A stretch of 64,000 nt of DNA, taken from the NCBI RefSeq assembly GCF_008932245.1, contig NZ_CP034909.1:1798001-1862000 (forward strand), given 5' to 3'. The DNA is from Sinorhizobium alkalisoli (lineage in GTDB: Bacteria > Pseudomonadota > Alphaproteobacteria > Rhizobiales > Rhizobiaceae). A model generated the notes under the pieces. That model did no database searches. It had not been told where the DNA came from and worked only from the letters and a program-made list of their open reading frames with translations. Of the stretch, positions 1 through 64,000 are shown one piece after another; the stretch's first letter is position 1, and every line of letters begins with the position of its first letter. The translations under genes were made by a program, and so were the position numbers.

Positions 1-1921
1 AGCGCCGCGCCATGTAGTGCAGGGCCTTCCAGTGGCCGCCATAGTCGAGGCTCGACCAGGAGGCGACCGGCCAGGTGTCGTTGAGCTGCCAATAGAGCGT
101 GCCCATGCAATGGGGCTTCAGCGAGCGCCAATAGTCCACGGCGGTGCGGATCGCCAGCCCCTGCTGGATCTGGCTGAGATAGACGAAACTCGGGAAATCC
201 TTGGGGAAGCGGAAATAACGGAACATCGTGCCGGCAATCCGCTCGTTGCCGCCGGCATTCTTCTGATGCGCCTCCATCACCGGCGAGGCGATGTTGAGGT
301 CGCGCGCTTCGGCAAACCTTCGGATCACCGGCATGGATGTATAGGACTGGAAGCCGAATTCCGAACAGAAGCGCGGCCGCACCGTCCGATAGGTATCGAA
401 GGACCTGTTCTCGTGCCAGACGGACCAGTAGTGCATGTCGCCGGAGCCGTCGGCATGCCAGGCATCGCCGAAATCCAGGTAACCGACGGACGGGCTCGAC
501 GGCCACCAGATCGCCTCTGGACAGGCCGCCTTCATCGCCGTCTCGATCGTTCGGTTGAGGCGGTCATAGGAAACGAGATAGCGGTCGCGGTCCTTGCGGC
601 TTTCCTCGAACCAGGCTAGGGCGCCGACGAGCTCGTTGTCGCCGCACCAGAGCGCGATCGACGGATGCGACGCGAGCCGCTTCACCTGATAGCCCACTTC
701 CGCCGCGACGTGTTCCAGGAAATCCGGCGTCGAAGGGTAGAGATTGCAGGCGAACATGAAGTCCTGCCAGACCATGAGACCGAGCCGGTCGCAGTGATCG
801 TAGAACCAGTCCGGCTCGTAGAAGCCGCCGCCCCAGACGCGGATCATGTTCATATTGGCGTCGACGGCCGATTGCAGGAGATCTTCGACGCCCTCGGGCG
901 CAACCCGCGCCATCAGCGCATCCGCCGGTATCCAGTTGGCGCCGCGGCAGAAGATGTCGCGGCCGTTGACGCGGAAGGCGAAGCGACTGCCCGCCTCGTC
1001 GCGGTCGGTCACCAGTTCGATCGTCCTGAAGCCGATTTGCCGCGTCACCACTTCCTCGGGCGTTTCGACCGTCAACATCGACAGCGCCTGTTCGCCGCTG
1101 CCGGCCGGCCACCAGCGCTTCGGCTCCGCGACGCTGAACACGTGCGTGATGTGCGTCTCGCCGGCGGCGGCCGCCAAGTCCAGGCGCTCGCGTTGCCCGT
1201 CAAGCTCGAAATGGATCGGCACGATACCGGGATCGCGGGCAAAAAGCGTGACCGTCACCTGCAGGTCGACCGAGCCGTCATCGAGCCAGACCTGACGCGT
1301 CGTCACATGCTCGATGCGCGCCGTCTCCAGCCGGCAAAGCGCCAGCGTCCCATAAATGCCGAGTGGCGCGATCGCGATGTTCCAGTCCCAGCCGAAATGG
1401 CATTGCGGCTTGCGCAGCATATTGCCATTGGCGATCGGCGAGTTGCCCTCGTGATAGGGCACGCGGAAGGGCTGTTCGGCCTGGCGCCTTGCCCCTTCAG
1501 CAATCGAGGAATGGAGCAGCACGCGGATGCGGTTCTCCCCGGCAACAAGCGCGCCCGACACATCCGGACGGTAGCGGCGGAAGCAATTCTCCGCCTCCAG
1601 CACCAGCCGGTCATTGACGTGGATCGAAGCCACCGTGTCGATGCTTTCGAAATCGAGATACCAGTAGCCGCCGAGATCGTCCGCATCGATCACGACGGTG
1701 CGTTCGAGCACCCAGTCCTTCTGTGCCACCCATTGCACCTCGGCCTCGTTGCGGCCGCGATAGGGGTCGGGGATGATGCCGGCGTGCTGCAGCGCACTGT
1801 GCACGTCGCCCGGCAGCGCGATCGTCAGCGCATGGCTGTTGTCCGCGGAGGCGAGCAGCCAATCGCCGGAAAGATCGATGCGGATCGCGTCGCCGTTCAG
1901 GGTCTCGGGAGGCATGTCCAT
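1..1921 (-). CDS. beta-mannosidase, glycoside hydrolase family 2 (3' end beyond window)
   Basis: Cytoplasmic GH2 enzyme that probably removes mannose from the non-reducing end of beta-manno-oligosaccharides. About 640 codons are visible and the C-terminus lies off the left edge. The N-terminal half is the GH2 sugar-binding/jelly-roll part (motif FGWDWN near residue 150). The TIM-barrel part carries the acid/base motif WCGDNE near residue 430 and the nucleophile motif CSEFGF near 521, typical of beta-mannosidases. The ATG at 1921 (MDMPPE) is chosen; a second in-frame ATG is at 1915. No strong ribosome binding site is seen. It lies 131 nt downstream of an ABC sugar transporter on the same strand, so the imported sugar is likely a beta-mannoside. 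The family is clear; the exact substrate is inferred. Confidence 0.85.
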
Positions 1922-2052
1922 TATCCATTCGTGACCGGCGGCGGTCGCCGGGATACTGTCCTCGGCCGGGCGCTTTCAAAAGCCCGGCCGGCTTGAAGTG
2001 GCTGGGGCGGGATGCGGGGAAACAACGCCGCTTCTCCCACTCCCGTCGGCTG

Positions 2053-3135
2053 TCAAAGACGGTTCTCGGTGGCTGCGTCGAAGATCGAGGCGACCCCCAT
2101 GTCGAAGGAGAGCCGCACCGTGCTGCCGGGCGGATAGCGGCGCTGACCGGCAATCCTGACCGACATGGATTGCCCGGCGAGCTTCAGCCACAGGAGGTTG
2201 TCGGCGCCCATCGGCTCTTCGATGTCGACCGTGGCCTCGTGCACCTCGCCGGTCCCGGCCTCGTCGACCTTGACATGCTCCGGACGCAGGCCGAGCACCA
2301 CCTTTTGTCCCGGCTGCAGCCGCCTGCGTGCGGGATAGGCGGTGACGTCGAAGGCGACGCCTCCTACGCGCACGACGCTGCGGCCTTCCCTCGCCTCCAC
2401 CTCGCCGCGGAAGAAGTTCATCGACGGCGAACCGATGAAGCCGGCGACGAAGAGATTTTCCGGCGCATTGTAGATCGTCATCGGATCGGCAAGCTGCTGG
2501 ATAACTCCGCTCTTCATCACCGCAATGCGATCGGCGAGCGTCAGCGCCTCGATCTGGTCGTGGGTGACATAGATCATCGTGTTCTTCAGCGACTGGTGCA
2601 GCCGCTTGATTTCGACGCGCAGTTCCGAGCGCAGCTTGGCGTCGAGGTTCGAAAGCGGCTCGTCGAAGAGGAAGACGTCGACATCGCGCACCAGCGCCCG
2701 GCCGATCGCGACGCGCTGGCGCTGGCCGCCGGAAAGTTCTGAAGGCTTGCGCTTGAGCAGCGGCTGGATCTGCAGGATTTCCGCCGCCCGATTCACCCGC
2801 TTGTCGATTTCCGGCTGCGGCACTTTGGCAACCTTCAGGCCGAAGGAGAGGTTCTTCTCGACCGACATCTGCGGATAGAGCGCATAGGACTGGAACACCA
2901 TGCCGATGCCGCGGTCTTTCGGTTCCTCCCAGGTGACGTTGCGATCATGGATGAAGATCTGCCCGTCGGTGACGTCGAGCAGTCCGGCGACGCAATTGAG
3001 CAGCGTCGACTTGCCGCAACCGGACGAACCGAGCAGGACGAGAAACTCGCCGTGATCGATGTCGAGATTGAGCTTGTCGAGGACCGTGACGGCGCCGAAG
3101 CTCAAGGAAAGATCCCTGACGGAAACGCTGGTCAT
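2053..3135 (-). CDS. ABC sugar transporter ATP-binding protein (MalK/UgpC type)
   Basis: A 360-residue ATPase that energises the importer encoded by the three genes upstream. The N-terminal nucleotide-binding domain has Walker A GSSGCGKST near residue 36, the signature LSGGQRQR near 138, Walker B VFLFDEPLSNLD and a switch histidine in YVTHDQ. Residues 240-360 form the TOBE/OB-fold extension seen in MalK/UgpC proteins (LGLRPEHV motif). Length is normal for the family. Its start lies 6 nt after the stop of the second permease, so the genes form one operon: binding protein, two permeases, ATPase, probably followed by the beta-mannosidase. Such ATPases are often shared between sugar systems, so the substrate comes from context. 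Confidence 0.93.
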   Translation of the reverse strand: MTSVSVRDLSLSFGAVTVLDKLNLDIDHGEFLVLLGSSGCGKSTLLNCVAGLLDVTDGQIFIHDRNVTWEEPKDRGIGMVFQSYALYPQMSVEKNLSFGLKVAKVPQPEIDKRVNRAAEILQIQPLLKRKPSELSGGQRQRVAIGRALVRDVDVFLFDEPLSNLDAKLRSELRVEIKRLHQSLKNTMIYVTHDQIEALTLADRIAVMKSGVIQQLADPMTIYNAPENLFVAGFIGSPSMNFFRGEVEAREGRSVVRVGGVAFDVTAYPARRRLQPGQKVVLGLRPEHVKVDEAGTGEVHEATVDIEEPMGADNLLWLKLAGQSMSVRIAGQRRYPPGSTVRLSFDMGVASIFDAATENRL

Positions 3136-3141
3136 GCTTGC

Positions 3142-4083
3142 TTATCCTTTCACTGCGCCGGCTGCGATGCCGCGGACGAACAGGCGGCCCGAAACGAAGT
3201 AGACCGTCAGCGGCACGAGGCCGGTCAGGATCGTTGCTGCCATGTTGACGTTGTATTCCTTCACGCCCTGGACCGAGTTGACGATGTTGTTGAGCTGCAC
3301 GGTCATCGGGTAGTATTCGGGCCGGGTGAAGACCACGCCGAACAGGAAGTCGTTCCAGATGCCGGTCACCTGCAGGATCATCGCGACGACGAAGATCGGC
3401 AGCGACATCGGCAGCATGATCTTCAGGTAGATCGTCCAGAAACCGGCGCCGTCGACGCGCGCCGCCTTGAACAACTCCTCCGGCAGGGCGGCGAAATAAT
3501 TGCGGAAGAGCAACGTCAGGATCGGCATGCCGAAGATCGTGTGGACGATCACGAGGCCGGTCAGGGTGCCGTAGACGCCCATTTCCCTCAGCACGATGAC
3601 GATCGGGTAGATCATCACCTGGTAGGGAATGAAAGCGCCGACGATCAGGATTGTGAAGAAGAGATCGGCGCCCTTGAAGCGCCAGTTCGCCAGCGCATAG
3701 CCGTTCACCGACGCGACCGCGATCGAGATGATTACGGAAGGCACGGTGATGCGGACCGAATTCCAGAACCCCCGCGAAAGCCCATCGCAATTGAGCCCGG
3801 TGCAGGCCTCGGCCCAGGCCTTTACCCACGGCTGGAACGTGACCTCCAGCGGCGGCGCGAAGATATTGCCGACGCGGATCTCCGGCATGCCCTTGAGCGA
3901 GGTCACGATCATGACATAGAGCGGCAGCAGGTAATAGAGCGATACGACGATCAGCGTGCCGTAGACGATGATGTTGCGGCGCGAGAGCGTCCGTTTCGGC
4001 TTGGCGCCGCGCGGGCCGTCCTCGTGTTTGGCCCCAACCGTATCGACGGAGAGAGCCATGCTGTTCTTGGCGATGTTATCCAC
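3142..4083 (-). CDS. ABC sugar transporter permease (MalG type)
   Basis: Inner-membrane permease with six predicted helices and the EAA-type loop near the C-terminus (ELFKAARVDGAGFWTIYLKI). It forms the translocation pore with the permease encoded just upstream. The open frame extends to 4125, but the GTG at 4083 (VDNIAKNS) is preferred: it overlaps the stop of the upstream permease by 8 nt (GTGGATAA), a usual sign of translational coupling. An ATG at 4065 (MALSVDT) is another possibility. The GTG start gives 313 residues, slightly longer than typical MalG-like proteins because of a hydrophilic N-terminal tail of about 35 residues. Confidence 0.9.
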   Translation of the reverse strand: MDNIAKNSMALSVDTVGAKHEDGPRGAKPKRTLSRRNIIVYGTLIVVSLYYLLPLYVMIVTSLKGMPEIRVGNIFAPPLEVTFQPWVKAWAEACTGLNCDGLSRGFWNSVRITVPSVIISIAVASVNGYALANWRFKGADLFFTILIVGAFIPYQVMIYPIVIVLREMGVYGTLTGLVIVHTIFGMPILTLLFRNYFAALPEELFKAARVDGAGFWTIYLKIMLPMSLPIFVVAMILQVTGIWNDFLFGVVFTRPEYYPMTVQLNNIVNSVQGVKEYNVNMAATILTGLVPLTVYFVSGRLFVRGIAAGAVKG

Positions 4084-4984
4084 GCTTGCGGCCCCCTCCG
4101 AATTCGAGATACGCCCACGGCACAATGATGATGGCGACGGTCAGAAGCATCATGGTCGAGGCGGCGAAGCCCTGGCCGAGGTTCTGGGCGAGGAACATGT
4201 AGTCGTAGACATATTTGGCGGGCACCTCCGAGGCGATGCCGGGTCCGCCGCTCGTCTGCGCCACCACGAGGTCGTAGACCTTGACGATGCCGCTGGCGAT
4301 GATGACGAGCGTCGTGATGATGACGCCGCGCATCATCGGGATGATAATGAGGACGTAGGTTTTCCACATCGGGATGCCGTCGACGCGCGCGGCCTTCCAG
4401 ATATCCTCGTCGATGCCGCGTAGCCCCGCGAGCATCAGGCACATGACGAGGCCCGTGCCCTGCCAGAGCGCCGCGATGAGGATGCCGTAGATGACGATGT
4501 CGGCGTCGTAGAGCGGATCGAAGGAAAAGCTCTCCCAACCAAGGGACCGCACGATCGACTGGATGCCGTATTGCGGATTGAGCAGCCATTGCCAGACCAG
4601 GCCCGTGACGATGAAGGACAGGGCGAAGGGGTAGAGCATGATGGTGCGGAAGGTATTTTCGAAACGGATCTTCTGATCCATCAGCGCCGCGAGCACGAAG
4701 CCGATCACCAGGCTGAAGACCAGTGAGAAGAAGCCGAAAATGGCCAGATTCTGGATCGAGATGATCCAGCGCGGCGCCGCCCATAGCCGCTCGTATTGGT
4801 CGAGCCCGACGAAGGAAAGGCGCGGCAGGAGCTTCGAGTTGGTGAAGGAATAGACGACCGTCCACAGCGTGCCGCCGAGGAAGATGACCATGGCCGTCAG
4901 GATCATCGGGATAGAGGCGATCTTCGCATTCAGGTTGCGCAGCCACTGGTTCGGTCGACCCGAACCCCGTGTTAGAACTGTCAT
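4076..4984 (-). CDS. ABC sugar transporter permease (MalF/UgpA type)
   Basis: First membrane subunit of the sugar importer, with six predicted transmembrane segments and the EAA loop (DIWKAARVDGIPMWKTYVLI). The frame is open to 5098, but the ATG at 4984 (MTVLTRGSG) has a strong Shine-Dalgarno (GGAGGAGGG) 3 nt upstream, giving 302 residues. The open extension reads through an intercistronic hairpin and looks non-coding. It overlaps the next permease by 8 nt. Expression relative to the binding protein may be set by the hairpin at 5121-5143. Confidence 0.92.
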   Translation of the reverse strand: MTVLTRGSGRPNQWLRNLNAKIASIPMILTAMVIFLGGTLWTVVYSFTNSKLLPRLSFVGLDQYERLWAAPRWIISIQNLAIFGFFSLVFSLVIGFVLAALMDQKIRFENTFRTIMLYPFALSFIVTGLVWQWLLNPQYGIQSIVRSLGWESFSFDPLYDADIVIYGILIAALWQGTGLVMCLMLAGLRGIDEDIWKAARVDGIPMWKTYVLIIIPMMRGVIITTLVIIASGIVKVYDLVVAQTSGGPGIASEVPAKYVYDYMFLAQNLGQGFAASTMMLLTVAIIIVPWAYLEFGGGRKRG

Positions 4985-5120
4985 GTTCCCTCCTCCGGAA
5001 CTGCAATGGTTTTCGGTGGCGGGCAGCCCGGCGCCTTGGGCGCACGCCCGAAACCTGCCAAATCGCGCCCCGCCCTCGTGCGCCAATGCCGCGATCAAGC
5101 CCGCAATGGGGCTCGTGGCC

Positions 5121-5143
5121 GGCCCCGCGACAAAGGCGGGGCC
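5121..5143 (-). promoter_or_regulatory. intercistronic stem-loop after the binding-protein gene
   Basis: GGCCCCGC and GCGGGGCC form a perfect 8-bp stem around a 7-nt loop, starting 15 nt after the stop of the solute-binding-protein gene and 137 nt before the permease start. No T-run follows on the minus strand, so it is not a full terminator. In ABC operons such hairpins typically stabilise the mRNA of the binding protein or reduce read-through to the permeases; that role is inferred here. Confidence 0.5.
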
Positions 5144-5158
5144 GTCATGCGCCAGACC

Positions 5159-6394
5159 TCAATCCGCCGCCGCGATGATGTCCGCGAACCGCTTCTGGGC
5201 GTCTTCCGGTGTCATGGAGGGGTTGGCGAAGAACTCGGAGAAGAGGTCCTCCTTCTGCTTCTGGCTGTCCGGCGAAAGCAACTGGTCCGTGCCCTGGATG
5301 ACATTGCCCTTGGCAAGGATGTCGAGGCCCTTCCGCATGCAGTCATTGGCCGCCGCAAGATCGACATCGCCGCGAACAGGCAACGAGCCCTTCTTCAAAT
5401 TGAAAGCGACCTGGGTTTCGGGCTTCAGCAGGGTCGAGGCGAGCACCTCCTGTGCCTTCGACTTTTCTTCGTCGTCGAGCACCGGGAAATAGAAAGCATC
5501 GCCGCCGGTCGAGATCACCTCATTGACGCCGAGGCCCGGCAGGCAGGTGTAGTCGACGCCGGCTTTCTTGCCCGCAACCTGGAACTCCCCCTGGGCCCAG
5601 TCGCCCATGATCTGGCCGCCCGCCTTGCCCGTGATCACGAGGTTCGTCGCCTGGTTCCAGTCCTGGACATTGCTGCCCTTCGACATGCGGCGCGCGTCGT
5701 CGGCGGCCTTGAAGACCTTGGCTATTTCCGGCCCGGCGGCCACTTCCTCGTCCTTCTTGGCGAAAACCTGCTCGAACACGTCCTTGCCGGCAATCGCCAC
5801 CATCAGCACGTCGAAGGCGCCGGCCGCCTGCCAGGGCTGACCGCCAAGCGCCAGGGGGATGATCCCGGCTTTTTCGAGCGCCGGCGCGGCGGCGACGAAC
5901 TCGTCCCAGTTCTTCGGTACAGCCACGCCCGCCTGTTCGAAGGCGGCATTGGAAAGCCACAACCACTGCCAGGAATGGATATTGACCGGGGCGCAGTAGA
6001 TCTTGCCTTCGATCGTGCAGGAATCGAGCAGGCTCGAGGGCTTGACGATGTCTCGCCAATGCTCGCGTTCGGCGACATCGCTCAGGTCGCGCATCAGCCC
6101 GGCCTCGACCAGTTCCTCCGCCTGGCGACCGTGATTGAACTGCGTTGCCCCCATCGGGTCGCCGCCGGTGATGCGGCTGATCATGATCGGTCGCGCCGTG
6201 CCGCCGGAACCCGCGATCGCGCCGTCGACCCATTTGTTGCCGGTCGCATCGAAGGCCTTTGCCAGTTCGGCGACCGCCGCGGCTTCGCCGCCGGAGGTCC
6301 ACCAATGCGTGACCTCCAGGTCGGTGGCGTTGGCTGCACCGAACGGCAGAGCGACGGTGACAGCCAGAGCGCCAGCCAGAGAACGTAATTTCAT
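5159..6394 (-). CDS. ABC sugar transporter periplasmic binding protein
   Basis: A 411-residue family-1 extracellular solute-binding protein. It begins with a Sec signal peptide (hydrophobic core SLAGALAVTVALPFGAANA, cleavage near residue 23) and continues with the WWTSGGEA motif common in sugar-binding proteins of Rhizobiaceae. It captures a mono- or oligosaccharide in the periplasm and delivers it to the two permeases downstream. The ATG at 6394 has a good ribosome binding site (GGGAGGAGAC). It is the first gene of the operon and is divergent from the LacI gene; the perfect palindrome at 6412-6421 lies between promoter and start. Beta-mannoside specificity is inferred from the downstream beta-mannosidase. 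Confidence 0.92.
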   Translation of the reverse strand: MKLRSLAGALAVTVALPFGAANATDLEVTHWWTSGGEAAAVAELAKAFDATGNKWVDGAIAGSGGTARPIMISRITGGDPMGATQFNHGRQAEELVEAGLMRDLSDVAEREHWRDIVKPSSLLDSCTIEGKIYCAPVNIHSWQWLWLSNAAFEQAGVAVPKNWDEFVAAAPALEKAGIIPLALGGQPWQAAGAFDVLMVAIAGKDVFEQVFAKKDEEVAAGPEIAKVFKAADDARRMSKGSNVQDWNQATNLVITGKAGGQIMGDWAQGEFQVAGKKAGVDYTCLPGLGVNEVISTGGDAFYFPVLDDEEKSKAQEVLASTLLKPETQVAFNLKKGSLPVRGDVDLAAANDCMRKGLDILAKGNVIQGTDQLLSPDSQKQKEDLFSEFFANPSMTPEDAQKRFADIIAAAD

Positions 6395-6411
6395 GAGTCT
6401 CCTCCCTCACT

Positions 6412-6421
6412 GTAACGTTAC
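6412..6421. promoter_or_regulatory. candidate LacI-family operator upstream of the binding-protein gene
   Basis: GTAACGTTAC is a perfect 10-bp palindrome with a central CG, as in many LacI-family operators. It lies 18 nt upstream of the ATG at 6394 and overlaps the expected transcription start. The related site CTGTATCGTTACAG at 6731-6744 precedes the LacI gene; both contain TGTAWCGTTAC. Confidence 0.6.
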
Positions 6422-6428
6422 CGTAAAA

Positions 6429-6457
6429 AACTTAGATCAAACGATTTACAGAAGCAA
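6429..6457 (-). promoter_or_regulatory. candidate sigma70 promoter for the sugar ABC operon
   Basis: On the minus strand TTGCTT (6457-6452) and TAAGTT (6434-6429) are separated by exactly 17 nt, a plausible -35/-10 pair. The predicted start falls next to the palindromic operator at 6412-6421, which would fit repression by LacI-type binding. The remaining divergent region to 6857 holds a second operator candidate and nothing else recognised. Confidence 0.4.
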
Positions 6458-6730
6458 CAGCCACAACGGAGGTTTTAAAATTAAAGTTGTGATACCCGCA
6501 ATGCGTGCGCCGCGGTGGACTGAAGCGGCGCGACCATAGGTACCGCCAAGCGCTGAAAAACACGTGGCCGTGTGGAATAATGGCCTGTATTTCCTTGCAA
6601 TATTCCCGATGACCATACACTCGATCACAAGGAGCCCTTCGCAAGCGCAAAATCGGAGGAAGCAGATGCGGGACTCAACTCTTCGGATACATGCTTTGCA
6701 CTGCAGCAACGAAAATGCTCGACATCCGAC

Positions 6731-6744
6731 CTGTATCGTTACAG
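6731..6744. promoter_or_regulatory. candidate LacI-family operator upstream of the regulator gene
   Basis: CTGTATCGTTACAG has perfect 5-bp arms (CTGTA/TACAG) around TCGT and shares TGTAWCGTTAC with the site at 6412-6421. It lies about 115-135 nt upstream of the LacI start, consistent with autoregulation. This is pattern recognition only. Confidence 0.55.
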
Positions 6745-6878
6745 ATTTTTTAGCGCGGTGCCATTCCGAGCCAATCTGGCGGCCTGCGGCAAATCAGATA
6801 TAAGCGAGGTAAACTCGGGATGGAGCGAAAAAAGTAGCATCAAAGGCGCCTTGGAGAGTGGAGGATTTAGGGAACGGC

Positions 6879-7937
6879 ATGGAAGGCAGGACGAAGAACA
6901 AGCCGGCGGGAGCGCCGCCAGCGGAGGGCGGCAGACCGACGCTGAAGACCATCGCCTTCATGACCGGGCTCGGCATCACCACCGTGTCTCGCGCACTGAA
7001 AGATGCGCCCGACATCGGCGCCGAAACCAAGGAGCGCGTTCGCCTGGTCGCAAAGCAGATCGGCTATCAGCCGAACCGGGCGGGCGTGCGGCTCAGAACC
7101 GGAAAGACCAATGTCATCAGCCTCGTGCTGACGCTCGAGGAAGAGATCATGGGCATTACCAGCCCGATGGTCATCGGCATTACGGATATCCTGGCAGGCA
7201 CACCCTATCACCTGGTCGTAACCCCCTACAGTTCCGCCAAGGATCCGCTCGGGCCCATCCGCTACATTCTCGACACGGGCGCCGCCGACGGCGTCATCAT
7301 ATCGCGAATGGAACCGAATGACCCGCGTGTGACGCTGTTGACGGAACGTCAGTTGCCGTTCGCCACCCATGGACGCACCGAAATGGGCATCGTCCATCCC
7401 TATCACGACTTCGACAACGAGCGCTTCGCCTACGAGGCGGTGCGCAAGCTCGTGGAGCGCGGCCGCCGGCGGCTCGTCCTGCTCGAGCCGCCGCCCCACC
7501 TCTCCTTCCACCAGCACATGCGCACGGGCTTTGAGCGTGGCCTGAAGGATTTCAGCGCCGAGGCCGTGAGCTTTCACCAGGTCAATATCGACCACAGCCT
7601 GAAAACCATCCGCGATGCCTTCGAGGCGCTGATGCGCTCGGATGAAGCGCCGGACGGTATCGTCTCCGGCAGCGGCTCCGGCGCCATCGCGCTGATTGCC
7701 GGACTCGAGGCAGCGGGGAAAAAAGTCGGCGTCGATGCCGACATGGTCTCGAAGGTGCCGAGCGACTTTCTGCGCTGGCTGCGCCCGGAGGTTATCACCA
7801 TGTATGAGGATATCCGCCTCGCCGGCCGCGAGCTCGCCAAGGCGGTGATCGGCCATATCGAAGGCCGCCCGCCGGAAACGCTGCAGAGCCTCAGCCAGCC
7901 GGAATTCCAGGCAACTGCGGCAACGGCGCCCGGCTAA
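6879..7937 (+). CDS. LacI-family transcriptional regulator
   Basis: A repressor-type protein of about 352 residues. The N-terminal helix-turn-helix (TLKTIAFMTGLGITTVSRAL, followed by the hinge GYQPNRAGVRLRTGKTNVI) binds DNA, and the C-terminal periplasmic-binding-like domain should sense a sugar. The frame is open from a GTG at 6858, but the ATG at 6879 (MEGRTKN) has a better-placed AGGGAAC and is preferred. It is divergent from the sugar ABC operon and convergent with the small gene at 7967. Candidate operators at 6412-6421 and 6731-6744 suggest that it controls the importer and itself. The basic, Pro/Ala-rich N-terminal tail of about 20 residues before the HTH is somewhat long. Confidence 0.9.
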   Translation: MEGRTKNKPAGAPPAEGGRPTLKTIAFMTGLGITTVSRALKDAPDIGAETKERVRLVAKQIGYQPNRAGVRLRTGKTNVISLVLTLEEEIMGITSPMVIGITDILAGTPYHLVVTPYSSAKDPLGPIRYILDTGAADGVIISRMEPNDPRVTLLTERQLPFATHGRTEMGIVHPYHDFDNERFAYEAVRKLVERGRRRLVLLEPPPHLSFHQHMRTGFERGLKDFSAEAVSFHQVNIDHSLKTIRDAFEALMRSDEAPDGIVSGSGSGAIALIAGLEAAGKKVGVDADMVSKVPSDFLRWLRPEVITMYEDIRLAGRELAKAVIGHIEGRPPETLQSLSQPEFQATAATAPG

Positions 7938-7964
7938 TATGAAGCCCGATGCGCAGTTTCAATG

Positions 7965-8008
7965 AGTTACAGCGACCTTTGCGCGTCTGAAAAGACGCGC
8001 GGCGCTGC
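7965..8008. repeat. RIME-type repeat, right module only
   Basis: This copy has only the right half of the mosaic element found at 17400, 30457, 40386, 42128, 55892 and 62860. It forms a strong hairpin, GCGCGTCT-gaaa-AGACGCGC, inside CAGCG...CGCTG arms. It sits between the convergent LacI gene and the small gene at 7967-8269 and overlaps the 3' end of the latter. It could serve both as a transcription terminator. Confidence 0.75.
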
Positions 8009-8269
8009 AGTGGCCGGCCAGTATTTGTCGTCGGTGAAATCATGCGGGATGGGATTGAGCTGCTCGAGCTTGTCGGCAACGAATTCGATCTGCATCTTCA
8101 GGTATCGGATCGAACTCGGGATCGGTCTTCCGGTGGCGAGGCTGCGTACCCGGTATTGCTCGTAGCCCGTCGCCCTTATGCGCCGCTCCGCCTCGGCGCG
8201 GATGCCCGTCTGGCTGGTGACAGGCCCGGTTTCGCTGGCTTTGCCCCCTTCGATCACCCTGAACTTCAT
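7967..8269 (-). CDS. small conserved-looking protein of unknown function
   Basis: A 100-residue basic protein (MKFRVIEGGK...) with no recognised domain. The middle part, RIRATGYEQYRVRSLATGRP, resembles a short helical/beta segment rather than low-complexity shadow coding, and codon use fits a real gene. The ATG at 8269 follows a plausible GGAAGGCAGC. Its last ten residues (RVFSDAQRSL) are encoded by the RIME-type repeat at 7965-8008, so the original stop was probably replaced or the gene extended by insertion of the repeat. A distinct function cannot be assigned. Confidence 0.6.
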   Translation of the reverse strand: MKFRVIEGGKASETGPVTSQTGIRAEAERRIRATGYEQYRVRSLATGRPIPSSIRYLKMQIEFVADKLEQLNPIPHDFTDDKYWPATAAPRVFSDAQRSL

Positions 8270-8499
8270 GCTGCCTTCCCGATAGCTCCCTTGTTTGAGA
8301 TACGGTGAGGTTGCCGTGAAAGGGCAACCAGCGCCACCCTTCCTTTGGTAGAGACGAACTAAACCCGATCCGACGCGTTCAGACCGCCGCGTGCCGGCTT
8401 CATAGCACGATTCGCTTGCTGGTCGCCTTGCTCAAACGACTGCTCGCAAGAGCTTACGGCGGCAGAGGACAGCCGTTTGCGCCTCCGAAATCAGCTGTT

Positions 8500-12147
<3,648 letters not shown>

Positions 12148-12212
12148 GATGCGTCCCCTTTTGCTGCCTCGAAATGGAAGCCTGTATATTTTCACATTTC
12201 ATCGATAATTTA

Positions 12213-12230
12213 TTGACAAATCGTCGTCAA
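12213..12230. promoter_or_regulatory. palindrome and candidate promoter between hyuAB and the TRAP operon
   Basis: TTGAC-N8-GTCAA forms perfect 5-bp arms in the AT-rich divergent region. TTGACA within it could also be a -35 box for the TRAP operon, with an AT-rich -10 region 17 nt further on (AATTAA). The site is a reasonable operator for the MarR-like regulator encoded at the end of the TRAP operon. No experimental support is available here. Confidence 0.4.
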
Positions 12231-12280
12231 GACGCAATTAATTCGATGTCAGCAGTCGATCTGCAAAAAGGGGAACAAAT

Positions 12281-13246
12281 ATGAGGACCATGATCTCGGC
12301 CGTATTCGCGGCCACCGCGACATTCGCCACCGTTGCACAGGCGGAAACCTGGGATATGCCGACACCCTATCCCGACGGCAATTTCCATACCCAGAACATC
12401 CGCCAATTCGTCGAGGATATCAAAACCGCGACCAATGGCGAGCTTACGATCAATGTCCATTCCGGCGGTGCGCTCGTGAAACCGACCGACATCAAGCGTG
12501 CCGTGCAGAGCGGGCAGGTCCAGATCGGCGAGGTGCTCCTCTCCTCTCTCGGCAATGAGGACGTCGTCTTCGCTTTCGATTCCATTCCCGGTCTCGTCTC
12601 GGATTATGCGAGTGCCGAAAAGCTGTGGCATGCTGCGCAGGCTACCGTCAAAAGGCATCTCGAGGAGCAAGGTCTGGTGCTGCTTTACTCTGTTCCGTGG
12701 CCGCCGCAGGGCGTCTATTCCAAGGAGGCGCTCACGTCGCTTGGCGACCTGAAGGGGCTGAAGTTCAGGACCTACAATCCGGCAACGGCCCGTTTTGCGG
12801 AGTTGAACGGTGCCAACCCGGTCACGGTTCAGGCTGCCGAGGTCCCGCAAGCCTTCAAGACAGGTGTGGTCGACGCAATGATCACTTCCGGGGCGACTGG
12901 GGTCGACAGCCAGGCCTGGGACTATCTGAGCTATTACTACGACCTGCAGGCCTTCCTGCCGCAGAACATGGTGTTCGTCAGCAAGGACGTCTTCGACGGC
13001 CTCAGCGAAGAGACGCGCGAGGCTGTTGTGAAAGCTGCGGCCGAGGCCGAAACGCGCGGCTGGAAGCAATCCGCCGAACTGAATGAGGGCTACAAGAAGA
13101 CCATGGCTGAACACGGCATCCATGTGGAGCCGCCGTCGGAGGCCATGGCCAAGGAGCTTTCGGCTATCGGCGACACCATGACTGCCGAATGGATCGAGAA
13201 AGCCGGCGAGGATGGCGCGGCGATCATCGACGCGTACCGGAAATGA
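12281..13246 (+). CDS. TRAP transporter periplasmic binding protein (DctP family)
   Basis: A 321-residue periplasmic binding protein with a Sec signal peptide (MRTMISAVFAATATFATVAQA, cleavage near residue 21). The DctP fold is indicated by SGGALVKPTDIKRAVQSGQV, FRTYNPATARFAELNGANP and the substrate-binding segment EVPQAFKTGVVDAMITS. It would deliver an organic acid-type substrate to the DctQM membrane proteins. The ATG at 12281 follows AAGGGGAAC. It is the first gene of the TRAP-regulator operon and divergent from the HyuAB fusion, so 5-oxoproline or a hydantoin-like carboxylate is the likely ligand. The hairpin after its stop may keep it more abundant than the membrane subunits. Confidence 0.92.
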   Translation: MRTMISAVFAATATFATVAQAETWDMPTPYPDGNFHTQNIRQFVEDIKTATNGELTINVHSGGALVKPTDIKRAVQSGQVQIGEVLLSSLGNEDVVFAFDSIPGLVSDYASAEKLWHAAQATVKRHLEEQGLVLLYSVPWPPQGVYSKEALTSLGDLKGLKFRTYNPATARFAELNGANPVTVQAAEVPQAFKTGVVDAMITSGATGVDSQAWDYLSYYYDLQAFLPQNMVFVSKDVFDGLSEETREAVVKAAAEAETRGWKQSAELNEGYKKTMAEHGIHVEPPSEAMAKELSAIGDTMTAEWIEKAGEDGAAIIDAYRK

Positions 13247-13253
13247 GGCAACA

Positions 13254-13285
13254 GGCCGGAGCCATCTGCTCCGGCCGCTCTTTTT
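13254..13285 (+). terminator. intercistronic hairpin with T-run after dctP
   Basis: GGCCGGAGC-CATCT-GCTCCGGCC forms a 9-bp GC-rich stem, followed by GCTCTTTTT. It has the form of an intrinsic terminator but lies inside the operon, 8 nt after the binding-protein stop and 37 nt before dctQ. It probably acts as a partial terminator that raises binding protein relative to membrane subunits. Confidence 0.7.
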
Positions 13286-13321
13286 CCGCCTCTACGATTC
13301 AATCTGGCTGGGAGCGTTGCC

Positions 13322-13852
13322 ATGACGAGTCCATTCGCGTTGCTTTATCGGCTTGCAGAGATGCTGGCCGCAATCTCCATGATCCTCATTCTCCTGCTCG
13401 TCGGCGGCGGCATCGTTCTGCGGACCGCGGGCTTTCAATTGGCCGGAAGCGACGACCTGGCGGCCTACTGCCTGGTCGCGATCTTCTTCCTTGCACTCGG
13501 CCCCACCTATCGACACGCAGAGCATATTCGCGTCGGGCTTGTGATCGACAGGCTGCCCACCGCCGCCAGGAAGCCGCTTGAATGCCTCCTGACCGTTCTT
13601 GCGGCCCTTTGCACCGCCTGGGCGACCTGGTGGCTTGGGCGTCTCGTCTATGACTCGCATCGCTTCGGCGACGTCGCCCAGGGGCTGCTGCCCGTGCCCC
13701 TCTGGATACCGCAGCTTTCCATGGTGGTCGGAGCAGCCATTCTCCTCGTCGCTCTTCTGGAGGACCTCGTGCGCTGCGCGCGCGGACTGAAGCCCAGTTA
13801 TTTGGAAGTTTCCGACCAGACCGCGGACGACCAACCGCTGTTCGAGCGCTGA
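13322..13852 (+). CDS. TRAP transporter small permease (DctQ family)
   Basis: A 176-residue membrane protein with four predicted helices, including MLAAISMILILLLVGGGIVL, an amphipathic segment around DDLAAYCLVAIFFLALGP and two C-terminal helices. It has the usual DctQ length and pairs with the large DctM subunit to form the Na+-coupled transporter. The ATG at 13322 has a GGGAG ribosome binding site. It stops 9 nt before dctM, so the two are co-translated from one operon. Confidence 0.9.
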   Translation: MTSPFALLYRLAEMLAAISMILILLLVGGGIVLRTAGFQLAGSDDLAAYCLVAIFFLALGPTYRHAEHIRVGLVIDRLPTAARKPLECLLTVLAALCTAWATWWLGRLVYDSHRFGDVAQGLLPVPLWIPQLSMVVGAAILLVALLEDLVRCARGLKPSYLEVSDQTADDQPLFER

Positions 13853-13861
13853 GGTGGCCCC

Positions 13862-15169
13862 ATGGATCCTGTTTTTGCTGGAATCGTCATCACAGCCTTT
13901 CTCCTCATCATCCTTGCGGGCGGACTTTGGATCGGCATGGCGCTGGCGGCGGCCGGCTATGTCGCCATGGCCCTTTTCACGAGCCGGCCTCCGGGCCTTC
14001 TCTTCGGCACGACGCTCTGGGGCGCGAACAATTCCTGGGCGCTGACGGCCCTGCCGCTCTTCATCTGGATGGGCGAGATTCTCTTCCGCACCCGACTTGC
14101 CGAAGACATGTTCAAGGGCCTCGCTCCCTGGGTGCAGCGGGTGCCGGGTCGGCTGCTTCACACCAATGTCGTCGGCTGCGCGATTTTCGCCGCCATCTCC
14201 GGATCATCCGCCGCAACCGCGGCAACGATCGGAAAGATGACGATCCCGGAATTGCGACGCCGCGGCTACAGCGACTTCATGATCGTCGGTTCCCTGGCCG
14301 GCTCCGGCACGCTCGGCCTGCTCATTCCGCCTTCGATCATGATGATCGTCTACGGCGTTGCGGCCCAGGTTTCGATTGGTCGCCTGTTCATCGCGGGTGT
14401 CGTGCCGGGTCTCTTCCTGATGTCGATCTTTTCGCTGATTGTCGCCGTCTATGCGCTGTTGAAGCCGAACCGCATCCCGGCGCGGGAGCCGATCATGCCG
14501 CTCATGGAAAGAATTTGGGAGTCGCGACGCCTCATTCCGATCCTGATCCTGGTGCTTGCCGTGCTCGGCTGCATCTATGGCGGCATCGCAACGCCGACGG
14601 AGGCCGCCGCCATCGGCGTGACCGGCGCGCTCGCTCTGGCGCTGGTCGGCGGGGGCCTCGACCGGCATACCTTCTGGACGAGCGTGGTCAGCGCGACGCG
14701 CACCAGTGCGATGATCGGCCTCATCCTGTCAGGCGCCGCCTTCCTGTCGACCGCCATGGGATTCACCGGCCTGCCGGAGCAGTTCGCCGACTGGATCGTC
14801 TCCATGCAATTGCCGCAGCCCGCGCTCATCGCTGCGCTGGTATGCATTTTTCTGGTCATGGGCTGCTTCATCGACGGGATCTCGATGATCCTGCTGACGA
14901 CATCCGTGCTGCTTCCGGCCGTCGAGGGTTCGGGCATCGATCTTCTCTGGTTCGGCATCTTCGTCGTCCTGCTCGTCGAGATCGCGCAGATCACGCCGCC
15001 CGTCGGTTTCAACCTCTACGTCCTGCAATCCTTGGCAAACCGCAGCATCGGCTATATTGCCCTTGCGGCGCTTCCGTTTTTTGCGGGGCTGCTGGCCCTG
15101 ATCATGTTCATAACCGCGGTGCCCGACCTCGTTCTGTGGTTGCCCGGCCAGATGCTTGGACAGAATTGA
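13862..15169 (+). CDS. TRAP transporter large permease (DctM family)
   Basis: A 435-residue membrane protein with about 12 hydrophobic segments. Typical DctM motifs include SSAATAATIGKMTIPEL and GSLAGSGTLGLLIPPSIMM near residues 118-165, and ITPPVGFNLYVLQ near the C-terminus. It forms the ion-coupled transport channel together with DctQ and DctP. GAGG lies before the ATG at 13862. Its TGA stop overlaps the ATG of the MarR-like regulator (ATGA-type overlap at 15169), so transporter and regulator are translationally coupled. Confidence 0.93.
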   Translation: MDPVFAGIVITAFLLIILAGGLWIGMALAAAGYVAMALFTSRPPGLLFGTTLWGANNSWALTALPLFIWMGEILFRTRLAEDMFKGLAPWVQRVPGRLLHTNVVGCAIFAAISGSSAATAATIGKMTIPELRRRGYSDFMIVGSLAGSGTLGLLIPPSIMMIVYGVAAQVSIGRLFIAGVVPGLFLMSIFSLIVAVYALLKPNRIPAREPIMPLMERIWESRRLIPILILVLAVLGCIYGGIATPTEAAAIGVTGALALALVGGGLDRHTFWTSVVSATRTSAMIGLILSGAAFLSTAMGFTGLPEQFADWIVSMQLPQPALIAALVCIFLVMGCFIDGISMILLTTSVLLPAVEGSGIDLLWFGIFVVLLVEIAQITPPVGFNLYVLQSLANRSIGYIALAALPFFAGLLALIMFITAVPDLVLWLPGQMLGQN

Positions 15170-15690
15170 TGAGTGAAGAAAGAGCTGAAATCGGACCGAT
15201 CGTTTCCTCCGGCCATCTGGCAAGAGGCGCTTTGCCGGCGCTCTCAGAAGTCGAATTCGGCATCATCATGCTGAGCCACGCCTTCGACCGTTGGATGGTG
15301 CGCTGCATGGCGGCGGCTGGAGTGGCCGATCTTTCGCCGCTGGACGTGCTCGTCCTGCACAACATCAACCACCGCAACAAGGGCAAGACGCTGGCGGATA
15401 TCTGTCTCGTGCTCAACATCGAGGACACGCACACCGTCGCCTACGCGCTCAAGAAACTGGAGCGGCTGTCACTCATCGAAAGCGGGCGGCGCGGCAAGGA
15501 AAAGCTGGCTCTCATCACAGCAAAGGGCCGCGAAGTCTGCGAGCGCTATGCGGCGATCCGCGAGGAGCTTCTCGTCAAGTCCCTGCTGGCGACCGACGTT
15601 TCGAGCGAGACCCTGTCGACGGTCGCAGCTCGCGTCCGGGCCCTATCCGGTCACTACGACCAGGCGTCGCGATCGGCGGCATCCTTGTGA
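15169..15690 (+). CDS. MarR-like winged-helix transcriptional regulator
   Basis: A 173-residue DNA-binding protein. The winged-helix core spans about residues 40-125 (LADICLVLNIEDTHTVAYAL recognition region, then LIESGRRGKEKLALITAKGR as the wing). It starts at the ATG at 15169, overlapping the dctM stop by 1-4 nt. The frame is open far upstream inside dctM, but that part is antisense-like shadow and not part of this protein. Position at the end of the TRAP operon suggests local control of the hyuAB and TRAP genes, perhaps through the palindrome at 12213-12230. Confidence 0.82.
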   Translation: MSEERAEIGPIVSSGHLARGALPALSEVEFGIIMLSHAFDRWMVRCMAAAGVADLSPLDVLVLHNINHRNKGKTLADICLVLNIEDTHTVAYALKKLERLSLIESGRRGKEKLALITAKGREVCERYAAIREELLVKSLLATDVSSETLSTVAARVRALSGHYDQASRSAASL

Positions 15691-15738
15691 ACGGCCCCGG
15701 GCTTCTCAGGTCGCCGCAGCGATGAAAGAATATAGGCA

Positions 15739-15772
15739 CGGGGCGGCTTTTGGCCGCCCCGTTCGCGTTTTT
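15739..15772 (+). terminator. intrinsic terminator after the TRAP-regulator operon
   Basis: CGGGGCGGC-ttttg-GCCGCCCCG forms a 9-bp stem, followed after six bases by TTTTT on the + strand. It lies 48 nt after the regulator stop and 21 nt before the 3' end of the convergent gnd gene. On the minus strand no T-run follows, so it serves mainly the + strand operon. Confidence 0.75.
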
Positions 15773-15792
15773 CCCGATAGAAACGATGCCGC

Positions 15793-17223
15793 TCAGCCGT
15801 TGAGCCCGCTGCCCCATGGCCCGTGATGGCTGTCGGCGCCGTCGACGCGGTCGAAGCCGTGGGCACCGAAGAAATCGCGCTGTGCCTGGATCACGTTCGC
15901 CGTGCCGCGGCCGCGGCGATAGCTGTCGAAATAGCCGAGCGCCGAGGCGAGCGCCGGCACCGGTAGGCCGCCGAGCACCGCCGCCGAGACGATGCGGCGC
16001 AGCGCCCCGTCGGTTTCCTTGACCAACGCCGCGAAGGCCGGCGTGACGATCAGGTTGGCGGCATCCGGCGCCTTGGTGAAGGCCGAAGTGATCTCGTCGA
16101 GAAACTGCGAGCGGATGATGCAGCCGGCGCGCCAGATCCGGGCGATCGTCGGCATCGGCAGGCTCCAGCCGAATTCCTTCGAGGCGGCCGACATCACGGC
16201 AAAGCCCTGCGCGTAGGCGCCGATCTTGGCGGCGAGCAGCGCATTCTCGAGATCCGTGATGAACGCCGCCTTGTCGGCGACCTGGAATTCGCCGACGGAT
16301 GGCAGGCCGAGGATCTTCTCAGCCGTCTCGCGCTCCTCCTTCATCGAGGAAATGCTGCGCGCCGCAACGGCGGCCTCGATGCCGGTCGCGGGCACGCCCA
16401 TGGTCTGCGCCTCGATCGCCGACCACTTGCCGGTGCCCTTCTGGCCCGCCTTGTCGAGGATCATGTCGACCATCGGTTTGCCGGTGAGCGGGTCCGTCGC
16501 CTTCAGCACCTTCTCGGTGATCTCGATCAGGTAGGAATTGAGCCGGCCCCTGTTCCAGGTGCCGAACACTTCGCCGATCTCCTCGGCCGTCATCCTCAGG
16601 CCGTCGCGCAGGATGCCGTAAATTTCGGCGATCATCTGCATGTCGGCATATTCGATGCCGTTGTGGATCGTCTTCACGAAGTGGCCGGCGCCGTTCTCGC
16701 CGAGCCAGGCGACGCAGGGCTCGCCGTCATATTTCGCGGCGATCGAGGTCAGCACCTCTTCGACGCGCGCGTAGGACTCCTCCGTGCCGCCGACCATGAT
16801 CGAGGGTCCGTGGCGCGCGCCCTCCTCGCCGCCGGAAACGCCCATGCCGATGAAGGTCAGGCCCGTATCTTTCAAGCTGTCGAAGCGACGCATCGTGTCG
16901 CGGAAATTGGCGTTGCCGGCATCGATCATGATGTCGCCGCTCGCCAGATGCGGCTTCAACGCCTCCATCTGCTGGTCGACGGCCTCGCCCGCCTTGATCA
17001 TGATGATGATCGGACGCGGCGGACGGATCGCAGCGACGAACTCCTCGATCGTTTCGCACGGGACGATCCGGCTCTTGAGTTCCCCGGCATCGGCATGGAA
17101 CTTTCGCGTCGTCTCGACGGTACGGTTGAAGACCGCGATCCTGTTACCCTTCTCCGCGATGTTGAGCGCGAGGTTGGCCCCCATGACGCCGAGGCCGATT
17201 AGGCCGATTTCCGCCTGTGACAC
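15793..17223 (-). CDS. gnd: 6-phosphogluconate dehydrogenase, decarboxylating
   Basis: A 476-residue cytosolic enzyme that converts 6-phosphogluconate to ribulose 5-phosphate and CO2 with reduction of NADP+. The N-terminal Rossmann fold has GLGVMGANLALNIAEKG. The substrate-binding motif IMIKAGEAVDQQ and the catalytic segment GVSGGEEGARHGPSIM with the following HFVKTIHNGIEY are intact, and the C-terminal helical domain is of normal length. The GTG at 17223 (VSQAEIG) is chosen because GGAGG lies 9 nt upstream; the frame is open to 17274 but without a ribosome binding site. It is a single gene, convergent with the TRAP-regulator operon. Confidence 0.96.
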   Translation of the reverse strand: MSQAEIGLIGLGVMGANLALNIAEKGNRIAVFNRTVETTRKFHADAGELKSRIVPCETIEEFVAAIRPPRPIIIMIKAGEAVDQQMEALKPHLASGDIMIDAGNANFRDTMRRFDSLKDTGLTFIGMGVSGGEEGARHGPSIMVGGTEESYARVEEVLTSIAAKYDGEPCVAWLGENGAGHFVKTIHNGIEYADMQMIAEIYGILRDGLRMTAEEIGEVFGTWNRGRLNSYLIEITEKVLKATDPLTGKPMVDMILDKAGQKGTGKWSAIEAQTMGVPATGIEAAVAARSISSMKEERETAEKILGLPSVGEFQVADKAAFITDLENALLAAKIGAYAQGFAVMSAASKEFGWSLPMPTIARIWRAGCIIRSQFLDEITSAFTKAPDAANLIVTPAFAALVKETDGALRRIVSAAVLGGLPVPALASALGYFDSYRRGRGTANVIQAQRDFFGAHGFDRVDGADSHHGPWGSGLNG

Positions 17224-17399
17224 GTAATTGCCTCCATTGAACGCGTGGGCCCCGCATAGAGCGCCGCGGCGCATGCGTTCTGGCCCTTCGAATTGATCTG
17301 CGCATGCCGCTCACCCGAGGACAAGGATGGAGTGGGGCACGCGACGGCGGAGGTGTTTTGGCATTCAAATCGATTTACGACAAGCTTTTCCTGCCTGCA

Positions 17400-17502
17400 G
17401 CATGTCTCCTTAAATCGATGTCGATATGAGGACAAAGACATGCAGCAAATTCAAAAGTGCTACAGCGACCTTTGCGCGTCTGAAACGACGCGCGGCGCTG
17501 TA
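17400..17502. repeat. RIME-type mosaic repeat, full copy
   Basis: Left module: GCATGTCT (17400-17407) pairs with AGACATGC (17436-17443). Right module: TACAGCGACC...GCGCGTC-tgaaac-GACGCGCGGCGCTGTA forms a second hairpin. The copy fills most of the 353-bp gap between gnd and the DUF2778 gene. It is closely similar to the copies at 30457 (opposite orientation), 42128 and 55892. Confidence 0.8.
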
Positions 17503-17576
17503 CGCGTCGCCAGGGGATGAAAACCTGGGGCTCGATTGGCGGTCACCGAGCCGCTTCTTGCCTCAGCCTGCGGTTT

Positions 17577-18890
17577 TCAGGTGCTTCTTCCGTTTGATGC
17601 CACACGTATGCCGGCTGCGCGTCCGCCGCTCGGGACCACGACGATCTGCCTGACCTTCCCCTCCTTGAAGGCGGTAAGGAAGCGCTCGTAATTCTTGAAG
17701 GCGACGCAGCCATGCGATTCCGCCCGGCCGCCACGCAGCAGGTAGCTGTGGGTCAGGAAACCGTCGCGGCCGTGCTTGTTCTTTCCATCGATAGGCAGCA
17801 TGCGGATCGCCTCAACGCCGTGGAAGCGTTTTTCGCGCATCTTGAGATTGTAGATGTGCGGTGGGGTCGGTCCGGTCATCTTGACATCCACATAGCGCGG
17901 GTTATCGGCCATCTTGCCGATGCCGGAATGGGCCTCGAGCACGCTCCCGTCGGGCATATAGACCTTTGCCGCGGTGATATCGTAGACGGCGACGCCATTT
18001 CCCGCCCTGGCTCCGCCACCGAAAACGCTGCGCAGCGCCTGGCCGATTCCGCTGCCGTTCTCCGCCGGATCGTCCGGCCGCGCGTAAGCGAGCTTCTGCT
18101 GCTTTGGCGTATCCCTTCCGCCGGTCCCTTCTGTCTTTTTGGCCTCTGGCAGCGTCCCGTCCTGAGCCTGCCTGATCTCGGATTTCTCCGTTTCGGCTGC
18201 AGGACGGGCTTGCGGCAGCGGACCGACCGACGGGGTGTCCTCGTGGTCTGTCAGGGCAGCATCGTCATCCACGTCCGAGTCTTGCGACGCGGTGATGTCC
18301 TCCTCCAACGGCGCCGTTAGCAACGACGAGAACGCAGCGCCGATCGCTCCGCTCCGGGAGGGGGCAGCATAGGCCAGTTGTGTCAGGGGCTTACCGGTCG
18401 AACCGGCGTGCAAGGGTCCGAAGCGTTCCGGCGCCGGTGCTTCGATCTTTGCCGTCGGCTGAGGCGGCCTGACGGCGTGGGTCGCGAGTTCCTCGGCTAT
18501 CAATGGCACCTGCTTTACCACAGCGTCAAAACGCGCCACCTTGCGGCTCGTCTCGGCATCTGCCGAAACCGGCGGATTGCGAACGCTTTTTGCCTCACGG
18601 CCGGTAACGGCCGCGGACACGGCGGGGCGCGTCGCGGCGCCGGCCAGCCGCGACGCCTGGCCGAGCCTGGCGTGCTTTTCCCACTGGCGCTCTTTTGCCC
18701 TCTCCGCCAAATGGAGTTGCGGCCTGGGCAACAGGTGACCGGAACCATGAACGAAGGAACTGCCCATCGTGACCATACCAGCTGCCGACCACGCAGCCGC
18801 ACCGGCAAAGACGGTGCCGCAGCAGGTGATCAGCAATGGGCGCAACAGACGGCGCAAAGACTGCGAACGAACGATCTTACTCAACAACAC
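17577..18890 (-). CDS. DUF2778 L,D-transpeptidase-like protein, membrane anchored
   Basis: A 437-residue protein with an N-terminal membrane helix (LLRPLLITCCGTVFAGAAAW, residues 16-35), a long Ala/Pro/charged linker, and a C-terminal DUF2778 domain from about residue 300. The motif HSYLLRGGRAESHGCVAF contains the ShGC arrangement, with a catalytic-type Cys near residue 395, as in L,D-transpeptidase-like peptidoglycan enzymes. It is probably anchored in the inner membrane with the enzyme domain in the periplasm, acting on peptidoglycan cross-links. The DUF2778 family also includes type VI secretion effectors, but no secretion or immunity genes are seen nearby. Start is uncertain: GTG at 18890 with TTG codons at 18887 and 18884. 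Confidence 0.75.
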   Translation of the reverse strand: MLLSKIVRSQSLRRLLRPLLITCCGTVFAGAAAWSAAGMVTMGSSFVHGSGHLLPRPQLHLAERAKERQWEKHARLGQASRLAGAATRPAVSAAVTGREAKSVRNPPVSADAETSRKVARFDAVVKQVPLIAEELATHAVRPPQPTAKIEAPAPERFGPLHAGSTGKPLTQLAYAAPSRSGAIGAAFSSLLTAPLEEDITASQDSDVDDDAALTDHEDTPSVGPLPQARPAAETEKSEIRQAQDGTLPEAKKTEGTGGRDTPKQQKLAYARPDDPAENGSGIGQALRSVFGGGARAGNGVAVYDITAAKVYMPDGSVLEAHSGIGKMADNPRYVDVKMTGPTPPHIYNLKMREKRFHGVEAIRMLPIDGKNKHGRDGFLTHSYLLRGGRAESHGCVAFKNYERFLTAFKEGKVRQIVVVPSGGRAAGIRVASNGRST

Positions 18891-19320
18891 ATATCAAGCC
18901 AAAAAATCCCGCAAAGGCCCAAGATCAGTTCCAGCAAGAGTGCGTTGCTTGAACTGCGAAATGCCCTGGGGCCGGCGAGCGACCACCGCTGCGCGACTTC
19001 TGGATTGCCCCCTTCTTGACGACGGATGGAGAAAAGATGGACAAGTATGGTTAAATTTTGCTTTCCAGCGACCCGGATGGGTCCAATCGGTTTTGCCGGA
19101 TGGTCGGCAGCGCGTCGGCACGATGGCGTTCCGGCGCTTCCTGCACCAATCAAGGCTCTATCAACCTCTCGGACACGGCTGCTTTTGCTGGCCCGCCGGT
19201 TCCGCAAAGGGTGGTGGCGGAAACTCAGCGCGGGACAGCGGCTTTGCGCCAACAGCGGTCATCCCTTCTTTATGATTGCTGTACATGACAACCGTTACGA
19301 ATGAGCGTGAGCGATTTCTG
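18891..19320. other. gap without a recognised gene
   Basis: These 430 bp lie between the divergent DUF2778 and methyltransferase genes. Open frames on both strands look like random reading. No convincing ribosome binding site, repeat or RNA structure was found. The promoters of both neighbours must lie here but no clear -35/-10 pair stands out. Confidence 0.5.
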
Positions 19321-19905
19321 ATGACCGACGTAACACTGAACTTCTACGAAAAGAACGCCGAGGACTATGCCGCCGGCAAGCTGGCTCCCAATCCGAGACT
19401 GTTCACTTTCCTTGACCGTTGCAGGCCAGAGGGCAAAGTCTTGGAACTGGGGACTGGGGGCGGCGTCGATGCCGCCGCCATCGTCAAAAGGGGCTTTGAT
19501 CTTGACGCCACCGATGGCTCGTCTGAACTCGCCGCCATTGCTTCCCGCCGGATCGGGCAGCCTGTCAGGACAATGCTTTTCAACGAGTTGAATGCCGTAG
19601 GGATTTATGACGGCGTATATGCTTGCGCTTCGTTGACCCATGTGCCTCGATCTGACCTTCGCGGCGTGATCGAGAAAGTTTACCGAGCGTTGAGCGAAAG
19701 TGGGGTTTTCTGGGCAAGCTTCAAGGCAGGAGCTGAAGAAGGCTCAGACGCGCTGGGTCGCCATTATAACTACTTGTCACAAGGCGAGTTGGCGACGCTG
19801 TGGCGGGCAGCGGCACCTTGGCGGACGATTGAAACGGAAGTTTGGCTGGGCGGCGCTTACGACCGGAAGCCAACCGAATGGGTAGCTATTACGGCTTTGA
19901 GGTGA
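19321..19905 (+). CDS. class I SAM-dependent methyltransferase
   Basis: A protein of about 194 residues with the class I methyltransferase fold: N-terminal LNFYEKNAEDYAAG, the SAM-binding motif VLELGTGGGVDAAAI near residue 40, LDATDGSSELA as motif II, and GVYACASLTHVPRSDL as the post-motif. Substrate is unknown; the sequence resembles small stand-alone methyltransferases of the UbiE/tellurite-resistance type. The ATG at 19321 fits family starts best; an upstream in-frame ATG at 19285 is possible. GC content seems lower than in neighbouring genes, which hints at acquisition by transfer. The gene is convergent with fixS. Confidence 0.78.
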   Translation: MTDVTLNFYEKNAEDYAAGKLAPNPRLFTFLDRCRPEGKVLELGTGGGVDAAAIVKRGFDLDATDGSSELAAIASRRIGQPVRTMLFNELNAVGIYDGVYACASLTHVPRSDLRGVIEKVYRALSESGVFWASFKAGAEEGSDALGRHYNYLSQGELATLWRAAAPWRTIETEVWLGGAYDRKPTEWVAITALR

Positions 19906-19972
19906 AGTCCGCAAAGACCGGCACCGGAAGTTCCCACCGTTATCGGCTAAAACGCATGAATATCTGCTTCAA

Positions 19973-20131
19973 TCATTCCCCGTCCGGCCTTCCGTCGCCA
20001 TCGTCGAGAACCCGCCAGGACGCGCCGTCGAGATCTTCGTATTGGCCGCTCTTCAGCGCCCAGAGAAAGGCAGCGAGGCCGAGCCCGCCAAGGAAAAGCG
20101 CGATGGGAATGAGATAGACGAGCGTGTTCAT
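19973..20131 (-). CDS. fixS: cbb3 oxidase maturation protein FixS (CcoS)
   Basis: A 52-residue single-span membrane protein. The helix is VYLIPIALFLGGLGLAAFLW and the conserved tail after it, SGQYEDLDG, is the hallmark of FixS/CcoS. It is needed for loading copper and haem into the cbb3-type cytochrome oxidase. The ATG at 20131 overlaps the stop of fixI (ATGA), so the genes are translationally coupled. The short C-terminal extension (ASWRVLDDGDGRPDGE) is ordinary for rhizobia. Confidence 0.93.
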   Translation of the reverse strand: MNTLVYLIPIALFLGGLGLAAFLWALKSGQYEDLDGASWRVLDDGDGRPDGE

Positions 20132-22410
20132 CGGGCGTCCCCGGCAGGTAGCGGCGTCGCATGGATCAGCGCTCGTCGTTGAGGTTCGCTGAAAAGCCCG
20201 CCTCTCAGCCGCAATGCGTTGGCGACGACGATCACCGAGGAGGTGGACATCGCGATTGCGGCGACGAGCGGCGTCGCATAACCGAGGATCGCGATCGGAA
20301 CCGCAATCAGATTATAGCCGATCGCCAGTGCGAAATTCTGGCGGATCAGCCGGCCGGCCTGGCGCGAGGTCTCGATCGCGAAGGGAACGGCCGTCAGGGC
20401 CTGGTGCATGAAGACGAAGTCGGAGGCCTGGCGGCCGACATCGGCGGCGCTTGCCGGCGCCATCGACACATGGGCGGCGCGCAGCGCCGGCGCGTCGTTG
20501 ATGCCGTCGCCGACCATCAGGACCCGATGTCTGCCCTCGGCCACAACAGCGCAGGCCTCGACCTTGGCGCGCGGCGACAGTTCCGCGATCCAACGCCTGA
20601 TGCCGAGCTTGCGGCCGACCTCGGCGACGACCGGCTCGCGGTCGCCGGAGAGGATGCCGGTTTCCAGCCCGAGCTCGTGGAGCTCCGCAACGCTATCGCC
20701 AGCGCCCGCACGCAATTTGTCCTCGAAGCGGAAAGAGGCGAGCTCCCGGCCATCCACTGAAAGGACCGCTTCCGATTGGCGGCTCGCTTCACCGGCGCCG
20801 CCGCAGGCAAAGGCGCGGCTGCCGAGCCGGTAGACGCCCTCTTTCGTGTCCGCCTCGATGCCCGCGCCGGCAATCTCGCGGATATCCCCCACAAGCGGCA
20901 CCGCCGCACCGGCTGCATCATGCAGCGCCTTCGCGACAGGATGGCGCGAATGCGCCGCGAGTGCCGCGGCAATCGCCATCGCCGCCGGCGCGATCTCGTC
21001 GGCATTCACAAGCCGCGGTTCGCCGATCGTCAGCGTGCCGGTTTTGTCGAAGAGCACCGTATCGATCTCGGCCAGGCGCTCCATGGCCGAGCCGTCCTTG
21101 ACCATGACGCCGCCCTGGAAGAGACGCCCGGCCGCGACCACCTGCACCACCGGCACCGCGAGGCCGAGCGCACAGGGGCAGGTGATGATGAGAACCGCGA
21201 CGGCGACCAGCAGTGCATGGCGCACATCGCCCTCGACGAACATCCAGCCGATGAAGGTGAGGAGCGCCAGGAGATGCACCGCCGGCGAATAGTAGCGAGC
21301 GGCGCGATCGGCGATCCGGCGATAGCGCGCCCTGCCCCCTTCGGCGGCCTCCATCAGCCCCATGATCTCGGCGAGGAAGGAATCGCGGGCTGCCGCCGTC
21401 GCCTCGAGGGTGAGCGGCCCGGTAAGGTTGAGCGTGCCCGCCTGGATCAGGTCGCCGACGCCGACCGCTACCGGCGCGCTCTCGCCATTGACGACGGACC
21501 GGTCGAGGTCGCTGGCGCCGGAGAGCACGCGCCCGTCGACGGGAATGCGCTCGCCCGCCGCAATCATCAGGCGTTCGCCGGGCCGGATTTCCTCGACGGG
21601 CCGGTACTCCCGGCTGCCGTCGGCGTTGACCACCATCGCACCGCGCGGCGACAGGCGCGCCAGCCCGCTGATCGCCGAGCGTGCCCGCCCCCGCATCATG
21701 TGGTCGAGCGTGCGACCGATCAGCAGGAAGAAGAGCAGCGTGACCGAGGCATCGAACCAGGCATGTTCGCCATGGCCGATCGTCTCATGGAGCGACATGC
21801 CATAGGACAGCGTCACCGCAAGCGCGATCGGCACGTCCATGTTGGTGCGGCCATGTCGGAGCGCGTTCCAGGCGGACTGATAGAAGAAGCGTCCGGCGTA
21901 GACGAGCGCCGGCGCCGCGATCATGGCCGAGATCCAGTGGAAGAGATCGCGCGTGGCCGCATCCGCACCCGACCAGACCGAAACCGACAGCAGCATGATG
22001 TTGGTGGCGGCGAAGCCGGCAACGGCGACGGCCCGGATCAGCTGCTTCAGAACGGCGTCGCCCTCCTCCTCACCGACGGCGAAGAGATGCGCCTCGTAGC
22101 CGCGATCACGGATAGCGCGGGCGAGTTCGCGCGGGTCCGTGCGCTTGCCGGCAACCTCCTCCTTCCAGACGATCGAAACGCGCCTCGAGGACAGATTGAC
22201 CCGGGCGCGCTCCACCTCCGGCTTTGTGCGCAGCGCGCCTTCGATCGCGGTGATGCAGGCGCCGCAATGGACACCCGGCACGCTCAGCTCCGTCTGGCGT
22301 AACCCGCCTCCGAGGGACCGGCTCGCAAGCCAGAGCTCCTCGGAGGCGGGCAGCCCCAGCCCCCGCTCGGGTTCCACAACGGTTTCGACACCCGGGGAGC
22401 AGCAACTCAT
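20128..22410 (-). CDS. fixI: copper-transporting P1B ATPase FixI (CcoI)
   Basis: A 760-residue heavy-metal P-type ATPase that supplies copper for cbb3 oxidase assembly. The N-terminal heavy-metal domain has GVHCGACI (Cys49 and Cys52), preceded by a CC pair at residues 3-4. Then come the TM helices, the CPC motif in TCPCALGLAVP near residue 410, the phosphorylation motif DKTGTLT near 456, and GDGINDAPAL in the C-terminal ATP-binding part. The ATG at 22410 (MSCCSPG) has GGGAGACG upstream and overlaps the fixH stop (ATGA); the open frame to 22494 is fixH shadow. The fix gene order G-H-I-S confirms the identity. Confidence 0.96.
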   Translation of the reverse strand: MSCCSPGVETVVEPERGLGLPASEELWLASRSLGGGLRQTELSVPGVHCGACITAIEGALRTKPEVERARVNLSSRRVSIVWKEEVAGKRTDPRELARAIRDRGYEAHLFAVGEEEGDAVLKQLIRAVAVAGFAATNIMLLSVSVWSGADAATRDLFHWISAMIAAPALVYAGRFFYQSAWNALRHGRTNMDVPIALAVTLSYGMSLHETIGHGEHAWFDASVTLLFFLLIGRTLDHMMRGRARSAISGLARLSPRGAMVVNADGSREYRPVEEIRPGERLMIAAGERIPVDGRVLSGASDLDRSVVNGESAPVAVGVGDLIQAGTLNLTGPLTLEATAAARDSFLAEIMGLMEAAEGGRARYRRIADRAARYYSPAVHLLALLTFIGWMFVEGDVRHALLVAVAVLIITCPCALGLAVPVVQVVAAGRLFQGGVMVKDGSAMERLAEIDTVLFDKTGTLTIGEPRLVNADEIAPAAMAIAAALAAHSRHPVAKALHDAAGAAVPLVGDIREIAGAGIEADTKEGVYRLGSRAFACGGAGEASRQSEAVLSVDGRELASFRFEDKLRAGAGDSVAELHELGLETGILSGDREPVVAEVGRKLGIRRWIAELSPRAKVEACAVVAEGRHRVLMVGDGINDAPALRAAHVSMAPASAADVGRQASDFVFMHQALTAVPFAIETSRQAGRLIRQNFALAIGYNLIAVPIAILGYATPLVAAIAMSTSSVIVVANALRLRGGLFSEPQRRALIHATPLPAGDAR

Positions 22411-22904
22411 GGGGCGTCTCCCGGTGCGATGAAGCGAATGGCCTGCCGGTAGACGACCTCTTCTCCGGCCATCGCCGTCAAATCGGCGATCCATTGTCCG
22501 GCCTTGAGAGCGGACGCGGCGACGAACACGCCCTCGCCCGCCCGTTCGAACTCGACGCCAACGTCCTCATGCTCCTCGACCGGACGCTTCAGGATGGCGA
22601 CGACCCTGTCCGCCTTCCGCTCCGGCTCGCCCTTGCGGGTAAGCGTGTAGCGAAGGGAGTCGTTTCCGGGCACCAATTGCCCCTTGATCCCGCTCTCGGC
22701 AAAGGCGCGCGTCTCGGCCACCTTGCCGTTGAACTGCTGGCTGGCAACGTAGGTGTTCTCCACCACCAGACCGCTCCAGCTGCGGCTCGCGTTCCAGGCC
22801 ATCACCAGATTGATCGAAATGATCGTGCCGAAGAACAGGGCCATGAGCGCGAGCATATGCCAGCCGGTGAACACGCGGGGACGGTCGGTGCGTATCTTGC
22901 TCAT
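22407..22904 (-). CDS. fixH: cbb3 oxidase assembly protein FixH (CcoH)
   Basis: A 165-residue membrane protein with one N-terminal helix (FTGWHMLALMALFFGTIISI) and a periplasmic domain, the normal FixH layout. The conserved segment TYVASQQFNGKVAET follows the helix. FixH works with FixG, FixI and FixS in maturing the cbb3 oxidase. Its ATG at 22904 overlaps the fixG stop by four bases and its stop overlaps the fixI start in the same way, so G, H, I and S form one coupled translational unit. Confidence 0.94.
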   Translation of the reverse strand: MSKIRTDRPRVFTGWHMLALMALFFGTIISINLVMAWNASRSWSGLVVENTYVASQQFNGKVAETRAFAESGIKGQLVPGNDSLRYTLTRKGEPERKADRVVAILKRPVEEHEDVGVEFERAGEGVFVAASALKAGQWIADLTAMAGEEVVYRQAIRFIAPGDAP

Positions 22905-24475
22905 CGTTCGGCTCCCGGCTGGTTGAAGTTCGCCTGGTAGATGTCGCGCTCGTGGCTCGAGGGATCCTCGACGACGAGCGAGAAACCGTCCTCCGCCTCG
23001 GCAAGGCTGTCTTTCGGCAGAGTGACGAAAACCTTGAGCGGTGTGACCTTGTCCGGATCGACGGCAATGGTGAAGCTGCGGCCGTCCCCGGTCGCCTGAT
23101 CGGCAATGCGCATGCGCGCCGACGGCATGCCGTCGATCGAAAGCGTGATGTTGCGCTGCTCGGGAATCATGTTGAGTAGCTTGACCATGTAGCCGTTGCG
23201 CACCGAACCGTCGGACTCGACGACGAATTGCGGGTTTCGGTCGTGCAGTACGTTGAGTTCGAGCCGATCGCGCGCCATCAGTGCGTAGAGCATGGCGATG
23301 CCGACCAGGGTCCAGACGCCGAAATAGAGGAGGACGCGGGGTCGGAGGACGATCCGCCAGTTGAAATGCCTGACCTTGTCGGTGAATGCGCCGTTTACGT
23401 TGCGCAGGCGCGTCGGATCGATCGCCGCCCTGCCATTGTCGGTGGCAAGCGCCATATTGGCAGCGTAGTCGCTGAGCGTCGCATAGGAAATCAGCCCCCG
23501 TTCGCGGCCAAGCTTGTCCATGACGCCGTCGCAGGCATCGATGCAGAGCGCGCAGGTAATGCATTCGAGCTGCTGGCCGTCGCGAATGTCGATGCCCATC
23601 GGGCAGACCGCCACGCAGGCATTGCAGTCGACGCAATCGCCGACCACCTCACCGGCCGCCGCCGCCTTCTTTGCATGACGCGAGCGCGGTTCGCCACGCC
23701 AGTCGTTATAGGTGACGACGAGCGAGTTCTCGTCCAGCATCGCCGCCTGTATACGCGGCCAGGGGCACATATAGGTGCAGACCTGCTCGCGCATCATGCC
23801 ACCGAAGACATAGGTGGTGAAGGTCAGGACGCCGACGGTGATATAAGCGACCGGCGGCGCCTCCAGTGCGACGAAGCTCTTGAGCAGCGACGGCGCGTCG
23901 GCGAAATAGAAGATCCATGCGCCGCCGGTCGCAACGCCGATGACCAGCCAGATCGCATGCTTGGCGATGCGCTTGCGGATCTTGTCGAGCGTCCAGGGTC
24001 CGGCATCGAGGCGCATGCGCGCGTTTCGGTCGCCTTCGATGAAGCGCTCGACGACCAGGAACAGATCGACCCAGACGGTCTGCGGACAGGTATAGCCGCA
24101 CCAGGCGCGGCCGACGGCGGAAGTCACGAGGAAGAGGCCGAAGCCGGCCATCACCAGAAGACCGGCGACGAAGAAGAACTCCTGCGGCCAGATTTCGATG
24201 AAGAAGAAATAGAACCGGCGGGAAGCCAGATCGACCAGGACCGCCTGGTCCGGCGCATGCGCGCCCCGGTCCCAGCGGATCCAGGGTGTCAGATAATAGA
24301 TGCCGAGCGTCACCAGCATCACCAGCCACTTGAACCGGCGGAATTGGCCCTCGGCCCGCTTCGGAAAGATCTTGCGGCGTTTTTCGTAAAGCGGCTTGCG
24401 CACGCGCGCCGCATTGACCGGCTCGGCCTCGAAAAGCTCGACGGACTGCGATTGATTGACCGATTGAGGCTGCAT
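22901..24475 (-). CDS. fixG: polyferredoxin-like cbb3 assembly protein FixG (CcoG)
   Basis: A 524-residue membrane protein that is the first gene of fixGHIS. It has five or so hydrophobic helices, the CGYTCPQTVW motif near residue 125, and two 4Fe-4S ferredoxin clusters around residues 275-310 (CVDCNACVAVCPMG and CITCALCIDACD). A C-terminal Ig-like domain follows from about residue 380. FixG is thought to reduce copper for oxidase assembly. The ATG at 24475 is the first start of the frame. An anaerobox TTGATCTGCGTCAA lies 68 nt upstream, so FnrN/FixK-type control is likely. Confidence 0.96.
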   Translation of the reverse strand: MQPQSVNQSQSVELFEAEPVNAARVRKPLYEKRRKIFPKRAEGQFRRFKWLVMLVTLGIYYLTPWIRWDRGAHAPDQAVLVDLASRRFYFFFIEIWPQEFFFVAGLLVMAGFGLFLVTSAVGRAWCGYTCPQTVWVDLFLVVERFIEGDRNARMRLDAGPWTLDKIRKRIAKHAIWLVIGVATGGAWIFYFADAPSLLKSFVALEAPPVAYITVGVLTFTTYVFGGMMREQVCTYMCPWPRIQAAMLDENSLVVTYNDWRGEPRSRHAKKAAAAGEVVGDCVDCNACVAVCPMGIDIRDGQQLECITCALCIDACDGVMDKLGRERGLISYATLSDYAANMALATDNGRAAIDPTRLRNVNGAFTDKVRHFNWRIVLRPRVLLYFGVWTLVGIAMLYALMARDRLELNVLHDRNPQFVVESDGSVRNGYMVKLLNMIPEQRNITLSIDGMPSARMRIADQATGDGRSFTIAVDPDKVTPLKVFVTLPKDSLAEAEDGFSLVVEDPSSHERDIYQANFNQPGAER

Positions 24476-24542
24476 CTGCGGGAATTCCCAAAGTATTCAG
24501 ATCTATCGGTCCGACTTGTGCCCGATCGACCGCCCCCAAGCC

Positions 24543-24556
24543 TTGATCTGCGTCAA
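24543..24556 (-). promoter_or_regulatory. anaerobox (FnrN/FixK site) upstream of fixG
   Basis: TTGAT-CTGC-GTCAA matches the rhizobial anaerobox TTGATN4(A/G)TCAA. It is 68 nt upstream of the fixG start, a suitable position for a class II Crp/Fnr activator with a leader of about 25-30 nt. The rest of the 473-bp gap to the RpiR gene holds two CTCTC/GAGAG inverted repeats and an AT-rich promoter-like stretch near 24863-24900. Confidence 0.85.
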
Positions 24557-24611
24557 GTTTGCGCCCGAATGCCGCAGGGTGCGTCGAAACGCCCTCGTGG
24601 TCCCGCTGGAG

Positions 24612-24757
24612 CCTCTCGGCCTTGAGAGGTCCTAGATGAGCCCTGGCGCGCCTTGTCGAGCAAGCAGCGGCAGCCGAGCCATATTGGGTCTCTTGCCTCC
24701 AGCCCTCCCTCCGGATCTGCCCGAGCCCTGCGACAGGCCCGCCTCTCGACACGAGAG
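24612..24757. promoter_or_regulatory. two related inverted repeats between fixG and the RpiR gene
   Basis: CCTCTC-GGCCTT-GAGAGG (24612-24629) and CTCTCG-ACA-CGAGAG (24743-24757) share the half-site CTCTC/GAGAG with spacers of 6 and 5. They could be operators of the RpiR regulator encoded at 24949. They could also be chance palindromes in GC-rich DNA; nothing else supports them. Confidence 0.3.
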
Positions 24758-24948
24758 TCGCCAGTCATCCGCCTTTCGCCGAATCTTCCCAATGACCGAG
24801 ACCGATTGCTCCGAACGGAGGCGACCTGTACCGCTCTTTGCGCGCTCGAAGCCCCACCCTCTTGCAATTGTAAAAATAATATCGTTATCTGCGGGCGAAT
24901 GAAAATTTTTGGTCATCCACAGCCGACCTTGGAGCCGAAGAGACCTGC

Positions 24949-25899
24949 ATGGCGAAAGTCCCAGACAATCTCTCGGTTGCCCAGCGCATTGCGCGAACCG
25001 CACTGTCGCCGTCGCATCGCCAAATCGCCGACTATGTCCTCGAGCAGCCGCTGAAGGTCGCGGCAATGCCGATCGACGAGTTGGCGGCGAAGGTCGGGGT
25101 ATCGGTGGCGACGGCCAACCGCTTCGCTCGGGCGTTGGGTTTTGAAGGATATGCGCAGTTCCGCGCCGCGCTGGTGCTCGGCTTCGAGTCAGCGCTGGCG
25201 CCGGTGGAAAGGTTGCGAAGCAAGCTGGAGCAATCTGCCGACGCGATGGACGTCGTCGCGGCGACGCTCGCCGAGATGATCCGCAACATCGAAAGGACGC
25301 GCGACGGCCTGGATGCGGCGGAATGCGCGCGTGCCGTCAAGGCCATCCTTGGCGCAAAGCGCGTGTTCATCGTTGGTTTCGGCAGTAGCAGCTGGCTTGG
25401 CGGCCTTCTGGCACGCAATCTCGATCTCTATTGCGAGAATGTGCAACTGCTTGCCAGCATGGAAGGATCTTCCCATGCTGCGAGAGCAATCCACCGGCTG
25501 AGACCCGGCGATCTGGCGATTGCGATCGCCTTTCCGCGCTATCTTTCCGACACGGTTCTGCTGGCGCGCCGCGCACGCGAAGCGGGGGCGGAACTGCTGG
25601 CACTGACCGATGGCGCCAGTTCTCCGCTCGCTGCGCTTGCGGATATCAGGCTCTATGCAAGCACTGACAGCCAATATTATGCCAATTCCGAGGCAAGCGT
25701 TCTGGCGCTGATCGAAGCGTTGAGCAGCGCCGTGGGCCATGCCTCCGAGCATTCGGTGAGGGCCGCTGCGCAGGTCGCCGAAGCCGTGCTGCCGTGGCTG
25801 CATGGGGGCCACTCCGGCCGAGTGCGTCCGGTAGGCGACGGACCGGCCCCAAAGAGGCACGCTCCAGCAGCCTCATCCCCTCAAAAGGAGAAAGAATGA
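24949..25899 (+). CDS. MurR/RpiR-family transcriptional regulator
   Basis: A 316-residue regulator with an N-terminal HTH_6 domain (residues 1-80; ELAAKVGVSVATANRFARAL) and a C-terminal SIS domain (about 120-250; VFIVGFGSSSWLGGLLARN and AIAFPRYLSDTVLLAR). SIS domains bind phosphosugars, and the MurR branch senses MurNAc-6-phosphate. Its stop overlaps the ATG of the isoaspartyl peptidase gene (ATGA), making it the first gene of a large peptide-utilisation operon. Control of that operon is therefore inferred, with a ligand that may be a peptidoglycan-derived compound. The C-terminal 25 residues are disordered. Confidence 0.88.
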   Translation: MAKVPDNLSVAQRIARTALSPSHRQIADYVLEQPLKVAAMPIDELAAKVGVSVATANRFARALGFEGYAQFRAALVLGFESALAPVERLRSKLEQSADAMDVVAATLAEMIRNIERTRDGLDAAECARAVKAILGAKRVFIVGFGSSSWLGGLLARNLDLYCENVQLLASMEGSSHAARAIHRLRPGDLAIAIAFPRYLSDTVLLARRAREAGAELLALTDGASSPLAALADIRLYASTDSQYYANSEASVLALIEALSSAVGHASEHSVRAAAQVAEAVLPWLHGGHSGRVRPVGDGPAPKRHAPAASSPQKEKE

Positions 25900-26867
25900 G
25901 CCCAATCCGACCCGTGGTCGCCATTCATGGCGGCGCCGGCACGCCCAGCCGGGCAGCCATCGATGCTGAGCAAAAGGCCGCCTATCATGCTGCCCTTCGC
26001 GAGATACTTGCCGAGGCACAGGAGACACTTGCCGCTGGTGCCACTGCAGTTGACGCCGTTACCCTCGCCGTGCAGCGGCTGGAGGACAGTCCACTCTTCA
26101 ACGCCGGGTTCGGCTCCGTCTTTACCGCTGCGGTCACCCACGAACTCGACGCTGCGATAATGGATGGTGCAACGTTGCGTGCGGGCGCGGTTGCCGGCGT
26201 CAGCCGCATCCGGAATCCCGCCCTTGCGGCACGTGCGGTGATGGAACAGGGCGAGCATGTGCTGATGGCCGGCGCCGGCGCGGAAAGCTTCGCGCACGAT
26301 TTGGGAATGGAGACAGTTGAGCCGCACTATTTCTCCACGGACTTCCGCCGCAGTCAGCTCCACCGCGCCCAGGGTACGGCAGCGATCATTCTCGACCATG
26401 ATGGCGGCGCGCCGCTCTCCGAGGACAAGAAATTCGGCACGGTCGGCGCGGTCGCACTGGACATGCATGGCAATCTCGCCGCTGCCACGTCCACAGGCGG
26501 CATGACCAACAAGCGGCCGGGCCGCGTCGGCGACACCGCGCTGATCGGCGCGGGGACCTACGCGGACAACCGGACCGCCGCGGTTTCCTGCACGGGAACC
26601 GGCGAAATGTTCATTCGCGCTGCCGCCGCTCACGACCTTTGCGCCCGCATGGCCTATGGCGGCGCCAGGCTGGACGATGCCGCACGGCAGGTGGTGATGG
26701 AAGCGTTGCCGGCCATTGGTGGGCGTGGTGGCCTTATCGCCATCGACGCGAAAGGCAACGTCACGCTGCCCTTCAATACGGAAGGCATGTATCGCGGCTA
26801 CGCCCGTGTCGGCGAGCCGCCCTGCACCGCGATCTTCGAGGATCCATCAGATCCACCCTCCCCGTGA
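25896..26867 (+). CDS. isoaspartyl peptidase / L-asparaginase (IaaA type, Ntn hydrolase)
   Basis: A 323-residue precursor of the plant-type asparaginase family. It should cleave itself before the catalytic Thr182 (motif [11 protein letters not shown]), giving alpha and beta subunits that hydrolyse beta-aspartyl dipeptides and L-asparagine. Supporting motifs are [11 protein letters not shown] at the N-terminus, FNAGFGSVF near residue 68 and [18 protein letters not shown] after the nucleophile. The ATG at 25896 has AAAAGGAGAAAGA upstream and overlaps the regulator stop. It is followed by a peptide ABC transporter, the pattern known from E. coli iaaA-gsiABCD, so uptake and cleavage of isopeptides appear linked. 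Confidence 0.93.
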
Positions 26868-26883
26868 TCAATCGAGTCTGTTC

Positions 26884-28785
<1,902 letters not shown>

Positions 28786-28832
28786 CCAACCCCAGACTTC
28801 CCCGTGCCGTCAACTTAAACTGGAGTCGTCTT

Positions 28833-30395
28833 ATGAGAAATGGCAGTCCTAGCATGCGACATCTGTCTGTCGCCGCCGGCCTCGCGGCCTTGTTCATGAT
28901 GAGCGCCACTGTGCCGGCGTTGGCCGCGAGCAACGTCGTGCTGGCCATCGGTGGCCAGCCTGAGACGCTTGATCCATACAACACCAACACCACGCTCACG
29001 ACGGCGGTCACCAAATCCTTCTATCAAGGCCTCTTCGAGTTCGACAAGGATCTCAAGGTGCGGCCAGTTCTCGCCGAAAGCTATACTGTTTCGGCTGATG
29101 GTCTCGTCTATACGTTCAAGCTGCGCGAGGGCGTCAGGTTTCATGACGGCACCGATTTCAACGCCGAGGCCGTCAAGGTGAATCTGGAACGCGTGCTGAA
29201 CCCTGAGAACAAGCTGGCGCGCTTCAATCAATTCAATCGCATCGACAAGGTTGAAGTCGTCTCGCCCTTCAGCGTACGCGTCACTCTGAAGGAACCTTTC
29301 AGTCCCTTCGTCAACTCACTGGCCCATGCCTCGGCAGCGATCATCTCGCCGGCCGCGCTCGCCAAATACGGCAGCAGGGACATCGCCTTTCATCCGGTTG
29401 GCACTGGCCCCTTCGTGTTCGAGGAATGGCGACAGACCGATTTCGTCAAGGGCAAGAAGTTCGACGGCTATTGGCGCGCAGGCTACCCCAAGGTGGACGG
29501 TATAACCTGGAAGCCCGTGCTGGAGAACAACACGCGTGCGGCCATGCTCCAGACCGGCGAAGCCGATTTCGGCTATCCGCTGCCTTACGAGCAGGCAAGC
29601 TCTCTGGAGGCCAGCGACAAGCTGAACGTGGAAACCGGCCCGTCGATCATCACCCGTTATGTCAGCTTCAACATGCTGCAGAAGCCCTTCGACGATCTCC
29701 GCGTGCGCCAGGCGATTAATTACGCCATAAACAAGGAAGCTCTCGCGAAGGTGGCTTTCGGCGGCTTTGCTGCACCGGCCGAGGGCGTTGTGCCGCAGGG
29801 CGTGCTCTTCGCCCATAAAATGGATCCCTGGCCCTACGACCCGGCGAAGGCCCGTGCACTTCTGACGGAAGCCGGCTATCCGAACGGCTTCGAGTCCGTG
29901 CTCTGGAGCGCCTACACCACGACGACTGCGCAGAAGACGATCCAGTTCCTCCAGCAGCAATTGGCGCAGGTCGGCATCAAGGTCCAGATCCAGGCTCTGG
30001 AACCGGGCCAGCGCACCGAGTGGATCCAGTCCGCCCCGGACCCGAAGACAGCCAAGGTGCGCATGTACTATGCCGGCTGGTCGTCTTCGACCGGCGAGGC
30101 GGACTGGGCGCTGCGGCCGCTGCTGTCCACCGAGGCCTGGCCGCCGAAGCTCAACAACACCGCCTATTATAGCAACGAGGCGGTGGACGGCTTCATCGCG
30201 AGCGCACTGAAGTCGGTCAAGGACGAGGAGAAAGCCGATCTTTACCGGAGGGCCCAGGAGCAGATCATGAAGGATGCTCCCTGGGCGCCGCTGGTGACCG
30301 AGAAGAACCTCTATGCCACCGCTAAGCGCCTCTCCGGAGTCTACGTCATGCCTGACGGCAACATCGATGCCGGAGAGATCGCCGTTTCCGAGTAA
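28833..30395 (+). CDS. peptide ABC transporter periplasmic binding protein (SBP family 5)
   Basis: A 520-residue periplasmic protein with a Sec signal peptide ending in SATVPALAA (cleavage near residue 30). Family-5 features are GGQPETLDPYNTNT at the mature N-terminus, YTFKLREGVRFHDGTDFNA, and VGTGPFVFEEW. It should bind short peptides or peptide-like compounds. The frame runs from inside the upstream gene, and an ATG at 28782 overlaps that stop; the ATG at 28833 is preferred because TGGAG is well placed and the signal peptide begins there. It is followed by 186 nt that contain a RIME-type repeat before the first permease gene. Confidence 0.92.
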   Translation: MRNGSPSMRHLSVAAGLAALFMMSATVPALAASNVVLAIGGQPETLDPYNTNTTLTTAVTKSFYQGLFEFDKDLKVRPVLAESYTVSADGLVYTFKLREGVRFHDGTDFNAEAVKVNLERVLNPENKLARFNQFNRIDKVEVVSPFSVRVTLKEPFSPFVNSLAHASAAIISPAALAKYGSRDIAFHPVGTGPFVFEEWRQTDFVKGKKFDGYWRAGYPKVDGITWKPVLENNTRAAMLQTGEADFGYPLPYEQASSLEASDKLNVETGPSIITRYVSFNMLQKPFDDLRVRQAINYAINKEALAKVAFGGFAAPAEGVVPQGVLFAHKMDPWPYDPAKARALLTEAGYPNGFESVLWSAYTTTTAQKTIQFLQQQLAQVGIKVQIQALEPGQRTEWIQSAPDPKTAKVRMYYAGWSSSTGEADWALRPLLSTEAWPPKLNNTAYYSNEAVDGFIASALKSVKDEEKADLYRRAQEQIMKDAPWAPLVTEKNLYATAKRLSGVYVMPDGNIDAGEIAVSE

Positions 30396-30456
30396 ATGAT
30401 CAGCCGGCGCGCGCCGACAGGATCGACGCGCGCCGGTCCTGATCCGCCTTCGTCCC

Positions 30457-30557
30457 TACAGTGCCGCGTGTCTTATCGGACGCGCAAAGGTCGCTGTAGC
30501 ACTTTGAATTGCTGCATGTCTTTGTCCTTTGATCGAGGTCGATTTAAGGAGACATGC
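30457..30557. repeat. RIME-type mosaic repeat inside the peptide transporter operon
   Basis: This full copy is in reverse orientation to the one at 17400: first TACAGTGCCGCGTGTC...GACGCGCAAAGGTCGCTGTA, then GCATGTCT...AGACATGC-like arms ending at 30557. It lies between the binding-protein stop and the first permease gene of one operon. It produces an open frame continuous with the permease and so a misleading N-terminal extension. Confidence 0.8.
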
Positions 30558-30581
30558 AAGCAGATCGGGGGTATTCGCGAA

Positions 30582-31502
30582 TTGCTGCAGTATTTCCTGA
30601 AACGGCTGATGGGATTGATTCCCACCTTGTTGATCGTCTCGGTGCTGGTGTTCCTCTTCGTACACATGCTGCCCGGCGACCCGGCGCGCCTTGCTGCCGG
30701 ACAGGACGCCGACGAGCAAACCGTGGCGCTGGTGCGTAGCGAACTGGGCCTCGACCGGCCATTGCCGCAGCAGTTCGTCACATTTTTCGGCCACATGCTC
30801 GAGGGCGACTTCGGCACCTCGATACGCACACGCCGTCCCGTGTCCACCGAGATTGCGGAACGGTTCATGCCTACGCTTCTCCTCACCTTGGCCAGCATGG
30901 TCTGGGCGGTCGCTTTCGGAATGGGCATCGGAATCATTTCCGCCGTCTACCGTAACCGCTGGCCGGATCGGCTTGGCATGACGCTCGCCGTGTCGGGCAT
31001 CTCCTTTCCGGCGTTCGCGCTGGGCATGCTTCTGATGCAGATCTTCTCGGTCCAGCTCGGTTGGCTGCCTACCATCGGCGCGGACACCTGGAGACACTAT
31101 GTCCTGCCGTCGCTGACGCTCGGCGCGGCCGTCGCAGCGGTCATGGCCCGCTTCACACGCGCCTCCTTCGTCGAGGTGATCCAGGAGGATTTCGTCCGCA
31201 CCGCCCGGGCAAAAGGACTGAACGAGCGCGTCGTGATCGCCAAGCATTGCCTGCGCAATGCATTGATCCCGGTCGTCACCATGATTGGCCTGCAGTTCGG
31301 GTTCCTGCTCGGCGGCTCGATCGTCGTCGAGGCGGTGTTCAACTGGCCGGGTCTCGGGCGTCTGCTGGTCGATGCCGTCACGCAACGCGACTATCCGGTG
31401 ATCCAGACACTTGTCCTTCTGTTTTCGCTGGAGTTCATCCTGATCAATCTCGTCGTCGACCTGCTCTACGGTTTCATCAATCCAACCATTCGCTACAAGT
31501 GA
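30582..31502 (+). CDS. peptide ABC transporter permease (DppB type)
   Basis: A 306-residue inner-membrane permease with six helices. Family features are the N-terminal helix [20 protein letters not shown] followed by MLPGDPARL, the EAA-like loop [19 protein letters not shown] and the C-terminal [15 protein letters not shown]. The frame is open from 30396, but that extension translates the RIME repeat. The TTG at 30582 (LLQYFLKRL, matching the usual DppB start) has GGGGG about 10 nt upstream and is preferred. It ends 7 nt before the partner permease. Confidence 0.9.
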
Positions 31503-31509
31503 GCCACCA

Positions 31510-32409
31510 ATGACTCAACTCGTTTCGTCCGATTCCGGCGCTGTCGCGGCAGCCGAGGCCGTGCGCACGCCATGGAGCGAATTCTGGCGTAAATTCCGCA
31601 GGCAGCCGGTGGCGCTCGCAGCGCTCGCCTTCGTAGCGCTGCTTGTGCTTCTCGCCCTGCTGGCGCCGGTGATCGCGCCCTACGATGCGGAGAATTATTT
31701 CGATTACGACCAGATCAATGCCGGCCCGTCATGGTCGCACTGGCTCGGGGTCGATCCGCTTGGGCGTGACGTTTTCAGCCGCATTCTTCTCGGTGCGCGT
31801 ATTTCGCTGGCGACCGGGCTGCTGTCGGTGGCACTCGGCGGGTTGATAGGAACGGTGCTGGGATTGCTCGCCGGCTACTACGAAGGATGGTGGGACCGCA
31901 TCGTCATGAGAATTTCCGACGTGCTGTTCGCGTTTCCCGGCATTCTTCTGGCGCTCGGCGTCGTTGCCATCCTCGGCAGTTCCATGGTCAATGTGGTGGT
32001 CGCTGTCTCGGTCTTCTCCGTGCCGGCCTTTGCGCGCCTGGTACGCGGCAATACGCTCGTGCTGAAGCGAATGACCTATATCGAGGCGGTCAAGAGCATC
32101 GGCGCCTCGGATTGGATCATTCTCGCACGCCACATTCTTCCGGGCGCGATTTCGTCCATCGTCGTTTATTTCACGATGCGGCTCGGCACCTCGATCATCA
32201 CCGCCGCCAGTCTGTCATTCCTCGGCATGGGCGCGCAGCCGCCGACACCCGAGTGGGGCGCCATGCTCAATGATGCGCGCGCCGACGTCGTGAATGCTCC
32301 CCATGTGGCGCTGTTCCCGAGCCTTGCCATCTTCCTGACGGTGCTGGCATTCAACCTGCTCGGCGACGGTCTGCGCGATGCGCTCGACCCCAAGATCGAT
32401 CGCCGATGA
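31510..32409 (+). CDS. peptide ABC transporter permease (DppC type)
   Basis: A 299-residue second permease with an N-terminal OppC-N segment ([18 protein letters not shown]), six helices, the family motif [22 protein letters not shown] and the EAA loop ([19 protein letters not shown]). It ends with [15 protein letters not shown], typical of DppC. Start ATG at 31510 is preceded by GTGAGCCACC. The DmpA-family peptidase gene begins 10 nt downstream. Confidence 0.93.
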
Positions 32410-32419
32410 AGGTGCTGCG

Positions 32420-33490
32420 GTGAGTGCTCTCCCCGTTGCGCCACATATCGGAACGCTGGTCGCCGGCCCCCGGAATGCAATCACCGATGTGCCCGGCGTC
32501 ACCGTAGGTCATGCGACCCTTGCTCAGGGTCCGATCCAGACCGGTGTGACCGTCGTGCATCCGCACCAGGGGGATCCCTATCGCGACCGCGTTCCAGCCG
32601 CCAGTGCGGTGCTGAACGGGTTCGGCAAGAGCATCGGCCTCGTGCAGGTGCATGAACTGGGCGTGCTGGAAACACCGATCGCCCTCACCAACACTTTTTC
32701 CGTGGCAACCGTTACGCAGGCGCAGATCCGTCAATGCGTGGCCGCCAATCCGCAATGCGGGCGACGCTTGCCGACGGTCAATCCACTCGTCTTCGAATGC
32801 AATGACGGTTATCTGAACGACATACAGGCAATGGCCGTCATGGAGCAGCACTATCTCGATGCCTGCGCCTCCGCCGGTCCTGCCGTTGCCGAGGGTGCGG
32901 TGGGTGCGGGCCGCGGAATGTCGAGTTTCGGCGTCAAGGGCGGTGTCGGCACGGCGTCTCGTCGCGTGACCGTCGCAAGCGGCGCCGAGTTCACCGTCGG
33001 CGCGCTCGTCGTATCGAACTTCGGTAGGCCGGCGCAGCTTATGCTCGCGGGCCGCGCCATCGGCCAGGAGCTTGCGAAAACGCTCGCTGCCGCCTCCGCC
33101 GGCGAATCGGAGAAAGGCTCCATCATTCTTCTCATCGCGACCGACGCTCCGCTCGACGCACGACAGTTGCGCCGGCTCGCGCTGCGCGCGGGGGCAGGCC
33201 TTGCCCGGACCGGCTCGGTTTTTGGTCACGGCAGCGGCGACATCGCGCTCGCTTTTTCCACGGCCTACACGCTGCCGCAGGATCCTGGCCGTCCCATGCC
33301 GGACGTCGCAATGCTGCATGACGCATGGCTCGATCCCTTGTTCCAGGCCGTCGCCGACAGTGTCGAACAGGCCATCATCCATTCGCTGTTGCGCGCCGAA
33401 ACGGTGATCGGCCGAAATGGTCACCGGCGCGCGAGTCTTCTCGAGCTGATGCCCGGCCTCATCCCCCTGTTTTCAGAGAAATCCTCATGA
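32420..33490 (+). CDS. P1-family (S58) aminopeptidase, DmpA type
   Basis: A 356-residue self-processing hydrolase of the DmpA/BapA family, which removes N-terminal residues, including D-Ala amides or beta-amino acids. Typical motifs are ITDVPGVTVGH near residue 21, GMSSFGVKGGVGTASR near 166 and the autocleavage site KG-SIILLIATDAPL with Gly233/Ser234, followed by LARTGSVFGHGSGDIALAF. The GTG at 32420 lies 10 nt after the permease stop; the open extension has no better start. Its stop overlaps the ATG of the M55 peptidase (ATGA). Position behind a peptide importer suggests intracellular digestion of imported unusual peptides. Confidence 0.9.
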   Translation: MSALPVAPHIGTLVAGPRNAITDVPGVTVGHATLAQGPIQTGVTVVHPHQGDPYRDRVPAASAVLNGFGKSIGLVQVHELGVLETPIALTNTFSVATVTQAQIRQCVAANPQCGRRLPTVNPLVFECNDGYLNDIQAMAVMEQHYLDACASAGPAVAEGAVGAGRGMSSFGVKGGVGTASRRVTVASGAEFTVGALVVSNFGRPAQLMLAGRAIGQELAKTLAAASAGESEKGSIILLIATDAPLDARQLRRLALRAGAGLARTGSVFGHGSGDIALAFSTAYTLPQDPGRPMPDVAMLHDAWLDPLFQAVADSVEQAIIHSLLRAETVIGRNGHRRASLLELMPGLIPLFSEKSS

Positions 33491-34305
33491 AGATTCTCAT
33501 TTCCGTCGACATTGAAGGCGTTGCCGGCGTCTATCATCCCGAGCAGACTCGTCCTGGCCATGCCGAATACGAGCGTGCGCGCCTTCTGATGACGCAGGAG
33601 GCCAATGCCGCCGTGGCCGGCGCTTTCGAGGCAGGCGCGACGGACGTTCTGGTCAATGACTCCCATGCCGGTTTTCGCAACATGCCGGCCGATCACCTCG
33701 ATCCGCGCGCCTCGGTCGTTCAGGGCAAGCCGCGTTATCTGGGCATGATGGCGGGCGTTGAAGACGGGGTGGATGCCGTCTGCCTGATCGGCTACCATTC
33801 GCGCGCCCATGGCCGCGGCATTCTCGCACACACCATCAACAGCTTTGCCTTTGCTCGCATCGAATTCAACGGCATCGAACTCGGAGAGGCCGGCATTTAC
33901 GGAGCGCTCGCCGGCGAATGCGATGTCCCTGTCGTCATGGCGTCCGGTGACAATGTTTTCATCGCCGAAAATCGCGAGCTCTTTCCGCAAGCCGTCTTCG
34001 TGGAAACCAAGCGCGCCAGTGGCTGCAACAGCGGCACAAGCCTTTCTCCCGCGCGTGCGTGCCAAGCAATCGGGGAAGGCGTGGTGCAAGCCCTCCGCCA
34101 CCCGAAGTTGGCGCCGCCGTTCAGGCTTCCCGGTCCCATTGACGCGCGCATCCGTACCCAAACGCCGGCGCTGGCCGATTTGTTTTGCCAGTGGCCCAGT
34201 CTCGACCGGCTTTCCGGCGATGAGGTCGGTTTCACCGCGCCGACGGTGCAGGCGGCCGTGCGCATCGTCAACTGCCTGTCGGCGATGTCGACCATGCTGC
34301 GGTGA
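33487..34305 (+). CDS. M55-family D-aminopeptidase (DppA type)
   Basis: A 272-residue zinc peptidase related to Bacillus DppA, which releases N-terminal D-residues from short peptides such as D-Ala-D-Ala. The metal-binding residues are recognisable: Asp8 and Glu10 in VDIEGVAG, His60 in NDSHAG, His104 in GYHSRA and Glu134 in ELGEAGI. The ATG at 33487 overlaps the DmpA-type gene stop. The remaining C-terminal half ends normally (VGFTAPTVQAAVRIV). Together with the D-amino-acid transaminase downstream it points to breakdown of D-residue peptides. Confidence 0.92.
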   Translation: MKILISVDIEGVAGVYHPEQTRPGHAEYERARLLMTQEANAAVAGAFEAGATDVLVNDSHAGFRNMPADHLDPRASVVQGKPRYLGMMAGVEDGVDAVCLIGYHSRAHGRGILAHTINSFAFARIEFNGIELGEAGIYGALAGECDVPVVMASGDNVFIAENRELFPQAVFVETKRASGCNSGTSLSPARACQAIGEGVVQALRHPKLAPPFRLPGPIDARIRTQTPALADLFCQWPSLDRLSGDEVGFTAPTVQAAVRIVNCLSAMSTMLR

Positions 34306-34410
34306 CGGCGGATGCCGACAATCCCGTGAGCGCCGACAGGAGCCTGCCTGGTCCCGAGGCGTATACTTTTCCAGAATCACCTTTCACCGGCAAAGAAGAA
34401 AGTCTGCCCC

Positions 34411-35271
34411 ATGACAGCTGCATCTGAGACCCGCATGGTTTATGTCAGCGGAGCGTTCCTTCCCATCGAGGAAGCCTCCATTCCCGTTATGGACCGGGGC
34501 TTTCTCTTCGGCGATGGCATCTATGAGGTTACAGCAGTGATCGCGGGTCGCCTCGTCGACAATGAGGCACATCTCCAGCGGCTCGACCGTTCCTTACGCG
34601 AGATCGATATTCCCAATCCACATTCATTGGGGACCTGGACGGCAATCCAGAAGGAGTTGGTTGCGCTGAACGGCCTTACCGAAGGATTGATCTATATTGA
34701 GGTGACGCGTGGTGTCTCCGAGCGCGATTTCCTCAGCCCAGCCGATTTGAAGCCGACCGTGGTCATTTTCACGCAGGCAAAACCGGTACGCACCAACGCC
34801 ACCCTGGCCAAGGGCGCTCAAGTGATCACTTTGCCGGATCTGCGCTGGGCACGGCGGGATATCAAGTCGACTTCACTGCTGGCGCAGGTGCTGGCGAAAC
34901 GCTCCGCCGCTGCCGCGGGCGTCAGTGAGGCGTGGATGGTGGAAGACGGCATGATCACAGAGGGGGCCTCGTCAACCGCCTTCGTCATTACGCCAGCCGG
35001 CGAAATCATCACGCGGCCGCTCTCCCATGCGGTGCTGCCAGGGGTCACCCGTCGCGCGATACTCCGTCTGCTGGAAGAGAGGGAGCTGACATTCGTCGAG
35101 CGGCCCTTCAGCGTGGAAGAAGCGCTGAAGGCGCGCGAGGCGTTCTTCACGAGCGCGTCCACCATCGTCATGCCGGTGGTCACCATTGATGGCCACCCAA
35201 TCGGCGACGGTACCCCCGGGCCCCTGGCTATGCAGTTGCGCGATCTCTATATCGAGGCCGCCCTCGATTAG
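34411..35271 (+). CDS. D-amino-acid transaminase-like class IV aminotransferase
   Basis: A 286-residue PLP enzyme of fold type IV. Motifs include MDRGFLFGDGIYEV near residue 27, the PLP lysine Lys152 in RRDIKSTSLL, Glu of the VEDGMITEGASS segment near 184 and LPGVTRRAILRLL near 210. It probably moves the amino group of D-amino acids to 2-oxoglutarate. The position where D-transaminases often have R-x-H reads RDF (residues 105-107), so substrate preference may differ. The start is 105 nt after the M55 peptidase stop. It is the last gene of the operon, and a large hairpin follows at 35316-35387. Confidence 0.85.
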   Translation: MTAASETRMVYVSGAFLPIEEASIPVMDRGFLFGDGIYEVTAVIAGRLVDNEAHLQRLDRSLREIDIPNPHSLGTWTAIQKELVALNGLTEGLIYIEVTRGVSERDFLSPADLKPTVVIFTQAKPVRTNATLAKGAQVITLPDLRWARRDIKSTSLLAQVLAKRSAAAAGVSEAWMVEDGMITEGASSTAFVITPAGEIITRPLSHAVLPGVTRRAILRLLEERELTFVERPFSVEEALKAREAFFTSASTIVMPVVTIDGHPIGDGTPGPLAMQLRDLYIEAALD

Positions 35272-35315
35272 AGCCTTTCCGGGCTAAATGGAAACATTCT
35301 GCCGGAGCAGGTTTT

Positions 35316-35387
35316 CGTCAGGGCAGAGGCGATCGCCGCAGGTCGTACCCGGAGGTACGGCCGAGGCGATCGCCTCCGATCCTGACG
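35316..35387. repeat. long imperfect palindrome after the peptide operon
   Basis: CGTCAGG (35316-35322) pairs with CCTGACG (35381-35387), AGGCGATCG pairs with CGATCGCCT, and CGTACC pairs with GGTACG at the tip. The result is a 72-nt hairpin, longer than usual intrinsic terminators and not followed by a T-run. It is probably a palindromic repeat of the rhizobial intergenic type that ends the operon or protects its mRNA. Confidence 0.6.
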
Positions 35388-35490
35388 GAAGCTGGGCATG
35401 ATGATCCCGCCGGAGAGGCTCGAGGCTCTCAAGCCAGCGGGCTGCTGCTGGAGGCCACACGAGACAAGCTGCTTGCGTTGCTCCGTAATG

Positions 35491-36018
35491 TTACATGAGC
35501 CGCTTGGTCATCCGCAGGAGAGGCACAGTCACGCCGCCCCGACCATCGACTAATCGCTCGACGGGAATGTAGCCGCAAGCCCGATATAGCGGTTCGCCGG
35601 CCATCGTGCCCATCAGCTCGGCTCGTTTGAAGCCCTCATTGCGCGCGGCCTGCTCGCAAAGCGCAAGGATTATCCTCCCCACACCGCGGCGGGCATAGGC
35701 CGGATGCGTATACATGGCACGCACCCGCGCCGGATCATACACGGGATCGAGCAATGCGGCGTCACGTCCGGTAGTTGCGTCGCTGCCGTACAGCGTTGCT
35801 CTGCGGCTCCAGCCGCCGCACCCTGCGATCGTACTATCCAGCAGGATCACGAAGTAAGTCCCATCATCTATCAGTTGTGTGTCGAGCCCCATGATTTGGC
35901 GGCTCGACTCGATCTGCGCTTCGGTGAGAAAGGGTCTCTGGAGTTCCGATATTGCCGCGTCGATCAGCGCTGCAAGGATCCCCAGGTCAGCGCGGGTCGC
36001 GTTTCTGTGCTCCAACAT
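35491..36018 (-). CDS. GNAT-family N-acetyltransferase
   Basis: A protein of 175 residues (179 if it starts at the ATG at 36030) with one acetyltransferase domain. The acetyl-CoA pocket is formed by PAYARRGVGRIILALCEQAA near residues 110-130, and the C-terminal ELMGTMAGEPLYRACGY completes the fold. The internal ATG at 36018 is preferred because GGAG stands 7 nt upstream. The acceptor is unknown; many such enzymes acetylate amines or small antibiotics. It is convergent with the peptide operon and stands next to an AOC-barrel-like gene on the same strand. Confidence 0.82.
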   Translation of the reverse strand: MLEHRNATRADLGILAALIDAAISELQRPFLTEAQIESSRQIMGLDTQLIDDGTYFVILLDSTIAGCGGWSRRATLYGSDATTGRDAALLDPVYDPARVRAMYTHPAYARRGVGRIILALCEQAARNEGFKRAELMGTMAGEPLYRACGYIPVERLVDGRGGVTVPLLRMTKRLM

Positions 36019-36048
36019 AATCGTCTCCATGAACCTTCGTGCATCATA

Positions 36049-36663
36049 CTAGCGATAGTCGCTACGCGACGGTTCTGCATCGGCGCCGGCGAGGGTAGGC
36101 GCAGCGACGTCCCCCGCACTCTGCGCGGCCTGCCCGGCAAACCGCATCTGCAACCGCACGCCGTAGCCGTCGCTCATGCCGAGCAGTGTTTGGCTGATCT
36201 CGACCGGGGCTCGGGCGTAATCGCCGGTACCGCCTGTCACGGCGCGGACGACCTCAACACCCGTTTCCGCCAGTTCGGGGCCTTGGGTGATGAGAATATC
36301 GCCGTCCTTGAAGACAATGACCTGGCGCGTGATGACGACGGTTCCGGTCTCGGTGCGGAAGCCGTTGCCTACGTAGTAGCCGTCGCAGGTCCAGGTTCCG
36401 ATCACCTTGTCCGGAAAGGCTGGGCTGCCGTCCTTGAGCGTACCCTCGATCCCGCCGTCGAGGGTACCGGTGGGATAGACGTAACCCTGGGTGACGAAGG
36501 CGTTGCCGTAGGCGGGCATCCCGTCCTCGAATACGGGGGCCTCGTCATAAACGAAGCGGCTGAGATCCTCAGCCACGTCGAAGGCCGGGAGCGCGCCGTC
36601 CGCCATTGCGACCATCGGGATCACCGCGGCGAAAGCAGCGAGTACAAAACGAGTCGATTTCAC
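36049..36663 (-). CDS. secreted protein with allene-oxide-cyclase/dirigent-like barrel
   Basis: A protein of 204 residues beginning at the GTG at 36663 (VKSTRFVLAAFAAVIPMVAMADG), which gives a normal signal peptide; the open extension to 36840 has no convincing start. The mature part is rich in beta strands and has RAVTGGTGDYARAPVEI near residue 148, a motif typical of AOC-barrel and dirigent-like proteins. A function is not known for most bacterial members. It is likely periplasmic or secreted. The TTC38-like TPR gene ends upstream of it on the same strand. The identification is by motif and predicted fold only. Confidence 0.6.
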   Translation of the reverse strand: MKSTRFVLAAFAAVIPMVAMADGALPAFDVAEDLSRFVYDEAPVFEDGMPAYGNAFVTQGYVYPTGTLDGGIEGTLKDGSPAFPDKVIGTWTCDGYYVGNGFRTETGTVVITRQVIVFKDGDILITQGPELAETGVEVVRAVTGGTGDYARAPVEISQTLLGMSDGYGVRLQMRFAGQAAQSAGDVAAPTLAGADAEPSRSDYR

Positions 36664-36861
36664 GGGTATGTCCTTGCTGTTTGCATGGTGGTGAGGATGC
36701 GTACCAGGCGCGTCTTCCGAAAGGCACGCCTCGGTCCGGCTCGCGGCAGCGGCGGGCCGTATGCTTGGGTTGAACGGCGCGGCAACCGCCGCGCAGAAGT
36801 CTTGGCAGTGATCCGCGTTGTCCACGTGGATCGCCTGCATTTGATGATCATTTCGGTCGAC

Positions 36862-38199
36862 CTAGGCGGCATTCCTGCCCGGTGATGCATTCGCGCCGGC
36901 CCTTGACAGGAAGCTCTTGTTGACCGGGCTGTGCGGCTTCAGCGCCAATCGCTCGTTGCCAATGGCCTCGGCCATCGCCGTCAGGTCACCACGAACGGAA
37001 GCCTCGGCCAGCGTCCAGTCGATGATATCGCGCTGGGCGTGGCTGCCGCCGAAGGAATTGGCGATGAAGCGCGCGCCGTGGAGGAGGTTCGCTGCATTTT
37101 CGTAGTCACCACGCCAGAATGCAGCGAACCCTTCGACCAGCGGCAGAGCGGTGCGGTTGCCCCATCCACCTGCCTCGGATACGTGGGCGCCATTCCGGTA
37201 GGCGTTAGCGATGCGGTCTACCTTGGCAGTACGGCCGGCGCCGAGATAGGCCATCACCGCATGCCAGTCGTTGAATGGATAGGTGCAGCCGTCCACATGA
37301 CTGTCCCAGGCCGTCGCCAGTTCCTGCCAGCGGTGGCCGACATCATGGCCGGAGAGATGAAGTCGCCAGAGAAGTGCGGAGGCATCGACCATGTCGAGCG
37401 CGACCATGCTGCGATCTTGCCGGATCGGCCCATCATAGAGGGCGAGTACCTCGTCGGCCTGGCCGAGGTCGAGATGGCACAGCGAACGGTGCCACCAGTT
37501 GTGGACCTTGAAGAAATTGTCGTCGCCTGACCAATGCGGCTCGCGCGCGATCATCCAGCCAATGCCATCCTCGGCGCGACCCTGCATTTCCATGACATGG
37601 GCGACGGCATGGTGCGCCCAGCAATCGAGCGGCTGAACGTCGACAGCGCGGCGGCCCGCCTCCTCGGCCCGGCCATAGTCGCCGGTTTCCTCAAGACCGA
37701 AGGCATGCATGCCGAGCAGAATCGAGTAGCCAGGTATGTTCGCGGACCATTTTGGCAGCACGCGCGCGATGCGGTCGCGCAGGCTCCGCGCGCTGGCGCG
37801 GTAGAAATCCATCAGATGACCCGACTGGAGAGCGACGATATCGTGGGGGTAGTCCGCGTTGTGGCGATCGAGCACCGTCGCCGCGGCGGTCCACTCCCCC
37901 TCGACCAGCAGGTCGAGGGCAACAACATGCGAGGCCTCGCGCTCGGAGAGCCGCAGCGACTTCACCGTGCCGATGATCGCCTTCGCTTCCTTGGTCGCCT
38001 CCGGCTCGGTCGCGAGGCCGAGTAGATGTGCCTTGAAGATGTGCGCCATGGCAAAGGCGGGCGCTGCCTCGATCGCGCGGTCGAGCAATCCGACGGGATC
38101 ACCGCGATAGATGTTGAAAGCGTCGACGGCCTGGTCGAACAGGCCAGAGACTTCGGATGTCGCTCCGGTCAACACATTGCCTTGCGCATCGGTTATCAT
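36862..38199 (-). CDS. TTC38-like tetratricopeptide repeat protein
   Basis: A 445-residue, mostly alpha-helical protein with helical repeats of TPR type (for example FDQAVDAFNIYRGDPVGLLDRAIE near residue 20, and RAEEAGRRAVDVQPLDCWAHHAVAHVMEMQGRAEDG near 185). Length and motifs such as FFKVHNWWHRSLCHLDLG fit the TTC38 family, whose biochemical role is not known. The ATG at 38199 has AAGGAAAG upstream; the larger frame to 38523 is antisense to the AraC gene start. It is divergent from the AraC-type regulator, so the two are probably a regulator-target pair. Confidence 0.75.
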   Translation of the reverse strand: MITDAQGNVLTGATSEVSGLFDQAVDAFNIYRGDPVGLLDRAIEAAPAFAMAHIFKAHLLGLATEPEATKEAKAIIGTVKSLRLSEREASHVVALDLLVEGEWTAAATVLDRHNADYPHDIVALQSGHLMDFYRASARSLRDRIARVLPKWSANIPGYSILLGMHAFGLEETGDYGRAEEAGRRAVDVQPLDCWAHHAVAHVMEMQGRAEDGIGWMIAREPHWSGDDNFFKVHNWWHRSLCHLDLGQADEVLALYDGPIRQDRSMVALDMVDASALLWRLHLSGHDVGHRWQELATAWDSHVDGCTYPFNDWHAVMAYLGAGRTAKVDRIANAYRNGAHVSEAGGWGNRTALPLVEGFAAFWRGDYENAANLLHGARFIANSFGGSHAQRDIIDWTLAEASVRGDLTAMAEAIGNERLALKPHSPVNKSFLSRAGANASPGRNAA

Positions 38200-38308
38200 G
38201 ATCGATCTTTCCTTTCTCGAGGTGTATACAGTAATCGCGCCTGTCGCCCATCGCAGCAATGCTGTGGCTGTTGGGGCGATCTCGACACCTAAGTAAACCG
38301 TCGCCGTG

Positions 38309-39343
38309 ATGCGGTTAATGAGCGATACGCCGGAACGCTTGACCGATCCGCCGTCTGTGAAAAAAGGGAAGCGTTCGTTGGAGGCTCTGCTGGACCTGCT
38401 GCGGGCGATGCGTCTTACAGGAGGCATCTTCCTCGACGCGAAGTTCAGCGCTCCTTGGAGCGTATCGGCAAAAGTCGCGCCGGAGGACTGCGCCCCCTTC
38501 ACGGTCGCGCCCCGGCACATCATCGCCTATCACTACGTGACGGAAGGGCGCTGCCTGCTGAAGGTTGGAGACGAACGGCCGATTGAGGTCGAGAGTGGCG
38601 AGATTGTCGTCTTGCCGCGCAACGACCGCCACGTCATTGCAAGCGCCATGAACCTTCGTCCCGTCAGCGCCGACCATCTAATCCAGGCCGCGCCCGAAGG
38701 CGGACCGGCGAAGATCGTCCATGGTGGCGGCGGTGAGCGAACGTCCATCTTGTGCGGATTTCTCGGTAACGACCTTGCGCACAACGCGCTCATCGCGCTG
38801 CTGCCGAGCGTGCTCAAGCTCGATGCTACCGATGGCGCTTCAGGCGACTGGATCAAGGGCACCTTCCATTTCGCCGCCAGGGAGCTTGCGGCCGGGCAGG
38901 CCAATTCTCCGATGATTCTGGCAAAACTCGCGGAACTGTTGTTCATGGAGGCGGTTCGTCGCTACCTTGCCTTCCAGCCGACCTCAGCGAATGCATGGGC
39001 TGCCGGCATGCAAGACCAGGTGATCGGCCGTGCACTGGGGCTCCTGCACGGACAGATCGCGCGGCGATGGACGACCGAGGATCTCGCGCGCGAGTTGTCC
39101 GTCTCGCGCTCGGCCTTCGCGGAACGTTTCACGCGCGCCATCGGGGAACCGCCGATGCGCTACCTAGCCCGGCAGAGATTCGAGCAGGCCTCGGCGCAAT
39201 TGAAGGAGACCGCTGACCCGATCGCGCGGATCGCATATGATGTCGGTTACGAGTCCGAAGAGGCATTCAGCCGGGCTTTCAGGCGGGAATACGGCATGCC
39301 CCCCGCGGCATGGCGAAGAGCAAACGCGCTTGCAGGATCGTGA
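38309..39343 (+). CDS. AraC-family transcriptional regulator with cupin sensor
   Basis: A regulator of about 344 residues. The N-terminal cupin-type domain (about residues 30-200; HIIAYHYVTEGRCLLKVG, VVLPRNDRHVIAS) should bind a small ligand, and the C-terminal AraC domain (about 245-340) has two helix-turn-helix units, WTTEDLARELSVSRSAFAERF and ADPIARIAYDVGYESEEAFS. Start is uncertain between a GTG at 38306 and ATGs at 38309 and 38318; none has a strong ribosome binding site. It is divergent from the TTC38-like gene with about 110 nt between them, and likely controls it. Confidence 0.85.
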   Translation: MRLMSDTPERLTDPPSVKKGKRSLEALLDLLRAMRLTGGIFLDAKFSAPWSVSAKVAPEDCAPFTVAPRHIIAYHYVTEGRCLLKVGDERPIEVESGEIVVLPRNDRHVIASAMNLRPVSADHLIQAAPEGGPAKIVHGGGGERTSILCGFLGNDLAHNALIALLPSVLKLDATDGASGDWIKGTFHFAARELAAGQANSPMILAKLAELLFMEAVRRYLAFQPTSANAWAAGMQDQVIGRALGLLHGQIARRWTTEDLARELSVSRSAFAERFTRAIGEPPMRYLARQRFEQASAQLKETADPIARIAYDVGYESEEAFSRAFRREYGMPPAAWRRANALAGS

Positions 39344-39448
39344 TGCCACAGCACTCACCTGCTTTCACGGATGGTCTGCAACGAGTCGATCTTTCATGTT
39401 CATATGAGTGGGATCTGGCCTCATCCGCCGAAACGGCAGACTGGGCAT

Positions 39449-40045
39449 TCAGCGATCATCCACCGCACGAAGCGATTTAATCAGAAGCACCCAGTGCTCT
39501 GTCTCGGTCTCCCAGCCTTCCTTCACACAGGGGACCGTTGCCACTTCTTCGTAGCCAAACCGCTCGTAGAGCCGTCTTGCACCCGCGTTGTTGTCGGCGA
39601 CGATGACACTCATCCGGCGAAGCGCCTCTTCCCGGGCGATTTGCTCGGCAAGCTCGAGTAGTCGCGAGCCAAGCCCCTGCCCTCGGTATTCGGGATAGCA
39701 GGCCAGCACATTGACATACCAGCTTTCGAGGGCCTTGTTTTCCAGTTCTTGAAGCGGCCGGAACAGGGCGGGGAAATCATCGCCGATCGGCGTGGGCTCC
39801 GAGCCGATCGGGTACCCGGTCAGACTCGCCACGGCACCATCTCCAAAGTCCACGACGATGATCTGGCCTTCGCGCGCCTTTTCACCTTGCCGGGCGCGGC
39901 CAATCTCCCAAGGGTCTTGACCGTTCTTTGCAAGTCCCTGCCAAATGTAGAGCGGCAAACCCTCGCCGGCGAAGTTGACGAGATCGGCCAGCGCCCCTGC
40001 ATCTGCTTCGCTTGCGAACCGTAGCGGTGACTCGAGCCGGATCAT
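39449..40045 (-). CDS. GNAT-family N-acetyltransferase
   Basis: A 198-residue acetyltransferase. The acetyl-CoA binding segment is YPEYRGQGLGSRLLELAEQI near residues 125-145, followed by MSVIVADNNAGARRLYERFGY, a classical GNAT end. The N-terminal LYIWQGLAKNGQDPWEIG suits a particular subfamily often seen in Rhizobiaceae. The ATG at 40045 is favoured over that at 40051 because GGAGG lies at better spacing. The acceptor is unknown. It stands alone, with repeats upstream. Confidence 0.82.
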   Translation of the reverse strand: MIRLESPLRFASEADAGALADLVNFAGEGLPLYIWQGLAKNGQDPWEIGRARQGEKAREGQIIVVDFGDGAVASLTGYPIGSEPTPIGDDFPALFRPLQELENKALESWYVNVLACYPEYRGQGLGSRLLELAEQIAREEALRRMSVIVADNNAGARRLYERFGYEEVATVPCVKEGWETETEHWVLLIKSLRAVDDR

Positions 40046-40168
40046 TTGCATCCTCCGGAGAATGTGGGGCGGAGATCTGTTATAAGGCGTTTTTCGAATG
40101 ACGTCAGGTAATCTTCAAGCTCCTTGATCCCACGGCATTTCCTCTGGTCTTCGCCCGATTTCGATCAT

Positions 40169-40272
40169 TAGAGCATGATCCGACCGGAGTGAACGAGGAT
40201 CGATAAGATCATGCCTCAGAAAAAAGCGTTTAGAGCGCCGATCTGATTCAGTCAGATCGAAACGCGCTCTAA
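40169..40272. repeat. two-hairpin palindromic intergenic repeat (TAGAGCATGATC type)
   Basis: GCATGATC (40173-40180) pairs with GATCATGC (40207-40214), and TTAGAGCG (40229-40237 region) pairs with CGCTCTAA (40264-40271). The arrangement is the typical rhizobial ~100-bp repeat starting TAGAGCATGATCCG. It lies upstream of the GNAT gene in the 469-bp gap that also holds the repeat at 40386; the rest of the gap shows nothing. Confidence 0.65.
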
Positions 40273-40385
40273 TGGACTGAGAGATAGCTGGGCGTGACAG
40301 ATGCGGAGCAGGATCGTTGTAACATCGGAATCTATATAGCTGTGGAGAACCCCTCCGCAGCGCAACGTATGGACAGTCGGCTTCT

Positions 40386-40484
40386 AGCGCATCGGCCCGA
40401 AAATCGTATCCGATTTTCGGAAAGCTCGATGCGTAGATTCTAAGAGTTACAGCGACCTTTGCGCGTCTGAAAAGACGCGCGGCA
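40386..40484. repeat. RIME-type mosaic repeat, AGCGCATCGG variant
   Basis: Left module AGCGCATCGGCCCGAAAATCG...CGATTTTCGG...CTCGATGCG forms a hairpin unlike the GCATGTCT module. The right module AGTTACAGCGACCTTTGCGCGTCTGAAAAGACGCGCGG is shared with the other copies. The closest relative is at 62860-62974. It ends 31 bp before the 3' end of the toxin-like gene. Confidence 0.75.
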
Positions 40485-40514
40485 GGTAAGGCGGAAATCT
40501 CGCTGAGGTGAAGG

Positions 40515-40904
40515 TCACCACAAGCGGGTAACGGCAGGAAGTGTGTCGAAAACCACGTCCGCTGAAATCAACGGCATCCCCAAGTCGATCGCACTCACCG
40601 CCAGCAGTCGGTCGAACGGGTCGCGATGCTCCCACGCAAGCGTCGCCCCTTTCAAACAAATCTCCGGCGCCAGGGCGGTAACTCTGCCGCCCTGCTCTTC
40701 CAGCAGGCTCGGCAGATCAGTGACGAACGATGCCATCTCCGGCCATTTGCCGATACGAACCTTCTGCCCGATCTCGAAAAAGCTGATGGGGCTGACGAAA
40801 ACGCTGTCGGCCGCCGTGATGAGAGCGGTTGCCTTGGCAGATAAACGCGAATCGCCGGTCAGCGACCATGCCCATGCATGGGTGTCGAGAAGGATAGCCG
40901 TCAC
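40515..40904 (-). CDS. PIN-domain ribonuclease, VapC-type toxin
   Basis: A 129-residue PIN-domain protein. Acidic active-site residues are recognisable: Asp7 in LLDTHAWAW, Glu44 in ISFFEIGQKV, Asp near 95 in EHRDPFDRLL and Asp near 115 in PLISADVVFD. Such toxins cleave RNA and are held inactive by the cognate antitoxin. The GTG at 40904 overlaps the stop of the antitoxin (GTGA) and has GGAAGG upstream, so it is preferred over the open extension to 40919. Coupling and domain identity both support a toxin-antitoxin pair. Confidence 0.88.
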   Translation of the reverse strand: MTAILLDTHAWAWSLTGDSRLSAKATALITAADSVFVSPISFFEIGQKVRIGKWPEMASFVTDLPSLLEEQGGRVTALAPEICLKGATLAWEHRDPFDRLLAVSAIDLGMPLISADVVFDTLPAVTRLW

Positions 40905-41134
40905 GCTTTGCCTTCCCAAAGCGCCAGATCATCCTCACTCATAGGCTCGAAGAAATCCGGCCCGTCTCCTGTAACCTTGCCTTCCAGCAATCCGATAGTG
41001 AACTTGTTCTGCGGGATCGCAACGATCCGGGCTACAGGGATCTTGCCCTTGGCGATGATAACTTCTTCGCCTGCCTTCGCCGCCTCGATAAGCTTGGACA
41101 GGTTCGTTTTGGCGTTGTGGATCGTAACCTGCAT
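40901..41134 (-). CDS. VapB/Phd-family antitoxin
   Basis: A 77-residue protein of the Phd/YefM type: MQVTIHNAKTNLSKLIEAAK is the usual N-terminal DNA-binding core, and GEEVIIAKGKIPVARIV completes it. The C-terminal acidic tail (GPDFFEPMSEDDLALWEGKA) should bind and block the PIN toxin encoded immediately downstream, whose start overlaps its stop. The pair is likely self-repressing, though no operator is obvious in the 175-bp upstream gap. Confidence 0.88.
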   Translation of the reverse strand: MQVTIHNAKTNLSKLIEAAKAGEEVIIAKGKIPVARIVAIPQNKFTIGLLEGKVTGDGPDFFEPMSEDDLALWEGKA

Positions 41135-41309
41135 CGGAACCTCGATTAGCTAACTTGGCTACACTTAGTGTTTTTCTTTCTGAAAATCCAGCCTCACGGT
41201 TGGCGCTCAGCATTTGCCACCGTTAAATTGAGGGCGCCTTGTTTATGTAAGGACGCACACAGCCCGCCTCGTCCAATCGAGAAGTCAAAGGAGCAGACCC
41301 ATACCCCCG

Positions 41310-41708
41310 ATGCCCGCCAGAATTCTCCACATCTCGATCGCGCGCGACTGGCGGGAGGTTTATGCCTTCATGGCAGACCATGAGAAAATGCCACTTTGGG
41401 CGTCCGGCCTCTCTTCCGGGCTGACCCGCGACGGCGAGGATTGGATCGCGCCTGGGCCGCTCGGCAATGCCCGCGTGCGCTTCGTCACCCGGAATGATTA
41501 CGGGGTCGTCGATCACCTCGTCACCCTCGAAGACGGCCGGCAGGTGCACAACGCGCTGCGTGTCGTCCCGAACGGCGACGGCGCCGAGGTGATGTTCACG
41601 CTGCTCAGGCAACCGGGGATGAGCGAAGCGCAATTCGCAGATGACGCGGCCTGGGTGGAAAAAGACCTCGCCAGGCTTAAATCCATCCTCGAATCCGGCA
41701 AGGACTGA
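41310..41708 (+). CDS. SRPBCC-family protein
   Basis: A 132-residue small protein with a predicted SRPBCC (START-like) fold: ILHISIARDWREVYAFMADH at the start and VMFTLLRQPGMSEAQFADDA then a long C-terminal helix (WVEKDLARLKSILES). Such proteins bind small hydrophobic ligands; the biochemical role here is unknown. It is 19 nt upstream of a VOC-family gene with which it probably forms an operon. Confidence 0.75.
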   Translation: MPARILHISIARDWREVYAFMADHEKMPLWASGLSSGLTRDGEDWIAPGPLGNARVRFVTRNDYGVVDHLVTLEDGRQVHNALRVVPNGDGAEVMFTLLRQPGMSEAQFADDAAWVEKDLARLKSILESGKD

Positions 41709-41727
41709 TTGGAAGGACGGGAACGAC

Positions 41728-42081
41728 ATGAGCCGCAAGGAAAACGACCGCCGCATCGACTATATCGAGTTCAACGTCGCGGATATCGCCGCGAGCAAGG
41801 CCTTCTACGGCAGCGCCTTCGGCTGGACCTTCACGGATTACGGGCCGGACTATTGCGAATTTGCCGATGGCCGCCTGACCGGCGGCTTCACCACGCTCGG
41901 ACCGGTCCGAAGCGGCGGACCGCTCGTCATCATCTATGCCGACAGGATCGAGGACACGCAGGCCCGTGTCGAGGCGGTCGGCGGCAAGATCGTCAAGCCG
42001 ATCTACACCTTCCCCGGTGGCCGGCGGTTCCACTTTGCCGATCCGGACGGATACGAATTGGCGGTCTGGTCGGAGCAATAG
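41728..42081 (+). CDS. VOC-family (glyoxalase/bleomycin-resistance fold) protein
   Basis: A 117-residue protein of one vicinal-oxygen-chelate unit pair: DYIEFNVADIAASKAFYGSAFGWTF at the start and YTFPGGRRFHFADPDGYELAVW at the end, where E of the last motif is a usual metal ligand. VOC proteins include lyases, dioxygenases and resistance proteins, so the exact activity cannot be stated. The ATG at 41728 has GGACGGGAACG upstream. It follows the SRPBCC gene in one operon. Confidence 0.85.
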   Translation: MSRKENDRRIDYIEFNVADIAASKAFYGSAFGWTFTDYGPDYCEFADGRLTGGFTTLGPVRSGGPLVIIYADRIEDTQARVEAVGGKIVKPIYTFPGGRRFHFADPDGYELAVWSEQ

Positions 42082-42125
42082 AGCATTTTTGCGGTCAACT
42101 GGTTCCACCTGACTGCAAATGCTCT
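42080..42125. repeat. hairpin at the end of the SRPBCC-VOC operon
   Basis: AGAGCATTTTTGC and GCAAATGCTCT form an imperfect stem of about 11 bp, overlapping the VOC stop codon by one base. It may end the + strand operon and is directly followed by a RIME-type copy. Confidence 0.5.
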
Positions 42126-42127
42126 CC

Positions 42128-42478
42128 AGCGCCGCGCGTCGTTTCAGGCTGTAGCCCTTTGAATTGCTGCATGTCTTATACCAAGTCTCGATGATAGGAA
42201 CCGATAGGACCGGCTCGATCGGGCTGTCTGGCTAGGAGAGGCCCGCAGGACGATGCTATCGCATCGTTCAAGGGTCTCGACGACGCCAGACAGCCCGAGA
42301 AGCCGGCCGGAGGTGGCCTATGGCTGATCGTGGGCGTCGTTGCGATGCTTGACCGATGCGACAGCATCGCTCCGCGCACCGCGCCTAGCCCACAATCAGC
42401 CATAGGCCATCCTATCGGTTCCTATCATCGAGGCTTGGTATTAGTCCCTAAATCGAGGTGGAGTTAAGGAGACATGCA
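42128..42478. repeat. RIME-type mosaic repeat interrupted by a MITE-like element
   Basis: The two flanks, 42128-42178 (right module in reverse, then TTGAATTGCTGCATGTCTTA) and 42441-42478 (TTAGTCCCTAAATCG...GGAGACATGC), join into one RIME copy like that at 30457-30557 once the 262-bp insert at 42179-42440 is removed. A TTA is present on both sides, consistent with a 3-bp target duplication. Confidence 0.75.
42179..42440. mobile_element. MITE-like 262-bp element with 31-bp terminal inverted repeats
   Basis: The ends at 42179-42209 and 42410-42440 are inverted repeats of 31 bp with a single mismatch, beginning TACCAAG. Flanks show a direct TTA on each side. Inside are two long hairpins: GGGCTGTCTGGC (42221-42232) with GCCAGACAGCCC (42285-42296), and GGCCTATGGCTGAT (42315-42328) with ATCAGCCATAGGCC (42395-42408). 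There is no coding capacity. These features fit a non-autonomous element mobilised by a transposase encoded elsewhere. Confidence 0.75.
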
Positions 42479-42488
42479 GTAGTTCCGC

Positions 42489-42575
42489 CTATTCGCCGAA
42501 GCGAATGAACAACGCCCCAACGAGACCGAAGACGACGATGCATTGCAGGATGTACATCGGCCATTCCTGTGACAT
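42489..42575 (-). CDS. 28-residue single-span membrane miniprotein (candidate)
   Basis: ATG at 42575 starts a 28-residue peptide, MSQEWPMYILQCIVVFGLVG then ALFIRFGE, which is one transmembrane helix with polar ends. GGGAGGG stands about 6 nt upstream, a strong ribosome binding site. It lies about 200 nt downstream of fixP on the same strand, beyond a terminator at 42661-42692. Small single-helix subunits are known in respiratory oxidases, including cbb3 (CcoM), so a role with FixNOQP is a possibility, not a demonstrated fact. It is not similar to a family I recognise. Confidence 0.5.
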   Translation of the reverse strand: MSQEWPMYILQCIVVFGLVGALFIRFGE

Positions 42576-42660
42576 CTGGTGCCCTCCCGTCGAGTACCAC
42601 CGCTGCCGCGCCCTGAAGGGCATGGGCAAGTCTAACATTTCCCGGCCGATTTCGGCACGG

Positions 42661-42692
42661 AAAAGCCGCGCGCCCGGTCAAGGACGCGCGGC
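42661..42692 (-). terminator. intrinsic terminator downstream of fixP
   Basis: On the minus strand GCCGCGCG (42692-42685) and CGCGCGGC (42672-42665) form an 8-bp stem with a 12-nt loop, followed by TTTT (42664-42661). It lies 84 nt after the fixP stop and probably ends the fixNOQP transcript. Confidence 0.7.
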
Positions 42693-42775
42693 AGGAGCGG
42701 GCAAGAAAAGTGTGAGCGGTTTTCCGCGCCGCCCCGTTCGCACAAATCGACGGCGTGCTTCGACCGGCTCGCGTT

Positions 42776-43639
42776 CTACTCGCCGCCACCCAGCGAGTGG
42801 ACGAAGACCGCGAGCTGCTTGACGGTGGTGTCGCCGATGCGCGGCAGCCAGGCGGGCATGACACCGTGTCTCGGTGCCTTCATCTGGTCGATGATCGCCT
42901 GCTCGCCGCTTCCCTTCAGCCAGATCGCGTCCGCGAGGTTGGGTGCCCCGAATTCGCGGCTGCCGGTGGCGTCCGCCCCATGGCACGAGGCGCAATTATC
43001 CGCGAAGAGCTGCTTTCCGGGCTCCACCAGAGCTGCGTCCGACGGCGTGGCGGTGAGGCTCACCACATAGGCGGCGGTCTGGCGCAGTTCATCCTGCGTC
43101 AGCATGTCGGAGAAGGACGGCATCTCCGACATGCGCGTCTCGTCGTCGCCGGCATGGCGGACACCGTGGGCGATCGTCTGATAGAGCGCCTCAGGGCCGC
43201 CGCCCCAGAGCCAGTCGTCGTCGTTCAGGTTCGGGAAGCCCTCGGCACCGGCTGCGCCTGACCCATGGCACTGAGCACAGTTCACCTTGAAGGCCGAAGC
43301 GCCGGCCGCAACCGCGAATTGCCGCAGCTGCGGATCGGCGATGATCTCCTCGACCGTGCTTGACGCGATGCGCTCGACGTTGCCGGCCTGGGCCGCCTTG
43401 GCATCGGCGAGTTCGGTGCTGACCTCCGCGCGGCTGGAGTAACCGAGCACCCCCTTGGTCGCTTCGGTCAACAACGGCCAGGAGGGATAGGCGATCGCGT
43501 AGCCGATGCCCCAGAGAATGGTCGCATAAAAGGTGTAGACCCACCAGCGCGGCATCGGATTGTTGAGTTCGCGGATGCCGTCCCACTCGTGACCGGTGGT
43601 TTCGACGCCGCTGATCTCGTCGATGTGTTTGTCCGCCAT
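42776..43639 (-). CDS. fixP: cbb3 cytochrome oxidase dihaem subunit FixP (CcoP)
   Basis: A 287-residue membrane-anchored dihaem cytochrome c, part of the high-affinity cbb3 oxidase. One helix at residues 32-56 (WWVYTFYATILWGIGYAIAY) anchors it. The two haem c sites are CAQCH at residues 121-125 and CASCH at 216-220, with Met ligands in EMPSFSDM and VMPAWL. It accepts electrons from the bc1 complex and passes them to FixO/FixN. The stop of fixQ is 3 nt upstream. It is the last subunit of the operon. Confidence 0.97.
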   Translation of the reverse strand: MADKHIDEISGVETTGHEWDGIRELNNPMPRWWVYTFYATILWGIGYAIAYPSWPLLTEATKGVLGYSSRAEVSTELADAKAAQAGNVERIASSTVEEIIADPQLRQFAVAAGASAFKVNCAQCHGSGAAGAEGFPNLNDDDWLWGGGPEALYQTIAHGVRHAGDDETRMSEMPSFSDMLTQDELRQTAAYVVSLTATPSDAALVEPGKQLFADNCASCHGADATGSREFGAPNLADAIWLKGSGEQAIIDQMKAPRHGVMPAWLPRIGDTTVKQLAVFVHSLGGGE

Positions 43640-43642
43640 GGA

Positions 43643-43795
43643 TCAGTCCTCCTTCAGCGGGATGGAAGCGGCCTGTTGGGCGGCCTTCTTGGCGCCCGGC
43701 CGGAAAACGAAAAGGACGACGCCGAGGAAGAAGACCGTCATGGCGAGCAGTCCCCAGCTGTCTGCGAAATGGCGCATGGCCGTGTAGGTTTCCAT
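43643..43795 (-). CDS. fixQ: cbb3 oxidase small subunit FixQ (CcoQ)
   Basis: A 50-residue single-helix protein (METYTAMRHFADSWGLLAMT then VFFLGVVLFVFRPG). It has the typical FixQ/CcoQ size and the RPGAKK segment after the helix. It helps to stabilise the cbb3 complex. The ATG at 43795 has AAGGAGG upstream; the longer open frame to 43834 overlaps fixO and is not used. fixP starts 3 nt after its stop. Confidence 0.95.
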   Translation of the reverse strand: METYTAMRHFADSWGLLAMTVFFLGVVLFVFRPGAKKAAQQAASIPLKED

Positions 43796-43808
43796 GGGAG
43801 CCTCCTTC

Positions 43809-44540
43809 TCAGCGATAGCCAGTGGTGTCGTCATAGGTGGAGAAGTCGACGAGCGTGCCGAGCATCTGCAGATAGGCGACGAGCGCGTCCATCTCCGTCA
43901 GCTTTTGCGGATCGCCGTCGAAATCGCCGAGCTTGGCCTTGGGGTAGCGCGCCTCGATCCCGGAGGTATCGGCATTGGGGTCGGCCTGTGCCTGGAGATC
44001 GCTAAGCGCCTCGTCGACCATCTCGTCCGTATAGGGAACGCCGACCGCCTTGTTGGCCTTCAGACTCATGGCGACATTCTTCGCTTCGAGCGGCGTCTCC
44101 TTGAGGAAGGCGTAGCTCGGCATCACCGACTCCGGCACGACGGAGCGCGGCTCGATCATGTGCTGGACGTGCCATTCGTTCGAGTAGCGATCGCCGACTC
44201 GGGCGAGGTCGGGCCCCGTCCGCTTCGAACCCCACTGGAACGGATGGTCGTACATGGACTCGGCCGCAAGCGAATAGTGCCCGTAGCGCTCCACCTCGTC
44301 GCGGAACGGCCGGATCATCTGGCTGTGGCAGACATAGCAGCCCTCGCGGACGTAGATGTTGCGCCCGGCGAGCTCCAGCGGCGAATAGGGCCGCATGCCT
44401 TCCACCTTCTCGATCGTGTTCTCGAGATAGAAGAGCGGTGCGATTTCCACGATGCCGCCGACGGAGACAACGAGCAGCGAACCGACGAGCAGCAGCGTGG
44501 CATTGCGTTCGAGGATGGCGTGTTTATCGAGAATGGACAT
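43809..44540 (-). CDS. fixO: cbb3 oxidase monohaem subunit FixO (CcoO)
   Basis: A 243-residue membrane-anchored cytochrome c subunit. The helix [20 protein letters not shown] lies at residues 13-32, and the haem site is CYVCH at 68-72 in [19 protein letters not shown]. The family motif [19 protein letters not shown] follows, with the Met ligand near VMPSYAFL. It hands electrons from FixP to the FixN binuclear centre. It starts 11 nt downstream of the fixN stop. Confidence 0.97.
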
Positions 44541-44551
44541 GGTCTGCCCTC

Positions 44552-46174
44552 CTATTCCGCAAGCTGCGCAACCGGCGCCGCGCCGAGGATCGGTTCTTCC
44601 TCACGCACGCGTCCGAGGATTGTCATCGTGATGTTGAAGGCCATGATCAGAGCGCCGGCGAGGAAGAGGGCGCCGCCGACGGCACGCATCACATAGTAGG
44701 GGAACATCGCCGCCACCGTTTCCGCGAAGGAATAGACGAGGAAGCCCTGGTCGTCGTACTCGCGCCACATCAGGCCCTGCTGGATGCCGGCGACCCACAT
44801 GACGGCGGCGTAGACGACGATGCCGAGGGTGGCGAGCCAGAAGTGCCAGTTGATCATGCGCACGCTGTAGAGCCGTTCGCGGTTCCAGAGCTTCGGCACG
44901 AGATAGTAGATGGCGCCGAAAGTGATCAGGCCGTTCCAGCCGAGCGCACCCGAATGCACGTGGCCTATGGTCCAGTCGGTATAATGGCTGAGCGAGTTGA
45001 CCGTCTTGATCGACATCATCGGCCCTTCGAAGGTCGCCATGCCGTAAAAGGCCACGGCCATGACCATCATGCGCACGATCGGATCGGTGCGGACCTTGTC
45101 CCAGGCGCCCGAGAGCGTCATCAGGCCGTTGATCATGCCGCCCCAGGAGGGCATCCAGAGCATGACGGAGAAGACCATGCCGAGCGTCTGCGCCCAATCC
45201 GGCAGGGCCGTGTAATGCAGGTGATGGGGTCCTGCCCAGATATACATGAAGATCAGCGCCCAAAAGTGGATGATCGACAGCCGGTAGGAATAGACGGGAC
45301 GGTTCACCTGCTTCGGAATGAAGTAGTACATCATCGCCAGGAAGCCGGCGGTCAGGAAGAAGCCGACGGCATTGTGCCCGTACCACCATTGCGTCAGCGC
45401 ATCCTGCACGCCCGAAAAGGCCGAATAGCTCTTGGAGCCGAGGAATGAGACCGGCACCGCCAGATTGTTGACGATATGCAGCATGGCGATGGTGACGATG
45501 AAGGACAGGTAGAACCAGTTCGCCACATAGATATGCGGTTCCTTGCGCTTCAGGATCGTGCCGAGGAAGACGGCGAGATAGGCAACCCAGACGACCGTCA
45601 GCCAGAGGTCCACGTACCACTCCGGCTCTGCATATTCCCGGCTCTGGGTAATGCCGAGCAGGTAACCGGTGGCGGCCATGACGATGAAAAGCTGGTAGCC
45701 CCAGAAGACGAACCAGGCGAGATCGCCGCCGAAGAGGCGCGCGCGGCTCGTGCGCTGCACCACATAGAAGGACGTGGCGATCAGCGCATTGCCGCCGAAG
45801 GCGAAGATGACGGCGGAGGTGTGGAGCGGCCGCATGCGCCCGAAATTGAACCAAGGTTCGATGTTGAGATCGGGAAAGGCGAGCTGCAGCGCCACGAGCA
45901 CGCCGACGAGGAAGCCGACCACCCCCCAGGCCATCGTGGCGATCACGCCGTATTTTACGACCTCGTCGAAATATTCCGATTGTGGCGCCGGCGCCCGGCC
46001 TGCTAACGCCGGCCGGAACTCCATGCGGCGCATGAGCACGATCGCGCCGCCAATGAGCACGAAGAACAGAACCCACATATGCGCCCCGAATGGGCGGTCC
46101 TGGGCGAAGCCAGCCCCGATCAGCGCCAGGAAGGCGCCCACCGCGAGCAAGAGCATCTCGAGTGTGTATTTCAT
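44552..46174 (-). CDS. fixN: cbb3 oxidase catalytic subunit FixN (CcoN)
   Basis: A 540-residue haem-copper oxidase subunit with about 14 helices. Haem and copper ligands are in [53 protein letters not shown] and the C-terminal [15 protein letters not shown]. It reduces O2 to water with high affinity, allowing respiration at very low oxygen. The ATG at 46174 (MKYTLEML) has GGGGACC upstream; the open frame to 46219 has no better start. A perfect anaerobox at 46273-46286 is 99 nt upstream. Confidence 0.97.
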
Positions 46175-46272
46175 GGTTGGGTCCCCAACTTTTCTCAGCT
46201 TGCCGGCGCTCGCGCGCAATTCCGGCGCGATCCAGCTAGTCTGAGAATTGTCAGAGTCACCCCTTTGCCGCC

Positions 46273-46286
46273 TTGATTCAGATCAA
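46273..46286. promoter_or_regulatory. anaerobox (FnrN/FixK site) between fixN and the hemerythrin gene
   Basis: TTGAT-TCAG-ATCAA is a perfect, symmetrical anaerobox. It is 99 nt upstream of fixN (minus) and 81 nt upstream of the hemerythrin-like gene (plus). It should drive fixNOQP; because it is symmetrical it might also serve the divergent gene. Confidence 0.9.
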
Positions 46287-46366
46287 GGTTGGGCCCGGCG
46301 CCATGTCGCATCCTCGTCGGCAAAGGAGGACCGTCCTTGAGGAGATACTGGAAAGGACCGGAGCGC

Positions 46367-46876
46367 ATGATAGCAGGAATCAATTGGCCGCCGCCGTTGG
46401 AAGGCGCGCGCGCCGCGGCCAACGAGGCATATGCCGAGCCGCTCGCCTGGCTCGCAAGCGCCCACAAGGAGCAGCTGGCGCTCTGCGACAGCATGGAGGC
46501 GATCGCCGACAGCCTCCCGGGTGAAATCGATCGCGAGATTTGCGCCTATGCGGCCAGGATGCTGGCGCCGATGCTGCGCCACTTTCACGCCGGCGAGGAG
46601 CGCATCGTCTTTGATTGGGTCGAGCAGCGCTTCGGCGACGATCCATCGGCGCGCGCATCGCTAGAGCGGCTGAAATTCGAGCACTGCGAGGACGAGTGCT
46701 TTGCCGAAGAGTTGACGGAGATGCTGGATCGGCTCGGCACGGCAGACCACACCGTCAACCCAGAGACGGCCGGCTACATGCTGCGCGGCTTCTTCACCGG
46801 CTTGCGCCGCCACGTCAGCTTCGAACAGGAATGCCTGCGTGGCATTGTCGCCCGGCAGGCGCATGAACCGAACTGA
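46367..46876 (+). CDS. hemerythrin-like (HHE) cation-binding protein
   Basis: A 169-residue helical protein with a hemerythrin/HHE-type arrangement: His and Glu in ASAHKEQLALCDSMEA, MLRHFHAGEERIVFDWVEQRF, and LRRHVSFEQECLRGIVARQA. Such proteins bind a di-iron centre and can sense or scavenge O2 or NO. The ATG at 46367 has GGAG upstream; the larger frame from 46289 overlaps the anaerobox area and lacks a ribosome binding site. It is divergent from fixN and is possibly co-induced at low oxygen. Confidence 0.82.
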   Translation: MIAGINWPPPLEGARAAANEAYAEPLAWLASAHKEQLALCDSMEAIADSLPGEIDREICAYAARMLAPMLRHFHAGEERIVFDWVEQRFGDDPSARASLERLKFEHCEDECFAEELTEMLDRLGTADHTVNPETAGYMLRGFFTGLRRHVSFEQECLRGIVARQAHEPN

Positions 46877-46925
46877 TGGCACTGGCCGGATGGGGCGTTG
46901 ACGCCTCGGCCTACAGGTTCCCGGT

Positions 46926-47636
46926 TCAAGCCGCGATCGCCCGCCGCCGGTCGGCCTGTTCCTGAATGACGAGAATGGCGCCGATTACCCTGCCTTTGCT
47001 CGACAGGCAGGGCGTCATCCGACAGCGGACCGGAACGGTGCTTCCGCCCACGCACTTGGCGAAGGAATAGTCGACGATTTCCCCGGCGAAGCAGCGGTCG
47101 AGACGGGATTTGACGCGCTCTTCGAACCGTTGGAGGCCGATGAATTCGACGACGTGGCGGCCGATGAGATCGATCGGCTTGCTTCCGAGATGGCTGGCAT
47201 TGGCGCGGTTTGCGTAAAGATAGCGGTAGTCGGGCGTGATGACGGCGATCCGGTCGGGGAAGGAATCGAGGATCGCCTCGTTGAGCAAACCTTCGTCGGC
47301 ACGCCCTCTTTTCGGCAGCTTCGGGACGCGTTCGAGCTCGAGCCCCGCGACGTCGTCCGCACCGGTCGCTGCGAAATAACGGTCGATCAGGGAGCGAAGC
47401 AATTGCGAATGGCGCAGCACGCAAGTGAGATCGTCCGCCTCGGCGCGCAGCATGTCCAGGAGAAACTGGAATTGAAGGCGTGCATCCTCGACGCTGGCCG
47501 CTTTCCGGTCATAGACCGCCCTCAGGATAGGATCGAGTTCACGGTCCAGAATGCCAATCAGATGTTCGTCTGCCACCTTTACGGCATATTGCATCTGCGA
47601 ATACTTGAACCAGAACAGTTCAACCAGTTCCTTCAA
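46926..47636 (-). CDS. PAS-domain protein
   Basis: A 236-residue soluble protein. The N-terminal half is helical (LKELVELFWFKYSQMQYAVK at the start). A PAS domain follows at about residues 120-230 (AILDSFPDRIAVITPDYRYL, then ANRANASHLGSKPIDLIGRHV and CRMTPCLSSKGRVIGAILVI). There is no attached kinase, cyclase or HTH domain, so it may act as a partner-binding sensor. The start is uncertain: the TTG at 47636 is taken, because the open extension to 47672 lacks a good site. It is next to the hemerythrin gene (convergent). Confidence 0.7.
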   Translation of the reverse strand: MKELVELFWFKYSQMQYAVKVADEHLIGILDRELDPILRAVYDRKAASVEDARLQFQFLLDMLRAEADDLTCVLRHSQLLRSLIDRYFAATGADDVAGLELERVPKLPKRGRADEGLLNEAILDSFPDRIAVITPDYRYLYANRANASHLGSKPIDLIGRHVVEFIGLQRFEERVKSRLDRCFAGEIVDYSFAKCVGGSTVPVRCRMTPCLSSKGRVIGAILVIQEQADRRRAIAA

Positions 47637-47905
47637 TTTTAAACCCCGTCTCCAGCCGACACGCCGAGCCAACCGGCGTTCCGCAGCCGATCGCCCAGTT
47701 TTGCGGATTGCCCCTCATTCAACACGCGTCCGCGCATGCTCCCCAAAACACAACAATAGGTTTATACCCAGTGCGCGCGGGCGTTCAACAGAAAGAAAGT
47801 GAACTCGACGAACCTGCAACGTTTCCGGAAGCGGCCGTCGAGCAAAAAAGAGCATCGGCCCGCCAATCGGAGGCGACTTCGGAACACGTCCGTGCTTTTT
47901 CTGTT

Positions 47906-48829
47906 TTACAGGCTGCGCTTGATGTGCCAGCGGTCGTGGTACCAGAGCCATTGGCCCGGATATTCACGAACCCAGCTCTCGACCTTGTCGTTCAGCATCT
48001 GCGCGGTTGCCGTGACGTCGACACTGCCGTCCGCCCGGCGCGGGATTTCGACCGCCGGCTCCAGTTCCAGCCGGAAACGGCCATCCGGCAAACGGATGCA
48101 GCGGGCCGGATAGACTTCGCAATTGAACTGCCGGACGAGTTTGGCGAGCAGCGGATTGGTCTGCACGTCGCGGCCGAAGAACTTCGTCTTCAGCCCCTTG
48201 CGGAACTTCTGGTCGACAAGGACGCCGACGCCGCCGCCGCGTTCGAGCTGACGGGCGAGCGCAAAGGAGGAGCCCGCATGGGACGGCACGAGATTGCCCA
48301 TGCGGGCCTTGCGGAACTCGAACACCTTTTCGGCGAGATAGGGATTGTTCGGCGGCCGGAAGAGAACCGTCACCTCAAGCCCGAAGGCGGAACCCGCGAC
48401 CGGCAGCATTTCGAAATTGCCGCTATGCGCCGTGAAAACGATGAAGGGTCGCGGATTGTCGCGCAGTTCCATGAAGAGCGGAATGCCGGAGACCTCCACC
48501 CTGCCCGGCTCGGCGCGTGCCGGATCGAAATCGAAAAGGCGATCGAGGAAGACATATTCGGCTGCGAGCCGCCCCATATTGCCCCAGCTTTCGAGCGCGA
48601 TCGTCTCGATCTCCGCCTCGCTCTTCTCCGGGAAGGCATTGCGCAGATTGGTGAGCGTCAACCTGTGGCGGCGGGTTTTCGGCCCGATCCAGCGCGCGAC
48701 GCGATCCATGAAATCGATCGCCGCATCCGGCGGCAGAAGCTTCAGCACCGACAGAAGCAGAAGCACGAACTGGGCAATCGCCCATTGCCTGAAGCGATCG
48801 GCGGCAAGCACCAGCCGTGTGATCAGCAT
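47906..48829 (-). CDS. lpxXL: very-long-chain fatty acid lipid A acyltransferase LpxXL
   Basis: A 307-residue HtrB/LpxL-type acyltransferase that attaches the 27-hydroxyoctacosanoate chain, carried by AcpXL, to lipid A at the inner membrane. It has an N-terminal membrane helix (WAIAQFVLLLLSVLKLL), the HAx4-like site FTAHSGNFEM and RPPNNPY, GVLVDQKFRKG, and C-terminal WLWYHDRWHIKRSL. Start: ATG at 48829 (MLITRL); a GTG two codons upstream at 48835 is an alternative. It lies at the end of the acpXL cluster, immediately after the alcohol dehydrogenase gene. Confidence 0.92.
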   Translation of the reverse strand: MLITRLVLAADRFRQWAIAQFVLLLLSVLKLLPPDAAIDFMDRVARWIGPKTRRHRLTLTNLRNAFPEKSEAEIETIALESWGNMGRLAAEYVFLDRLFDFDPARAEPGRVEVSGIPLFMELRDNPRPFIVFTAHSGNFEMLPVAGSAFGLEVTVLFRPPNNPYLAEKVFEFRKARMGNLVPSHAGSSFALARQLERGGGVGVLVDQKFRKGLKTKFFGRDVQTNPLLAKLVRQFNCEVYPARCIRLPDGRFRLELEPAVEIPRRADGSVDVTATAQMLNDKVESWVREYPGQWLWYHDRWHIKRSL

Positions 48830-48840
48830 GCGCACCGGCT

Positions 48841-49869
48841 TCAGTCCATCCTGAGGACGATCTTGCCGAAGATCTGGCGGGACTCCATCCGCTCCAGCGC
48901 CCGGTCGATGTCGGAGAGTCCGACCTCCGTGTCGATCACCGGATGAACGAGCCTGCGCGCCATCTTCTGCATGGCATTCGCCATGTTCTCCATGCGGCAG
49001 CCGAAGGAGCCGAGCAGCTTCAACTGCTGCTGAAAGAGCATCATCAGGTTCATGTCTGTCGACACGCCCGAGGTCGAGCCGCAGGTGACCAGGCGACCGC
49101 CGCGCTTCATCGACAGCATCGAGCCCGCCCAGGTGTCCTTGCCGACATGCTCGAAGACGACGTCGACGCCCTTCTTTTTCGTGAGCTTGCGCACCACGCC
49201 CTCGAAACGGTCGGTGCGGTAGTTGATGACGTGATCGGCGCCGAGCGCCTTGGCTTTCTCGATCTTGTCGTCGGAGCCAACCGTGGTGATGACCGTGCAG
49301 CCGATCTTCTTGGCGAGCTGGATGGCGGCCGTGCCGATGCCGGAGCCGCCCGCATGAACGAGGATCGTCTCGCCCGGCTCGAGCTTGGCATTGTCGAAGA
49401 GCATGTGCTCGACCGTCCCGAAGGTGACGGGCGCAAGCGCCGCACCGACCGCATCGACACCCGGAGGCGCCGGCACGAGCAGGCGCGCCGGCAGGTTGAC
49501 CTTCTCCTGCGCAAAGCCGTCGAGATGGAAGCCGTGCACGCCGCCCACATGTTCGCAGAGATTGTCGCGCCCCTCCCTGCAGGGGCGGCAAAGGCCGCAC
49601 GTGCGCGCCCCATAGATCGACACGAGTTGCCCCGGCAGCACATTGGCGACACCCGGCCCGATGCTCTCGACGACGCCGGAAGCCTCCGCACCGATCACCA
49701 GCGGCATCTTGCGCTTGGCGAAAGCCATGCCGCGCCAGCCCCAGACGTCGATGTGGTTGAGCGCGACCGCCTTGACGCGCAGCGTCACCTCGCCGGGACC
49801 CGGCGCCTCCGGTTCGGCCAAGTCGGTGATTTCGAGCTTGCGGTCATCGAGCAATTGCAGGGCGCGCAT
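48841..49869 (-). CDS. zinc-type alcohol dehydrogenase of the acpXL cluster
   Basis: A 342-residue MDR-family dehydrogenase. The structural-zinc cysteines are in CGLCRPCREGRDNLC near residue 93. The catalytic domain starts with DVWGWRGMAFAKRKMPLVIGAE and the NAD(P)-binding motif is ILVHAGGSGIGTAAIQLAKKIG near 165. In rhizobial acpXL clusters such a gene is regularly present and is thought to act in making the very long acyl chain, perhaps as a reductase, though its substrate is not known for certain. It lies between the KAS gene and lpxXL on the same strand. Confidence 0.88.
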   Translation of the reverse strand: MRALQLLDDRKLEITDLAEPEAPGPGEVTLRVKAVALNHIDVWGWRGMAFAKRKMPLVIGAEASGVVESIGPGVANVLPGQLVSIYGARTCGLCRPCREGRDNLCEHVGGVHGFHLDGFAQEKVNLPARLLVPAPPGVDAVGAALAPVTFGTVEHMLFDNAKLEPGETILVHAGGSGIGTAAIQLAKKIGCTVITTVGSDDKIEKAKALGADHVINYRTDRFEGVVRKLTKKKGVDVVFEHVGKDTWAGSMLSMKRGGRLVTCGSTSGVSTDMNLMMLFQQQLKLLGSFGCRMENMANAMQKMARRLVHPVIDTEVGLSDIDRALERMESRQIFGKIVLRMD

Positions 49870-49937
49870 TGGTGTTTCCTTTGAATATTCCGATCGTCGA
49901 GCAGTTGGGCGCTACGCTGAAGGCGGAGGCGCCATAC

Positions 49938-51221
49938 TCAAACCGGCTCCGCCGTCATCACAAGGCTGGCGTTCTGTCCGCCGAAGCCGAAGGAGTTGGA
50001 CAGGACCGCCGTCACCTGCTGGTCGCGCTTCACGTTCGGAACGACGTCGAGAACGATCGCCGGATCAGGGTTCTGGTAGTTGATCGTCGGCGGCAGCGTG
50101 CCGGTCAGCATCGTCTGGATCGAGAACACGGCCTCGACCGCGCCGGCCGCGGTCAGCGTATGGCCGATCATCGACTTGTTCGACGAAACCGGAATCGATG
50201 GCAGGCGCTCGCCGAACACGGCCGACATGGAGAGATATTCCATCTTGTCATTTTCCGGCGTCGACGTGCCGTGGGCATTGATGTAGCCGATGCCGCTCTC
50301 GCCGATACCGGCATCCGCAAGTGCCGCCCGGATCGTCGCGATCGCTGGGCCGCCGTCCGGCGAGGAGCGCGTGCGGTGGAAGAGATCCGCCTTCTCGCCG
50401 CAGCCCTTCAGGATGCCGTAGACGCGCGCGCCGCGGGCGACTGCCGCCTCCAGCGACTCCAGCACCAGTGTCGCCGCCCCTTCGGCGATGACGAAGCCGT
50501 CGCGGTCCTTGGTGAAGGGTTTCGACGCCTTTTCCGGCGGGTCGTTCTGGGTCGATAGCGCCGAAAGCAGCGAGAACCGGATCAGCGACTCGGCGCTGAC
50601 CGAACCGTCGGTTGCGACCGTCAGCGCCCGGTCGGTGCGGCCCTGGCGGATCGCTTCGACGCCAAGCTGGATCGCCGTGGCGCCGGACGCGCAGGCGGTC
50701 GACAGCGTCACCGGCAGACCGCGGGTACCGAAACGGTCGGCGAGACGCTCTGAAATCGAGCCGAAGAGCACCGCCTCGTGGAACACCGGATCGGCCTTCT
50801 GCCGCATGGCGGCAAGGAAACGGTTGTAGGCATCCCCCGGCCGCTCCGACGGCGGCGAGCGGTCGGCAAGCTCGAAGCGGGCGCTCCATTCCGGCTCGAT
50901 CGGCGGCGCGGCGAGGAACAGCGGCCCGTTGAACTCGCCCGAAATCCCGGCCTGCGAAAGCGCCTCCAAGGTCGTCTCCCGCGCCATCGCATAGGAGCGC
51001 TCGACGGCATTTTCCGCCGGCAGCTCGATGAAGTCGACCGTACCGCAGATGCGGGTCGAGAGGCTGTCCGTCGGGAACCGGGTGATCTTGTGAATACCCG
51101 ATACGCCGCCCGTGAGCGCCACCCAGTTGTCTTCGATCCCCTGGCCGAGCGAGGTGATGACGCCCATGCCCGTCACGGCGACGATCGGACGGCCGAGATG
51201 GTCCTTGTATGCCTTGCTCAT
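49938..51221 (-). CDS. fabF2XL: beta-ketoacyl-ACP synthase of the acpXL cluster (active KAS)
   Basis: A 427-residue KAS II-type condensing enzyme. The catalytic triad is complete: Cys177 in LSTACASGATAI, His in INAHGTSTPEND near residue 326 and His in KSMIGHTLTAAGAVE near 362. It should elongate acyl chains on AcpXL towards C28. It starts at 51221 (MSKAYKDHLG), 12 nt after the stop of the second, Cys-less KAS gene, a pairing that resembles the KS/chain-length-factor heterodimer of polyketide systems. The gene name follows usage in related rhizobia. Confidence 0.9.
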   Translation of the reverse strand: MSKAYKDHLGRPIVAVTGMGVITSLGQGIEDNWVALTGGVSGIHKITRFPTDSLSTRICGTVDFIELPAENAVERSYAMARETTLEALSQAGISGEFNGPLFLAAPPIEPEWSARFELADRSPPSERPGDAYNRFLAAMRQKADPVFHEAVLFGSISERLADRFGTRGLPVTLSTACASGATAIQLGVEAIRQGRTDRALTVATDGSVSAESLIRFSLLSALSTQNDPPEKASKPFTKDRDGFVIAEGAATLVLESLEAAVARGARVYGILKGCGEKADLFHRTRSSPDGGPAIATIRAALADAGIGESGIGYINAHGTSTPENDKMEYLSMSAVFGERLPSIPVSSNKSMIGHTLTAAGAVEAVFSIQTMLTGTLPPTINYQNPDPAIVLDVVPNVKRDQQVTAVLSNSFGFGGQNASLVMTAEPV

Positions 51222-51233
51222 GGTCGAGCTCCC

Positions 51234-52433
51234 TTATTCAGCGGCAAGCACGGCGATGCCTTCGCCGCGGGCATGTCCGATGGTCGTCACGACGGCTGCT
51301 TTTGCAGGCGCCGTCATCGGCGATTCGGCAGGATCGAAAGGCGGGATTTCGGCACCATGGCCGAGCGCAAGTGCGGCAAGCGCCATGCCGACCGGGAACT
51401 GCGCCTCGACACCATGACCGACGAGGCCGCCGAAGGCGCGGACCGGCCTGGCGGCGAGTTCCGTTTCGAGGAATTTTCTTTCGCGGCGAACGAGATCATG
51501 GAAACCGGAGGTTCCGGAAAACACCACGGTAGACTGCGGATCGAGGTGAGTGGCCGGCTGCGCCAGGGCTTTGAGGCGCGCCTCGAGCCGGCCCTCGTCG
51601 CGGCTGCCGCGGTCGCCGCCGATCGCATCGATCGTCGCATAGATGCGGGCGCCGCGCGCCTCGGCATGTTCGCGCGACTCGAGCACGAGGAAAGCGCCCA
51701 CCGAACCGAGGATCATGCCGCCGCCATTTTCCGCCTCGCGAGACCAGATCGGATGCCACTCGCCGGTTGCATGCGCCTGGATGGCCTCGAACAGCAGCAC
51801 GATGTCGAGACGCTCGGCCGAAAAAGCGCCGCCGACGAGCGTGTGGGTCGACTGCCCGGCCTTGATCCGGGCGAAAGCGGTCTCGACCGCCGAGATGCCG
51901 GCTGCCTCCTCGCCCATGAAGGTGCGCGAGGAGCCAGTGACCTTGTGCACGATGGAAATATTGCCGGCAAGCAGGTTGGAAAGCTGGGCGAGAAAGAGCG
52001 TCGGGCGCAGTTCCGTGGTCAGCTTCTCGTTCAGGAGTCGCTCGCGATCATTGCGCTTCAAGGCCTCGTCGACGATCAGCGAATCGACATTGATGTCGCG
52101 CTCGCCGCCGCCGGCGGCGACGATCATGTCCATGCTGCCACAAGCGTCGAGGTCGTCCTTCAGGCCCGCATCGTCGAGCGCAAGCCCGGCGGCGAAGACG
52201 CCGAGGCGCTGCCAGTTCTCCATCTGCCGCTGGTCGCCGCGCTTCGGGATTTGCTCGGACCAGTCGATTTCCGGCAGCGGATGAATGGGATAGGGCGCGA
52301 AACGTTCGGTTTCGATCCGCACTTTTGGTGCTTCGGCCGTGGTCAGGAGCTTCACATGCGGCTCGGTACCGACACCCTGGCTCGTCACGATGCCGACGCC
52401 GGTGATTACCACGTCGTTTGCGGATTTCGTCAT
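51234..52433 (-). CDS. fabF1XL: beta-ketoacyl-ACP synthase homologue without active-site Cys
   Basis: A 399-residue thiolase-fold protein of the KAS family. In place of the catalytic Cys there is Ser168 (VTGSSRTFMGEEAAG); the His of the HGTS motif is replaced by Ser306 (VVFSGTSGFHD), while the second His remains (His340 in LVGHGVEA). It is therefore unlikely to condense acyl chains itself and may act like a chain-length factor with the active KAS encoded 12 nt downstream. Adjacent to fabZXL, whose stop is just upstream of its ATG. The alignment behind the residue assignment was done by eye. Confidence 0.85.
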   Translation of the reverse strand: MTKSANDVVITGVGIVTSQGVGTEPHVKLLTTAEAPKVRIETERFAPYPIHPLPEIDWSEQIPKRGDQRQMENWQRLGVFAAGLALDDAGLKDDLDACGSMDMIVAAGGGERDINVDSLIVDEALKRNDRERLLNEKLTTELRPTLFLAQLSNLLAGNISIVHKVTGSSRTFMGEEAAGISAVETAFARIKAGQSTHTLVGGAFSAERLDIVLLFEAIQAHATGEWHPIWSREAENGGGMILGSVGAFLVLESREHAEARGARIYATIDAIGGDRGSRDEGRLEARLKALAQPATHLDPQSTVVFSGTSGFHDLVRRERKFLETELAARPVRAFGGLVGHGVEAQFPVGMALAALALGHGAEIPPFDPAESPMTAPAKAAVVTTIGHARGEGIAVLAAE

Positions 52434-52434
52434 C

Positions 52435-52911
52435 TTATTTCTCCGAACCGGCCGTTGCGGCCATGAGACCCAGTTCCTCGGCGCGCTTGCGAACGATATC
52501 GCCGAGCGGCACCTGATCGAAGGGGACCGTTCTCAGCTTCAACTGGGCATCGCAGATCTTCTTGCCGCCCGAGGCAATCTTCGCCTTGGTGACGGCGAAA
52601 CCGGACCCTTCGTGCTCCAGCAGCGCCTCGATCTCGAGTTCTGCCGAGGGCTCGACGAAACTGCGCATCTTGGCGCCGTCGACCGACATCAGGAACGGCA
52701 TCGCCGCGAATTTCGTCGCCGCGAGCACGAGGAAACCGGAGGCCTGCGCCATGGTCTCGATCAGGAGGACGCCCGGGACCAGTGGATAGCCGGGAAAATG
52801 CCCCTCGAAGACGGGGCTCTTGTCCGGGACGACGGAGCGTGCCGTCAGTCGGCCGGCCGTAAGATCGACACTCTCGATCCGGTCGATCATCTGGAAATAC
52901 TCAAGGAGCAT
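52435..52911 (-). CDS. fabZXL: 3-hydroxyacyl-ACP dehydratase of the acpXL cluster
   Basis: A 158-residue hot-dog-fold dehydratase. The catalytic motif FEGHFPGYPLVPGVLLIET holds His38 and Glu52 of the FabZ type. It removes water from the 3-hydroxyacyl intermediate during chain elongation on AcpXL. It begins at 52911 (MLLEYFQMI), 114 nt after the acpXL stop with a terminator-like hairpin between, and its stop nearly touches the start of the Cys-less KAS gene. Confidence 0.9.
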   Translation of the reverse strand: MLLEYFQMIDRIESVDLTAGRLTARSVVPDKSPVFEGHFPGYPLVPGVLLIETMAQASGFLVLAATKFAAMPFLMSVDGAKMRSFVEPSAELEIEALLEHEGSGFAVTKAKIASGGKKICDAQLKLRTVPFDQVPLGDIVRKRAEELGLMAATAGSEK

Positions 52912-52945
52912 GAAGGCTCAACCCCTTTGGTTTCGCGGCTCAAGT

Positions 52946-52995
52946 AAAAATGCCGATGCCGCCTGTCAAGCGACGGACGCAGCAGGCGGCATCGG
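52946..52995 (-). terminator. intrinsic terminator between acpXL and fabZXL
   Basis: On the minus strand CCGATGCCGCCTG and CAGGCGGCATCGG form a perfect 13-bp stem around a 17-nt loop, followed by CATTTTTAC. It lies 30 nt after the acpXL stop. It would make acpXL a mostly single-gene transcript, with read-through giving less mRNA for the downstream enzymes. Confidence 0.8.
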
Positions 52996-53024
52996 AATGG
53001 ATCGAACCCGGATGGAGGCGTCAA

Positions 53025-53303
53025 TCAGGCCTTGGCGGCCCGCAATTCGTCGATCTTGGCGCAGAGGTTCTTCAGAACGAAATATTCCTCGGTCGAGACC
53101 TTGCCTTCATTGACTTCCTGAGTCCACTGCTCCAGCGGGATCTTGATGCCGAATTCCTTGTCGATCGCGAAAACGATGTCGAGGAAATCCAGACTGTCGA
53201 TGCCGAGATCGTCGATGGTGTGGCTCTCCGGCTTGATCGTCTCGCGATCGATCTCGCTCGTTTCTGCAATAATGTCGGCAACCTTGTCGAATGTAGCTGT
53301 CAC
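53025..53303 (-). CDS. acpXL: acyl carrier protein AcpXL
   Basis: A 92-residue acidic carrier protein specialised for the very-long-chain (C28) fatty acid of rhizobial lipid A. The phosphopantetheine serine is Ser37 in [10 protein letters not shown]. The sequence ([19 protein letters not shown] at the start, [19 protein letters not shown] near the end) matches the AcpXL of Rhizobiaceae as I know it. The GTG at 53303 with GAGG upstream gives the usual 92 residues; the open frame to 53309 adds only two residues. Terminator follows at 52946-52995. Confidence 0.95.
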
Positions 53304-53410
53304 GCGCAATACCTCATGAAATTCGAGTCTTGGCGATCCCTATAGAAAAATGCACCGCAAAAGCCAATGCCTCCTTGGCTACAGCGGTTGAGAATTGAAG
53401 ACAGCTGTTG

Positions 53411-54760
53411 CTAAACGGCGACCGAGTGCCTTCCCCGCCCCGAGCGAAGATGCGCGTCGAAGGCGGCCGCGACCGTCCTCGCGAAGGGCCTGCCGCGCGA
53501 GGTCAGACCGAAGACGCCGTTCTCGATCACGGTGAGACCATCGGCGTCCTGGGCGCGAAAGAGCCGCGCCTCCTCGATGACCGCTGCGGCAAGCCCGGGA
53601 AACTCCGCCGCAATCCGCTCGAAGGAGAACCCGAACTCGCACATGATGAGCGCGATCACCCGCGCCCGCAGCCGGTCCTCCGGCGTCATCAGATAACCGC
53701 GGACGGCGGCAAGCCCGCCCTGCCCCACCTCACGCAGATATTCTCCCGTCGCCGGAATATTCTGCACGTAGCCCTGCCGGAACTGACCGATTGCCGATGC
53801 GCCGAGGCCGATCAGCGTTTCGGCGACATCATCGGTATAGCCCTGGAAGTTGCGCCGGAGCCGCCCCTCCCTACTGGCGACGGCGAGCGCATCCGCCGGC
53901 CTGGCGAAATGATCGATGCCGATCGGCTGATAGCCGGCGACGACCAGCATTTCGGCTGCACGCGACATCTGCGCATAGCGCTCGACGATGCCCGGCAGGC
54001 TCTCCTCCGGGATCATCGCCTGGTGCTTCTTCATCCACGGCACATGCGCGTAGCCGAAGAGCGCGACCCGATCCGGAGCGAGAGAAAGCGCCGCGTCGAT
54101 GGTGCGCTCGAGCGACGACAACGTCTGGTAAGGCAGGCCGTAGAGCACATCGACATTGACGGAACGCACGCCGCGGGCCCGCGACGCCTCGATCGCCTCG
54201 CGCGTCTGCTCATAGGTCTGGATCCGGTTGATCGCCTTCTGCACCGTCGGATCGAAATCCTGGATGCCGAAGCTCGCCCGTGTCATGCCGATCGCCGCGA
54301 GCGCGTCGTGGCGGCCGGCGTCGAGATCGTTAGGGTCCATCTCGACGCTGATCTCGCACTCATCGGCAAAGGCGAAATGGCGGGTGAACTCTTGCCTGAG
54401 CGCAATCAGGTCCTCCGGCCGCAAAAGCGTCGGCGAACCGCCGCCGAGGTGCAGCGCGGTAACGCGGGCGCCCGCACCCGTGAGCCCGCCGGCCGTCGCG
54501 ATTTCACGGCGCAGCCCCTTGAGATAGGCGGCGACCGGATCGTAGCGCAGCGTCTGCTTGGTGTGGCAGGCACAGAACCAGCAGAGCCGGTCGCAATAGG
54601 GAATATGAGCGTAGAGCGACAGCCTGTCGCCGGCGCCGAGTGCGCCGAGCCAGCCCGTATAATGTGAATTGCCGACCTCCGCCGAGAAATGCGGCGCTGT
54701 CGGATAGCTGGTATAACGCGGTACCGGCGCGGCATGTTTCAGTATCAGTGCTTCGTCCAT
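53411..54760 (-). CDS. hemN: oxygen-independent coproporphyrinogen III oxidase HemN
   Basis: A 449-residue radical-SAM enzyme that converts coproporphyrinogen III to protoporphyrinogen IX without oxygen. The cluster motif CDRLCWFC (Cys56, Cys60, Cys63) is in IPYCDRLCWFCACHTKQT. LHLGGGSPTLL, SVEMDPNDLD and VNVDVLYGLPYQT follow as usual in HemN. The ATG at 54760 is favoured over 54766 for ribosome-binding-site spacing (GGAG). It is divergent from fnrN, and two anaeroboxes lie in between, so it is likely induced at low oxygen to supply haem for the cbb3 oxidase. Confidence 0.95.
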   Translation of the reverse strand: MDEALILKHAAPVPRYTSYPTAPHFSAEVGNSHYTGWLGALGAGDRLSLYAHIPYCDRLCWFCACHTKQTLRYDPVAAYLKGLRREIATAGGLTGAGARVTALHLGGGSPTLLRPEDLIALRQEFTRHFAFADECEISVEMDPNDLDAGRHDALAAIGMTRASFGIQDFDPTVQKAINRIQTYEQTREAIEASRARGVRSVNVDVLYGLPYQTLSSLERTIDAALSLAPDRVALFGYAHVPWMKKHQAMIPEESLPGIVERYAQMSRAAEMLVVAGYQPIGIDHFARPADALAVASREGRLRRNFQGYTDDVAETLIGLGASAIGQFRQGYVQNIPATGEYLREVGQGGLAAVRGYLMTPEDRLRARVIALIMCEFGFSFERIAAEFPGLAAAVIEEARLFRAQDADGLTVIENGVFGLTSRGRPFARTVAAAFDAHLRSGRGRHSVAV

Positions 54761-54813
54761 CTTCATCTCCGCTCACAACGCAGCAGAGATAGAATGAAAG
54801 AGCAGAGCAGCGT

Positions 54814-54827
54814 TTGATATTGATCAA
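54814..54827. promoter_or_regulatory. anaerobox proximal to hemN
   Basis: TTGAT-ATTG-ATCAA is a perfect, symmetrical anaerobox 54 nt upstream of the hemN start and about 120 nt upstream of fnrN. It is the best-placed FnrN site for hemN. Confidence 0.88.
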
Positions 54828-54850
54828 GTCGAACGACCTGCGGGCAATAG

Positions 54851-54864
54851 TTGATAAACGTCAA
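54851..54864 (+). promoter_or_regulatory. anaerobox proximal to fnrN
   Basis: TTGAT-AAAC-GTCAA lies 83 nt upstream of the fnrN start. Two anaeroboxes in front of fnrN are a known pattern for autoregulation, one activating and the other repressing at high FnrN level; here that is inferred from position. Confidence 0.85.
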
Positions 54865-54946
54865 ATTTGCCTGAGACATAGTTTCGCGTCTGCACGATAG
54901 GCGCCTACGAAACCTTGATTTGCCCTGCACGATCCTTTTTGCTTCG

Positions 54947-55717
54947 ATGAGTGATAACCAAACGGGCAGGAAAAACGTGCAGATCGTCGCCGAGAACCGC
55001 CGCAAGGACATCCATAATTCGGACATCCCCGTCGTGTGCATCGCCTGCGAGGCGCGCCATGGCGGCGTCTGCGGCGCACTGACGCCCGGCCAGCTGACGG
55101 AACTCAGCCGCCATGCGACGCGGCGCTCGGTGGAGGCCGGCAGCGAGATGCTCGGCCAGGGCGAAGAGACCCGGAACCATGCCAACATCATCCGCGGGGT
55201 CGTGAAGCTGAGCAAAATGATGTCGGATGGCCGGCAGCAGATCGTCGGGCTTCAGTTCGCGCCGGACTTCATGGGCAGGCCCTTCACGCGCGAAAGCACG
55301 CTGAGTGCGGAAGCGGCGACCGATATCGACATCTGCGCCTTTCCACATGCGATCGTCGAGCGGCTGATGGCCGAGGCGCCAGGCCTCGAACACCGGCTGC
55401 ACGCCCAGGCCTTGAAGGAACTCGACGAGGCCCGCGAATGGATGCTGACGCTCGGCCGCAAGACGGCCCAGGAGAAGGTTGCGAGCTTCCTTTTTCTCAT
55501 CGCAACCCATTTCGACCCCGAAGAAGGCGTGGCGAACGAATTCGACCTGCCCCTCTCTCGCGCCGACATCGCCGACTACCTCGGCCTCACCATCGAGACC
55601 GTCAGCCGCCAGATCACCAAACTGCGCAAGGACGGCGTGATCCGCATCGAGAACAACCGCCGGGTCTTCGTGCCCGTCATGGCACGCTTGAAGCGCTGCG
55701 CCGGGATCGATGGCTGA
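54947..55717 (+). CDS. fnrN: FnrN-type oxygen-sensing Crp/Fnr regulator
   Basis: A 256-residue Crp/Fnr-family activator. N-terminal Cys31, Cys34 and Cys42 (VVCIACEARHGGVC, CX2CX7C) and an internal Cys130 (TDIDICAFPHA) make up the oxygen-labile 4Fe-4S site, so this is FnrN rather than the Cys-less FixK. The cAMP-like domain covers about 50-160, and the C-terminal HTH is DIADYLGLTIETVSRQITKL. The ATG at 54947 (MSDNQTG) is chosen; the open frame from 54920 has no better site. It should act at the anaeroboxes at 24543, 46273, 54814 and 54851. Confidence 0.94.
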   Translation: MSDNQTGRKNVQIVAENRRKDIHNSDIPVVCIACEARHGGVCGALTPGQLTELSRHATRRSVEAGSEMLGQGEETRNHANIIRGVVKLSKMMSDGRQQIVGLQFAPDFMGRPFTRESTLSAEAATDIDICAFPHAIVERLMAEAPGLEHRLHAQALKELDEAREWMLTLGRKTAQEKVASFLFLIATHFDPEEGVANEFDLPLSRADIADYLGLTIETVSRQITKLRKDGVIRIENNRRVFVPVMARLKRCAGIDG

Positions 55718-55891
55718 ACGGCAATCGCAGTGCGGCTGGTTCTGGGCCGCGACGGCAATCCAAGCACTTGAGCATCCCGGCACGGAGGCACGGCGGCCGC
55801 ACCTTCGGCGGTCGCCGCGCCCTGCCACAGCCTGAACCAGCCAGCACCGGCCTGCCGAGCCGTCGGAGCGCAATCGGGATCCGCGACAACT

Positions 55892-55990
55892 GCATGTCTC
55901 CTTTAATCGACCTCGTTTAAAGGACAAAGACATGCAGCAGTTCAAAGTGCTACAGCGACCTTGCGCGTCTTATAAGACGCGCGGCGCTGA
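55892..55990. repeat. RIME-type mosaic repeat, full copy
   Basis: GCATGTCTCCTTTAATCGACC...AAAGACATGC is followed by CTACAGCGACC...GCGCGTCT-tat-AAGACGCGCGGCGCTG, the same modules as at 17400. It lies in the gap between fnrN and the small membrane-protein gene and may end both transcripts. Confidence 0.8.
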
Positions 55991-56012
55991 AGCGCGCCGC
56001 CAGGAGCCGATA

Positions 56013-56390
56013 TCAGCGGCGTATCAAAGGGAAAGACGCATAAGCGATCTGCCCGGCGAGGCCGAGCAGATCGGCGGGGTTCGTGTAGAGCGCTAGATGC
56101 TCGGTGATCGTGCGATGCCAAAGCACGGCCGACAGCGCCACTTCTGTCAGCATCAGCAAAACGAAGGCGACCGCCCCCGTGCCGGCGGCTTCGGATAGCG
56201 TCAGTGTGCTGCCACGCAGAAGCCAACCGCAAATGATCCACGCCGCGGTCAGGATCACTGGCAGTTCGACCGCCACGGCACCAAGTCCGCCCAACCGGGG
56301 GATCAGGACCAGCGTACGGATCGTCCCCAGCACGAATCCGACCATGAAAACCGCAGCGAAGTAGAGCGTGCCGAGACGAATGGCCCTCAT
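56013..56390 (-). CDS. small membrane protein of unknown function
   Basis: A 125-residue hydrophobic protein with four predicted helices: LGTLYFAAVFMVGFVLGTI, AVAVELPVILTAAWIICGWL, EAAGTGAVAFVLLMLTEVAL and the C-terminal LGLAGQIAYASFPL. The ATG at 56390 (MRAIRLG) is chosen because the helices start right there; the frame runs further to 56612 but that part overlaps the upstream gene on the other strand. No function is recognised. It is divergent from the next small gene. Confidence 0.6.
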   Translation of the reverse strand: MRAIRLGTLYFAAVFMVGFVLGTIRTLVLIPRLGGLGAVAVELPVILTAAWIICGWLLRGSTLTLSEAAGTGAVAFVLLMLTEVALSAVLWHRTITEHLALYTNPADLLGLAGQIAYASFPLIRR

Positions 56391-56564
56391 GCTCTGATGA
56401 CCGCTTCCACCGGGCGGCGTAGCGAAACGCCCTCTCCGAATCGTTCCTCCGCGCCCTAACGAAACAATTGACAGTCCAACCAAAACGGCGCTCCGTAGTT
56501 CGACGGGATGGATCTTGGCACTCTTGGTTGTGCCAGCCTTCGCCGCCACGGTAGGGAGGATGCA

Positions 56565-56837
56565 ATGCCGACGGTCATTGGCTACCATAACATCACGAAG
56601 GGCACCAAGCACTGGCTCGACTCACCGAGGCGCAAAGAGTTTTTTGGTCCGCTCGGCGTGACCAACATACGAACCTTTGTAGATCCACAAGATCCGACTC
56701 GGGTCGCCGTTCTTATGGACGTTCCGGACATGGACGCCATGATGAAAGCTATGCAGAGCAAGGAAGCCGCGGATGCGATGGCCTTCGATGGAGTGGTGCC
56801 GGAGTCCTTGGTGATCCTGGTCGAATCGCAAAGCTGA
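56565..56837 (+). CDS. conserved-looking small protein of unknown function
   Basis: A 90-residue protein with alternating beta and alpha segments (PTVIGYHNITKGTKHWLDSP, VAVLMDVPDMDAMMKAMQSK, FDGVVPESLVILVES), suggestive of a dimeric alpha-beta barrel fold. The ATG at 56565 has GGGAGG upstream at good spacing, which supports real translation. Function is not known. It is convergent with cobD. Confidence 0.65.
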   Translation: MPTVIGYHNITKGTKHWLDSPRRKEFFGPLGVTNIRTFVDPQDPTRVAVLMDVPDMDAMMKAMQSKEAADAMAFDGVVPESLVILVESQS

Positions 56838-56977
56838 TTGCTTCGCTGGCGAGGGTTAGCAGCGGTTGCCCTGCAGTTCCGGTCATTCTGGAATTGGTGT
56901 AGTTGGCCATTGGCCTGAACCTTCGCAATCCACCGAAACGGCCGTTAACCACGGGCGCCAACCCCGTTAGGTTTTCA

Positions 56978-57970
56978 CTACCAGCCGGAGGCAAGAAGCA
57001 AGAAGGGAAGAGCCAACGCGGCGATGGCCAGAGTCATTACCGAACAGGCCGCGTAGAAGACCGAAACGGCGGCATCGACATCCTCGGCGGTCGCGATCGG
57101 CCGCCCGGTTCCGTTAATCATCGGCTCGTCCACCGTCACGCCGCCATAGATCCGCGGCCCCGCCAACTGGATATCCAGTGCGCCCGCCATCGCCGCTTCC
57201 GGCCATCCGGAATTCGGCGAGCGGTGCAGGCCGTGGTCGCGCCGCGCCACGTCGATTGTGGCTCTTGCCGCCTCGGCGCCGCGCCTCAGATAGGCGCCGA
57301 CGGCAACGAGGAGGACCGAAAGCCGCGCTGCCGGAAGATTGGCAAGGTCATCCAGCCGCGCGGAAGCCCAGCCGAAATGCAGATAGCGTGGGCTCTTGTG
57401 CCCGATCATCGAATCCGCGGTGTTGAGCATCTTATAGGCGAGCAACCCCGGAAGGCCGGCCAAGGCGTACCAGAGGGCGGGAGCAACGACCCCGTCGGAG
57501 AAATTCTCGGCGAGACTCTCGATCCCCGCGCGGCAGACGCCCGGTTCGTCGAGCGTGTTCGGATCGCGCCCGACAATCAGGGACACCGCCTCGCGGCCGC
57601 CCGCAAGGCCGTCGCGGCGAAGGCCGTCGGCAACCCGGACCACGTGATCGGCAAGGCTTTTCTGCGCGAGGAAGACGGCAACGAGGATTGCCTCGAAGAG
57701 AAAACCGACTGCGCCGAGGACATTGAAAAGGCGGTCGAGCACGACGCCCACCACCATGCTCGCAACGACAAGAACCGCGATCGTCACCAGCCCGCGCAGC
57801 CTTAAGGAACCCTTCCCCAGTTCGGCTTGGTTCAATCCTTTGTCGAATAGGCCGATGGCCTGGCCGAAGTGGACGATCGGATGGGTGATCCGCGACCATA
57901 GCCAGTCCGGATCGCCGAGGAGACGGTCGATAAGCAGTGCCACCGCCAGGATGAGAAGGGTTTCCGACAT
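56978..57970 (-). CDS. cobD: adenosylcobinamide-phosphate synthase CobD (CbiB)
   Basis: A 330-residue membrane enzyme that attaches the aminopropanol arm to adenosylcobyrate in cobalamin synthesis. Motifs: LIDRLLGDPDWLWSRITHPI at the start, AGIESLAENFSDGVVAPALW and KMLNTADSMIGHKSPRY in the middle, and RDHGLHRSPNSGWPEAAMAG later. It has about five hydrophobic stretches. Its ATG at 57970 directly adjoins the TAG of cobC, so the genes are coupled. It ends the visible cob operon. Confidence 0.94.
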   Translation of the reverse strand: MSETLLILAVALLIDRLLGDPDWLWSRITHPIVHFGQAIGLFDKGLNQAELGKGSLRLRGLVTIAVLVVASMVVGVVLDRLFNVLGAVGFLFEAILVAVFLAQKSLADHVVRVADGLRRDGLAGGREAVSLIVGRDPNTLDEPGVCRAGIESLAENFSDGVVAPALWYALAGLPGLLAYKMLNTADSMIGHKSPRYLHFGWASARLDDLANLPAARLSVLLVAVGAYLRRGAEAARATIDVARRDHGLHRSPNSGWPEAAMAGALDIQLAGPRIYGGVTVDEPMINGTGRPIATAEDVDAAVSVFYAACSVMTLAIAALALPFLLLASGW

Positions 57971-58969
57971 CTAGACGCCTGCCCCTTTCAAGGCTTCGGC
58001 GAGCCGGAGATCCCCGTGCTCGTCCGCCGCAGGGCCTAGCCGCAGCCAATGCGGGTTGTAATCGAATTTGCGGGTTAGGATGCGCGCCCCGCAAAGGTCC
58101 TCGTGAAGGGCCTGGGCGCGCTCATGTTCGACGAGAGCGAACAGACCCGTACCGCCGATCACCTTGAGCCCGGCCCCCGCGAGCACCGCATCCAGACCGG
58201 CCTTCCGCTCCCAGATGCGTTTGGCGACTGCCCCGGTATCCGCGGCCATCAGCTTGGCCGACAAGGCCAGCGCCGGACCGGAAACGGCCCACGGCCCCAG
58301 CCGCTCGCGCAGCGACTCCAGCACGGGTGCCGTGGCGATCACGAAGCCAAGGCGCAGACCGGCAAGCCCGAAGAATTTGCCGAAAGAGCGGAACACGACC
58401 AGGTTGTCGTGGTCCGCCACGTGCGGCGCAACGCTTGCCGCCGGATAGAGATCGCCGAAGGCTTCATCGACCACGAGAAGGCCGCCGCGCGCGGCCATCG
58501 CCTCGGCTACAGCCAGGATTTGCTCCGGCTGGAAATGCCGACCGGTGGGATTGTTGGGATTGACGATCACGGCGAACGGGGCAGCGGCCAGATCGTCGAC
58601 GGTCTCGACGAGATCGACGACCATGCCGCCAGCCTGAAGCACGCGGGCATATTCGCCATAGGTCGGCGCAAGGATCGCGGCCCGTCCCGCCGAGCCCGCG
58701 AGCGGCGGCAGCAACTGGATAGCCGCCTGCGTGCCGGGCACCGGCAAAGGCGGCAGATCGCCGGTTCGGTAGTAGCGGCTTGCCGCCACGCGCGCCGCCT
58801 GTTCCAGATGCTTGTCCGGCAGGCGGTGCCAGACGCGCGGATCGATCTCGGGAATGGTCACCGGACACGGGTTGATACCGGTCGAAAGGTCGAGCCAGTC
58901 TTCAGGCGCGCCGCCGAATCGCGCCGCCGCCTCGCTGATGCCGCCGCCGTGCACGAGCGGAGCCGTCAT
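57971..58969 (-). CDS. cobC: PLP-dependent L-threonine-O-3-phosphate decarboxylase-like CobC
   Basis: A 332-residue aminotransferase fold-type I enzyme that works with CobD in adding the (R)-1-amino-2-propanol arm. Motifs: LDLSTGINPCPV, IVNPNNPTGRHF, LVVDEAFGDLYP and the PLP lysine in SFGKFFGLAGLRLGFV near residue 215. The ATG at 58969 overlaps the cobB stop (ATGA) and has GGAGG upstream. Cob nomenclature is that of the aerobic pathway. Confidence 0.93.
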   Translation of the reverse strand: MTAPLVHGGGISEAAARFGGAPEDWLDLSTGINPCPVTIPEIDPRVWHRLPDKHLEQAARVAASRYYRTGDLPPLPVPGTQAAIQLLPPLAGSAGRAAILAPTYGEYARVLQAGGMVVDLVETVDDLAAAPFAVIVNPNNPTGRHFQPEQILAVAEAMAARGGLLVVDEAFGDLYPAASVAPHVADHDNLVVFRSFGKFFGLAGLRLGFVIATAPVLESLRERLGPWAVSGPALALSAKLMAADTGAVAKRIWERKAGLDAVLAGAGLKVIGGTGLFALVEHERAQALHEDLCGARILTRKFDYNPHWLRLGPAADEHGDLRLAEALKGAGV

Positions 58970-60267
58970 GGGGCCTCCAGCCGGTCGATGAGGTGCATGA
59001 AGGATCCCGCGACATTTCTTCGGCGCAGGCCCGCCCGTCCGAGGTCCTCCCCGGCCGCGTCCGTCACCGAGAAAAGCGGTTCGGCCGCTCCCGCCGAAAC
59101 GATGGTCGCATAATGGAATTCGTGTGCCGTCATGGGGCCGTCGAAAAACGTGGTGTCGACGGGATGGAGACGGCGATAGCCGAGATGCCGCTTGCGCTCG
59201 GCAAAACTGGTGACGAGCGGCAGCAGGCCCAGCATTTCGTGCCGGCGGCCGTCCGCGGCAACAAGCCCCTCCCCGAGCGCCATGTAGCCGCCGCATTCGC
59301 CGAAGACGCGAACGCCCCGCTCCGCCGCTTGACGCACGCCGTTGCGGAAGCCGCGAGCACCGGCAAGGCGTTCCGCGTGCAGTTCCGGATAGCCACCGGG
59401 AAGATAGACTGCCTCCGCAGCGCCGTCCGGCCCGTCGTCCGCAAGCGGCGAGAAGAAGGAAAGTTCGGCGCCCTGCCCGCGCCAGCCGGCAATGAGATGC
59501 TCGTAAACGAAGGCGAAGGCAACATCACGGGCAATGGCGATCCGCTGGCCGAGCGGCTTGAGCGCGGCGGGTGCCGGTCTGGTCTGCAATGGCAACGGCA
59601 AGGCGGCGGCAAGAATGGCATCGAGATCGCAATCGGCCTCGATTGTGGCGGCAGCATGGTCGATGAAGCTTTCGAGCGCGCCGTGCTCCCCCGCCTGGAC
59701 GAGACCGAGATGGCGTTCGGGCAGCCTTAGCGCGGCATCCTGACGGATAACGCCGAAGATCGGCACCGAAATGCGGCCGAGCGCGTCGCGCAGCATCGCC
59801 TCGTGGCGGTCGCTGCCGACCCGGTTGAGGATGACGCCCGCAACGCGGACATCGTCGCGATGGCCCGCATAGCCGCGCACCAGCGCCGCGACCGAATGAG
59901 ACAGGCGGGCGCAATCGACGACGAGAATCACCGCAAGCCCGAGCGTGGCAGCGAGATCGGCCGGAGTTCCGCTGCCGTCGGCGGCGCCGTCATAGAGCCC
60001 CATCATCGCCTCGACGATGAGCGTGCAGCCGTCGGCCGAAGCCCGCCCCGCGTTGGCAAGAAGCAGATCCCGCCGCATCGCCCAGGGATCGTAGTTGAGG
60101 CAAGGCTCGCCGCTTGCCGCCGCATGGAAGGCGGGATCAATGTAATCCGGCCCCGCCTTGCCGGGCGAAATCGAATGTCCCCGCCTCTTGAGCGCCCGCA
60201 TCAGGCCGAGCGTCACCGTCGTCTTGCCCGAGCCGGAGCTCGGAGCAGCAATCATCAGGCCGCTCAT
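58966..60267 (-). CDS. cobB: cobyrinate a,c-diamide synthase CobB
   Basis: A 433-residue enzyme that amidates the a and c carboxylates of hydrogenobyrinate using glutamine and ATP. The N-terminal P-loop domain has MIAAPSSGSGKTTVTLGLMR and GPDYIDPAFHAAASG; the C-terminal glutaminase-like domain has VFGECGGYMALGEGL with the catalytic Cys, and HEFHYATI. The ATG at 60267 overlaps the cobA stop (ATGA). The frame continues to 60597 but this is cobA shadow. Part of the cobE-A-B-C-D operon. Confidence 0.94.
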   Translation of the reverse strand: MSGLMIAAPSSGSGKTTVTLGLMRALKRRGHSISPGKAGPDYIDPAFHAAASGEPCLNYDPWAMRRDLLLANAGRASADGCTLIVEAMMGLYDGAADGSGTPADLAATLGLAVILVVDCARLSHSVAALVRGYAGHRDDVRVAGVILNRVGSDRHEAMLRDALGRISVPIFGVIRQDAALRLPERHLGLVQAGEHGALESFIDHAAATIEADCDLDAILAAALPLPLQTRPAPAALKPLGQRIAIARDVAFAFVYEHLIAGWRGQGAELSFFSPLADDGPDGAAEAVYLPGGYPELHAERLAGARGFRNGVRQAAERGVRVFGECGGYMALGEGLVAADGRRHEMLGLLPLVTSFAERKRHLGYRRLHPVDTTFFDGPMTAHEFHYATIVSAGAAEPLFSVTDAAGEDLGRAGLRRRNVAGSFMHLIDRLEAP

Positions 60268-61106
60268 GCCGGGTTCCGGGAGCGATCTGGCAGCGGACCG
60301 GTTACAAGTTTGCGGCCATCGAGCGCACCCCTCCAGTCGAGCGACGGGCGCAGCCGCACCACCTCGCCGACGACGACGATCGCCGGCGGCTCGAGACCGG
60401 ACGCCGCAACGTCGGCCTCCGCGCGCGACAGCGTGGTTTCGAGCACCTCCTGGTCCGCCGTCGCCGCATTGCAGACGAAGGCGACCGGCTCGTCCGGCGC
60501 CCGGCCGGCGGCAATGAGGTTCGCGGCAATCTGGCCGATATGCTTCATCGCCATATACATGACGATGACCGGCGAGCCCTTGGCGATGCCTCCCCAATTG
60601 ATCCGGTCCGGCACGACGCCGGAGGAATCATGGCCCGTGAGGAACGTGACCGCATGGTTCACTTCCCTGTGGGTAACGGGGATGCCGGCATAGGCGAGGC
60701 CGCCGATGCCCGCCGTGATGCCAGGCACGATGCGAAACGGAATGCCATGTTCGACCAGCGTCAGCGCTTCTTCGCCGCCCCGCCCGAACACGAAGGGATC
60801 GCCGCCCTTCAACCGCAGCACCCGCAGCCCCGACCGGGCCAGTTCGACGAGCCGCAGCGAGATATCGCGCTGCTTCGGCGAAGGCTTGCCGCCGCGCTTG
60901 CCCGCGAATTCGAGCGTTGCACCGGGTTTGGCGAGCTTCAGGCACTCGCCATTGACCAGCGCGTCGTGGACGATGACATCCGCCTGGCGCAGCGCATTGG
61001 CCGCGTGAAGCGTGAGGAGACCGGGATCGCCCGGCCCCGCCCCGACCAGCCACACGGCTCCCGGCTCAAGTTCGGGCAGACCGGCGAATAGGATTTCCGT
61101 CATCAT
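60264..61106 (-). CDS. cobA: uroporphyrinogen-III C-methyltransferase CobA
   Basis: A 280-residue SAM-dependent enzyme that methylates uroporphyrinogen III at C-2 and C-7 to precorrin-2. Motifs: VWLVGAGPGDPGLLTLHAAN at residue 18 on, RLKGGDPFVFGRGGEEA, and VIVMYMAMKH; the C-terminal part FVCNAATADQEVLETTL is normal. Its sequence is close to the well-studied CobA of the strain long called Pseudomonas denitrificans, as far as I remember it. Start ATG at 61106 has GGGAGTGAGAG upstream; a second ATG follows directly. It feeds both the cob pathway and sirohaem synthesis. Confidence 0.96.
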   Translation of the reverse strand: MMTEILFAGLPELEPGAVWLVGAGPGDPGLLTLHAANALRQADVIVHDALVNGECLKLAKPGATLEFAGKRGGKPSPKQRDISLRLVELARSGLRVLRLKGGDPFVFGRGGEEALTLVEHGIPFRIVPGITAGIGGLAYAGIPVTHREVNHAVTFLTGHDSSGVVPDRINWGGIAKGSPVIVMYMAMKHIGQIAANLIAAGRAPDEPVAFVCNAATADQEVLETTLSRAEADVAASGLEPPAIVVVGEVVRLRPSLDWRGALDGRKLVTGPLPDRSRNPA

Positions 61107-61170
61107 CTCTCACTCCCGACCGAGCGAAGCTTACCCCCTCTGGCCTGCCGGGGGTTGACCGTTGCCGTCA

Positions 61171-61620
61171 TCATTCCACTCCCCGCTGGCCGCAGGCAAC
61201 ACCATTGCAAACCACACCGGCTAACGCCGCCGTCGCACGCGCCGAGCGGATCTTCGGGACAATCAGCACCGCATCCGGCCCGGCACCGGCGAGAGCGGCC
61301 CCTTCCGCCACGCCATGGCAGCCGGTATGGGCAAAGACAATTTCGGAGGGATTTTGCAACCGGTCCGCCTCCGCCTCGAGCGTCGCCGCATCGAAAAAGC
61401 GAATCGGCACGGCAAAGTGCTGTGCGACGGCGTGAATGGCGAGCTCCTCCGAACGTGCATCGAGAGATGCGATGAGAGCGAGATCGCTCCCGCTGGCTCC
61501 GGCATCCGCAAGCGCCTGCTCGGCCAGTCCGATCACTTCCTCCGGTGCAGTTCGGCGCTCGCAGCCGAGGCCGAGAACGAGTTTTCCATTGGTGACGGCT
61601 GACCCCTCGGCCCAAGGCAT
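61171..61620 (-). CDS. cobE: cobalamin biosynthesis protein CobE
   Basis: A 149-residue small protein of the CobE/GbiG family: GLGCERRTAPEEVIGLAEQA near residue 18 and SEIVFAHTGCHGVAEGAAL near 91 are typical. It is needed for the aerobic pathway, where it is thought to help an early ring-contraction or methylation step. The ATG at 61620 is chosen; the open frame to 61758 has a poor composition. It is followed 64 nt downstream by cobA. It is the first gene of the operon, but no cobalamin riboswitch could be recognised in front of it. Confidence 0.85.
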   Translation of the reverse strand: MPWAEGSAVTNGKLVLGLGCERRTAPEEVIGLAEQALADAGASGSDLALIASLDARSEELAIHAVAQHFAVPIRFFDAATLEAEADRLQNPSEIVFAHTGCHGVAEGAALAGAGPDAVLIVPKIRSARATAALAGVVCNGVACGQRGVE

Positions 61621-62046
61621 GCGGTGCGGCTCCCTACAGCGCGGCCCCTCCGGCACGCAAGCTGAAACTCGGTTGATTGCTGCACGGGGCTTTCGTTTCC
61701 AGAGCCCAGCGCAGCGGTCGGCGTTCCATACGAAGCGCCGGCCGGGGCGTGAGCCCACACCGGTCTGGACAGCACCGGATCGGGCCCCCTGCCTGGGTCG
61801 GCCGCACCGGACGCTCTTTCAGTCCGCCTCCGCGGACGCCGTCGCATGATCGCTATATCTATCCGAAGGCCATCCGGGCGGTCAAACCGGATTGCGCCAT
61901 CGCCACGTCGTAAACGGTGCAGTTATGAGTCACTCGCGGCGCTGGCGCGGAATACCCCTCGGACCGCCGCCGACATTTCTTTGCATTTGGGCGCCACGTC
62001 TGACAGAAGACGAAGCAATCTCACTGCCATTCTCTTCGAGCCTTCC
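61621..62046. other. gap between divergent cobE and TauE genes, no feature recognised
   Basis: These 426 bp must contain the promoters of both genes. The conserved B12-box-like parts of a cobalamin riboswitch (CCACTG, GGGAAGGC, AGCCAGGAGACCTGCC) were looked for by eye on both strands and not found. GC-rich inverted repeats are present but without clear meaning. Confidence 0.4.
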
Positions 62047-62832
62047 GTGACCGACCTCGCCTTCCATCTCCTCATCTTTCTGTTCGCGGCGGCCTTCATC
62101 GCCGGATTCATCGACTCAATTGCCGGCGGCGGCGGTATGGTGACCATTCCGGCCATGCTGATCGCAGGCATTCCGCCGCTGGAAACGCTCGGCACCAACA
62201 AGCTACAGTCCCTCTTCGGCTCGGGCTCGGCGAGCCTCGCCTATGCGCGGCACGGGCATGTGGGTCTGCAGGAGCAATTGCCGATGGCGCTGATGTCGGC
62301 GCTGGGCTCGGTCCTCGGCGCGCTCCTCGCGACCATCGTTCCGGCCGACGCGCTCAAAGGCGTGCTGCCGTTCCTCCTGATCGCGATTGCCATCTATTTC
62401 GGCCTGAAACCAAATGTCGGCGATATCGAGAGGCATCGCCGCATCTCGGCATTCCTCTTCACCCTCACCTTCGTGCCGCTGATCGGCTTCTACGACGGCG
62501 TCTTCGGGCCCGGCACCGGTTCCTTCTTCATGCTCGGCTTCGTCTCGCTCGCAGGCTACGGCATCCTCAAGGCGACGGCGCATACGAAGTTCCTGAACTT
62601 CGGCTCCAATCTCGGCGCCTTCATCGTCTTCCTGCTTTACGGCGTCGTGCTGTGGAAGGTCGGATTGGTGATGGGCGTCGGCCAGTTCCTCGGTGCGCAG
62701 GTCGGCTCGCGCTATGCCATGGCCAAGGGCGCGAAGATCATCAAGCCGCTACTCGTCATCGTCTCGATCGTCCTTGCCGTCCGCCTCCTGGCCGATCCGG
62801 GGCAGCCGTTGAGGATCTGGCTCGGGGTGTGA
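62047..62832 (+). CDS. TauE/SafE-family membrane permease
   Basis: A 261-residue membrane protein with eight or so helices and the internal duplication typical of TauE/SafE permeases: GFIDSIAGGGGMVTIPAMLI in the first half and GFYDGVFGPGTGSFFMLGFV in the second. Family members export sulfite, sulfoacetate or related anions. The GTG at 62047 (VTDLAFHLLI) starts just before the first helix; the open extension from 61846 is unlikely. The position among cob genes is common in rhizobia but its relation to cobalamin, if any, is not known. Confidence 0.88.
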   Translation: MTDLAFHLLIFLFAAAFIAGFIDSIAGGGGMVTIPAMLIAGIPPLETLGTNKLQSLFGSGSASLAYARHGHVGLQEQLPMALMSALGSVLGALLATIVPADALKGVLPFLLIAIAIYFGLKPNVGDIERHRRISAFLFTLTFVPLIGFYDGVFGPGTGSFFMLGFVSLAGYGILKATAHTKFLNFGSNLGAFIVFLLYGVVLWKVGLVMGVGQFLGAQVGSRYAMAKGAKIIKPLLVIVSIVLAVRLLADPGQPLRIWLGV

Positions 62833-62859
62833 GCGAAGGCGAACGGCACCGCGACGCCT

Positions 62860-62974
62860 AGCGCATCGGCCCGAAAATCGTACCCGATTTTAGGAAAGCT
62901 CGATGCGGCAGATTCAAAGAGTTACAGCGACCTTTGCGCGCCCGAAAGCGTCCGAAAAGATGCGCGGCGCTGTA
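62860..62974. repeat. RIME-type mosaic repeat, AGCGCATCGG variant
   Basis: The left module AGCGCATCGGCCCGAAAATCG with CTCGATGCGGCA matches that at 40386. The right module GTTACAGCGACCTTTGCGCG is followed by a changed hairpin region (CCCGAAAGCGTCCGAAAAGATGCGCGG), so it has a small expansion. It lies between the convergent TauE and cobO genes. Confidence 0.75.
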
Positions 62975-63001
62975 ATGTCCGCGACGCCATCGCCCCCCGG
63001 A

Positions 63002-63640
63002 TCAGAATTCGACGCCCTTCTGCCCCTTGATGCCGGATCGGAAGGGATGCTTGATCAGCTCCATTTCCGTCACGAGGTCGGCGAACTCGATCAGGTCCTC
63101 CTTGGCGTTGCGGCCGGTCAGGACCACATGGGTCATGGGCGGCTTTTCCTCCTTCAGGAACCGGATCACCTCGGCGACGTCGAGGTAGTCGTAGCGGAGC
63201 GCGATATTAATCTCGTCGAGCAGCACCATGGAGTTGCGTTCGTCGCGGATCAGTTCCTTGGCCTTTTCCCAGGCCTTCTCCGCCATGGCGACGTCGCGGG
63301 CGCGGTCCTGCGTTTCCCAGGTGAAGCCTTCGCCGAGCGTGTGGAACTGGCAGAGGTCGCCGAAATGCTTCTCGATCAGATCGCGCTCGCCGGTATGCAT
63401 GGCACCCTTGATGAACTGCACGACCGCTGAGGGCATGCCATGGGCGATGTGGCGGAAGATCATGCCGAAACCGGCGGTCGACTTGCCCTTGCCCTTGCCG
63501 GTATGGACGATGACCAGACCCTTTTCGTCCGTCTTCGTCGCCATGATCTTGTCGCGCGCCGTCTTCTTCTTCGCCATCTTCATGGCGTGGCGGGCTTCGT
63601 CCTTCTCGGCCGTCGACTCGTTCACCGTCTCTTCGCTCAT
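63002..63640 (-). CDS. cobO: cob(I)yrinic acid a,c-diamide adenosyltransferase CobO
   Basis: A 212-residue ATP:corrinoid adenosyltransferase. The P-loop HTGKGKGKSTAGFGMIFRH near residue 46 is the family hallmark. LLDEINIALRYDYLDVAEVI and HVVLTGRNAKEDLIEFADLV follow as in CobO/BtuR. The N-terminal 30 residues are charged and probably flexible. The ATG at 63640 has GGGAGTGAG upstream; the open frame to 63685 overlaps the cobN stop. It follows cobN in a second cob operon running off the right edge. Confidence 0.94.
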   Translation of the reverse strand: MSEETVNESTAEKDEARHAMKMAKKKTARDKIMATKTDEKGLVIVHTGKGKGKSTAGFGMIFRHIAHGMPSAVVQFIKGAMHTGERDLIEKHFGDLCQFHTLGEGFTWETQDRARDVAMAEKAWEKAKELIRDERNSMVLLDEINIALRYDYLDVAEVIRFLKEEKPPMTHVVLTGRNAKEDLIEFADLVTEMELIKHPFRSGIKGQKGVEF

Positions 63641-63644
63641 CGTC

Positions 63645-64000
63645 TCACTCCCTGTTGTGTCCGGCCCCGCCGGTGTGCGCGGCAAGGCCGCTCAGTTCAA
63701 ATCGCGCCGAATTCGAGCGCGGCGTCCACAGCCCCCGCTCGACCGCCTCCAGAAGCCGCTCCGACATTTCGGCAAGAGCGGCCGGGTTCTTCTCGCGGAG
63801 GAATTCGAGCACTTTCTCGTCGGCAATATAGGCCCGGTAGGCGGCCTCGAAGTGGTGGTCGCGCACCGCCCCGGTCGTCGCGGCGAAGGCGAACATGTAA
63901 TCGACCGTCGCGGCCATCTCGAAGGCGCCCTTGTAGCCGTGGCGCATCACGCCGTCGATCCATTTCGGATTGACGACGCGGGCGCGAACCACGCGGCCGA
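63645..64000 (-). CDS. cobN: cobaltochelatase subunit CobN, C-terminal end (5' part beyond window)
   Basis: Only the last 117 or so codons are visible: VVNPKWIDGVMRHGYKGAFE, MAATVDYMFAFAATTGAVRD, HHFEAAYRAYIADEKVLEFL and the C-terminal WTPRSNSARFELSGLAAHTG. They match the C-terminus of CobN, the large subunit of the aerobic cobaltochelatase that inserts cobalt into hydrogenobyrinate diamide together with CobS and CobT. The stop is 4 nt upstream of the cobO start, so the two are one operon. Confidence 0.9.
   Translation of the reverse strand, partial: GRVVRARVVNPKWIDGVMRHGYKGAFEMAATVDYMFAFAATTGAVRDHHFEAAYRAYIADEKVLEFLREKNPAALAEMSERLLEAVERGLWTPRSNSARFELSGLAAHTGGAGHNRE

Follow-up and report, generated by a model that had tools for sequence, protein, structure and literature searches.

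Isopeptides and peptides with D-amino acids that derive from aged protein and cell walls are believed to make up a large and slow pool of organic nitrogen; their uptake by Proteobacteria is poorly defined. The locus described here, which lies in a window (the whole stretch of DNA analysed) of 64,000 nt from Sinorhizobium alkalisoli, raises the question of whether such peptides are what it serves. Judging from its protein sequences, this putative nine-gene operon probably imports and breaks down small peptides that have D-residues or unusual bonds. It combines an importer with three peptidases of unusual kinds, an enzyme for salvage and a dedicated regulator; conserved as a unit, it may offer a concrete and testable answer to how these peptides are taken up.

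Gene content and predicted regulation

All nine + strand genes proposed in an earlier note on this DNA are open and lie where it had placed them, and each protein matches its principal Pfam family well over the cut-off. The features are as follows:

24626..35392, strand unassigned: segment missing in the nearest sampled sister genome (flank alignment to L090)
24871..24916, + strand: operator-like conserved site 5' of rpiR, two blocks about 10 nt apart (conservation)
24949..25899, + strand: rpiR, HTH_6 and SIS-domain regulator (Pfam)
25896..26867, + strand: iaaA, Asparaginase_2 / isoaspartyl peptidase (Pfam; aligned to E. coli 2zak)
26884..28785, + strand: gsiA, fused double ATPase of a peptide ABC importer (Pfam, NCBIfam)
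about 28854..30395, + strand: gsiB, family 5 solute-binding protein (NCBIfam NF011942; start inferred via family alignment)
30455..30557, strand unassigned: two-hairpin interspersed repeat of about 105 bp in the gsiB-gsiC gap (genome matches, folding)
about 30582..31502, + strand: gsiC, permease (NCBIfam NF011661; TTG start inferred via family alignment)
31510..32409, + strand: gsiD, permease (NCBIfam NF011662)
32378 (or 32420)..33490, + strand: S58 (P1 family) Ntn peptidase (Pfam PF03576)
33487..34305, + strand: M55 D-aminopeptidase, DppA-like (Pfam PF04951)
34411..35271, + strand: class IV aminotransferase, D-amino-acid transaminase subfamily (NCBIfam PRK06680)

ATGA overlaps, which had been reported between several genes, are present at two junctions (rpiR/iaaA and S58/M55). 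Gaps separate gsiB from gsiC (186 nt) and the M55 gene from the transaminase gene (105 nt). The former contains a repeat found genome-wide, with 51 match rows in its own genome (counting itself) and a folding z of -4.93; no blastn match to it at 1e-4 was found among 80 related loci. Terminator-like matches numbered 16 against 7.9 by chance, including one in each gap (30495 and 34345) and another directly 3' of the transaminase gene. For promoters, the scan yielded a single site (2.2 expected), which is on the opposite strand. Rfam returned nothing at gathering scores within 24400-36000.

The regulator had been described as of the MurR/RpiR type. Its assignment as a SIS-domain RpiR protein is supported by Pfam, with scores under the cut-off of the NCBIfam RpiR models, but the phosphosugar sensing that the name MurR implies is not supported. 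The phosphosugar motif of SIS domains is SxSGxT; here AFPRY aligns to SSSGS of 4ivn, and PRY stands in place of the serine motif in all RpiR sequences compared (76/76). With this motif lost, the ligand of RpiR would be expected to be an amino acid or a peptide and not a sugar phosphate, and the protein may govern the operon from a conserved site upstream.

This site, a putative operator, precedes rpiR and is operator-like in its conservation. Across the nine sequences from the window and loci L004-L011, the best 10-nt bins show 82-88% pairwise identity, as opposed to 24-34% in bins farther upstream, and the genome of the window holds one match at up to 3 mismatches (reversed control, 0). Fuzzy matching, run without a control and allowing up to 6 substitutions, yielded matches for 62 of the 68 upstream regions, some plainly elsewhere, and a similar site in Burkholderiales, likewise without a control. 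The inverted symmetry of the window site is not significant (10/16 matches, equalled by 43 of 60 shuffles). Among 28 chosen upstream regions, eight have an inverted repeat equalled by at most 3 of 60 shuffles; L004 is one of them, but has its repeat at another place, and the repeat of L038 reaches 15/16 matches (0/60 shuffles). This weakens the reading of the operator as a clear palindrome, so that the case for the site lies in its conservation. The site may provide a handle for finding the inducer.

Importer and enzymes

GsiB, GsiC and GsiD exceed the NCBIfam cut-offs for glutathione importer proteins (NF011942, 735 against 594 bits; NF011661, 604 against 463; NF011662, 568 against 484), GsiA falls slightly under its own (1024 against 1077), and the nearest solved structure to GsiB is 1uqw. 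Taken at face value, these annotations describe an operon for uptake of glutathione or other gamma-glutamyl peptides, to which the adjacent peptidase genes would be loosely tied. This would also agree with the iaaA-gsiABCD arrangement in E. coli, and with the presence at locus L095 of a Peptidase_C26 gene, whose product does not reach the NCBIfam threshold of gamma-glutamyl-GABA hydrolase. However, all nine GsiB equivalogs outside family f93 (own genome counted) in a sample of 299 genomes adjoin an M55 gene, D-specific genes recur, and a query with E. coli Ggt found no relative in 31 loci. Glutathione uptake therefore appears distinctly improbable. The adjacency to M55 makes the "glutathione importer" label on this transporter doubtful, and the operon puts in question its automatic use for such Gsi genes; the cargo of GsiABCD would instead be short peptides with iso-links or D-residues.

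Once inside the cell, peptides with beta-aspartyl bonds would be cleaved by IaaA, as its family and residues suggest. Thr182, Arg210 and Asp213 line up with E. coli 2zak, and the Thr is kept in 67 of 68 aligned copies; we take it to be the Ntn nucleophile, and the Arg and Asp to bind substrate. The protein scores below the PRK10226 equivalog cut-off (427 against 567 bits).

The S58 and M55 enzymes may then take off N-terminal residues, D-residues included. The S58 peptidase had been called DmpA-type. It belongs to the same S58 family as DmpA and BapA (1b65 and 3n2w), with the Gly-Ser autocleavage site in common (Gly247-Ser248, in 67/67 aligned copies). Placement in the DmpA/BapA subgroup did not hold, as the nearest solved structure is archaeal 2drh, annotated as a "hypothetical D-aminopeptidase" (307 bits, against 185 for 1b65 and 179 for 3n2w), and the position of DmpA Tyr146 is Asn142 in 66 of 67 aligned copies, with one gap. 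The term was consequently dropped as a guide to specificity. No NCBIfam family matched the S58 peptidase. A protein search returned 7,990 S58 relatives, without gene context. For M55, the proposed ligands D8, E10, H60, H104 and E134 align with 1hi9 and are invariant in 81/81 copies, as is H115 (numbering in that alignment is one higher); the set D8, E10, H60, H104 and E133/134 presumably corresponds to the metal ligands of DppA. The enzyme is a distant relative of the B. subtilis DppA structure 1hi9 (130 bits) and does not reach the NCBIfam DppA equivalog cut-off (158 against 430 bits).

The freed D-amino acids (such as D-Ala, D-Glu or D-Asp) could be turned into 2-oxo acids by the transaminase. 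This protein is over the cut-off of the PRK06680 D-amino-acid transaminase subfamily (370 against 320 bits) and under that of the TIGR01121 equivalog (222 against 277). Its PLP lysine segment is RRDIKSTSL, and its clade has RDF at the place of RxH, the classical D-AAT motif. Another class IV copy, of 41% identity, is present in the same genome.

Conservation, exchangeable genes and probable gain of the unit

The combination of functions had been considered rare. This was not borne out: of the 71 named loci whose upstream sequence is long enough, 57 have the whole eight-gene core in the order rpiR-iaaA-gsiABCD-S58-M55. These loci belong to a set of 80 related ones that were picked by M55 similarity and so favour close kin. 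The genes also recur together more widely, as the earlier note had suggested checking. Leaving aside the genome of the window, a draw of 397 genomes gave 17 M55 copies with an identity of 41% or more, with gsiABCD adjacent in 17/17, S58 in 16/17 and iaaA in 14/17; iaaA was not found in the three dgcN-bearing operons of this screen. A second cluster of the genus, at L095, has DAAT-S58-M55 close to a different peptide importer and the Peptidase_C26 gene, and favours the reading preferred below. Related forms occur in a range of Proteobacteria, and a literature search found no description of the operon. Downstream genes common to 26 loci (sulfur assimilation by eye) were discounted, as the loci displayed are of the Variovorax type and look like local synteny.

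Other parts of the operon move or are replaced. The transaminase gene is present in 8 of 75 of the related loci, and in just 8 of the full 80. In Azospirillum, Skermanella and Paracoccus, all nine gene kinds occur in the orders RpiR-DAAT-Gsi-S58-M55-IaaA and DAAT-S58-RpiR-Gsi-M55-IaaA, and IaaA copies at other operon positions largely belong to other branches of the IaaA tree. D-glutamate genes replace the transaminase on a Klebsiella plasmid (pKPN_CZ), in an E. coli strain (AH04) and in five family-f93 genomes: dgcN-dgcA on pKPN_CZ and in AH04, and a dgcA-type gene in 5/5 and dgcN in 3/5 of the family-f93 loci. DgcN-DgcA is described as a D-glutamate pathway (PMC10845958). A general link between DgcN and the operon was rejected, since none of the 20 DgcN loci chosen for inspection contains S58 or M55 (in four of them, dgcA is followed by a related transaminase). 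DgcN has no match in the genome of the window, and the D-glutamate link therefore rests on the family-f93-type loci.

It is tempting, at close to even chances, to regard GsiABCD outside enterobacteria as the port through which a mobile and modular system takes in D- and iso-peptides. The system would have a fixed importer, S58 and M55, swappable modules for isopeptides (IaaA, possibly a C26 hydrolase) and for D-amino-acid salvage (transaminase or DgcN-DgcA), and a SIS regulator family that has given up sugar phosphates for an acidic amino acid or peptide.

The nearest sampled sister genome, L090, matches the flanking sequence on both sides, at 92% (18000-24625) and 96% (35393-40117); the two stretches enclose different DNA there, and no operon. 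Gain of the operon at this site is therefore likely, with loss as the alternative. The exact place of the operon is taken in the sister by a gene for an isoaspartyl methyltransferase, of which the genome of the window has no close orthologue.

Probable substrates and known systems

On balance, and with somewhat more confidence than doubt, we favour a horizontally transferred operon for import and hydrolysis of D-residue or iso-linked peptides and salvage of their D-amino acids, with a murein-type source likeliest. The dgcN/dgcA genes and transaminases elsewhere in related operons keep such catabolism the best reading, as the earlier note had proposed. Among the sources listed there, murein-type D-Glu/D-Ala peptides, or other D-Glu peptides, are favoured because related operons add D-glutamate enzymes. 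Breakdown of murein peptides should need a gamma-D-glutamyl endopeptidase or an LD-carboxypeptidase, and Pfam matched neither family among the nine genes.

Scavenging of aged protein, in which L-isoaspartyl, D-aspartyl and D-isoaspartyl peptides from deamidation would be the main substrates and D-Glu peptides secondary, seems unlikely, and it has several observations on its side. iaaA is in 14 of the 17 phylum-screen operons, its relocated copies come largely from other branches, and genomes G346 and G436 have it in the M55 operon with none beside an E. coli-type gsiABCD. In chemical terms an isoaspartyl link is that of a beta-amino acid, as would suit the S58 family, and the sister's methyltransferase would fit as well. 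That swap, however, is a single event, the three dgcN-bearing operons showed no iaaA, and what family-f93-type operons carry as accessory genes encodes D-glutamate enzymes.

The enzyme set would also suit non-ribosomal peptides that contain D-, beta- and iso-linked residues, whether linear or cyclic, which the cell would use or detoxify, and an NRPS gene lies about 8 kb from the Allorhizobium S4 copy, but such a neighbour is seen at one locus and the explanation is very improbable. It is just as hard to credit an operon for peptide nutrition in general, without particular D- or iso-substrates: enzymes of the S58 family can also act on L-peptides, yet M55, IaaA and the transaminase or dgcN/dgcA recur with the importer in several orders.

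The preferred reading, that of D-residue and iso-linked peptide catabolism, can be set beside three known systems. E. coli iaaA-gsiABCD, already recognised as a parallel, has its five genes in the same order, with proteins 57-75% identical to those of the window, whereas the K-12 locus lacks rpiR, S58, M55 and transaminase genes and is flanked by moeA and pdeI. Bacillus subtilis dppABCDE-ykfABCD resembles the operon described here in joining an M55 enzyme (DppA) to a peptide ABC importer, and shares a Glu-dipeptide epimerase with the family-f93 form of the operon; it carries a gamma-D-glutamyl endopeptidase and an LD-carboxypeptidase and, to our knowledge, no IaaA, S58, transaminase or RpiR. 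The DgcN-DgcA pathway is joined, as D-Glu salvage, to the same importer and peptidases in the family-f93 genomes, pKPN_CZ and E. coli AH04, whereas the operon of the window has the transaminase in place of both genes.

Gene layout and upstream sequence

The operon comprises nine genes on the + strand (24949–35271), placed as in the earlier note and running rpiR, iaaA (isoaspartyl peptidase), gsiABCD (peptide ABC importer), S58 (P1-family Ntn peptidase), M55 (DppA-like D-aminopeptidase) and a class IV D-amino-acid transaminase. ATGA overlaps join rpiR to iaaA (25896) and S58 to M55 (33487), and short spacers separate iaaA from gsiA (16 nt) and gsiC from gsiD (7 nt). Judged from this layout, a single transcript is likely, but it is rated no higher because terminator-like matches are present in both of the wide spacers, gsiB–gsiC (186 nt) and M55–transaminase (105 nt).

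Catalytic residues were placed by alignment to solved structures. Thr182 of IaaA is kept in 67 of 68 aligned copies and the Gly247-Ser248 pair of S58 in all 67, and the M55 metal ligands proposed earlier (D8, E10, H60, H104, E134) are kept in 81/81 copies, as is H115 (numbering is one higher in the alignment of M55 copies). The roles of the IaaA, S58 and M55 residues are in part presumed.

When the window is compared with eight loci from alphaproteobacteria, positions 24871–24916 are conserved amid unconserved surroundings, the best 10-nt bins being 82–88% identical vs 24–34% in upstream bins. A similar site lies at a similar distance in Burkholderiales (a fuzzy match, with no control), and S. 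alkalisoli itself has one match at ≤3 mismatches and zero to the reversed control. Symmetry of the site is clear in some relatives and not clear in the window. The PRY motif of RpiR is invariant (76/76), at a place where the solved regulator 4ivn has SSSGS.

Probable gain of the operon, and a repeat probably inserted later

Sampling of 23 further genomes from the genus turned up no close M55, though one of them has a copy at 39%. In the nearest of these by CcoG (98%), the sister genome G164, both flanks align and 1.7 kb of other DNA replaces the unit; none of six further genus genomes has the operon beside ccoG. The segment 24626–35392 was therefore gained here or lost there, and this comparison makes gain the likelier. 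Most of the adjoining 35393–41284 can be aligned to G164, whereas the ccoG regions of the six others give no such alignment; foreign DNA may thus have entered this site repeatedly.

At the operon's site G164 carries a protein-L-isoaspartate methyltransferase gene (L090:8566–9264), where the window has an isoaspartyl-peptidase operon. The best S. alkalisoli match to this protein is 43%, and 20 of the 23 other sampled genus genomes have one of at least 78%; the swap is a single event and perhaps coincidence. G151, which is also of this genus, has a separate cluster (L095:7624–19369) of DAAT-S58-M55, LysR, amidohydrolase, another peptide importer and Peptidase_C26, which represents a second, dissimilar D-peptide cluster.

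The gsiB–gsiC spacer holds one further feature:

30455–30557, repeat of ~105 bp with two hairpins, 51 match rows in own genome

Since the repeat is frequent in this genome and was not found in 80 related loci, it was probably inserted after the operon arrived. It is presumably similar to rhizobial RIME elements, and could reduce expression of the genes that follow the one for the binding protein.

Spread and rearrangement

The M55 protein had 341 relatives among named genomes, and the best 80 of these loci, retained for comparison, belong by title to Rhizobiales and, in the majority, Burkholderiales. With nine loci set aside for having <8.5 kb of upstream sequence, rpiR to M55 are complete, in the same order and on one strand in 57 of 71, a count that scores gene order whatever the gap sizes. 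The other 14 lack, at the site, iaaA (2), iaaA and S58 (6), rpiR (4), rpiR and iaaA (1) or S58 (1). The transaminase occurs in eight of the best 80 loci, all titled as Rhizobiales, 75 loci having room for it.

An even draw of the phylum gave M55 matches in 25 of 397 genomes, two of them weak, and 24 contexts were examined (22 from this screen, two from another search). Where M55 identity is at least 41%, gsiABCD adjoins in 17/17 contexts, once on the opposite strand, with S58 in 16, iaaA in 14 and rpiR in 10. The seven loci of lower identity have different settings; in one, L142, S58 adjoins a second M55. Among plasmids, 127 of 72,556 records have an M55 match, seven at 60–80% identity. A short metagenome contig (L045) carries M55 at 72% and a DgcN-like gene at 43%, and neither a gsi nor an S58 match was found on it.

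The positions of iaaA and the transaminase vary between operons. Azospirillum and Skermanella plasmids have RpiR-DAAT-Gsi-S58-M55-IaaA and Paracoccus seriniphilus has DAAT-S58-RpiR-Gsi-M55-IaaA, which with the window makes three orders for the same nine gene kinds; P. yeei shares the P. seriniphilus order, with no transaminase match in its operon. Chelatococcus (opposite strand) and the Agrobacterium vitis type have a downstream iaaA, which falls in a different branch of the IaaA tree (34 hand-chosen sequences, midpoint root, deep fork support 91/95), the IaaA of loci L133 and L137 forming an additional branch. The L133 transaminase is very distant from that of the window, those of L095 and L142 form a separate pair, and S. 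alkalisoli has a further class IV copy at 41% identity.

Probable substrates and the importer label

Family knowledge and the recurring partner genes make it reasonably probable that the operon serves to import and degrade peptides with D-residues or iso-links and to salvage D-amino acids. Murein-type peptides are tentatively put forward as the likeliest source, because D-glutamate genes occur in related operons. None of the nine genes could be recognised as acting on gamma-D-glutamyl bonds, so the source is rated as less probable than the broad reading.

A DgcA-type gene lies upstream of gsiA in five loci of family f93, which from flanking genes by eye looks enterobacterial; DgcN is also present in three, and iaaA in the two without it. 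An NCBIfam scan of two of the five placed DgcN and DgcA of L134 above their cut-offs, and the L138 gene above that of the L-Ala-D/L-Glu epimerase model and narrowly under that of DgcA. The order dgcN-dgcA-gsiABCD-S58-M55-LysR occurs on Klebsiella plasmid pKPN_CZ and in E. coli AH04, and among 5,426 genomes a match spanning S58 and M55 gave five similar E. coli records. The Klebsiella locus (NC_019390.1, 42435–53078) is on a conjugative plasmid, with insertion sequences downstream of the operon. DgcN-DgcA convert D-Glu to L-Glu, as described in PMC10845958.

Evidence speaks against a general rule tying DgcN to this operon: DgcN is above cut-off in 76 of 397 genomes, and neither S58 nor M55 occurs in 20 DgcN contexts hand-picked for spread over families, already known ones excluded. 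In four of these 20, a transaminase 48–50% identical to the window's follows dgcA.

The GsiB glutathione model was passed in 19 of 299 genomes (≤4 candidates scored per genome), ten of them family f93. In the nine outside f93 (S. alkalisoli and eight with contexts), M55 shares an operon with gsiB in every case; the L130 operon lacks S58. Directly downstream of the L130 operon, on the opposite strand, are pyroglutamyl peptidase and pyrroline-2-carboxylate reductase genes (10696–12302). A search of 31 loci with E. coli Ggt yielded no relative. Among the ten f93 copies, three have no iaaA at gsi, two of these genomes (G346 and G436) carrying it in a separate M55 operon, and in seven iaaA precedes gsi, the same arrangement as in E. 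coli.
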